Made by a program: the position numbers and the translations under genes. From contig JAFGVM010000021.1 in the NCBI GenBank assembly GCA_016937995.1, positions 1 to 37,579 on the forward strand: 37,579 nucleotides of DNA. The letters run 5' to 3'. The stretch comes from Candidatus Delongbacteria bacterium (lineage in GTDB: Bacteria; UBA4055). The notes under the pieces were generated by a model that ran no database searches, was not told the origin of the DNA, and worked only from the letters and a program-made list of their open reading frames with translations. Every line of letters starts with the position of its first letter. Position 1 is the stretch's first letter. Positions 1-37,579 of the stretch are shown one piece after another.

Positions 1-1
1 T

Positions 2-802
2 GATTCTACTTACACATTAACTGTAACTGCATGGGATGTTTCAGGTAATACGGATGTAGAAACTCGTAGCATATTTATTCAAGCACCTTACATCAAAGTT
101 CTTACTCCTGCAACCCTTCCAACTGAAACTTTAATAATGGGTAAAGATTACGATATAACATGGGAAACAAATATTACCTCTGGAAATGTAAAAATAGAAT
201 TACTCAGTTCAAACACTTTAGTACAAGGAATAATCCCATCTACACCTACTGGTATCCCTAATGGAAGTTTTACTTGGACCGTAAATAATTTAATAGGTGA
301 TAATTTCAAAATTAGGGTTTCTGATGCTTCTACGCCTTCAATTTTTGGCGTAAGTGAAGTATTTTCAATAATACATTCAAATGATTTTGAATCAGGACTT
401 ACATATACTAATAGCGGTGTAGTTAATTGGGGAATTGCAACAGAATTAACTTCGAATTGTGCTAAAGCAATTGGTGAAAGTAATGGTAACATTACAAGCG
501 CTATCCTAACTTCAGGTGTTTTTAACGGTTTATTGTGCACTTCATTAACATTAACTTTTGATCAGAGCATTTCTATTAATAGTTCTAAAACTCCTAATTT
601 CGTAGTAGAATATTACAACGGAACAGCATGGAAGGTGATATATGATGTGGCTGCATCAACATCAGCTCCACAATCCTGTGCACTACCTAATCTGGCGGCA
701 GATATGCAGATACGATTCACCGCAAATATTTCAAAAAATGGTGGTATCGATTCTTGGTCTATCGACAACATTGTTGTATCAGGTACAACAGCAAAAAAAT
801 GA
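2..802 (+). CDS. Secreted modular beta-sandwich protein, 3' end (5' truncated by the window)
   Basis: The reading frame is open from base 2, so the gene begins upstream of the window. An internal ATG at 137 lies in the middle of a domain and is not the real start. The visible part opens with the tail of an Ig-like domain ending near 'SGNTDVETRSIFI'. A KNH/Kre9-like beta-sandwich follows ('YIKVLTP...GKDYDITWETN...GNVKIELL...FKIRVSDAS', about 95 residues), the same module type found at 9512 and 23123. The last ~140 residues, from 'NDFESGLTYTNSG' to 'GGIDSWSIDNIVV', look like a jelly-roll (MAM- or LamG-type) adhesion domain ending in the typical 'SWSIDNI' strand. There is no T9SS sorting domain at this C-terminus. 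The stop is TGA followed at once by TAA. A role in surface binding is inferred only from the domain types. Confidence 0.8.
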   Translation, partial: DSTYTLTVTAWDVSGNTDVETRSIFIQAPYIKVLTPATLPTETLIMGKDYDITWETNITSGNVKIELLSSNTLVQGIIPSTPTGIPNGSFTWTVNNLIGDNFKIRVSDASTPSIFGVSEVFSIIHSNDFESGLTYTNSGVVNWGIATELTSNCAKAIGESNGNITSAILTSGVFNGLLCTSLTLTFDQSISINSSKTPNFVVEYYNGTAWKVIYDVAASTSAPQSCALPNLAADMQIRFTANISKNGGIDSWSIDNIVVSGTTAKK

Positions 803-807
803 TAAAA

Positions 808-824
808 TAAGGAACAATAACTTG
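808..824 (+). promoter_or_regulatory. Ribosome binding site and TTG start that fix the 822 gene
   Basis: TAAGGA at 808-813 lies 8 nt before TTG (822-824). The in-frame ATG at 642 would give a 60-residue extension that overlaps the preceding gene and buries the signal peptide, so TTG is the better start. Confidence 0.6.
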
Positions 825-1499
825 ACCAAGCAACTCATAATATTCTTCCTAATCTTCTCTACCCTCCTGCTCTCAAAACAGATACAGGGTAGCTATACTT
901 ACACTTATGGAGATAATGAATCATTGGTCAAAGCAAGACAGACATGCAAAGAGCTTGCAATCAGAAATGCAGTCGAAAGCTTCGCTGTATATCTTGAAAG
1001 CCGTTCTGAAATAGAAAATTACCAGACAAAGAAAGATAATATTATTTCTATATCACTCGGATTAGTTAAAAATATAAAAGTAACTACTAAAATAGAAGAT
1101 AAACTCGATAATTCTATCTACATCTGTGTAGAAGGCGAGATAAATGACAAAGAAGTATTAAAGCAGCTTAATAATGCTCACAGCTCTCCTAAAGTAACTA
1201 AAAACAAAATTGAAAAACCTGAATGGCAGAATTATACAGAACAGGATCTGGGATATCAGAAAACTGCATTACTTTCAAAAAATAAATATAAATGTTACAA
1301 AATAACCTTTGATAACTTTGGTAAATATGCCTCAGAAAAAGCTAAATCCGGTATTGTTTATTATTACGACAAAACAAACAGCTGGAAGATCAAGCAGGCA
1401 GGGATAGACAAGATGTTTTCTTCAAAGAAACAGGCAATTAAAGGATTATACGACAAACTGAAACTGATAAAAGACGCAAAGAACTTTATAACGAAATAA
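822..1499 (+). CDS. FlgT/LPP20-like periplasmic protein (TTG start)
   Basis: The frame is open further upstream, but I choose TTG at 822. A Shine-Dalgarno-like TAAGGA (808-813) sits 8 nt before it, and translation from there gives a clean signal peptide (TKQLIIFFLIFSTLLLSKQIQG), for a 225-residue protein. The mature N-terminus 'YTYGDNESLVKARQTCKEL...RNAVESFAVYLES...IENYQTKKD...GLVKNIKV...VEGEI' has the form of the FlgT N-terminal/LPP20-like fold: repeated Ala/Lys-rich helix, then beta strands. The gene at 29206 carries the same module. The C-terminal ~80 residues are basic and unrecognised, with 'GIVYYYDKTNSWKIKQAGIDKMF'-like strands. The gene follows the previous stop by 20 nt and precedes the FGE-like gene by 30 nt, so co-transcription is likely. 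FlgT belongs to the flagellar outer ring, but no flagellar gene is nearby, so the exact function is unknown. Confidence 0.75.
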   Translation: MTKQLIIFFLIFSTLLLSKQIQGSYTYTYGDNESLVKARQTCKELAIRNAVESFAVYLESRSEIENYQTKKDNIISISLGLVKNIKVTTKIEDKLDNSIYICVEGEINDKEVLKQLNNAHSSPKVTKNKIEKPEWQNYTEQDLGYQKTALLSKNKYKCYKITFDNFGKYASEKAKSGIVYYYDKTNSWKIKQAGIDKMFSSKKQAIKGLYDKLKLIKDAKNFITK

Positions 1500-1529
1500 A
1501 AAAGAAAATAATAATTTAAAGGGGAATTT

Positions 1530-3383
1530 GTGAGAAAGATAATACTGATTTTGCTAATATTTATAGTTGTCAGTTTACAAGCTAACAATAAGGAAGTTAT
1601 AATTGACAAATCAAAGTACAGTAAACATTTAGATGGTGTTTCAATGAATATCTCTACAGGTGAAATTCAAGCTATAAGCGAAGATTTCGAACCTCCGGAA
1701 GGCTTTGAATTGTATGTTGATCCTGCAACAGACGGTATTTTCGATTTCTATGAATTTGATAGCAGCAAAAAGATCCTGTATATAGGTTATGGAACCGATA
1801 TCTTCAAAGACTGGGTAAAATACTTGGAAAAAGGTATATCTTTTAAACAGATGAACAAAAATGAATCGTTAGAGGGGTCTGTAGTATACATAGGCGGACT
1901 AAACGATGCTTGTATCTTGTTCATTAAAGCATACGATAAAAATTCGAGCAGTATGACTCTTATATGGGAGAATGCTGGAAAGTCAACAAATCAAAGTATC
2001 GCAGTTGAGACAACAAATAATGATCCGAATAAAACTAATAATGATATCGTAAAAACAAATGAGAATATTGATGTTCCCACTCAAAATTTTGAAGAAAAAA
2101 ATGAGGAAATACAAAAAACATCACAAATTGAAGAAAATAAAAATATTACAGATGCTCCTGAAAAAAGGACTGAAGAAATAATTATACCTGCGGAACAGGA
2201 GAACAAGAATTCAGATAAAACTTCTCCTATTAAGGTCAAATTAAAGAAACTAATAAATGATAATACTGCAAGTATAAGAAAAGTTTCTGATCCTTCAGGT
2301 AAAGCCTGTGCACTTATAAAAGTAATGACAGATATGAAAAATTTAAACTTTAACTCGGAACATCTTACTAAAGCTTCAAATTACAAGAATGGAGAATATA
2401 AGTTGTATGTTTCAAGTGAGATCAAAGAACTTAATATTACATGGGACTCAAATAATTTCAGATATAATTTTGAAACCCTGTTAGAACAGGAAAATACCTA
2501 CAGAATGACTATAATTCAAAATTATTTTTATCAGCAGACCACAGAAAGTAACAACAATGAAAAAAGTCCAGAACCCATAAAAGCCGATCCAGTTGTAAGC
2601 CAACCTAAAAAATCAAATCCGGATCTGAATTATGTTTATCAACCTGATATTGATATTCCTGATATTGATATGATCTTTGTTAAAGGTGGAAGATTTATCA
2701 TGGGGTCAAACAACAGTTTTGATAATAACAAACCAGAACACGAAGTATATGTCAATGATTTTTACATAAATAAAAATGAGGTAACTCAAAAATTATGGAA
2801 AGCGATATTACCAACTAAACCATTCCATGTAACAGGAGACAATTTTCCGGTAGATGTCGTAAACTGGTACGAAGCTGTTGAATTCTGTAATATTCTGAGT
2901 GAGAAAATGAAATACCAGCAATGTTATATTATAAATAAAAACACCGGCAACGAAAATCAATGGAATGTTATATGTAATTTCGATGCCAACGGTTTCAGAT
3001 TACCGACAGAAGCAGAATGGGAATATGTTGCAAAATACAATAACTTCTCAACTGAAAATATTAATCTGGATGATATTGCATGGTATAAAGACAACTCTCA
3101 GTTCATTTCACATCCTGTAGCAGATAAATCTCCTAATTCTTTAGGTATATACGATCTTTTCGGCAATGTTTCGGAATGGTGCTGGGACTGGTATCTTGAA
3201 GATTGCTATACTCTCGGTGTCAGTGATAATCCTACTGGTCCTGCGTTCGCTGAAACTAAAGTTCTGAGAGGTGGGTCAATGCTTAATACTTCAGATTATG
3301 TGTCCACTATTTCAAGAGAAAATAAATTACCGCATATAAATCAAACCCCTCACGGTTTCAGGCTGGTAAGAAGTAAAAAATAA
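1530..3383 (+). CDS. Secreted FGE/SUMF1-like protein with DKTAQ-type module
   Basis: GTG start at 1530 with AAAGGGG just upstream (1518-1524); 617 residues. A signal peptide (RKIILILLIFIVVSLQA) is followed by an unrecognised ~125-residue domain and a low-complexity Asn/Glu/Thr linker (about 150-230). Residues ~234-330 form a beta module containing 'ASIRKVSDPSGKACALIKV', the same module found at 5989, 8050 and 33832. From ~377 to the end is an FGE-sulfatase (SUMF1-type) domain with the landmarks 'FVKGGRFIMGS', 'NEVTQKLW', 'FPVDVVNWYEAVEFCN', 'GFRLPTEAEWEYVA', 'GNVSEWCWDWY', 'VLRGGS' and 'PHGFRLVRS'. The segment holding the catalytic cysteine pair in true FGE reads 'YVSTISRENKLP' and has no cysteine, so a formylglycine-generating role is unlikely; a binding or scaffold role is inferred. 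Bacteroides SUMF1-family proteins often carry a comparable N-terminal module (known from the family). Confidence 0.85.
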   Translation: MRKIILILLIFIVVSLQANNKEVIIDKSKYSKHLDGVSMNISTGEIQAISEDFEPPEGFELYVDPATDGIFDFYEFDSSKKILYIGYGTDIFKDWVKYLEKGISFKQMNKNESLEGSVVYIGGLNDACILFIKAYDKNSSSMTLIWENAGKSTNQSIAVETTNNDPNKTNNDIVKTNENIDVPTQNFEEKNEEIQKTSQIEENKNITDAPEKRTEEIIIPAEQENKNSDKTSPIKVKLKKLINDNTASIRKVSDPSGKACALIKVMTDMKNLNFNSEHLTKASNYKNGEYKLYVSSEIKELNITWDSNNFRYNFETLLEQENTYRMTIIQNYFYQQTTESNNNEKSPEPIKADPVVSQPKKSNPDLNYVYQPDIDIPDIDMIFVKGGRFIMGSNNSFDNNKPEHEVYVNDFYINKNEVTQKLWKAILPTKPFHVTGDNFPVDVVNWYEAVEFCNILSEKMKYQQCYIINKNTGNENQWNVICNFDANGFRLPTEAEWEYVAKYNNFSTENINLDDIAWYKDNSQFISHPVADKSPNSLGIYDLFGNVSEWCWDWYLEDCYTLGVSDNPTGPAFAETKVLRGGSMLNTSDYVSTISRENKLPHINQTPHGFRLVRSKK

Positions 3384-3398
3384 ATTATAAGGTAAAAA

Positions 3399-4481
3399 AT
3401 GAGAATTCTTGTAACAATAATGATGCTGATAAATGTAGTATTAGTTTTTTCGGGAATAAATACTCGTTATCACGATCTTTATCTAATTAACTCAACTTAT
3501 ATGATGAACAACGTACTGCAATATGAAGGCATGAGTGAATTCAATTCAGAGATCCTAGGCATAGATTACAATTCGTGTTATGATTTTAATGGAATAGTTG
3601 ATGTAAATCTGGACAGTAAAATTTCATTCAATCGTAACTTTATTGATGGATTTTATGAGTATGATTATAACCAGATATACACAGAAGGTGTTACCACTTT
3701 AATAGGTTATGAGTTCGATCAGTTCTACTCTACAAGGCAGGAGTATTATTTAAATTTCGGAGTTAACAGATTCATGACTGATTATGTTTTTGCCGGAGTA
3801 TCATTCCCTTTACATTTCAAAAGTTTTAACCTGCAGAAAGTCGAGAATAAAGATTCTTACAGTAAGGCAAAATTCGATTATCAAATCTCAGGCGGATTTG
3901 ATAATCGGATCTCAGGAATTCACCTTTTTTCTCCATGGAATAAATTTGAGCGGGGCTTTCTTTTATCATTTAGTTACGGAAAGGGTATAAGCTATGAAGC
4001 TTTTAGACAGGTACTTGATCCAGAAGAATTGCCTGTATATATGAATTTTAAACTCTCCAGATCATTTTTGATAAATAAATTTGATGCAATGCTTAAACTG
4101 AGGATCAATTTCCAAACTCAATCAAATGAGGATTACAATTTTATTTACTCTGATCATGACTTTACATACTATAAATGGACCGGCTTTAATATTTTCTATG
4201 CGCATGATTACAGCGCAAAAATAAATTGGAATACAGAGATCGGTTTAAAAATAGGTGAATTCAGAAAATACAATGATTCCAAAAATAATAGCGCTTCTGT
4301 TCTGAACTGGAACCTGGAAGCAAATTATTATTTAAGCAGTAAGATCAGGATTTACGGACAATTTGGTATAGAAAAATATCTATCTGTTGACAGTATTCCC
4401 GAAAATAAATATAACTTCGATCCGGCAATCACTTCTTTTAAATTTGGAGTTGATGTATATATCGATATAAAAAACTTATAA
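3399..4481 (+). CDS. Putative outer-membrane beta-barrel protein
   Basis: ATG at 3399 is preceded by ATAAGGT; 360 residues. A signal peptide (MRILVTIMMLINVVLVFSG) is followed by alternating polar and hydrophobic strands rich in Tyr, Phe and Asn, spaced as in transmembrane beta strands ('GVTTLIGYEFDQFYSTRQEYYLNFGVNRF', 'TGFNIFYAHDYSAKINWNTEIGLKIGEF'-type hairpins). The last strand, 'AITSFKFGVDVYIDI', is close to an outer-membrane C-terminal strand. No specific porin or transporter family is recognised. It lies 15 nt after the FGE-like gene and 17 nt before the TssR-like gene, which suggests one envelope operon. The barrel assignment rests on pattern only. Confidence 0.7.
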   Translation: MRILVTIMMLINVVLVFSGINTRYHDLYLINSTYMMNNVLQYEGMSEFNSEILGIDYNSCYDFNGIVDVNLDSKISFNRNFIDGFYEYDYNQIYTEGVTTLIGYEFDQFYSTRQEYYLNFGVNRFMTDYVFAGVSFPLHFKSFNLQKVENKDSYSKAKFDYQISGGFDNRISGIHLFSPWNKFERGFLLSFSYGKGISYEAFRQVLDPEELPVYMNFKLSRSFLINKFDAMLKLRINFQTQSNEDYNFIYSDHDFTYYKWTGFNIFYAHDYSAKINWNTEIGLKIGEFRKYNDSKNNSASVLNWNLEANYYLSSKIRIYGQFGIEKYLSVDSIPENKYNFDPAITSFKFGVDVYIDIKNL

Positions 4482-4498
4482 TCTGCAGGAGTTCTATT

Positions 4499-5302
4499 AT
4501 GAGAAACATAACATACGCAGTTTTAATTTTATCTTTTACATTGAATTTATTCGGTAATGTAATTGTTTTAAGAAAACCGCTCAAGTACAACATTCCTAAC
4601 AAATACAATGATTTTACTGTTGCTTCCAAGTCGGAAAGAAGTGAGATGCAGGAATGGCAAGCTTATTGCACATTAGAAGGAGCAGAAACGTTTACTGATC
4701 TGAATTCGCGACGAAAGTTCAAAACTTTAAACTTCTTTGACAAGTTTTACATCTGTGAGGAAGCTGGTGAATATGTTCGACTTTACAAAGCGGATGATTA
4801 TAATAGTAGTAACTTTGAATTAAGCAACGAAGTTGATTACGGTTGGGTACATAAAAAAGATCTGCTTTTATCACATCATTGCTTTGCTACAGATAATAGA
4901 TCGATAAACAAAAAAGCAATGATAGTTAATAGGATAGAGCACTTAAAAGCAAATGACTCAGGCGATAAAGCTAATATTCTTGCTTTTAGAAAAGGCCCCG
5001 GTAACAATTATGAAAACACTGGAAAAGAATCTGCACTTTTTAACTTCTTTTTCATTTATCAAAAAACTATAGTAAGCAATGCCGAGTGGTATCTTCTTGG
5101 TGTATCAGAGAGATTTTCTGATTTTAAGAAAAAGGATATTATCTACGGATGGGTTCCAGGATATAGGATGATAGAATGGGATAATAATGTTGTTTTAGAA
5201 CCAAATTGGGAACCGGAAGCAGTCAATGAAAGAAAAAACGGTATCCAGGCAGCCTTTTTCAACGATCCAATAGCTTTGAAAAAAATATCTAGATACAGGT
5301 GA
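4499..5302 (+). CDS. TssR-like SH3-containing protein, N-terminal part (frameshifted)
   Basis: ATG at 4499 with CAGGAG at 4486-4491; 267 residues as it stands. After a signal peptide (RNITYAVLILSFTLNLFG) come two SH3-like segments. The first has 'KFKTLNFFDKFYICEEAGEYVRLYKAD...DYGWVHKKDLLL' and the second 'AEWYLLGVSERF...IIYGWVPGYRMIEWDNNVVLEPNWEPEAVNER'. This order resembles what I recall of TssR, an accessory protein of the Bacteroidota type VI secretion system (subtype iii). That assignment is from memory and needs a profile search. The frame ends abruptly at TGA 5300-5302 after a run of seven A (5279-5285). The sequence continues in another frame at 5286 as 'YLDTGEIGNDYIW'. Removing one A restores a single ~477-residue protein. 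No T6SS core gene is in the window. Confidence 0.7.
   Translation: MRNITYAVLILSFTLNLFGNVIVLRKPLKYNIPNKYNDFTVASKSERSEMQEWQAYCTLEGAETFTDLNSRRKFKTLNFFDKFYICEEAGEYVRLYKADDYNSSNFELSNEVDYGWVHKKDLLLSHHCFATDNRSINKKAMIVNRIEHLKANDSGDKANILAFRKGPGNNYENTGKESALFNFFFIYQKTIVSNAEWYLLGVSERFSDFKKKDIIYGWVPGYRMIEWDNNVVLEPNWEPEAVNERKNGIQAAFFNDPIALKKISRYR
5279..5285 (+). other. A7 homopolymer at the apparent frameshift
   Basis: Seven consecutive A residues lie exactly where the coding frame moves from the 4499 gene to the downstream frame. With six A the two parts join as 'ALKKYLDTGEIGND'. Homopolymers are common sites of indel error and of transcriptional slippage. Confidence 0.75.
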
Positions 5303-5933
5303 AATTGGGAATGATTATATTTGGAAAGAACAGAATGTGAATAAAGAACCCGGATGGAGACCTAATGGAGAGTGGAAAAGATTCGCTTTACTTGAATCTA
5401 ATGCTAGAGAATTAAATAAAAATGAAATATATGCCGGAATTTCAGCAGAAGTTAAGTCTGAATTTGAAAATAATAATTCTTCATCAAATAAATTTGCAGA
5501 CAGTTTTGGTCCCGGAATGGACAAACTTCTTAATGATCTAGGGAATTCAGCAGAAGGTAATTTCGGGAATAAGTATCAGTTATACCACTTAGGTATTTCA
5601 GTTATGAGAGTACCTGGTCAAAAGTATGATCTGTTTAAAAAACTTCTATTTGTTTCATCTCGAGAACTTACAAATCTATTGAGTAATATTGAAGAACTGT
5701 TGGATAATTATGAAAAGAAAGATCTTTACAATTTTATGTACACTTACACTAATCTGTGTTATGGAGAAAAAGAGATCAAAGATCTTACAAATCAAGAATT
5801 TCGTGATATTATGAACAACGTTATTAAAAAATACGAGGAACTTAATAGAATTGTGAACGATAATAATTATAAATATAGCTTTGAAGTAGCAGATGCACGA
5901 TATTACTGGATCTCTGAAGACTTGTTCCCGTAA
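5286..5933 (+). CDS. TssR-like protein, C-terminal part after a +1 frameshift
   Basis: A stand-alone reading would begin at GTG 5337, but no ribosome binding site is evident. The homologous frame is open from 5280, so I annotate it from 5286, where it takes over from the 4499 gene. It reads 'YLDTGEIGNDYIWKEQ', then 'PGWRPNGEWKRFALLESN...NEIYAGIS'. The 'PNGEW(K/R)RF' segment is what I would expect after the second SH3-like part of a TssR-like protein. The rest (from 'FADSFGPGMDKLLNDLG') is helical and charged and ends in 'YYWISEDLFP'. No von Willebrand A segment is visible, unlike the longer TssR proteins as I remember them. The stop is TAA, 55 nt before the next gene. Whether the break is a sequencing error, a mutation or slippage on A7 cannot be decided here. 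Confidence 0.6.
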   Translation, partial: YLDTGEIGNDYIWKEQNVNKEPGWRPNGEWKRFALLESNARELNKNEIYAGISAEVKSEFENNNSSSNKFADSFGPGMDKLLNDLGNSAEGNFGNKYQLYHLGISVMRVPGQKYDLFKKLLFVSSRELTNLLSNIEELLDNYEKKDLYNFMYTYTNLCYGEKEIKDLTNQEFRDIMNNVIKKYEELNRIVNDNNYKYSFEVADARYYWISEDLFP

Positions 5934-5988
5934 TTATTAATGTGATGTAAAAGATAAGTTAATTATAAAAAAAGCTAAAGGATATTCA

Positions 5989-7404
5989 ATGAATAAAATA
6001 ATGACTCTGATAGTCATTTTATCTGTGTCAATGATTTTTAGTAAAACATTTCAAGTTACTTCTTTTGCAGAAGATCCCTATGATAAAAGAGCACAGTATA
6101 GAAAAGTTCCGGATATTGACACTAACAAATGTGCTATGTTAAAAGTTGAAACTGATATCAGGGAAATTCAATTTAATTCAAGCGATATAAAACATATTAT
6201 TGACTATTCAATTTCAGAAAAAAATTATAGAATGTATATTCAACAGGGTGTCAATGGCATTAGTTTAAACAAAAGCGGTTATACAACATTTGATTATAAA
6301 TTTCCCGTAAATTTAAGGCCGGGTGTAAGTTATGTAATGCGGTTGGCAGAATCTGAATATGATAATACTTTTAATAGTCAGATATATACAACAACCGAGT
6401 ATAAACCGAAACCAGTCAAAGAAGAAAGGTTTGTATACGGCAATATCTCAGGTGTCGTAAAAGATGCATACAGTGGGAGTACTATTGATGACGTTAGTAT
6501 TATTATTAAAAAATCATCTACAATATTAAAACGAACTAACAATATTTCGAATGGTACTTTTAAAGTTGAATTGCCAGAGTATTATGATTATACAGCAGTA
6601 TTTCAAAAAGATGGATATCAAGCAGTTGAGTATCACAATATATCCGTAGAAGGTAATAGAATATCAAAACTTGAACCGATACTGCAGATAGACGAGAAAT
6701 ATTCAGGAAAAGGTCATATTGCAGGATATATATTTAATTCGATCAATAATGAACCGGTCATGGATGCGGAGATAAAGGTCAGAAAAGGAGTTAATACATT
6801 TACAGGAACAGTATTATACACTGCTAAAACTGATGCTGACGGTAATTACTATGTGAAAAATGTTGCTTCGGGCAACTATACGATAGAAGTGGGTAAAGAA
6901 GGTTACAGTGATTCCTGGTTTACTATAATATCGCTTGGTGGTGAGACGATTATTAATCAGAACACTACAATGTTACCTGATCTGGATGACGTACAGATCA
7001 GAGTAGTACTTACATGGGGAGATTCTCCAAGAGATCTTGATGCACACCTATTTGGTCCTGAAATGTTTCATATTTCCTGTAAAAAAAATAAATCTATTCA
7101 ATCCGGGGAAGTATCTGCAGAACTGGATTTTGATGATACTTATATGTATGGACCGGAAACAATTACAATTCATAAAAAATCCACAGAATCGTATGAATAC
7201 GTTGTTCAGGATTATACTAACAGAAAGAACAGTGACTCAAAATCCCTTTCAAATTCAGGTGCTAAAGTAAGAGTATACAGAGGACAAAATCTGCTTAAAA
7301 CTTTTTTTGTTCCAATGGGGAAATACGGCAATACTTGGAATGTATTTAAAATGCAGGATAGTAAGATAGTTCCAATTAACGAATTGACTAATGAAAAACA
7401 ATAG
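5989..7404 (+). CDS. Secreted protein with two carboxypeptidase-regulatory-like domains and a YfaP/DUF2135-like domain
   Basis: ATG at 5989 with AAAGGA upstream; 471 residues. Signal peptide (NKIMTLIVILSVSMIFS), then the recurring module (residues ~20-125: 'FQVTSFAEDPYDKRAQYRK', 'NKCAMLKVETD', 'YRMYIQQGV', 'FDYKFPVNLRPGVSYVMRL'). Two carboxypeptidase-regulatory-like beta-sandwiches follow: ~150-234 ('GVVKDAYSGSTIDDVSI') and ~242-332 ('GYIFNSINNEPVMDAEI...TDADGNYYVKNV'). Residues ~334-465 match the YfaP/DUF2135 pattern: 'VVLTWGDSPRDLDAHLFGP', 'LDFDDTYMYGPETITI', 'YEYVVQDYTNR', 'LSNSGAKVRVY' and 'WNVFKM'. Proteins with this last domain are usually secreted and of unknown function. The lipoprotein gene at 7414 follows by 9 nt, so the two are very likely co-translated. 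A periplasmic or surface scaffold is inferred. Confidence 0.8.
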   Translation: MNKIMTLIVILSVSMIFSKTFQVTSFAEDPYDKRAQYRKVPDIDTNKCAMLKVETDIREIQFNSSDIKHIIDYSISEKNYRMYIQQGVNGISLNKSGYTTFDYKFPVNLRPGVSYVMRLAESEYDNTFNSQIYTTTEYKPKPVKEERFVYGNISGVVKDAYSGSTIDDVSIIIKKSSTILKRTNNISNGTFKVELPEYYDYTAVFQKDGYQAVEYHNISVEGNRISKLEPILQIDEKYSGKGHIAGYIFNSINNEPVMDAEIKVRKGVNTFTGTVLYTAKTDADGNYYVKNVASGNYTIEVGKEGYSDSWFTIISLGGETIINQNTTMLPDLDDVQIRVVLTWGDSPRDLDAHLFGPEMFHISCKKNKSIQSGEVSAELDFDDTYMYGPETITIHKKSTESYEYVVQDYTNRKNSDSKSLSNSGAKVRVYRGQNLLKTFFVPMGKYGNTWNVFKMQDSKIVPINELTNEKQ

Positions 7405-7413
7405 GAGAATAGT

Positions 7414-7995
7414 ATGAATAATAAAAAACCAACCGGTTCAAAAATAAAATTAATAGCTTTGAGTGTGATAATTTCATCTTTATTGATATCTTGTAGTTCC
7501 TATAAACATGTTACACGTCAGATAATAACTGAGTATCAGTTAGATACTAATGACAATCTTGAACGGGTTCAATATTATGTTGATGAACCGTTTTATCTAA
7601 TTAGAAGCGAAAAAATAATAGAAAGAGAGATAGATGCAAATTTAGAACTAACCAGACGTGTGCATGAAGAAACATTGCAGATTGATAAGGATACACCCGG
7701 AGTTGCTGTAAAAGGTGGAGAAGATTATATCGTTATTGATTTTGGAGAGGATATATTCTGTACATTCAAATTAGTTACAGGCATTGATGATGATAGAGAC
7801 AAATATCGCTTATCTCTGATCAATTCTGAGGATGTACGATATGGTAAGTTTCAAATAAAAGGAAAAAAATATAAAGTATTTTTTCCAAAAATGGAAAAAG
7901 GCAAACGTGTTATTCCTTTATTAAAATTCCATGAGAGCTCAACTGATTATAGCTCTAAGGATGTAAAGAAAATAAAAGGTAAAACGTTGCGATAA
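7414..7995 (+). CDS. Small lipoprotein, family not recognised
   Basis: ATG at 7414 with TAGGAG upstream; 193 residues. The N-terminus 'KIKLIALSVIISSLLISCSS' is a lipoprotein signal with lipobox LLISC, so the protein is probably anchored through Cys27. The mature part is rich in charged residues and short beta strands ('DYIVIDFGEDIFCTFKLV', 'RYGKFQIKGKKYKVFFP') and ends in a Lys-rich tail. It lies 9 nt after the YfaP-like gene, which suggests partnership with that product. I know no family for it. Confidence 0.75.
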   Translation: MNNKKPTGSKIKLIALSVIISSLLISCSSYKHVTRQIITEYQLDTNDNLERVQYYVDEPFYLIRSEKIIEREIDANLELTRRVHEETLQIDKDTPGVAVKGGEDYIVIDFGEDIFCTFKLVTGIDDDRDKYRLSLINSEDVRYGKFQIKGKKYKVFFPKMEKGKRVIPLLKFHESSTDYSSKDVKKIKGKTLR

Positions 7996-8049
7996 GGTAA
8001 TTTACTATACTGTAAAAAATAACTGTCAAATAAAATAGTCGGGAATAAG

Positions 8050-9459
8050 ATGAAGAGAATAACAATAATTTTGGTCCTTTCGTTCTTTTGGAATTTGAAT
8101 TGTGCTACGTTTCAAGTAACATCATTTAAGGAAAATCATGGTGATAAAACTGCGCAGTTAAGACCCGTAAAAGATAAAAATAATAACAAATGTGCTTTGA
8201 TCAAGATAAATACAAATTTGAAATACATAAATTTTATTTCTAATCAAATAGTTAAATCCGGAAATTTTTCTGAAAATCAATATAAGATCTATGTTGAGGA
8301 AGGAATCAAAAACATTACATTAAAAAAAATTGGCTATGATCTATTGGATTATACTTTTCCTCAAAAGATAAAAGCAGGCATAGTTTATACACTTAATCTT
8401 GATAAAAATGAATTTGGTAACAATGGTTTCAACCCTGAAGGTTTTGACATTGAAGGATATGACAGAGATGGATACGATAAAAACGGGTACAACAAAGAAG
8501 GATTTAACAGAGAAGGTTTTAGCCGTGATGGATTTGATAGAGATGGGTACGATAAAACCGGATTCAACAGGGAAGGATTTAACAGAGAGGGTTACACTAA
8601 AGAGGGCATAAATTCTTTCTTAATTCCTGAACAAAGTCAAAATAAAAAGAAATATGATCCAGCAGGTTATGACAAAGATGGTTATGATAAAGACGGGTAT
8701 GATAGAGATGGTTATGACAAATATGGCTTTGACAAAGATGGATACGGCAGAGAAGGTTATGACAAAGACGGTTATAATTTGTACGGTTTTGATAGAAATA
8801 ATTTTAATAAATATGGCTACGACAAGTATGGTTACGATCATTCAGGTTTTGACCAACAGGGCTTCAGTAAAGATGGATATGATAAAAAAGGTTACGATAG
8901 GCAGGATTATGATAGAGACGGTTTTAATAAAGATGGTTATGACAGGTACGGATATGACGTTTATGGATATGACAAAAGGGGTTATAATATTGACGGCTAC
9001 AACCCGAACAAACCTATAAAAATGTGTTTGTCCGTAGAAAGTGCATTTCCTTTAGGTAAATTTGAAGATAACAGTGGAGAAGGTTACGGCATTTTCCTGA
9101 AAACATTTTATTCTCTTAATGGGTATTCTAGTGTCAGTTTAAAAGTCGGGTATTCATATTTTACTACTTCAAGAAACGTTCCTGATGACTGGACTGTAAA
9201 TTATATGCAGTCACCTTTAATGTTGGGATACAGGATTAAATTTACAAATAATATGTTTACAGAAGGTGAACTTGGAGTGAACTGGATCGGTGCAGTTATT
9301 GAAAATAAATTAGAAAACGCAGTATATGTTTCATATTCACAAGGAATAGGTTATAAATATCATGATCTTGAGTTTGCTGTAGGCTTCAATTCTATATTCA
9401 GCAATATTGAAAAAGGTGCATATCAGGCAGTTATTGGTCTTGGATATTATATATATTAG
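8050..9459 (+). CDS. Outer-membrane barrel-like protein with 36 GYD-type pentapeptide repeats
   Basis: ATG at 8050; 469 residues. Signal peptide (MKRITIILVLSFFWNLNC) followed by the recurring module, residues ~20-117 ('FQVTSFKENHGDKTAQLRP', 'NKCALIKINTN', 'LDYTFPQKIKAGIVYTLNL'). Residues 124-188 hold 13 five-residue units and 204-318 hold 23 more, consensus (K/R)(D/E)G(Y/F)(D/N), split by a 15-residue spacer ending 'QNKKKYD'. Residues ~325-469 read like an eight-strand type outer-membrane barrel ('MCLSVESAFPLGKFEDN', 'VSLKVGYSYFTTSRN', 'SPLMLGYRIKF', 'MFTEGELGVNWIG', final 'YQAVIGLGYYIY'). A Cys at residue 18 could make it a lipoprotein, but the preceding 'NLN' is a poor lipobox. The Asp/Gly-rich repeat may bind calcium or form an extended stalk between the module and the barrel; this is inference. 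The stop is TAG. Confidence 0.8.
   Translation: MKRITIILVLSFFWNLNCATFQVTSFKENHGDKTAQLRPVKDKNNNKCALIKINTNLKYINFISNQIVKSGNFSENQYKIYVEEGIKNITLKKIGYDLLDYTFPQKIKAGIVYTLNLDKNEFGNNGFNPEGFDIEGYDRDGYDKNGYNKEGFNREGFSRDGFDRDGYDKTGFNREGFNREGYTKEGINSFLIPEQSQNKKKYDPAGYDKDGYDKDGYDRDGYDKYGFDKDGYGREGYDKDGYNLYGFDRNNFNKYGYDKYGYDHSGFDQQGFSKDGYDKKGYDRQDYDRDGFNKDGYDRYGYDVYGYDKRGYNIDGYNPNKPIKMCLSVESAFPLGKFEDNSGEGYGIFLKTFYSLNGYSSVSLKVGYSYFTTSRNVPDDWTVNYMQSPLMLGYRIKFTNNMFTEGELGVNWIGAVIENKLENAVYVSYSQGIGYKYHDLEFAVGFNSIFSNIEKGAYQAVIGLGYYIY
8419..8613 (+). repeat. First 15-bp coding repeat array (13 units)
   Basis: Thirteen units of 15 nt encode pentapeptides such as NNGFN, PEGFD, IEGYD, RDGYD, KEGFN, REGYT and KEGIN. 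Gly at position 3 is invariant, and position 4 is Tyr or Phe in all but the last unit. The units differ at the DNA level, so this is an old, drifting array. Confidence 0.9.
8659..9003 (+). repeat. Second 15-bp coding repeat array (23 units)
   Basis: Twenty-three units of 15 nt run from PAGYD to IDGYN. The best-conserved stretch is near 8659-8790 (KDGYD, KDGYD, RDGYD, KYGFD). Two units lack the central Gly (RNNFN, RQDYD). The array is separated from the first by 45 nt coding a Lys/Gln-rich spacer. Confidence 0.9.
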
Positions 9460-9511
9460 TTCCATGTACCCTGTATAATCATGGAGCTAAAGAAAACTGG
9501 GAAATAAAAAT

Positions 9512-12500
9512 ATGAAAACAATAAAAGAAATATTAGCAACCTTACTTATCATTATAATTTCAGGAATTATTTTTAATTCCTGCACTGAAGATAATCTTCT
9601 CACTGATCCAATTAATTTTAATGATGATATAGAATTCACTTTAATTTCACCTAATGGTGGTGAAAACTGGCAGATGAGAAGTACCAATCTGATCTCATGG
9701 ACTGATAACATAAGTGAAGACGTAAATATTGAATTATACATTGAAGATAGTATTGCAGGTAGGATTGCTGATCTTGTAAGCGATAACAATTTCGACTGGA
9801 CAATACCTGATACTTTAATCGCCGGAACTGATTATAGAATTAAAATTACCAGTGTAACAGATTCTAATATTTTTGATTTCAGTGATTCTTGCTTCACTAT
9901 AAGTGAATATATCGATCTTATAATTCCAGAATTACAGATTATTAATCCGCAAAGTCCTTATACTGTTCAGATAGGAACAGATATTTCAGTTGACATGACT
10001 GCATTTGATGATGTAGGAGTTGATCATATTGATCTTGTAATAGATGGAATTACATACATTGGATCATATGTATCCGGTACTAACTGGACAGCTAATATCC
10101 CAACTGCCGGATTAATTACAGATACAGCTTATGTTCTTGTTGCAACTGCTTTTGATTTTGCAACTAATTCATCCATACCTGATACGATAACAGTTAATAC
10201 CAGTATAGCTCCAGTTCCGACTATTACAGTAGATCCTGCATCTCTTGACTTTGATGATGTCCAGGTGGGCAATACAAAAGATCTTACTTTTATATTAGAC
10301 GGTTCTGATCTGACTGATGATGTTCTCATAACAGGATTAACAGGATATACTTTATCAGAAGATAATATTTCATACTCACCGTCCATTAGCTATTCAGCTT
10401 CAGATGCTACGAGCGGTCAGACTGTATACGTAAGGTTCACTCCGGCCGACACCTTAACTTACAATGGAAATATAGTATTTACAAGTACAGGAGCTAACAA
10501 TGTAAATGTAGCTGTTACCGGACAAGGTTCTCCTGAACCTGTTCCTACAATAACAGCATTGCCGTTAAACATTCCATTCGGCAATGTAGAGCTTGATAGT
10601 TCTTTAGATCGATCATTTACACTGGGTGGCTATGATCTGACAAATGATGTTGTTATAAATTCTATCGAAGGATATACTCTTTCAGAAGACAATATTTCAT
10701 ATTCACCATCTATCATTTATACAGCTGGTGAAACTATGGCAGGTCAGACTGTTTATGTAAGATTCTCTCCATCTGCTATTCGTGAATATAACGGAAATAT
10801 TACTCTTGCAAGTACCGGTGCCGCTGATGTTAATGTTGCTGTAACCGGTAATTGTATACCTGTACCTGATCCTGTAATTACAGTTGCTCCTGACAGTCTG
10901 GCATTTGGAGATATAATGGTTGGTAATTCTTTTGCTAGGACATTTACACTTGGAGGATCTGATCTGTCAAGTAATGTAATTATTACAGGATTAACAGGAT
11001 ATACATTATCTAAAGACGATGTTACATATACTTCTATAGTAACTTATAATGCTGCTGATGCTATGGAAGGTCGGACTGTTTACGTAAGATTTACTCCAAC
11101 TGATTCAATTGCATATAACGGAAATATCAGGCTGACAAGTACAGGTGCTGACCCTGTTAATGTTTCTGTAACAGGTGCGGGATTTATTCCGGTTATTTCT
11201 GTTGACCATACAGCTCTTTATTTCGGAGATATTCAGATCGGAAAAACTCTGGATAGAAAGTTTGATATCAATGGTTCAGATCTGCTGGATAATGTTGTTA
11301 TAACAGCACCAACAGGATACACTCTTTCAACGGACAGTGTAACATTCGATTCTCTAATTACCTATACGGCTGCTGAAGTAATGTCGGGACAGACTGCGTT
11401 CGTTAGATTTAGTCCGACAATTGTACAACCCTATAATGACAGTATTACTTTGGCGAGTACCGGTGCATCAACAGTAAATGTGGCTGTTTACGGTAACGGA
11501 ACTCCATTACCACCTTCAGCTCCAACTCTTGAAAGTCCTGCAGATGGAAGTTCATCTGAAGATCAGACTCCAACTTTGGATTGGAGTGATGTTCCTGATG
11601 CAAATGAATACTATATTCAGATAGATAATAATTCTGATTTCAGTTCACCTGAAGTAGAGGCTTTAACTTCTTTGAGTGATTATACAACTTCAACCCTTGC
11701 ATATGGAACTTACTACTGGCATGTAAGGTCGAAGAATGCTGTAGGATATAGTACTTATTCATCATCTTGGACGTTTACTATAACCGAACCTTCTGCACCG
11801 GCAACTCCTGTACTTGTAAGTCCTGCAAATGGAAGTTCTCTGGATCATCAGAATCCAACTTTTGATTGGGATGATGTAACAGGTGCAACTGAATATGGCA
11901 TATTAATCGACAATAACTCTTCTTTCACTTCACCGGAGATAGATGTAACTACTGCTGTAAGTGAATATACAGTTTTTACATTGCCTTATGGTACTTACTA
12001 CTGGAAAGTCAGAGCAAGGAGTACAGCAGGAACCAGTGCATTCAGCTCTTTATGGTCATTATCAATATTTGAAGTTATCCCTGAAGTACCGACTTTAATA
12101 AGTCCTGCGGACAGCAGTTCATTTGAAGATCAGACACCTACCTTTGACTGGAATGATGTAACAGGTGCAAACGGTTATAATATTCAGATAGATAATAATT
12201 CTGATTTTAGTTCACCTGAAATTGATACTTCTACTGCTTTAAGTCAGTATACAGCTTCAACTATGGCTTATGGAACTTACTATTGGAAAGTAAGAGCAAG
12301 AAATACAGCTGGATCAAGTGCGTTCACTTCAGGATGGACATTTGAAATAACAGAACCTAAAGAAATTATAGTTGTTTCTCCGAACGGCGGAGAGAACTGG
12401 CTCTTTGGTACAGAATATGAGATCAGATGGACAGATAATTTTGTAGAGGATGTCAATATCTGGCTATGGAAGGGCGAATCCTTGCTAGGTCCAATTGTTA

Positions 12501-13030
12501 CGAACACTCCAAGTGACAGCAGTTATTTCTGGACAACTCCGGCTTCACTGACATCAGGTAACGGTACAGATTACAGAATTCAGATCACTATAGCTGACGG
12601 TGGAGCAACTTCTGATTTGAGTGATGACTTCTTCTCTTTGAGTCTAGATGCAAATGAGACTATGGCAACTGCTACAGGTCCATTGGCACCTTCAACTACT
12701 CCTGTGAACTCTGTTCAGGAGATAAGTTTAGTGAATGATGTTGACTGGTTCAACTTTGATCTTACAGGTGGTCAGTCATACGATTTCCAGTGTAGTGATG
12801 CAACGGTTGATGTTAAATACTGGCTTTATAATTCAAGTGGTAATCTGGTAGCAAGTGATGATAATTCCGGAGGTGGGACATTTGGAGAACCAATCTTTGA
12901 ATACACTCCTCCTTCAAACGGGAATTATTATCTAAGGGTTGCTTATTATCTTGATAGTCCAAAAGGTGATGGAGATATGAAGGCTGAGACCGGGGATTAT
13001 AGGTTGGTTGTTGAAGAAAGTGTGCCGTAA
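9512..13030 (+). CDS. Large multidomain surface lipoprotein
   Basis: ATG at 9512; 1172 residues. The N-terminus 'LLIIIISGIIFNSC' ends in a plausible lipobox (Cys24). Modules in order: KNH-like (~40-135, 'SPNGGENWQMRSTNLISWTDN'); Ig-like (~140-232, 'DDVGVDHIDLVIDG'); four ~105-residue ASH/choice-of-anchor-type repeats (~235-664, each with 'LDFDDVQVGN'-type openings, 'GYTLS.D', 'GQTVYVRF' and 'STGA..VNVAV.G'); three Fn3-like repeats (~669-948, each with 'P.LDW.DV', 'DNNSDFSSPE' and 'YGTYYWKVR'); a second KNH-like domain (~950-1045); and a PPC-like C-terminus (~1046-1172, 'NDVDWFNFDLTGG...GNYYLRV'). No T9SS sorting domain is present, which agrees with anchoring by lipid. It is probably a cell-surface binding or structural protein; the target is unknown. 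It shares its Fn3-like and KNH-like modules with the genes at 14820 and 23123. Confidence 0.85.
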   Translation: MKTIKEILATLLIIIISGIIFNSCTEDNLLTDPINFNDDIEFTLISPNGGENWQMRSTNLISWTDNISEDVNIELYIEDSIAGRIADLVSDNNFDWTIPDTLIAGTDYRIKITSVTDSNIFDFSDSCFTISEYIDLIIPELQIINPQSPYTVQIGTDISVDMTAFDDVGVDHIDLVIDGITYIGSYVSGTNWTANIPTAGLITDTAYVLVATAFDFATNSSIPDTITVNTSIAPVPTITVDPASLDFDDVQVGNTKDLTFILDGSDLTDDVLITGLTGYTLSEDNISYSPSISYSASDATSGQTVYVRFTPADTLTYNGNIVFTSTGANNVNVAVTGQGSPEPVPTITALPLNIPFGNVELDSSLDRSFTLGGYDLTNDVVINSIEGYTLSEDNISYSPSIIYTAGETMAGQTVYVRFSPSAIREYNGNITLASTGAADVNVAVTGNCIPVPDPVITVAPDSLAFGDIMVGNSFARTFTLGGSDLSSNVIITGLTGYTLSKDDVTYTSIVTYNAADAMEGRTVYVRFTPTDSIAYNGNIRLTSTGADPVNVSVTGAGFIPVISVDHTALYFGDIQIGKTLDRKFDINGSDLLDNVVITAPTGYTLSTDSVTFDSLITYTAAEVMSGQTAFVRFSPTIVQPYNDSITLASTGASTVNVAVYGNGTPLPPSAPTLESPADGSSSEDQTPTLDWSDVPDANEYYIQIDNNSDFSSPEVEALTSLSDYTTSTLAYGTYYWHVRSKNAVGYSTYSSSWTFTITEPSAPATPVLVSPANGSSLDHQNPTFDWDDVTGATEYGILIDNNSSFTSPEIDVTTAVSEYTVFTLPYGTYYWKVRARSTAGTSAFSSLWSLSIFEVIPEVPTLISPADSSSFEDQTPTFDWNDVTGANGYNIQIDNNSDFSSPEIDTSTALSQYTASTMAYGTYYWKVRARNTAGSSAFTSGWTFEITEPKEIIVVSPNGGENWLFGTEYEIRWTDNFVEDVNIWLWKGESLLGPIVTNTPSDSSYFWTTPASLTSGNGTDYRIQITIADGGATSDLSDDFFSLSLDANETMATATGPLAPSTTPVNSVQEISLVNDVDWFNFDLTGGQSYDFQCSDATVDVKYWLYNSSGNLVASDDNSGGGTFGEPIFEYTPPSNGNYYLRVAYYLDSPKGDGDMKAETGDYRLVVEESVP
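10214..11503 (+). repeat. Four tandem ~320-bp repeats coding ASH-like domains
   Basis: Four consecutive units begin near 10214, 10538, 10859 and 11180. Each encodes a beta-sandwich with the same order of motifs, 'DLT..V.I', 'GYTLS', 'G.TVYVRF.P', 'YNGNI' and 'STGA'. The fourth is the most diverged ('GQTAFVRFSP', 'YNDSI'). Confidence 0.8.
11516..12355 (+). repeat. Three Fn3-like 'DWNDV' repeats
   Basis: Three ~275-bp units (11516-11794, 11801-12070, 12083-12355) each encode about 90 residues. A 40-nt block at 11614-11653 recurs at 12181-12220 with a single mismatch, which shows recent duplication or gene conversion between units one and three. Confidence 0.8.
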
Positions 13031-13034
13031 GAAG

Positions 13035-13062
13035 TTAAGAAAAAATGAAAATATATTATAAT
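13035..13062 (+). promoter_or_regulatory. Possible promoter upstream of the 13085 gene
   Basis: TTAAGA (13035-13040), a 16-nt spacer and TATAAT (13057-13062) lie before a strong GGGAGGA ribosome binding site. The region is AT-rich, so chance matches are likely. Confidence 0.25.
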
Positions 13063-13084
13063 TTGTTTAATTTGGGAGGAAGGA

Positions 13085-14464
13085 ATGAGAAAGTTTTCAA
13101 GTATTCAATTGATCTTTATGGTTTTTATTCTGTTTGGATCAATTTTAAACCTATTTGGGCAATATGACGCTCAGATAAATAGTATTTATACATCACCGTC
13201 AGGGACAATTTATGAAGGAGACACAAAAACCATATACTCTAATATAACAAATTTATCAGACCCCGATGGTCCCTATGGTGGTGCATGTACATTCCATATC
13301 AGATTTCGAGTATATAATCTTGATACTTTTACTTCGAATGATTATTGGGCAACACAAAGTTTTTCAAATGGGCAAACCATAACAGTTTCTGGATCAAGTT
13401 TCACTTTTGATCCGAGTGGTCGTTATGCTATAGGTGTTGACGTTATGAACGTGCCTGAAGATACTACGTACGATTCAGATGAAATATATTTTACAGTTGA
13501 AGGTCCTCAAAAATGTGATCTACATGTTGTCGATATATGGACAGTACCAGCAAATCCAGTAGCAGGAGAAGAAGTAGATTTGCATTGCGAGATAGAAAAT
13601 ATTGGGGATGTTACTTCCGAAAGTTATAGTATACAATATAAAATCGGATCTATAGTAGTAGGAACAGATAGCGCATCCCCTCTAGCAGTTGGTTCAAATG
13701 ACGATAGTGAATATTATAGCAATTATACTTTTACGTCTTCAGGTTCTTTTTCATATCAAGTAACAGTATATGATTGTAGCAATGAATCTTATACTATAAA
13801 TAATTCAAAGTTAGAAACTGTTAACGTTTCAGAACCACCTCCACCGGACATTGATGTTATAAATATATGGACAGAACCATCTACACCTATAGCTGGTGAA
13901 ATCTGTAATTTATATGTTCAAGTAACAAATGTAGGAGAAGGTGATGCAGAAAATATTTACTTTAGGTATTATATTGATGGATCTCAAGTTGGAACTGATA
14001 TAGATAGTTATTTGAGTTCAGGAGGTACACAAACTGAAAGTATGAGTTATACATTCCCAATCTCTGGTGATTATATTTTCAAATTATCTGTAGATCAATG
14101 TGATGGTGAAACCGCTACAGTCAACAATTCTGAAACAATTACTGTTAGTGTAGGAGAGGTTAGTATTGATAATAACAATATCATTAAAACAACTTCACTT
14201 CATCAGAATTACCCTAATCCATTCAATCCTGAAACAACAATTTCTTTTGATCTTGCGGAAAGATCGAATGTCGCTATAAACGTTTATAACTCAAAAGGAG
14301 AGCTTGTTAGAAATCTCTTGAATAAACAGCATGAAATGGGTAGTTATTCTGTTGTATGGAATGGAAAAAATGATCAGAGAGCAAAAGTTGATACAGGTAT
14401 GTACTATGTAAAACTAGAAACAGATGATAGTTCTCATATGGTCAAAGCTTTGTTAATTAAGTAA
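13085..14464 (+). CDS. CARDB-domain protein with T9SS type A sorting domain
   Basis: ATG at 13085 with a strong GGGAGGAAGG upstream; 459 residues. The signal peptide (RKFSSIQLIFMVFILFGSILNLFGQ) is closely related to those of the next two ORFs. A first beta domain (~26-140) starts 'YDAQINSIYTSPSGTIYEGD'. Two CARDB domains follow: ~142-247 ('DLHVVDIWTVPANPVAGEEVDL') and ~257-355 ('DIDVINIWTEPSTPIAGEICNL', ending 'QCDGETATVNNSETITV'). Residues ~372-459 are a T9SS type A sorting domain: 'NYPNPFNPETTISFDL', 'VAINVYNSKGELVRNL', 'GSYSVVWNGKND' and 'GMYYVKLETD'. By family knowledge this domain directs export across the outer membrane and attachment or release by the Por system. No Por machinery gene is in the window. 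The second CARDB is close to the first CARDB of the giant gene at 14820, so the two are paralogous cassettes. Confidence 0.9.
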   Translation: MRKFSSIQLIFMVFILFGSILNLFGQYDAQINSIYTSPSGTIYEGDTKTIYSNITNLSDPDGPYGGACTFHIRFRVYNLDTFTSNDYWATQSFSNGQTITVSGSSFTFDPSGRYAIGVDVMNVPEDTTYDSDEIYFTVEGPQKCDLHVVDIWTVPANPVAGEEVDLHCEIENIGDVTSESYSIQYKIGSIVVGTDSASPLAVGSNDDSEYYSNYTFTSSGSFSYQVTVYDCSNESYTINNSKLETVNVSEPPPPDIDVINIWTEPSTPIAGEICNLYVQVTNVGEGDAENIYFRYYIDGSQVGTDIDSYLSSGGTQTESMSYTFPISGDYIFKLSVDQCDGETATVNNSETITVSVGEVSIDNNNIIKTTSLHQNYPNPFNPETTISFDLAERSNVAINVYNSKGELVRNLLNKQHEMGSYSVVWNGKNDQRAKVDTGMYYVKLETDDSSHMVKALLIK

Positions 14465-14523
14465 TATACAGGATTTATTGCAAACTAATAGAATTATAAT
14501 TGACGTATTGTGAGGAGTAAAAT

Positions 14524-14823
14524 ATGAAAAAGCTACGTTTTTATCTAATTGTAATAATCTTACTATTTGGATCTATTTGGATTGTTTCAGCACAAGAATA
14601 TGATACACAAATAAATAGTATATTTACTTCACCTTCAGGTACAATTTATGAGGGTGATACAAAAACCGATGTTGAGGGAGAGAAAGATAAGTTGAGCAGT
14701 TTTAGTTTTTATTATCAAACCAATAAACCATTAATCAATGATTTTATATTAAAGCTGCCTGAGCTTTATTTACTTAAGCAAAAAATTACAATTAGGATAT
14801 TGAGTAAGGAGAGGGGAAGATGA
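14524..14823 (+). pseudogene. Truncated duplicate of the 13085 gene's 5' end
   Basis: ATG at 14524 with GAGGAG upstream; 99 residues. The first ~48 residues parallel the 13085 product: a similar signal peptide (KKLRFYLIVIILLFGSIWIVSAQ) and then 'YDTQINSIFTSPSGTIYEGD', with the match also visible in DNA up to about 14667. Beyond 'TKT' the similarity stops and a low-complexity tail without a recognisable domain follows. The TGA stop overlaps the ATG of the giant gene. The 14784-14811 stretch before the giant gene resembles 14492-14517 before this ORF, so an upstream region plus gene start was duplicated and then deleted internally. It may still be translated as a leader-like ORF coupled to the giant gene, but it is best treated as a remnant. 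Confidence 0.7.
14806..14816 (+). promoter_or_regulatory. Strong ribosome binding site of the giant gene
   Basis: AAGGAGAGGGG lies just before ATG 14820, inside the end of the truncated ORF. The stop of that ORF overlaps this ATG (ATGA), so coupled translation is possible. Confidence 0.6.
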
Positions 14824-17800
14824 AGAAGTGCAATGGAGTCCAGTTTATGCTGATATTGGTTCTATTAATAGGATCATTTTGGAATGCTTGGGGGCAGGAT
14901 ACAAGGGCAGCTCAGGCTTATGTCAAAGAAGTAGATGTCAATGGTGCATCTATAAAAAGTATTGGTTATGCAGAAGTAGACCCGAATTCAACCGTTACAG
15001 TTAGGATTAATGTTGAAAACAATGCTACTATTTCTTCTTTCAGTGGATATGCAGATTGTGTGCTTTGGTTTGTAGATAAAGATTTGAGTTTTATTAACAG
15101 TATTTGGTCAGAGTTTGAGACTTGTGTACCATATGATGTCGGAGATGAAAAATGGAATATAAATTATCAAGAACCTAGACCAATATCGGAAGTTTCTATA
15201 GAAGCTACATCAACATATTTGTTACCGAATGCAGACAGAGATCTTGAAGTTACATTTACTGCTCCGAGTTCCGGATCAGTATATTTTTTAGTAAGAGCTA
15301 CATTTTCAAACGAGGATTGGAGTTTGCAATCTGAAGATCCTAGTTCTTATACTGGCTATTATGATGATCAAGGTTATAAAGTTTATAGGTATAGAATTGA
15401 TGTTGTTCAACCACCTCCTGATATAAAAGTTTTAAGTATATGGACTGAACCTTCACCACCGGTTGCTGGAGTAAGTTGTGAACTTTATGTTGAAGTTGAA
15501 AATATAGGTGACGGTACAGCAACAAGTGTAGACTTCACATATTATATTGATAATTCTGAAGTTCAAACTGATTATGATTCTTCAATAAGTCCTGATGAAA
15601 TTCATGAAGAACATGATCCTTACACATTTTCTAGCTCAGGAAGTTATACTTATAAAGTTGTAGTTGATCAATGCGATGGAGAGATTGTTACAAGCAATAA
15701 TTCAAAAACAATGACTGTTAACGTTGTCGATCCACCTGATCTTCAGGTTGACAATGTGTCTTTATTAAATCATTCTTGCTTTGCTGGAGATGATATAACA
15801 GTTTATTTTTACGCTTGGAACAAAGGTGGTTCGACTTCTCCACCATCTCAGGCAGGTATTTATTTCGGTTACGAGCCATACGCACGAGATTCTGAGAAGT
15901 TATATACTGTTAATATTGATGCTCTTCAGGATAATGATGCTGAATCTTATAGCGCAACATTCACAATACCTGAAAGTATCGATTTAAACTATTCTTGGGT
16001 AAGTGTTTTTATTGATGATGATAATGTCGTATATGAATCTAACGATAATAATAATATTGGTACTGTTGAATTCGAATTGTCAGGTAAACGACCCCCAGTA
16101 GTTTCTTCGTTTACACCAGCTACACCTTTAAACGTATTAACAAATGAAACAGTCAATTTTACAGTAAATGTCACTGATGAAGATGGTGACCTATTCTACA
16201 TATATTGGTATTTAGATTTTATGCCTATGACACAGTTTGACACGCCTATTAGCGGTAGTTCTGGTTCTAGTAGTTTTGAAGAACAGGGTTTTGTTACTGG
16301 AGACCATACCATACGAGCTATGATACAGGATAAATATGGAAATCAAATTGATCAAATTTGGAATGTAACAGCATCCCCTCCTCCACCAGATCTTTATGTA
16401 AGTAGCATTTATGTAGATCCATATTATGCATACGCAGGCAATGAATTAAAGGTATATTTTACAATTATTAATAGTGGAGATGGCAGTTCACCTACAACAC
16501 AGGCTGGAGTTTATTTCGGTTACGAGAAGTATGCTCGAGATTCACAACCTTTAGCAACCGTAGACATTACTCCTCTTTCATGGGGTAATGATTCAGAAGA
16601 TTATTTAGCAACATTTACAATACCTGAGGGAATAGATCCTAACTATGACTGGGTAAACGTTTATGTCGATTTTGATAATACTATCCCCGAATCTAACGAT
16701 AATAATAATATTGATGGAGAAGAATTTGATTTAAAATTGGTTAATGATCCAATTATTAATTCATTTTCGCCTTCCACCCCTTTAGAAATATTAGAAAGTG
16801 AAGCTGTAACCTTTGAAATAGATATATATGACTCAGATGGTGATCTAACAAATCTTCGTTGGTGGCAGGATGGATGGCCTATGACCCTATCTGACAAAGA
16901 GTTAAGTGGAACAAACGGATCAGGAATTCATGAAGTTGATTGGTTCCCAGCTGGAAATCATGATGTTAGAGCTGTAGTATATGATGGATTTGGTAATACC
17001 GTAGAACAAAACTGGGCTATAACATCATATCCTGCAGGTGATCTTGAAGTAACAGTATTAAATCCAAGTGGTGTTTTATGTACAGATGGAACAGAAGTAT
17101 ACCTAAAAAAAGATGGTGAAGCTATTTCACCTCCAATAGAAACTATTGAAGGCAAAGTAAAATACACAGGAATACCTGCAACCACATATGATATGATAAG
17201 AGTCCTTAAACCTAATTCAAATTCAGATTATGCAGAATATTGGGGAGATAAAGGACCAATAACAGTACCTGGAAATGAAACATTTAAAAGGTATATGCCG
17301 TATATTACAGGTGTACTTGTTACTGATTTAAACAATGAACAACAAGAGGTCCCTTTCATCGAAGGTGAGGATATAAAAGTAAGAGTAGAAGTTACTAATG
17401 ATGATGTAATTTCTCATCTTGTGAAAGTAAAAAACATAATCGATCGAAACAAAGACTTAACATACGACTTTAATGAAACAAGTACAGAAATTTCAATCGG
17501 GGCAAAAAGTAGTAAATTTATAGACTTTATTTTTTCAAATGCTACTATTGGAGAATATTACGTAAGACCAATTAATACTTTCAGTGATTCACCTTACCCA
17601 ACAGATTTCACATTAACAGATACATACGCCTGGTTAGATACTCCTTCATTTAGCGTTGTTGATGCTCCTCCTGCACTAACCCTAGCACCAATTGGCAACC
17701 AAACAGGAACCCCAGGTGATCCACTATATTTTACTATCCGAGCTACTGGTGGAACAGAAAACTTCACTTATTCAACATCAGAATTACCGGGTACTTCCTA

Positions 17801-20800
17801 CTTTAACCCAGTTTCACAATTATTTAATTGGACAAATCCTATTGCGGGTGTATATGATAATGTTAGTTTTTATGTGAATGATGGTGTTAACACAGTTTCT
17901 GAAAGCATAACCATTACAATAACCGAAGAAGGAAATTTATCAATAGTGCAGGGTAATGTTACTGATGTTGATACTTCACAGCCTGTTGATGATTGTTCAG
18001 TAATAATTACTGGTGAAGAATACAGCAGTTCAGTATTAACTGATGTGAACGGTTTTTATTTATTTGAAAACGTTCCTAACGATTTTTACAAGGTAAACAC
18101 AAAAAAATCAGGATATGAAATCGGAAATGAAACTTTAAACATTACGACAACAGACACATATGATGTTAATTTCAGCATTAAATATGCAGGAGTTAACTCT
18201 TTAGATTTCTCCAACAATAACGAACTTACTATATATGCTACTGACATTACTGAGATTGGTACAACAAATGTCTTTAATTTATCAGGAAATGTCAACATTA
18301 ACAACATCCTCTACTTCGAAGGAGATGTAACAGTAGACAAAAGTGCAAATTTTGATCTGAATGAATTATCAGCTGCTTGTCCGATCTATGTTCAAACAGA
18401 TACCGGGAATAAATATATTTTCGATAACAGTGTTAGCAAGAAATTCTATATCGACGGAAATAATTTAATATCATTTTCAAGTCTTTTTATATTGGATTAT
18501 GAATATAAAGTTTCTGGATTCAACATGAAAATGCCGGCTTTATCAATTGATCCCGGTGGCAATTCAGTTACAATTAATCTAATACCTAGTTTGCCTGCTC
18601 CTTTTAATAAAATCGTTGAATGGGAGTCACTATTACCTATTGATGACAATCCATATGTACTCATCAAAGAAGGTTTAGAAATGTACGATATGAAAAAGAT
18701 CTTTAATAAAGATGGGCTTGATGATTATGAGTTTAATTTAAATTTAAGTCAGAACTTTAAAGCATTTGATATAAAAGACTTTTCGCTTAGTTACAATACA
18801 TCCACAGAGCTGTTTGCAGGCAGTTTTGATTTGAAAATACCTGGAAGTCTTACAGGAAGTAAAGATGAAAGTAATAGTTTTAATGACTTGCCAGTTGAAA
18901 TTCATGATGCAGATAATAATTTAATTGGTACTACCAGTTTTGAAAACTTTGTATCAGCATACGAAAAAAGTGGGAAATTATTTCTGGGTATTAAATTCGA
19001 GATCGAATTCATTAATGGAAAAATAGACAGATTAAAAGTTAGATTATACGATGTAAAGATACCAATTGCAAATACCGGACTGAATATTACTGCTATAGAA
19101 GGTGAAGTAGCTGGTTTAACTGATAATATGAAAATAGGAGCTCATGTAGATATTGAGACCGGTCTTGAAATAATTGGGCATCCTGTAGTTGGATTGACAG
19201 ATTTTGGTGTTGAAATACAACCAATGAATTATTTAAAAGGCGAAGGCGATTTTGAAATATTTGAGTATCCTGCAGCAAGTGGTAAACTTCAGTTTGATGG
19301 AGATAAAAAATCACTTGAAGCAGAAGGTGTGTTGAATTTGTTTGATATTCTTGTTGGTAAGTTATCTACCAGTCTAAAATGGATGGATTTTCAAGGCAAA
19401 GGAAATATGACATTAAAAACACCTAGTGATTATCCATGGTATCTTGGTTGGTTGATTTGGTCATTCGGTGGACCAGATACTATTCTTGGTCAGGTCGATA
19501 CTAGAATCCACAACTTTGAAATGAGTTCAATGGTTACTTTGTGGGATTGGCTTTCTGTTGCCCAGAAAGTTGAATTTGCTCCACTAGATGGTTTCCCTTA
19601 TTTCCATTATCACTTAGGAACTAATTACGAAGATCTTTATCAAATATTTAAAGGTACTAGAGGCGGTAAGCAAATAATCAATTTTCAAGTACCAGAGAAT
19701 TCATCACAATTATTCGCGGTTGTAACAAATGAGACAAATCTATTCGACATACAATTAACAAGCCCTTCAGGAAAAATCTACAATAATACTTATGATCAGT
19801 ATTTGCAAGTCTCAGATGCAAATCAAACAGTAGTTTTTATATCAAATCCTGAATCAGGCTCATGGGAGTTCTCAACTGATCAGACAGGAGATATCCAGTT
19901 TAAATCAATGCTGCAAAATCAACGTCCAGTTACACTAATAAATAATCCTCTAACAAAAGGAACTAGATCTAACTTAATCAATATTGATTTTACTGATTAT
20001 TCTGATACTCTCAGTGTAGATGTTTATTACGATACTGACAACAAGCATTTTGACGGATCTTTTATTAAGCACTTTGATCTGATCAATAACGCATCTCTTC
20101 AATTTGATTGGGCAAACAGTGATATAAATAATGGAGAGTACTACATTTATACAGTAATCTCCGATTCTCATAATTCTCCTGTATGTCAATATGCTCCTGG
20201 GTCAATTATTGTTAATAACTGGTATGCAGATCCACCTCAGAATTTGATAGTTCAGCAGGAAAGTGACAGTGTCAAAGTCGTATGGGATGAGAATTTTGAT
20301 ACTAATATTTTTGCAACCAAGGTCTTTATAAGAAATATTTCTGACGGGTTCATAGATGAAATTTGTGTCACAGATTTAAATATGGCATACATAAAGGATC
20401 TTGAATATGGTAGAGAATACGAGATTTGGGCAAAGCATATGAATATTGATATGCTTATGACTGAAAAAAGTAATGTCTCAAATCTGATATTCCAAAGTTT
20501 CGGTAAAGGAAATAACATTCCATATTTCACAATGGATACAGATTCAGTATTTGAATTCGTCGAAGGACAGTACAGAGAATATTCTTTCCTTGCTAATGAT
20601 GCAGATGGACAGGGACTTATTTTTGATATAGTCGATAGACCTACTGGAATGATATTTAACGGTGATAAGTTCAACTGGACTCCTCAGGAAGATCAGAAAG
20701 GAGCTTATAACCTTTTAGTAACTGTGACTGATGGTATTGATACTGATAGTTTATATCAGGAATTCAGTGTCTATTCAGATGAACAAGCTCAAGTTGTACT

Positions 20801-23123
20801 GAATTTTGCGTCAAAAAATCTTTACGAATCAGACAATATGTTCATTAAAATTAAAAACTTACTGAACACTAACACAACAGAGACTGTTACTCTGAAAAAT
20901 AAACGAACAAATGAGCAGACAGTTGTTGATCTGAGAAAAGTGGATAAGTATGACTATATCGGTCAATTCGATCTATCTTATCAGGCAAAATCAGAATTAT
21001 CTGTTACGGATGGTGATACTATACTTGCTTCGTACATTTATGATTCTCAAACATATGAAACATACTCTATTTATGATTCAAAAGTACAGCCTACAGATGT
21101 AACTGCACCTTCGATGATAAATGATCTATCTGTTAAGAAATTATCAGATAATAAAGTATTACTCAAATGGACTGCAACTGGAGATGACGGAAATACCGGT
21201 GAAGCGTTATATTATGATATAAGATATAGTTATACTGCTCTCGCTAATGAAGATGATTATTTGGTTTCGATACCAATTGAACACTCAAGATACCCTTCAC
21301 TTGCAGGGACAACAGATTCATTAATAGTTGATTTGTATGATATAGATAATTCAGTTACGAATGATCAGATCTATTTTTCTATCAAATCAGAAGATGAAAT
21401 GCAGAATAGAAGTGAGTTAAGTAATACTGCTTCAGTTAATTACCTAATAAATGCTTTAGAGGTCTCAGCTGAACTGAATGATATACATAATGTTGATCTG
21501 TCATGGATCGGACCATCAAAAGATTCAAAAGATAGCACAGATTTTAGGTATTATAAAATATTTAGAAAAGACAGTATTGGAACATTTAAATTCTTAACAG
21601 ATACGGTCACTGTTCCAAGTTACTCTGAGTCATTAAAAAATTATCCTGATAATGAGTATCAGTACCTGATCCAGGGTGTTTACGAAACAGGTAATACAGA
21701 CAGTCTATACTCAAATACGATATCTCTTGATAGATATGAGAACGTTACAATTTTATGTACACTGAATGATACAATAGATTATTCAGGTATAAATATGACT
21801 ATCACAGGTTCTCAACCTAGTGATTATTATCAGTCATTTAATAAAACTACAAATGCTCTTGGACTGATAGTATTAAGCGATGTTTATAAAACAGATTACT
21901 TCGTTGAAATATCAAAAGACGGTTACTTTACAATAATTGATACAATCAAAGTTAACGATAGTAGCAATAAATTCAACTGGAAGGTCGTTAGCACCGCATT
22001 AGCAGCGCCTTCACCAGGTTTTCCTGAAAACAATAGTTATATAACTGACGTCGCACCTGAATTTGACTGGAATGATATTGCTTATGCAAAAGAGTATAAT
22101 TTGTTAGTAGATAACGATAGTACATTTAACTCTCCGGAAATTTACGATAGTGTCGCTGTAAGTAATTATAATTGTGTAGCCAATCTTGCAGATGGAACAC
22201 ACTTCTGGAAAGTAAAAGCTAAGAATAATCCTTATGAAAGTGTTTATTCAACGGTATCTAAATTCACAATTGGTAAAGCTCCAATACCACCTAAATTAAG
22301 CATACCGGTAAACAGCAGTGCAATGGCAGACCTAACACCTGAGTTTGACTGGACCGATATCTCCACAGCTACCAGTTATCAGATAATTGTTGACGATAAC
22401 TCAGATTTTAGTTCACCAGAGATTGATACCACATCTACAGTAAGCAATTTTACACCAGTAACTGAACTTGGATATGAAAAATATTACTGGAAAACATTGG
22501 CTGTGAACGAATTCGGAGAAAGCCCCTATACTGCAACTTGGGAATTTGAACTAGGAAAAGCCCCAGCGGTTACTAAGTTATATTCTCCAGCTAGCAGCGA
22601 ATATATAGATACACAGAGACCTGAATTTGACTGGTCGGATGTAGCAAATGCTGCTGGTTACAGAATACTTGTTGATAACGATAGTACTTTCAGTTCTCCT
22701 GAAGTTGATGAAAATACTACAGAAAGTATCCTTACACCAATTAATGATCTGGCATTCGGACAATACTTCTGGAAAGCTCTTGCAAGCAATCGCTACGGTG
22801 AAAGTGAATTCACAGAACCTTGGGCATTTACTATAGAAGAACCTCTAGATGCTCCTGTTAATGTTGTTACAAGTATTTCAGGAAGCACTCTTACTCTTGA
22901 CTGGGATGCAGTTAATAACGCAACATATTATCTAGTCTATGCATCTGATGATCCTTATGGAGAATTTACACTAACGTCTATGGTAACAACAAATTCATAT
23001 AATGTAGATGTTAGCGTTGCTAAATTGTTCTATTACATAGTTGCAAGTAATAATCAGTTGGCAAAAGAACACGGACAACAAAATACAATTAAATTTGAAA
23101 ATAATGGTACAGAGGGGAAATAA
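14820..23123 (+). CDS. Giant 2767-residue secreted modular protein
   Basis: ATG at 14820. A signal peptide (KKCNGVQFMLILVLLIGSFWNAWGQ) is followed by an N-terminal beta domain. Three CARDB domains lie at ~200-302, 304-421 and 520-640; the last two share 'AGIYFGYEPYARDS'-like and 'ESNDNNNI' motifs. They alternate with Ig-like domains (~424-518, ~642-738; 'F.P.TPL..L..E.V.F'). Then come a putative-Ig (He_PIG) domain (~951-1038) and a carboxypeptidase-regulatory-like domain (~1040-1124). A ~480-residue region (~1125-1607) matches no family I know. After it: a 'SPSGKIYNN...NPESGSWEF' domain (~1617-1700), Fn3 domains, a second He_PIG (~1899-1986), another regulatory-like domain, three 'DWND' Fn3-like repeats (~2397-2675) and a final Fn3 (~2676-2764, 'LTLDWDAVNNATYYLVYASDDPYGEF'). 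There is no T9SS sorting domain. The stop overlaps the next start (TAATG). It is likely a surface fibre or adhesin; the ligand is unknown. Confidence 0.85.
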   Translation: MKKCNGVQFMLILVLLIGSFWNAWGQDTRAAQAYVKEVDVNGASIKSIGYAEVDPNSTVTVRINVENNATISSFSGYADCVLWFVDKDLSFINSIWSEFETCVPYDVGDEKWNINYQEPRPISEVSIEATSTYLLPNADRDLEVTFTAPSSGSVYFLVRATFSNEDWSLQSEDPSSYTGYYDDQGYKVYRYRIDVVQPPPDIKVLSIWTEPSPPVAGVSCELYVEVENIGDGTATSVDFTYYIDNSEVQTDYDSSISPDEIHEEHDPYTFSSSGSYTYKVVVDQCDGEIVTSNNSKTMTVNVVDPPDLQVDNVSLLNHSCFAGDDITVYFYAWNKGGSTSPPSQAGIYFGYEPYARDSEKLYTVNIDALQDNDAESYSATFTIPESIDLNYSWVSVFIDDDNVVYESNDNNNIGTVEFELSGKRPPVVSSFTPATPLNVLTNETVNFTVNVTDEDGDLFYIYWYLDFMPMTQFDTPISGSSGSSSFEEQGFVTGDHTIRAMIQDKYGNQIDQIWNVTASPPPPDLYVSSIYVDPYYAYAGNELKVYFTIINSGDGSSPTTQAGVYFGYEKYARDSQPLATVDITPLSWGNDSEDYLATFTIPEGIDPNYDWVNVYVDFDNTIPESNDNNNIDGEEFDLKLVNDPIINSFSPSTPLEILESEAVTFEIDIYDSDGDLTNLRWWQDGWPMTLSDKELSGTNGSGIHEVDWFPAGNHDVRAVVYDGFGNTVEQNWAITSYPAGDLEVTVLNPSGVLCTDGTEVYLKKDGEAISPPIETIEGKVKYTGIPATTYDMIRVLKPNSNSDYAEYWGDKGPITVPGNETFKRYMPYITGVLVTDLNNEQQEVPFIEGEDIKVRVEVTNDDVISHLVKVKNIIDRNKDLTYDFNETSTEISIGAKSSKFIDFIFSNATIGEYYVRPINTFSDSPYPTDFTLTDTYAWLDTPSFSVVDAPPALTLAPIGNQTGTPGDPLYFTIRATGGTENFTYSTSELPGTSYFNPVSQLFNWTNPIAGVYDNVSFYVNDGVNTVSESITITITEEGNLSIVQGNVTDVDTSQPVDDCSVIITGEEYSSSVLTDVNGFYLFENVPNDFYKVNTKKSGYEIGNETLNITTTDTYDVNFSIKYAGVNSLDFSNNNELTIYATDITEIGTTNVFNLSGNVNINNILYFEGDVTVDKSANFDLNELSAACPIYVQTDTGNKYIFDNSVSKKFYIDGNNLISFSSLFILDYEYKVSGFNMKMPALSIDPGGNSVTINLIPSLPAPFNKIVEWESLLPIDDNPYVLIKEGLEMYDMKKIFNKDGLDDYEFNLNLSQNFKAFDIKDFSLSYNTSTELFAGSFDLKIPGSLTGSKDESNSFNDLPVEIHDADNNLIGTTSFENFVSAYEKSGKLFLGIKFEIEFINGKIDRLKVRLYDVKIPIANTGLNITAIEGEVAGLTDNMKIGAHVDIETGLEIIGHPVVGLTDFGVEIQPMNYLKGEGDFEIFEYPAASGKLQFDGDKKSLEAEGVLNLFDILVGKLSTSLKWMDFQGKGNMTLKTPSDYPWYLGWLIWSFGGPDTILGQVDTRIHNFEMSSMVTLWDWLSVAQKVEFAPLDGFPYFHYHLGTNYEDLYQIFKGTRGGKQIINFQVPENSSQLFAVVTNETNLFDIQLTSPSGKIYNNTYDQYLQVSDANQTVVFISNPESGSWEFSTDQTGDIQFKSMLQNQRPVTLINNPLTKGTRSNLINIDFTDYSDTLSVDVYYDTDNKHFDGSFIKHFDLINNASLQFDWANSDINNGEYYIYTVISDSHNSPVCQYAPGSIIVNNWYADPPQNLIVQQESDSVKVVWDENFDTNIFATKVFIRNISDGFIDEICVTDLNMAYIKDLEYGREYEIWAKHMNIDMLMTEKSNVSNLIFQSFGKGNNIPYFTMDTDSVFEFVEGQYREYSFLANDADGQGLIFDIVDRPTGMIFNGDKFNWTPQEDQKGAYNLLVTVTDGIDTDSLYQEFSVYSDEQAQVVLNFASKNLYESDNMFIKIKNLLNTNTTETVTLKNKRTNEQTVVDLRKVDKYDYIGQFDLSYQAKSELSVTDGDTILASYIYDSQTYETYSIYDSKVQPTDVTAPSMINDLSVKKLSDNKVLLKWTATGDDGNTGEALYYDIRYSYTALANEDDYLVSIPIEHSRYPSLAGTTDSLIVDLYDIDNSVTNDQIYFSIKSEDEMQNRSELSNTASVNYLINALEVSAELNDIHNVDLSWIGPSKDSKDSTDFRYYKIFRKDSIGTFKFLTDTVTVPSYSESLKNYPDNEYQYLIQGVYETGNTDSLYSNTISLDRYENVTILCTLNDTIDYSGINMTITGSQPSDYYQSFNKTTNALGLIVLSDVYKTDYFVEISKDGYFTIIDTIKVNDSSNKFNWKVVSTALAAPSPGFPENNSYITDVAPEFDWNDIAYAKEYNLLVDNDSTFNSPEIYDSVAVSNYNCVANLADGTHFWKVKAKNNPYESVYSTVSKFTIGKAPIPPKLSIPVNSSAMADLTPEFDWTDISTATSYQIIVDDNSDFSSPEIDTTSTVSNFTPVTELGYEKYYWKTLAVNEFGESPYTATWEFELGKAPAVTKLYSPASSEYIDTQRPEFDWSDVANAAGYRILVDNDSTFSSPEVDENTTESILTPINDLAFGQYFWKALASNRYGESEFTEPWAFTIEEPLDAPVNVVTSISGSTLTLDWDAVNNATYYLVYASDDPYGEFTLTSMVTTNSYNVDVSVAKLFYYIVASNNQLAKEHGQQNTIKFENNGTEGK
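22008..22845 (+). repeat. Three Fn3-like 'DWND' repeats in the giant gene
   Basis: Three ~280-bp units encode 'PEFDWNDIAYAKEYNLLVDN', 'PEFDWTDISTATSYQIIVDD' and 'PEFDWSDVANAAGYRILVDN', each followed by 'FWKV.A' or 'YWKTLA'-type strands. They are the same family as the repeats at 11516-12355 and 25090-25660. Confidence 0.8.
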
Positions 23124-25966
23124 TGAAAAAGTATATAACTGATAAATTGTCCGTACTTGTCATAATAATTCTAACAGCCTTTCCCCTTTTCTATACAATC
23201 CATGCACAGGAGTCTAACGATTCACCCGAAGGTGCACATGCAATAACCTGTCCTTACAATGGACTCGATACTCTATCATTTGAAGGTGATATCGACTGGT
23301 ACAGGATCGACCTTGCAGACAGTACTGAATACGTGATCAGTGTATATGCTGCTCCTCTGGATACATATATTTATCTCTACGGACCCGGAAGCGCAGATGG
23401 ACAACTGACAGGCAACCTCGTTGACTCTGATGATGAAACCAATTCTCCAGACCCTCAGATAACATACACTACAATTGAACCGGGATACTATTATTTAAAA
23501 ATTGCTGAATATGGGGTTTTCAAAGGAACAGGAGAATATACACTTGATGTAAGAGAAAGTGCTGCTCCTTCTAATTTTATCACTGTTACTTCTCCGAACG
23601 GTAGTGAAAACTGGTCAATAGGATCTGAGCAAACAATAACCTGGACCTCAGATATTATCGGTGATGTAAAGATTGATCTGCATAAAGATCATCAGTTCAT
23701 GGATGAGCTGGTTGTTATGAGCAATACTGAGATTTATACCTGGACAATTGACTCTACTTATACAGTTGCGGATGATTATTCGATCAAAATATCAGGTGTA
23801 ACCGATCCTGCAGTTGCAGATTCAAGTGATAGTTTTTTCAGTATTACTGACGGGAATGATGACCCTACTGAAGCTACCATAGTTGCTGTTCCCCATTTAG
23901 AGACTTACAAAATAAACATTGACGGTGATATTGACTGGTACAGAGTTTTACTTGACTCAGGAAAAGAATATAAAATCGCTATCAGCGACTCTCCTGTAGA
24001 TACTTATGCCTATTTATACGGACCCGGAACTGAAGATGGATCCAGCACCGGTCCGGTAGTAGATGAGGACGATGATTCGAATGGTGGGATAAATCCATTA
24101 ATAGTTCTCACTCCAGCCGATAGTGGATACTATTATTTAAGACTGGCACAAGTATCATTCAAATCAGAAAAAGGATCGAAAGATACTGGTGTATATACGT
24201 TGAAGATAGCTGAAAATGACATTACTCCACCAGCTATTGTTTCGACAGTTCCAACGACTGATTCACTGGGTGTAGCGATTGGATCTAACATCACTATTAA
24301 ATTCGATGAGGATATGGACAATACTACAATAAATACTTCAACTGTGACCATGTATGCCGGTACAACACAGATAGACGGTACTGTATCATACATGGATTCT
24401 ATCGCAACATTTGATCCTGATGCTGACCTGGAGTACAACACATTGTATACTATGTCTGTAAGTACCGGAGCGGCTGACCTGGAAGGAAATTCAATTACTT
24501 CTGACTATATATGGAGTTTTACAACAGAAAATGAGCCTTTATACATTGAATTAACCGCTCCAAACGGTGGGGAAAGCTGGGTTGTTGAAGATACTGAAAG
24601 GATCTCCTGGAATTCAAATATAACAGACAGTATTATAATTAACCTGTACAAAGCATCCGTGTTTTCAGAAAAAATAGCGACTGTATCAAATACAGATTTC
24701 TATGACTGGGCTATTCCGTTATCCATTACAGCAGCAGATGATTATTCCATTAAGATCACAAGTAAAACTGATTCAACACTTTTCGATGACAGTGATAGTA
24801 ATTTTATTATATTAGAGAGTGCAAACTTGACTTTAACTTCACCTTCAGGTGGAGAAAAGTGGGGAACCGGAACAACTCAAAGCATTACATGGACCACTAA
24901 TATTTCTGATCCGGTTAAAGTTGAATTATTTACCGGACTGATCTTTACAGATGAGCTGGCGATTACAAGCGGTACAGATAATTATTCCTGGGAAATATCA
25001 GAATATACAGAACCGAGAAGTGATTATACTATTAAGATCAGCAGTATTTTAGATCCAGCTCTTTCAGATTCAAGTGATGCATTTACAATATTTGTAACAC
25101 CTGAAGTTCCGGTTCTGATAAATCCTGCTGACAGTTTAATTACAGCAGATCAGACACCTTATTTTAATTGGACTGATAACTCAGATGCAGTTAAGTGGTA
25201 TTTGCTTGTTGATGATAATTCAGATTTTAACAGTCCCGAGATAAATGATTCTACAACTACAAATTCTTTTACACCATCAAGCGATCTTCCATTTAATGTC
25301 TATTACTGGAAAGTAAAAGCTGCGAACGATGAGAGCGAAAGTGAGTGGTCTGATACAAGGATGCTCACAATACTCTCGTTGCCAGATACTCCGGCTTTGA
25401 TATCTCCTGGTGACGGAGTATCTACGCATGTAAGAGAGCCGTATTTTGATTGGGCAGTTGTTACAAATTCAACTGGATATAACATCACGATCGATGATGC
25501 TGCCACATTTGATTCTCCTTTGATAGATGAACCGGTTTCAGCTAATAATTATACTACCGTTATCAGCTTATCAGACGGTACTTACTATTGGAAAGTAAGA
25601 GCAAAAAACGAGGTTGGTTATGGTTCCTTCAGCTCTATATGGTCATTCATTATAGACACCTCCTCAATTGACGAGTTAAACTTACCGCTATCAACACAGC
25701 TGTATCAGAATTACCCGAATCCGTTCAACCCTGAAACAACTGTATCATTTGATCTGGCAGATCAGAGTAAAGTGAATATAAGTATATTCAGTTACAGTGG
25801 TGAATTAGTAAGAACACTCGTAAATGACACCAGAGATGCAGGAAATTATACAGTAACCTGGAATGGGAAAAATAATAAAGGCTCTTTGGTTGCAGCAGGT
25901 ATGTATTTTGTAGTAATGAAAACAGAAAACTACAGAAAAGTAATAAAAGCGGTAATGGTGAAATAA
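23123..25966 (+). CDS. T9SS-sorted multidomain surface protein (PPC, KNH, Ig-like, Fn3-like)
   Basis: ATG at 23123 shares one base with the giant gene's TAA, and GAGGGGAAA lies before it, so translation is probably coupled. 947 residues. Signal peptide (KKYITDKLSVLVIIILTAFPLFYTIHAQ). Modules: PPC (~30-150, 'GDIDWYRIDLADSTEY', 'GYYYLKIAEYG'); KNH-like (~152-245, 'SPNGSENWSIGSEQTITWTSD'); second PPC (~246-370); SbsA/Big_5-type Ig-like (~372-473, 'STVPTTDSLGVAIGSNITIK', 'F.EDMD..TINTSTV'); two more KNH-like domains (~476-660, 'APNGGESWVVEDTERISWNSN'); two Fn3-like 'YYWKV' domains (~664-853). The T9SS type A sorting domain (~860-947) has 'NYPNPFNPETTVSFDL', 'VNISIFSYSGELVRTL', 'GNYTVTWNGKNN' and 'GMYFVVMKTENY'. 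A surface partner of the giant protein is inferred from the coupling. Confidence 0.9.
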   Translation: MKKYITDKLSVLVIIILTAFPLFYTIHAQESNDSPEGAHAITCPYNGLDTLSFEGDIDWYRIDLADSTEYVISVYAAPLDTYIYLYGPGSADGQLTGNLVDSDDETNSPDPQITYTTIEPGYYYLKIAEYGVFKGTGEYTLDVRESAAPSNFITVTSPNGSENWSIGSEQTITWTSDIIGDVKIDLHKDHQFMDELVVMSNTEIYTWTIDSTYTVADDYSIKISGVTDPAVADSSDSFFSITDGNDDPTEATIVAVPHLETYKINIDGDIDWYRVLLDSGKEYKIAISDSPVDTYAYLYGPGTEDGSSTGPVVDEDDDSNGGINPLIVLTPADSGYYYLRLAQVSFKSEKGSKDTGVYTLKIAENDITPPAIVSTVPTTDSLGVAIGSNITIKFDEDMDNTTINTSTVTMYAGTTQIDGTVSYMDSIATFDPDADLEYNTLYTMSVSTGAADLEGNSITSDYIWSFTTENEPLYIELTAPNGGESWVVEDTERISWNSNITDSIIINLYKASVFSEKIATVSNTDFYDWAIPLSITAADDYSIKITSKTDSTLFDDSDSNFIILESANLTLTSPSGGEKWGTGTTQSITWTTNISDPVKVELFTGLIFTDELAITSGTDNYSWEISEYTEPRSDYTIKISSILDPALSDSSDAFTIFVTPEVPVLINPADSLITADQTPYFNWTDNSDAVKWYLLVDDNSDFNSPEINDSTTTNSFTPSSDLPFNVYYWKVKAANDESESEWSDTRMLTILSLPDTPALISPGDGVSTHVREPYFDWAVVTNSTGYNITIDDAATFDSPLIDEPVSANNYTTVISLSDGTYYWKVRAKNEVGYGSFSSIWSFIIDTSSIDELNLPLSTQLYQNYPNPFNPETTVSFDLADQSKVNISIFSYSGELVRTLVNDTRDAGNYTVTWNGKNNKGSLVAAGMYFVVMKTENYRKVIKAVMVK

Positions 25967-26005
25967 TACAGTTGATTAAGAGAATTTACACATTCATGAA
26001 AAAAG

Positions 26006-26033
26006 TTGCCTTGACGTTGAAAATCATTATAAA
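26006..26033 (+). promoter_or_regulatory. Possible promoter of the right-hand block
   Basis: TTGCCT (26006-26011), 16 nt and TATAAA (26028-26033) precede the strong GAGGAGGAAG site of the 26056 gene. The 89-nt gap is wider than most in the window. The match is weak because the DNA is AT-rich. Confidence 0.3.
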
Positions 26034-26055
26034 ATGAAAAATTGAGGAGGAAGTT

Positions 26056-27894
26056 ATGAAAAAAAAAGTGTTGTTACTTGTTTTAATACTAATTTTAAGC
26101 TTAGTGGGTCAATCTCAATATAAATACGAAAGAAAGGTAATAGAATCTTTGGGACTACAAAAAGCACCCGGAACAAAATTGGGAATGATTGAAGGATTTA
26201 CCGTTTTCCTTGCAGATATTAGACCTGACGATGCGAAACCTAATGATGAAGAAAATAAGAATGTCCCAAAATTTGTCAACTACGAAGATGCAAAAGAGTA
26301 TATAGAGAAGAAGATTATAGAGCAGATACACATGAAAAGATTTCTTGCTTTTCCAGGTATTCCGTATGAGCAGGAAAGAATATCAATGGAAATTTTAAAA
26401 ATATCAAAAGAAAAAGAATTGACTGATGATGAAATATCTGATATAGTATTGAAAGTTGCAGCTAAACCGTTTATGAAAAGATTCGAAGCAATTTCTATAG
26501 ATTTAGCTTCAGATCGGATAATTGAAGCTAAGAAATTCATTGCAGAACAGTATAAAACTTCAAATGCATCAATGATTTCTAGAAAAGATTTGAAAAATGT
26601 AATAAATACATCTGCGTTCATGTATATGCCCTATGTGTCTGAATTCTGGCATGGAGAAGTTGAAGATAAATACGGTTGTTACATAAGAGGAGGTATAATC
26701 TGGTTTCAAGTAAAACAAGTAGAAGGTTTGTTTAAAGTGGAAGAGGTTCTGCATGAACATACTTTTGCAGGTAAATCATCAGCAATTAAAACTACGGATA
26801 TGATGGGACATACAGTTGATAACATTACAACCTGGTGGGGTGATGAAGATACTGACGGTGTACTCCAACTTGATGCTAAGGAGTTTTCAAAACGATCTGC
26901 AATATTACAATTTTGTAAAAATCTTAAAGTACTAACAGCTTCGGAATTAGATGAATTTAAATTACAAGGACCAATTATTGGACTGGATAAAAATGATGAT
27001 TCACAATTCGATATGAATAATGCCCAAGGAATCAAAATTGATCAAAAATTTGTAATTGGTGAATTTATTGAAGATGAAAAAGGTGATCTTGAAATAGAAA
27101 GAACAGGTTATGGATTTATCTCACATATAGGGATCGATTCAATAACATCTGATAAAAGATCTTCCGTGTATTTACAATCTGGAAACTACGAAGAAGGATT
27201 GATGTTGATCGAATATCCTACTCAACCGATTGATGTTTGGGGTAGTTTTAAAACTAAACCCGGCATTATCAAAAATAATGATGATGAAAATGATGGAATG
27301 CTGTTTTTTGGTGGAGCAGGTGGTTTTAGAGGTAATCTTGGTAATAGATTATACAAAATGACTGGGATGGAAATTAATCAACTATGGTTCCAGACAGAAT
27401 TCTTCTTTGGAGTTGGATCAGGTAGTGAAAAATCAAAGTATTTTACTGGTGACTTAACTGCTTCTCCTGATTCTTCTTCGACCTATTCACAATTTAGCAT
27501 AGAAGCAGGTTTTCTTAAAAAGTTCTTTTTTGGTAGGATAGGCATTCCATTATACGTAGGAGCAGGATATGGTGCAATTCAGGAAACTGTAATAAGGGAG
27601 AAATGGTATGAAACTGGTCATTATTCTGCTACTACCGAACTAGATCCTGAAACACATAAGGCAAAAGGTTATATATACATTGATTTTGCGAGTGGTCTCG
27701 AAATATCAATTACACCTTCATTCACTTTTACCGGTGATGTAGGATATGTTTTGGGAGTTCAAAAAGGTAACACAATTGACTTTAACGATGGCGAAGAACC
27801 TAAAGAAACCGATCCTTCGGGATTAAGATTTGGTGCAACATTGATATATTCACCAACAACATTACCATTTGATCCATTCTTTGGATTCTTTTAG
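26056..27894 (+). CDS. Secreted protein with probable C-terminal outer-membrane barrel, family unknown
   Basis: ATG at 26056 with GAGGAGGAAG upstream; 612 residues. Signal peptide (KKKVLLLVLILILSLVGQSQ). The N-terminal half (to ~200) is helical and charged ('YEDAKEYIEKKIIEQIHMKRF', 'EISDIVLKVAAKPFMKRFEA'-like helices). The middle part has 'DEDTDGVLQLDAKEF' and 'GLDKNDDSQFDMNNA', Asp-rich loops that could bind calcium but are not clear EF-hands. From ~430 on, strands of outer-membrane type appear ('WFQTEFFFGVGSG', 'SQFSIEAGFLKKFFFGRIG', 'LYVGAGYGAIQE', 'GYIYIDFASGLEISI', 'SFTFTGDVGYVLGV'), and the end 'LRFGATLIYSPTTL' is followed by a Phe-rich tail. I recognise no family. As the first gene of the right block it may anchor the block's products to the outer membrane; this is inference. 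The stop is TAG. Confidence 0.7.
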   Translation: MKKKVLLLVLILILSLVGQSQYKYERKVIESLGLQKAPGTKLGMIEGFTVFLADIRPDDAKPNDEENKNVPKFVNYEDAKEYIEKKIIEQIHMKRFLAFPGIPYEQERISMEILKISKEKELTDDEISDIVLKVAAKPFMKRFEAISIDLASDRIIEAKKFIAEQYKTSNASMISRKDLKNVINTSAFMYMPYVSEFWHGEVEDKYGCYIRGGIIWFQVKQVEGLFKVEEVLHEHTFAGKSSAIKTTDMMGHTVDNITTWWGDEDTDGVLQLDAKEFSKRSAILQFCKNLKVLTASELDEFKLQGPIIGLDKNDDSQFDMNNAQGIKIDQKFVIGEFIEDEKGDLEIERTGYGFISHIGIDSITSDKRSSVYLQSGNYEEGLMLIEYPTQPIDVWGSFKTKPGIIKNNDDENDGMLFFGGAGGFRGNLGNRLYKMTGMEINQLWFQTEFFFGVGSGSEKSKYFTGDLTASPDSSSTYSQFSIEAGFLKKFFFGRIGIPLYVGAGYGAIQETVIREKWYETGHYSATTELDPETHKAKGYIYIDFASGLEISITPSFTFTGDVGYVLGVQKGNTIDFNDGEEPKETDPSGLRFGATLIYSPTTLPFDPFFGFF

Positions 27895-27990
27895 GACTTT
27901 AATAATATTAATTTTTTATTGTGTAATTAGAAACCGGGTGTTGTTATATAGCCCCGTTATAGTCTTTAGACATAAAATGGAGTAAATATA

Positions 27991-29181
27991 ATGTCAAAAT
28001 ACATTGTCTTTTTACTAATAGTCATGATTTCGTTTAATTTGTTTTCTTCTGGTGTGATTGTTAAGCAGGTAATATCTTCAACTGAAGTACTGATAGAATC
28101 ATGGGGTATCGGTGATGATCCCGGGCAGACAGAGGAGAATTGTAAGTATAACGCGGTATTGTATTTTTTAACGGATGGGGATCAGCCACTGATTTCAAAT
28201 GCCGATGAAAAAACAAAGTTTGAAAATAGTGCAATAAAACATTTTGAAAATAAATATAATATTGATCAGTACATTAATTACGTTTCACCCGACTGGATCG
28301 AATTGCGTACAAAAAAGATTAATGGCAGGAAAAAGAAAAAGGGATTAAAACTTATCACCGTAAACAGAAAAAAGATTGAAGATAAACTTGTCGCTGAAGG
28401 TGTAATTACTTCGAAGGAAGATCTTGAATACATTTTGGGTATGCCTTCAATAATGGTAATTCCCAAAGGTGAAAATATTATTTCTTTGTTAGAAAATCCG
28501 AATAATGAGAAAGCTGCTTCAACAGCAAAAGAAACTTTAGCAGATAATCAATATGAAGTGGTTATTCCTGAAGCAAAATTAGCTAATGACATAATGACTG
28601 GAGCAATAAAAAGTACATCGGAAACTTCAGAAATAGATATTGTTGCTACAATAGCTTCAGCTATCGGAAGTGATATTTATATTGAGTTCAATATTACCTG
28701 GGAAAACGGTAAAGCGATTATAACCTTAGAAGCATTTGAAACAACTACAGCAAGAATGCTTGGAACAACTACCGGATACGGTATGGGCACACAGAGCAAA
28801 TTTATTGATATTGACCTTGCAATGAAAGATGCGATACAAAAAATTATGAATCAAATAAAAAATTACTGGAAAAAGGATATTGAAAAAGGAAAGCAATACA
28901 AAATGACGTTCAATATTTCTAGTGAATTTGAAAAATATGAGTCTGATAAAATAAAAAAAGCAATTAAAAACCTCTTAAAAAAGGATACTTTTAAAGATAA
29001 GAAAAGAAACATCTTAACTAAGCAAACTGTAGAGTATATTATTTGGGTAAATCCGGAATTTGAGACTGAAGATATAGAAGAAATCGTTGAAGATGGGATT
29101 AGTACAGAATTGGACTTTGCTTCTATTGAAATTCTTACCGCAAGTAGAAAGATGCTTATATTTGAGATCATCCCCAACTAA
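27991..29181 (+). CDS. DUF6175-like periplasmic protein
   Basis: ATG at 27991 with TGGAG upstream; 396 residues. Signal peptide (SKYIVFLLIVMISFNLFSSG). The N-terminal part (~25-125) has 'GIGDDPGQTEENCKYNAVLYFL', an LPP20/FlgT-like alpha-beta start. Residues ~148-290 ('LGMPSIMVIPKGENI', 'EIDIVATIASAIGSDIYIEF', 'ITLEAFETTTARMLGTTTGYG') fit the DUF6175 pattern I know from Bacteroidota. The last ~110 residues ('NYWKKDIEKGKQYKMTFN', then 'IIWVNPEFETEDI' and 'FASIEILTASRKMLIFEI') are a small alpha-beta domain that also occurs at the end of the neighbouring 29206 gene. The three-part layout parallels FlgT (N, middle, C). It lies 24 nt before its paralogue, so the two probably form a pair acting together in the periplasm. 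Confidence 0.7.
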   Translation: MSKYIVFLLIVMISFNLFSSGVIVKQVISSTEVLIESWGIGDDPGQTEENCKYNAVLYFLTDGDQPLISNADEKTKFENSAIKHFENKYNIDQYINYVSPDWIELRTKKINGRKKKKGLKLITVNRKKIEDKLVAEGVITSKEDLEYILGMPSIMVIPKGENIISLLENPNNEKAASTAKETLADNQYEVVIPEAKLANDIMTGAIKSTSETSEIDIVATIASAIGSDIYIEFNITWENGKAIITLEAFETTTARMLGTTTGYGMGTQSKFIDIDLAMKDAIQKIMNQIKNYWKKDIEKGKQYKMTFNISSEFEKYESDKIKKAIKNLLKKDTFKDKKRNILTKQTVEYIIWVNPEFETEDIEEIVEDGISTELDFASIEILTASRKMLIFEIIPN

Positions 29182-29205
29182 ATTATTGATTTAAGGTAAA
29201 ATATT

Positions 29206-30012
29206 ATGAAAAAAGTGTTTCTTATACTTTTAATGATCGCTATAAGATTATTATCTGATGATGTAAGATTAGTCAATTCTATTGGTTTTGGTACTACTCC
29301 TGATGAAGCAATTAAAAATGCAAAAAAAAATGCAGTTGAAATGTGTCTTGGAACATATATCTCATCAGAATCAATAGTAGCAAATTATATTACAGTTCAA
29401 GATAGAATTCTGTCAAAATCCAGTGGCTTTGTAAAAAACTTTAGAACAATTTCTAAACCTATCTTAAAAGACGGGTTTTATGAAACTGAAATTGAAGCTT
29501 CTGTGTTAAATGTAATGGATAAAGTTTTAGAAGATAAATATGCCATTCAGTTTTTAATGGAACAAATGAGTTTTCCTGATTTCGGAATTGCTGTTATAAA
29601 TACTGAAAATAAAAGAGAGTCCACAGCAGAAAGTGCATTAATAAAACAATTCATTAATGCAGGTTTCAGCAGTTTTAAGATCATTAGATCAGATCCTGGA
29701 GATTTTAAAAGTATAAAAAATGAAAGTATTGAATTCTATATTAGAGGGAAAGTTGAATATGAACTTGAGGAAATGCCCAATAATGGACTTTCGGTTTATA
29801 AAAAGATGCAGAAAATAATAATAACACTCGAATGTGATCTTATAGATTTAAATACTTCACAAATTATTGCAACAGAGAGTTTTACGATAGAGTCTGTTGG
29901 TGTGAATGAAAAGAATACTATTCAGAACGGCATGAAAAAAATCGCTAAGAAGATGACCAAATATCTTGTATTAAATTCAGTGGAATTCTGGGCTAATGAT
30001 CTCAGCAAATGA
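29206..30012 (+). CDS. FlgT/LPP20-like periplasmic protein, first part (ends at a premature TGA)
   Basis: ATG at 29206 with TAAGGT upstream; 268 residues to the TGA. Signal peptide (KKVFLILLMIAIRLLSD). The N-terminal module 'NSIGFGTTPDEAIKNAKKNA', 'CLGTYISSESIVANYITVQD', 'GFVKNFRT' and 'YETEIEASV' parallels the 822 gene and is LPP20/FlgT-N-like. The middle part (~100-255) has 'DFGIAVINTENKRES', 'AESALIKQFINAGFSSFKII' and 'QIIATESFTIESVGVNEKNT'. The TGA at 30010-30012 is in frame with the next ORF, which begins two codons later with no ribosome binding site. The joined sequence aligns without a gap to the 27991 product: 'WANDLSK-stop-LMYLLEFN' against 'WKKDIEKGKQYKMTFN'. The stop falls on a Gly codon (GGA) in the paralogue, so the gene is probably interrupted by one G-to-T change. 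Confidence 0.75.
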   Translation: MKKVFLILLMIAIRLLSDDVRLVNSIGFGTTPDEAIKNAKKNAVEMCLGTYISSESIVANYITVQDRILSKSSGFVKNFRTISKPILKDGFYETEIEASVLNVMDKVLEDKYAIQFLMEQMSFPDFGIAVINTENKRESTAESALIKQFINAGFSSFKIIRSDPGDFKSIKNESIEFYIRGKVEYELEEMPNNGLSVYKKMQKIIITLECDLIDLNTSQIIATESFTIESVGVNEKNTIQNGMKKIAKKMTKYLVLNSVEFWANDLSK

Positions 30013-30015
30013 TTA

Positions 30016-30282
30016 ATGTATCTATTGGAATTTAATAATGTGAGTAAAGAAAATGCTGACTATTTATTTAAAATGATCTTTTCTAAGTTTAATGGAAGTG
30101 AAGTTGCCGTTAACAAAGGTTATTTCGACACAACGCAAAATATTGGGATGAAGACATATATGGAAACTGATGGAATTGTACAAATGTTAAGTCATAATAG
30201 TTTTTCTAGATTTTCATTTACAGTTATTGAAAAAGAAGAGAGATTGCTGAATTTCTCAGTTGAAGAGCTAAAAAAAAGATAA
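30016..30282 (+). pseudogene. C-terminal domain of the 29206 gene, cut off by an in-frame TGA
   Basis: 88 residues from ATG 30016, in the same frame as the 29206 gene and separated from its TGA by one codon (TTA). No Shine-Dalgarno sequence and no signal peptide are visible, so an independent periplasmic protein is unlikely. The sequence 'YLLEFNNVSKENADYLFKMI', 'KGYFDTTQNIGMKTYMET' and 'IVQMLSHNSFSRFSFTVIEK' has the strand-helix-strand order of the C-terminal domain of the 27991 product. Termination-reinitiation at ATG 30016 is possible, but the product would stay in the cytoplasm. With read-through the full protein would be 357 residues. Confidence 0.65.
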
Positions 30283-30384
30283 GTTACTATAAAATTTAAA
30301 AAATAGCAGATCCGACAAATGGCATCCATGGATCCTATTCCTGTATGTAATAGAGACATAAACAATAGAATTGAAAAGTACTAT

Positions 30385-30410
30385 AGAAGTATTACACTAG
30401 AAATACTTCT
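30385..30410 (+). promoter_or_regulatory. Hairpin in the 180-nt leader of the 30463 gene
   Basis: AGAAGTATT (30385-30393) and AATACTTCT (30402-30409 plus 30410) form a perfect 9-bp stem with an 8-nt loop. No T-run follows directly, so it is not a typical terminator. It lies ~50 nt before the start codon, in the longest gap of the right block, and could affect transcription or mRNA stability. Confidence 0.4.
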
Positions 30411-30462
30411 TATTCTAATACATTTTGTCATTATTAATATATTTTGTAAAAGGTGGGAAAAA

Positions 30463-33273
30463 ATGAATAAATTACTAAAATTCTTATTATTTTTACTGGC
30501 ATCTGTTAATATTCTTATTGCCCAAAACACAAGTATGCCTCCAATAAAGATTAGCTCGTCAGATCTACCCTATTCTGTCGAAGGTTACACACTAGTTGTA
30601 GATGACGGTGGTAATAGCTATAAATTTTATGATAATTATTCAAATAATCCTGCTCTAAATATGATCAATAATGGTGGTATAAGGATAGATATGAGTGGTT
30701 TGGTAGGCAAATTAGAAACAGGTAAAACATACAATCTAAGTATAAAGATTACTCCTGGTAGAGAATTTGATGATGGTAAAAGAACACCAAATTCTATATT
30801 CTGTTCTTCAAGTTCAGTTGTAATACATTCACCTTCATCAGTTTCGATATCCAATCCGGCTATAAACATAGACGGTACAACTGTTGGTCAGATACATGTA
30901 GAGAATTTATACAGCCTTGCAACACTGTCTTTACCGATCGGAGGAAGTGTTGCAGCAAGTATTGGAAGTATGATCAGTTCCGCTCTTACAGATATTTTTG
31001 TAAATAAAGTTATTGATGAATCATTTGAAGATTATAAACCCTCAGAAAATATTGAAGTTGAAAATAATATCTTTTCCAATGAAAAAAATATCAATGAGGT
31101 AAGATGGATACTTGGAGGATGGAATTTAAATGAGATGCTTGAGGCAAAATCTGTAAATTTGTCATTACCTGTAAAATTTACAAAATCCGGTAAAAATGAA
31201 TTTTCATTTTATTTTAATCTCTGGGGAGAGCACAGTTCATTAAGAAGAAATAATTTAATTACAACTACAACAGCCACAAAATTTACTCCATACAGTTTCA
31301 GACAGCACATTGTTTTAAACGTAGATGTTGAAGGGGATAATTATGTAGAAGTATCAGATCCTGTACCGGACGAAGAACCAGTAAATGATTACCTGAACAT
31401 TGCCTATGAAAATAAAATAGTTAAAGTCATCAAGCTGCCAAAAAAAATTGATAAAAACAATAAAGAAGCTATTGCTAATCAAATTGTTGAAGGAACTTTA
31501 GGAATAGTAGCAAGTGAAACAATTTCTACTATAACATATAGTATTGGAGGATTATTGTTTAGTTTTATCCTTGAATCAGGTGTAGTAGGGTGGGAAAGAA
31601 TTGTAGATTTTGATATACTCGGAGGTAGATTATTCGAACCGGGTTCAGATCTTAATCTTTTAATTTCTGTTGATACCGGAGATACTTCATTAGATAAGGT
31701 TTCAGTAGTAATTGATAGAAAGGATGGATTTTCATGGAAATTTTTCAAAGAATTATTACTTCTTGATCAAAGTGAAATTATAAGCAATAAGCTTGATATT
31801 GGAAGGTTTTTAATTGTTCTAAAAAATCCGCTATCTGCACCCGACACTACCGGTAAATATAGAATAAATATACTTGGTAAAAAAAGACAAATAACAATAA
31901 AAGAAAAGGAAGTTGATAATAACTTAACTGTAATAAATGAAGAATCTGTTTTAGAGTATTTAAGAAACTCAAACAGATCTGATATAAAACAATTATTAGC
32001 AAACAATTACGATATACTAAAAACTTATAACAAATTGTATAATAGCGAAAATAAATTCTTGATTTTTATATGCTTTGGAGAGGAAGATAAATATAGTGGA
32101 AACGTAAAAACAATTCATGGCTTCGAATTTATTAAGACAGATAAAGGATGGGTGTTAAATACAACTGAAAATAATTCAATAATAACAAAAAATAAAAAAG
32201 ACTTTAGTTATTACTATAGATGGTATAATAACTTTAAATTTGTAACGATCGGTAAAGATAATTATGCTTTAGTGACTGAATATTATGATGGAGGTTCAGG
32301 GGGCGGGTCTGGAAACTATGATTTTTATACAAGCATAAATGGTGAAATCAAGAAAATTGCAGAACTTTCAAGCAAATCATCATGGAATTCATCCAGTGAT
32401 AGATTTGAAGGTACAAATAATTCTTTTAACTACGAAACTAAGTATAGTTTTAAAAGGAATCAAAACAATCTTGATTTTGATGATATTGTATTGAATTATG
32501 AAGGTACAGGAAACACAGATATGATAGGCAAAGAAGAGATTTATAGATATGATAAAGTCAAAAAAGAATACATTCTTTTCAAGGAAATTGAAAAACCAGT
32601 AGAAAATAATTCGCACAAGGGTCTAATTGACATGGTGTTTATTGAATCAAGTATTTTTGGTACAAAGGGCAAAGTTGTTAGTGCCGATAATTATTACATC
32701 GGAAAATATGAAGTAACACAATCTCAGTATAAATCAGTTATGAACTTTAACCCCAGTCAATTTAGAGGAGATGATCTCCCAGTTGAATCTGTCACTTTGA
32801 ATGATGCTATTGAATTTTGTAATAAACTTAGTGAAATGGAAGGTCTAAAAAAATGTTATAACCGATCAGAATGCGATTTGAGTGCAAACGGATATCGACT
32901 ACCTACACAAGATGAATGGTCAGGAGCTGTATTAGGAGGTGGAAATAAATACAGTGGTTCCAATGATATAAACGAAGTTGCATGGTATAATAAGAATTCA
33001 ATTAGGAAAACACATAGTGTAGGGCAAAAGAAACCAAACGAAAAGGGCATATATGATATGACTGGAAATGTTTGGGAGATGTGTTGGGATATTTGGGACG
33101 ATGGAGATAATAGCAGAAAGAGTCGGAGAAATAAGAAGATTAACAGACTAATGTGCGGTGGTGGATATTCTGATGGTGCAAGTAATTGTCGCATTGGTAT
33201 TAGCAGTGGTTTTAGTTCAGAGAATAAGAAAAAAGATATCGGCTTCCGTGTAGTAAGGACGGCAGATAAATAA
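30463..33273 (+). CDS. Large secreted FGE/SUMF1-like protein
   Basis: I choose ATG 30463 (936 residues): AGGTGGG lies just before it and a clean signal peptide follows (NKLLKFLLFLLASVNILIAQ). The frame is open to 30319, but that adds 48 residues without a ribosome binding site. The N-terminal ~500 residues are beta-rich and unrecognised ('VEGYTLVVDDGGNSYKFYDN', 'YNLSIKITPGREFDDGKRTP', 'FEPGSDLNLLISVDTGDTSL'). They include a Gly/Ser-rich segment ('SLPIGGSVAASIGSMISSAL') that looks like a membrane-active or flexible helix. Residues ~720-936 are an FGE-sulfatase-type domain: 'YYIGKYEVTQSQYKSVMNFN', 'LPVESVTLNDAIEFCNKLSE', 'GYRLPTQDEWSGAV', 'GNVWEMCWDIW' and 'IGFRVVRTADK'. It keeps one cysteine ('SNCRIGIS') of the region that has two in true FGE. 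It is a second member of the family seen at 1530, here without the DKTAQ-type module. Confidence 0.8.
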   Translation: MNKLLKFLLFLLASVNILIAQNTSMPPIKISSSDLPYSVEGYTLVVDDGGNSYKFYDNYSNNPALNMINNGGIRIDMSGLVGKLETGKTYNLSIKITPGREFDDGKRTPNSIFCSSSSVVIHSPSSVSISNPAINIDGTTVGQIHVENLYSLATLSLPIGGSVAASIGSMISSALTDIFVNKVIDESFEDYKPSENIEVENNIFSNEKNINEVRWILGGWNLNEMLEAKSVNLSLPVKFTKSGKNEFSFYFNLWGEHSSLRRNNLITTTTATKFTPYSFRQHIVLNVDVEGDNYVEVSDPVPDEEPVNDYLNIAYENKIVKVIKLPKKIDKNNKEAIANQIVEGTLGIVASETISTITYSIGGLLFSFILESGVVGWERIVDFDILGGRLFEPGSDLNLLISVDTGDTSLDKVSVVIDRKDGFSWKFFKELLLLDQSEIISNKLDIGRFLIVLKNPLSAPDTTGKYRINILGKKRQITIKEKEVDNNLTVINEESVLEYLRNSNRSDIKQLLANNYDILKTYNKLYNSENKFLIFICFGEEDKYSGNVKTIHGFEFIKTDKGWVLNTTENNSIITKNKKDFSYYYRWYNNFKFVTIGKDNYALVTEYYDGGSGGGSGNYDFYTSINGEIKKIAELSSKSSWNSSSDRFEGTNNSFNYETKYSFKRNQNNLDFDDIVLNYEGTGNTDMIGKEEIYRYDKVKKEYILFKEIEKPVENNSHKGLIDMVFIESSIFGTKGKVVSADNYYIGKYEVTQSQYKSVMNFNPSQFRGDDLPVESVTLNDAIEFCNKLSEMEGLKKCYNRSECDLSANGYRLPTQDEWSGAVLGGGNKYSGSNDINEVAWYNKNSIRKTHSVGQKKPNEKGIYDMTGNVWEMCWDIWDDGDNSRKSRRNKKINRLMCGGGYSDGASNCRIGISSGFSSENKKKDIGFRVVRTADK

Positions 33274-33314
33274 TAAAATAATAATAATGTAAATACAGAA
33301 AAAATGGAGGAAGT

Positions 33315-33773
33315 ATGAAAAGAAGAATGATGTTACTAATTTTGATTATTGGAGCTTTTTTTGCAAGTTCTTATTCTCAATCAAGCTATAAGCAAACAAA
33401 CACATTATTAGAAACAATCGGTACTTTATCTGCTCAGAGTGCTTTCATGTCATATACATCGATAGGGGCTCTTTCAGATGGTTATATCTATGGTGCTTAC
33501 ACAGATGAGACAACAATAACACTGAGTGCAGTGTATATGAGCTTTGCTACAACGACCAAAGATCAGCTATACTTATTGATTTCTTCCGGAACTCTATCGG
33601 ATGATGATCTGAAATTTGTATCAGAACTGATCGAATGTTTTAATATGATTATCGCACAGACTGAAGCATTCGGTAATTATGTATCATCGAAAGATGATAG
33701 TTATGCTGTCATATACGAAAACAACAGACAAAAGGCATGGTCTAAAATTTCAAATATCTTAGGAATTGAATAA
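33315..33773 (+). CDS. Small secreted helical protein of unknown function
   Basis: ATG at 33315 with TGGAGGAAG upstream; 152 residues. Signal peptide (KRRMMLLILIIGAFFASSYSQ). The mature part is almost entirely helical: 'SYKQTNTLLETIGTLSAQSAFMSY...SIGALSDGYIYGAYTDE...DDDLKFVSELIECFNMIIAQTEAF...NRQKAWSKISNILGIE'. I recall similar small secreted proteins in other bacteria, with the same central 'MI..Q...F..Y' helix and a 'W..I..LLG' end, but no named family. It lies 41 nt after the FGE-like gene and 58 nt before the PEGA gene, so it belongs to the same transcript. It may be a periplasmic partner; the role is unknown. Confidence 0.75.
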   Translation: MKRRMMLLILIIGAFFASSYSQSSYKQTNTLLETIGTLSAQSAFMSYTSIGALSDGYIYGAYTDETTITLSAVYMSFATTTKDQLYLLISSGTLSDDDLKFVSELIECFNMIIAQTEAFGNYVSSKDDSYAVIYENNRQKAWSKISNILGIE

Positions 33774-33831
33774 ATAGTTAAATATTGTTATATTTATTAA
33801 AGAAAAAACATAACGGAGTAAGGAGTAAGAA

Positions 33832-35907
33832 GTGAAAAGTATTATTATTTTTATTATACTATCTGTCTCATTATTGTTTGCCAAAGAATTTCAAATATCG
33901 TCATTTTTGTTAGCTCCAAATGATAAAACAGCACAGATAAGATCAATGTTTGATGATAATGGCAACAAGTGTGCTGTTATTAAATTTACGACAAAAATAC
34001 CAGGAATAGATTTTGTTTCATCAAAAATAAAGAATAATGGTAAATTCCTTAGAAATGAATATAGAATCTATGTTCAGGAAAATATTAAAGAGATTACAAT
34101 TAGAAAAAATGGATTTCAACCGTTTAACTATCAATTTGATTCACCCCTAATATCTGGAAATACTTATGAGGCAATACTGGAAGAAAAGAATGTTAACCGT
34201 GGTATTCCAGCTGTAACAAAAGTCGAAGAAAAAAAGATAGATGATGTTTCAGAGGAAACTATTTCATATATTTCGCCAGCAAAAGAAATTAATGAAGTAG
34301 ACAGCAAATTATTTACTACTGATGATATCAAGGTCAGTAATATTAAACTAATTTCAGACAAAGCTGTTGTTAAAGAACCATTTTATTTAACTGCAGGCGA
34401 TAATAATGGGAATATTGATGCAGGAGAGCAGATAAATTTGGGAATTTCATTGAAAGCTGTTATTGGTGATTTTATTAGTGCTTCTGTAAAATTCAATAGT
34501 GATGATGAATATCTGAAAATTAAAACAAAAAAAATAAATTTTAACGATATTAGCCAAGGTGCAAGTATTCAAGGAAATAATCCATTAATAGTTGAGATAA
34601 ATCCAGAATGTCCTCATGAACATAAAATTGTTATAAATCTAAAGATATACGATTCAAATAAAAAAGATAATTCAAACCGGTATCTTGTTTTCAAAGATAG
34701 TATTAAGTTAACTGTAAGTAAGGTTGGACCTATTGAATTCAGTGGAGCAATAATTGATGATGATGATATAGGGCAAAGTGAAGGTAACGGGAATCAGATA
34801 ATAGAAAAATCTGATGGCGATATTGAAATTCCGCTTGTATTAAAGAATCGTGGAAAGGCTGATGTAAGTAATGCTGAAGTTAAGCTGACTTCACAGGAAC
34901 GATGGATAAACATATCTGAAAATGTAAAAACATACAGCAACATCCCTGCTGCGAGTGAAGGTGGTACACCTGCAGATTATGTTTTTAAACTGCATAGCTC
35001 AGCTCCTTCTTATTCGGTGCCATTTGTTCCGATGAGATTAAGGATAACAGGATTTTACGGACCCTATAAATATAACTGGATCCATGATTTCAAATTGGGT
35101 AAGTTTTTCGGGAAACTTAATATAACTGTAAATCCATCTGACGCAGAAATTTATGTTAATAATGAATTTCGTAATTCAGGAAGTTTGAATGAGAAAAAAC
35201 CGATTGATGATTACAAAATAAAAATTTCAAAGTATGGTTATATAGATGAAGAATTTGAAATTCCTGTTAAAGAAGATAAAACAACTTATGTTGAAGTCAA
35301 TTTAGGAGAAAAATTAAATAAGGGAAAAGATTTGAAATCATTTTCTGAATATAATTACGGTTATGATTATAATTTGAAAAAATATACATGGCAAGATTTT
35401 TATGAAGAACCATATAAATTAAAAGAGAACCGTAAATCTTATACATGTAAAAATATGTATATAGTGCTTGGCTCACTGTGTGTTTTACCGGGAATAATGT
35501 CTCAGGGAGATGAAGAAGAAGATCAGAGACAAATTGGTGTGGGAGCTATCGTAATTGGAATTGGGTTATACTTATATAGCTTCATTGATGATCATTCGTA
35601 TAAGCCCGTTCCGATTTCTTATAACATAGACAAAAATAGAGAAAAGGAAGAAATTGCAAAAAGAAAAGCCGAAGCAAAAGCAAAAAGCAAGAACGATATG
35701 ATTGCATTAGAGAAGGAACAAAAAATTGCTGAAGGAAAAAGAAAGATTTATGATGAAAATGAAAAAATCAAGAAAGAAAATAAATCTATAGAGATCAGGA
35801 ATAAGTTATCTATCAAGAAACGGGAAGTAAAGTATAAAATTGATAATGGATATTTTAATGATATTACACCAAAAATAAATGAATCTTCATCTTCGATATA
35901 CAAATAA
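33832..35907 (+). CDS. PEGA-domain envelope protein with DKTAQ-type module and C-terminal coiled coil
   Basis: GTG at 33832, 6 nt after AGGAG (33821-33825); 691 residues. Signal peptide (KSIIIFIILSVSLLFA). The recurring module lies at ~18-125: 'FQISSFLLAPNDKTAQIRS', 'NKCAVIKFTTK', 'YRIYVQENIKEITIRKNGF' and 'FNYQFDSPLISGNTYEAIL'. Two beta-sandwiches of the 'DNNGNIDAGEQINLGISLKA' / 'GNGNQIIEKSDGDIEIPLVLK' type follow (~185-420), like those that bear NEW3/CARDB-like domains. A PEGA domain is at ~426-495 ('GKLNITVNPSDAEIYVNNEF', 'YKIKISKYGYIDEEFEIPV'). Two hydrophobic segments (~543-557 and ~567-586, 'IGVGAIVIGIGLYLYSFI') suggest an inner-membrane hairpin. The Lys/Glu-rich tail (~603-670) is a likely coiled coil. 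It could link the inner membrane to the envelope products of the block. The next gene's ATG follows the TAA with no gap. Confidence 0.8.
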   Translation: MKSIIIFIILSVSLLFAKEFQISSFLLAPNDKTAQIRSMFDDNGNKCAVIKFTTKIPGIDFVSSKIKNNGKFLRNEYRIYVQENIKEITIRKNGFQPFNYQFDSPLISGNTYEAILEEKNVNRGIPAVTKVEEKKIDDVSEETISYISPAKEINEVDSKLFTTDDIKVSNIKLISDKAVVKEPFYLTAGDNNGNIDAGEQINLGISLKAVIGDFISASVKFNSDDEYLKIKTKKINFNDISQGASIQGNNPLIVEINPECPHEHKIVINLKIYDSNKKDNSNRYLVFKDSIKLTVSKVGPIEFSGAIIDDDDIGQSEGNGNQIIEKSDGDIEIPLVLKNRGKADVSNAEVKLTSQERWINISENVKTYSNIPAASEGGTPADYVFKLHSSAPSYSVPFVPMRLRITGFYGPYKYNWIHDFKLGKFFGKLNITVNPSDAEIYVNNEFRNSGSLNEKKPIDDYKIKISKYGYIDEEFEIPVKEDKTTYVEVNLGEKLNKGKDLKSFSEYNYGYDYNLKKYTWQDFYEEPYKLKENRKSYTCKNMYIVLGSLCVLPGIMSQGDEEEDQRQIGVGAIVIGIGLYLYSFIDDHSYKPVPISYNIDKNREKEEIAKRKAEAKAKSKNDMIALEKEQKIAEGKRKIYDENEKIKKENKSIEIRNKLSIKKREVKYKIDNGYFNDITPKINESSSSIYK

Positions 35908-36408
35908 ATGAAAGTTCCATATTTAATAATATTATTACTTAACTGTCTGCTCTTTTCAAATGATTTTGACTGGGGGTGGTCAGAACCTGAACTATATTAT
36001 AATGGTGTTTGGGAAGAACAGAGTAAAAACACTTCAAACAAAGAATCATTTTACAGCAAATGGATCTGGTTTTATAAGAATAATGTTTCTCCCAAGCAAG
36101 GTGAAAGATGTCCCTGTTTTCCTACTTGCTCAACTTACACTTTATATTCAATGAATGAATATGGATTTCTTACGGGATTTCTTATGGGAATGGATAGAAT
36201 ATTTATCAGAGAAAATCAGGAAATGCTTAAATTAAAACATTATAATAAAATTGAAAGATGCCGATTTAATAATTTAACTTTGAAAGACGGAGTATATGAC
36301 ATACCTGAAGCAAATAATATTTTCAGCAATAAAGACTGGCGCACTGTTAATCCTTATTTCTATTTCCGTATCGAAAGAGATGCATGCTCAGAATCTACAG
36401 ATAAATGA
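35908..36408 (+). CDS. YidD-like protein with a signal peptide and a C-terminal extension
   Basis: ATG at 35908 follows the previous stop directly (TAAATG); 166 residues. The core 'FYKNNVSPKQGERCPCFPTCSTYTLYSMNEYGFLTGFLMGMDRIFIRE' region (residues ~54-102) carries the YidD signature: SP..G..C...PTCS.Y, then a helix ending in a basic stretch. YidD helps YidC insert membrane proteins (known for the family). This one differs: it begins with a signal-like segment (MKVPYLIILLLNCLLFSNDF) and Trp-rich 'DWGWSEPELYYNGVW', and adds ~60 residues after the core, 'LKDGVYDIPEANNIFSNKDW...YFYFRIERDACSE'. It is far from any yidC/rnpA/rpmH context. I think it is a periplasmic or membrane-anchored variant belonging to this envelope locus. 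The last 113 nt overlap the next gene. Confidence 0.8.
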   Translation: MKVPYLIILLLNCLLFSNDFDWGWSEPELYYNGVWEEQSKNTSNKESFYSKWIWFYKNNVSPKQGERCPCFPTCSTYTLYSMNEYGFLTGFLMGMDRIFIRENQEMLKLKHYNKIERCRFNNLTLKDGVYDIPEANNIFSNKDWRTVNPYFYFRIERDACSESTDK

Positions 36409-37228
36409 TTTGCGGAAATTAGGATTAAAATACAAATATCTGAACCAGCATTTCCTTTCTTATATTTATAATACTTCTTTCTATTATTTAAGTAATGACT
36501 CCTTGATGAAATTAGATTCCGGTCTTGACGCCTTAAAATCATCTTTAACATACAATAGATTTAACGAAAGTGAAGTTCTTATAAAAGATATGAGCCAATA
36601 TTTTCCACAAATACGAAATGATCTTTATTATTATTATGGATATATGTTGATAAGACATCAATATTTTGATCAAACAACCGAGATTTTTGACCAAGTTCAG
36701 GGATTTGAAAATAACAAACTATTCTTGAATGCCTATACATGTTTGAATAATAATCAAATAAATAAAAGTACTAGTTCACTTGAGAAAATTAACAATGATT
36801 TCAAATATTTTAACGAAGCTAAAGAGATAAAGAAAATGCTAATCTCAGAACCTGAGTATTCTTATAAATATAAAACTGTTTCGTTTTTACTTTCTTCCAT
36901 TATACCTGGATCGGGGCAGCTATATTCAGGTTTTACTTTTGATGCCTTATCTTCATTCAGTTATGTCGCAACTTCCGGAAGTGCAGTTTACGCTACATGG
37001 AGATATGAATTTTCTAAAAAAGAGAGTGATAGGAATTATGTCTTACCTGCTATAACTTCTATTGGATTTACGATATTCTATATAACAAATTTATATAATT
37101 CAGTGAATGTTGCAGAAAAAGCAAATCTATTCAACCAGAGTCAATACTATTCTAAGATATTAGATAAATTCAAGCTAATAATTGATGATAATAAATATTT
37201 TTTAAAATTAAATTTTGACATAGAGTAG
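36296..37228 (+). CDS. DUF5683-like membrane protein with TPR-like N-terminal half
   Basis: ATG 36296 lies inside the yidD-like gene in another frame, 113 nt before its end. The start is supported by GGAG at 36289-36292 and by a convincing signal peptide (TYLKQIIFSAIKTGALLILI, then SISVSKEMHAQ); 310 residues. Residues ~35-190 form helix pairs of TPR type ('QIRNDLYYYYGYMLIRHQYF', 'QTTEIFDQVQGFENNKLFLN', 'INKSTSSLEKINNDFKYFNE'). Residues ~195-285 hold 'SFLLSSIIPGSGQLYSGFTF', followed by 'SSFSYVATSGSAVYATWRYE' and 'ITSIGFTIFYITNLYNSVNV', which is the 'PG.GQ.Y.G' membrane pattern of DUF5683-type proteins. I recall such proteins beside YidD-like genes in other genomes. The next gene is beyond a terminator, so this closes the operon. 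The stop is TAG. Confidence 0.8.
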   Translation: MTYLKQIIFSAIKTGALLILISISVSKEMHAQNLQINDLRKLGLKYKYLNQHFLSYIYNTSFYYLSNDSLMKLDSGLDALKSSLTYNRFNESEVLIKDMSQYFPQIRNDLYYYYGYMLIRHQYFDQTTEIFDQVQGFENNKLFLNAYTCLNNNQINKSTSSLEKINNDFKYFNEAKEIKKMLISEPEYSYKYKTVSFLLSSIIPGSGQLYSGFTFDALSSFSYVATSGSAVYATWRYEFSKKESDRNYVLPAITSIGFTIFYITNLYNSVNVAEKANLFNQSQYYSKILDKFKLIIDDNKYFLKLNFDIE

Positions 37229-37334
37229 CTTTCGTTAAAGTTTTAGAAAGAAAAAATGAAATTAAATCGTTCGTAATAATTATAGCCGTAATATAACCAC
37301 TTATGTTAAAATAAGGTTAAGTTATTTTAATACT

Positions 37335-37370
37335 ACGAAAAAGCCCGATCATATGATGGAGCTTTTTCGT
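37335..37370 (+). terminator. Hairpin terminator closing the locus
   Basis: ACGAAAAAGC (37335-37344) pairs perfectly with GCTTTTTCGT (37361-37370); the 16-nt loop contains the palindrome ATCATATGAT (37348-37357). The right arm ends in a T-rich stretch, and the left arm's A-run could serve the opposite strand too. It lies ~105 nt after the stop of the last right-block gene and 60 nt before the next start. Confidence 0.7.
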
Positions 37371-37430
37371 TTCATCTGTCCTGTAATTTTCATATATTAT
37401 TTTTTAATGTAAATATTCACCGGAGTAATC

Positions 37431-37579
37431 ATGCCAGTATTTAAATTTATACCCCAGCATTTTATCAGCAATTTTAAAAATGTCAGAAAGACAGGATATT
37501 TTATTACCAAAGGATATGTAATGTTTGCTGATCTATCCGGTTTTACAGCTATGAGCGAAAAATTATCAAAGAAAGGTAA
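37431..37579 (+). CDS. Class III adenylate/guanylate cyclase-like protein, 5' end only
   Basis: ATG at 37431 with ACCGGAG just upstream; 49 residues are visible before the window ends, with two bases of the next codon. The segment 'FITKGYVMFADLSGFTAMSE' followed by 'KLSKKG' is the opening of a class III nucleotide cyclase domain: in 'FADLSGFT' the Asp is the first metal-binding residue of the family. No signal peptide is present, unlike every complete upstream gene, and a terminator separates it from them. It is therefore a separate transcription unit, probably a cytoplasmic protein. Many such ORFs in this kind of genome carry a tandem cyclase pair and a large ATPase/TPR tail, which cannot be checked here. 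Confidence 0.75.
   Translation, partial: MPVFKFIPQHFISNFKNVRKTGYFITKGYVMFADLSGFTAMSEKLSKKG

Follow-up and report, generated by a model that had tools for sequence, protein, structure and literature searches.

A GYD-type pentapeptide array between a beta module and an outer-membrane barrel in a Candidatus Delongbacteria protein: a candidate periplasmic spacer

Proteins built of tandem five-residue units are known from the PF00805 family, which includes Qnr, MfpA and HglK and for which the consensus (A/C/S/V/T/L/I)(D/N/S/K/E/I/R)(L/F)(S/T/R/E/Q/K/V/D)(G/D/E/N/R/Q/K) has been given (PMC8145042). Penta-peptide repeats are also found in Legionella DotG (IcmE), and tomography, as cited in PMC7511231, had suggested that their place is the stalk in the periplasm. 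Other described systems with which the present locus is compared are the RTX and thrombospondin-3 (TSP3) calcium-binding repeats and the outer-membrane proteins OmpA, OmpX and OprF.

We consider here a stretch of 37,579 nucleotides from a Candidatus Delongbacteria bacterium (contig JAFGVM010000021.1; "the window" below means the whole of this stretch), in which an ORF of 469 aa on the forward strand (8050-9459) holds, in frame, an array of pentapeptides that we call GYD units. The parts of this protein, and two further ORFs of the window that share its N-terminal module, are as follows:

8050-8106, forward strand, aa 1-19: signal peptide of the Sec type without canonical lipobox, MKRITIILVLSFFWNLNCA (by eye on the translation)
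8107-8412, forward strand, aa ~19/20-121: N-terminal beta module (paralogs, family profile, AF2)
8425-8619, forward strand, aa 126-190: GYD array 1, 13 units with the consensus G[YF][DN][KR][DE] (translation, periodicity)
8620-8649, forward strand, aa 191-200: break LIPEQSQNKK, ten residues or two slots (LIPEQ SQNKK), through which the five-residue phase is kept (periodicity)
8650-9009, forward strand, aa 201-320: GYD array 2, 24 units, which matches unrelated arrays elsewhere (translation, periodicity, searches)
9016-9456, forward strand, aa 323-469: predicted C-terminal 8-stranded outer-membrane beta-barrel (AF2, Foldseek, homologs)
5989-7404, forward strand: upstream ORF in which the N-terminal module is joined to carboxypeptidase-regulatory-like domains and not to a GYD array (Pfam, sequence search)
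33832-35907, forward strand: paralog in which a PEGA domain accompanies the N-terminal module (Pfam, sequence search)

An earlier note, made from the DNA alone, had set the repeat between a beta module, taken as periplasmic, and a probable outer-membrane barrel; this anatomy is borne out by the AF2 model and by Foldseek. We think it reasonably probable that the protein consists of a periplasmic GYD arm on an outer-membrane anchor, the arm being a length-tunable spacer that holds the beta module.

The period of five residues, already described as strict, is evident from the lag-5 residue identity of aa 122-322, which is 0.454, compared with 0.111 on average and 0.194 at most among 10,000 shuffled versions; the values at lags of 10, 15 and 20 are likewise high, and those that are not multiples of five give ~0.10 or below. 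The array occupies 39 in-phase slots (aa 126-320, nt 8425-9009), 35 of them canonical, or 36-37 if the degenerate GINSF and KYDPA are counted, and the 13 and 23 units counted previously, with their coordinates, were correct to within one unit (13 and 24 here). Position 1 is G in 34 of the 39 slots, position 2 is aromatic in 36 (Y 23, F 13), position 3 is D or N in 34 (D 22, N 12) and position 4 is K or R in 28 (K 16, R 12), position 5 being filled by D in 12 slots, E in 8 and Y in 6. The regular Asp of the earlier description holds as well, and the aromatic residue that it called invariant is nearly, not strictly, so. On the DNA, TRF detects the arrays with periods of 15, 45, 60, 75 and 90 bp (63-82% matches), and the periods of 45-90 bp suggest that the array grew by multi-unit duplications.

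Selection was estimated by pairwise comparison (pN/pS) of the 35 canonical units within this one array. Synonymous change has reached saturation (pS 0.89 over the whole unit, 0.96 for the G[YF][DN] core), but the amino acids of the core are conserved (pN 0.19, pN/pS 0.19); constraint is looser at the other two, variable positions of the unit (ratio 0.61). Given this saturation and the low ratio in the core, the array is old and has been kept for its amino-acid sequence, and its five-residue period is under purifying selection rather than the product of fresh slippage.

With the PF00805 proteins the array shares tandem five-residue units, an aromatic or hydrophobic residue at every fifth position and a high copy number, the 39 slots being well over the eight contiguous units expected of that family. 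By contrast, PF00805 proteins need a small or hydrophobic residue two positions before the aromatic (i-2, with L/F at i), where the GYD array has D/E/Y/N/K/Q, with Y/F at i. The whole protein matches no Pfam family at E<=1, PF00805, RTX and TSP3 included, and the arrays of Nitrosopumilus and Endomicrobium match none at E<=0.1. As regards the right-handed quadrilateral beta-helix, the AF2 model of a homologous array has no match in the PDB at E<=10, where many PF00805-type structures are deposited, AF2 being doubtful on repeats. Six representative array strings (e.g. DGYDKDGY and GYDRDGYD) are absent from the 5.39 million open papers searched.

The array is not covered by any family of Pfam, NCBIfam or PHROG; DotG/IcmE is the only weak NCBIfam match of the window protein (E 0.016), an Endomicrobium array giving 2.8e-5 with the same family, and a profile built from the arrays of Nitrosopumilus aligns with residues 555-728 of the solved L. 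pneumophila IcmE (E 7e-13). Both the DotG/IcmE stalk and the GYD array are made of tandem five-residue units with a G-aromatic core, as a long segment of an envelope protein that crosses the periplasm. They differ in that the Legionella protein has its G-F/Y pair every 10 residues, with A/L-rich units between, whereas the pair recurs every 5 residues in the GYD array, together with D/N-K/R-D/E. Moreover, neither a secretion-system context nor, by Pfam, the TrbI/VirB10 C-terminal domain and inner-membrane helix of DotG/IcmE is present in the window protein; domain and helix are both present in a gammaproteobacterial GYD protein described below (L039). The match is one between compositionally biased repeats and may be convergent; on our reading, the GYD class is related to the DotG stalk in use and perhaps, at a distance, in sequence.

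In the AF2 model of the window protein, pLDDT within the array reaches 60-90 only at aa 206-230 and 280-320, is 30-45 at aa 122-200 and 241-279, and stays below 50 in the remainder. A homologous array, that of Nitrosopumilus (14 sequences), was modelled by AF2 with a mean pLDDT of 88 (~95 at residues 141-230), a pTM of 0.45 and hardly any helix or strand; at its start, DSSP has the first Y-D pairs bridging the Y-D of the next unit across a three-residue L-D-G loop. This model has no PDB match at E<=10, and among viral models it has no significant one. For perfect repeats, AF2 is documented to return solenoids that are unrealistic despite high confidence (PMC11795689), and we do not take a GYD fold, the solenoid suggested earlier included, as established.

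A disordered polyampholyte linker, that is a flexible tether without fixed fold in which the period reflects composition and past duplication, would agree with the low pLDDT over most of the array in its own model and with its high G, D, N and K content and mixed charge, and the same AF2 bias discounts the pLDDT of 95 of the Nitrosopumilus array (PMC11795689). We nevertheless regard such a linker as rather unlikely, for the phase is strict over 39 slots and kept through the break, G, Y/F and D/N are strongly constrained despite saturated synonymous change, the five-residue grammar is common to proteins of unrelated phyla, and an aromatic at every fifth residue would be needless in a purely flexible linker. 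The earlier note had named disorder together with a period not conserved in homologues as the outcome that would count against it; the period is in fact kept in unrelated proteins of many phyla.

D/N, K/R and D/N/E followed by G are the residue preferences of a type I turn with a G1 bulge, and the Y-D-K-D-G-Y unit agrees with them; the Y-D bridges of the Nitrosopumilus model are also compatible with such a turn. An idealised backbone of repeated type I + G1 turns, built with assumed angles as a geometric estimate and not as a structure, makes a clash-free helix with a rise of 2-6.5 (median 4.4) angstrom per unit; 39 units would then span ~8-25 nm, the order of a periplasm. The GYD arm would probably be a compact spiral or ribbon of repeating turns, held by stacked Tyr/Phe and Lys/Arg-Asp pairs, and not a random coil. 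Only tentatively, and with more doubt than confidence, we propose that GYD is a distinct, undescribed repeat class, with a type I turn and G1 bulge in each unit and a spiral unlike the quadrilateral beta-helix, which would serve as a genetically length-tunable ruler or strut in the place of the DotG-type or calcium-type repeats of other envelope proteins.

The array is absent from the other genomes of the family that were examined (0/12 in one search and 0/11 in another), no ortholog with an array was found among them, and a sequence search of the source genome gave no second array beyond ORF 8050-9459; the neighbouring ORF 7414-7995 is private to the source genome among the family genomes compared. 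When 386 bacterial genomes were queried with the array, the source genome and five others were returned, three of these being true after removal of two loci (L103 and L104) that really carry GTD/Pro-Gly-Thr-Asp repeats. A scan of the genomes of 84,980 species gave 59 loci, in Nitrosopumilus and other Thaumarchaeota, Clostridia, Nocardia, Elusimicrobia/Endomicrobium, Fusobacteria, Campylobacterota, Planctomycetes, Burkholderiales, Gammaproteobacteria and others. Six further matches came from viral contigs, of which four (L090-L092 and L095) look true and two (L093/L094) have a short run only, and Gordonia plasmids may carry further arrays. Matches in an Acinetobacter phage and a Lactococcus plasmid were weak (19-37% identity) and were not counted as GYD arrays, and the "GYDK-rich" shell protein of Mytilus owes its name to a composition label only (PMC4517812).

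Across 1,821 units from 74 proteins, the unit reads G, then Y (71%) or F (23%), D (62%) or N (29%), K (46%) or R (21%), and D (31%), N (18%), E (12%) or K (11%); the mean charge of the related arrays is ~-0.2 per unit and many units are acid-poor. A longer variant unit, G[I/F/N]HxxTGTx[Y/F]Dxx, recurs in ~15 of these 74, which come from archaea, Clostridia, Planctomycetes and Fusobacteria, and this recurrence argues for common descent or transfer over pure convergence.

In several other proteins GYD units take the place of a linker or spacer. A gammaproteobacterial DotG/IcmE homolog (L039:2641-4416; NCBIfam DotG E 4e-96) has them as a periplasmic repeat segment between the N-terminal inner-membrane helix and the TrbI/VirB10 domain; in L065 they are followed by a peptidoglycan-binding OmpA domain, in L105, a lipoprotein, they lie between the anchor and an ice-binding-like domain, and in L071 between a TPR-containing region at the N-terminus and an Lcl_C domain. 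These four precedents of linker-like use support the extended spacer, one of the roles offered in the earlier note and the best functional reading of the array. Another context joins a J-domain, GYD units and DUF6273.

Further arrangements were observed as well. Two loci of a Clostridiales Family XIII bacterium have, in order, a J-domain, a GYD array and a likely membrane helix. In Cetobacterium (L081:1435-3543), a PelG exopolysaccharide exporter runs in frame into a GYD-bearing C-terminal extension, and one viral contig (L090) has a GYD array in each of three neighbouring paralogs, the N-terminal part being without Pfam match in the one copy scanned.

Other proteins are made of GYD units almost throughout. 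The 14 all-GYD sequences of the Nitrosopumilaceae, 61-83% identical to the first row of the set, represent a conserved protein of ~250 aa, composed of MGLFDKFxKTFDK and ~45 GYD units, that lacks an evident signal peptide and is not flanked by conserved genes; the genes near these arrays vary among genomes and indicate no function. Endomicrobium agile, with a genome of 1.3 Mb, has at least five paralogs (at six loci) that are nearly all GYD units and bear a signal peptide or a lipobox. Neither the Nitrosopumilus proteins nor the Endomicrobium lipoproteins have a far domain to hold out, which is the main difficulty for a spacer and keeps an interaction role alive: the repeat may itself act by binding or condensing.

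In an adhesive or interaction array, spaced Tyr/Phe, Asp and Lys/Arg would bind a ligand (peptidoglycan, a glycan or the array itself) by avidity. Such a role, to which we give a low though real probability, would suit not only the stand-alone arrays just described but also aromatic and acidic residues at fixed spacing, and an aromatic kept where positions 4 and 5 drift. However, no homology to binding domains was found by Pfam, NCBIfam or sequence search, and contexts that range from the cytoplasm to the envelope argue against one shared ligand.

Calcium binding by a repeat of the RTX or thrombospondin-3 sort, which the earlier note had also put forward, we consider very unlikely. Many units do carry Asp as their third residue and Asp/Glu as their fifth, and D-x-D-G strings resemble calcium loops, but the unit holds no D-x-D-x-D-G loop, the array is near balance with 33 K/R against 44 D/E, and many related arrays are near neutral with K at position 5; neither an RTX or TSP3 profile match in Pfam (E<=1) nor the acidic calcium-loop units of these families are present.

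The C-terminal barrel is predicted by AF2 with exactly eight strands (324-335, 345-355, 360-372, 384-397, 402-417, 420-437, 440-450 and 457-468), antiparallel and of the OmpX/OmpA fold, and Foldseek against the PDB returned OmpX (1qj9, E 1.8e-6, TMt 0.68), OmpA (1qjp, TMt 0.74) and OprF (4rlc, TMt 0.71), and also Ail, NspA and OmpW, the best E-values for the OmpA, OmpX and OprF barrels being 1e-6 to 1e-4 with TMt 0.6-0.74. By eye, the protein has the hydrophobic signal-like N-terminus and the C-terminal aromatic of this type, ending in ...GLGYYIY. It differs from OmpA and OprF in having its periplasmic part N-terminal (GYD arm and beta module) and no C-terminal OmpA peptidoglycan domain. OmpA/OmpX-type barrels have both termini on the periplasmic side. 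Of the connections in the barrel model, those after strands 1, 3 and 7 are the longer ones (9, 11 and 6 residues), with the strand 5-6 hairpin the longest, and short turns follow strands 2, 4 and 6 (4, 4 and 2 residues), as expected of OmpA/OmpX with a periplasmic N-terminus. An 8-stranded barrel of this type would place the array and the N-terminal module in the periplasm and not at the surface, which speaks against the surface exposure that had been suggested. Least probable of all is a type V autotransporter-like passenger, with module and array exported through the barrel to the surface, since beyond the order of the parts (N-terminal passenger, C-terminal barrel) the model has 8 strands against the 12 of the translocator and no pore for a passenger, and NalP (1uyn; E 2.7e-3, TMt 0.25) fits far worse than OmpX, OmpA and OprF.

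The N-terminal module is all-beta in AF2 (pLDDT ~90) and has no Pfam match. A sequence search of the genome gave paralogs 31-40% identical to it, in the window in ORFs 5989-7404 and 33832-35907 and internally in 1530-3383; the signal peptides of the paralogs end in FSK or FAK. Several further genomes of the family have the module too, usually ahead of PEGA and FGE-sulfatase domains; these proteins resemble the GYD protein in the module (25-38% identity) and differ from it in their PEGA and sulfatase-modifying-factor-like domains and in having neither GYD array nor barrel. As barrel-only homologs with their own signal peptides are found in two genomes of the family (G005 and G011), module, array and barrel are separable parts.

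Elsewhere in the window, 1530-3383 and 30319-33273 encode two FGE-sulfatase (SUMF1-like) proteins. A protein with a TssR N-terminal barrel domain (Pfam E 2e-11), of a family linked to Bacteroidota type VI secretion, is encoded at 4499-5302 in the same gene run, and two large secreted proteins (13085-14464 and 23123-25966) have a C-terminal FlgD-Ig/Por-secretion-tail-like domain (NPFNPETT...), which suggests a type IX-like sorting signal.

In the spacer reading that we prefer, the 8-stranded OmpX/OmpA-type barrel would sit in the outer membrane and the ~195-residue GYD arm would hold the beta module at its end, in the periplasm. The number of units would set the length of the arm, so that the module could reach a candidate partner, which may be peptidoglycan, an inner-membrane protein or another envelope protein. 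The array may have been inserted into, or assembled within, a pre-existing repertoire of modules and barrels of this lineage.

Barrels of this type are known, and so is the use of repeats as spacers; the GYD class itself is undescribed in the libraries and literature searched and departs from PF00805 in profile and consensus. Proteins of unrelated phyla from two domains of life share its grammar (G-aromatic-Asx-basic-polar), as do viral contigs, yet it has no Pfam family and its model resembles no solved structure. If GYD does not fold, it would be a clear natural case for measuring the repeat bias of AF2. If it folds, it would be a new repeat architecture, and a very compact one, as well as an adjustable spacer ready for use, and the outer-membrane protein described here and the DotG homolog L039 would be two envelope systems suited to testing it as such.
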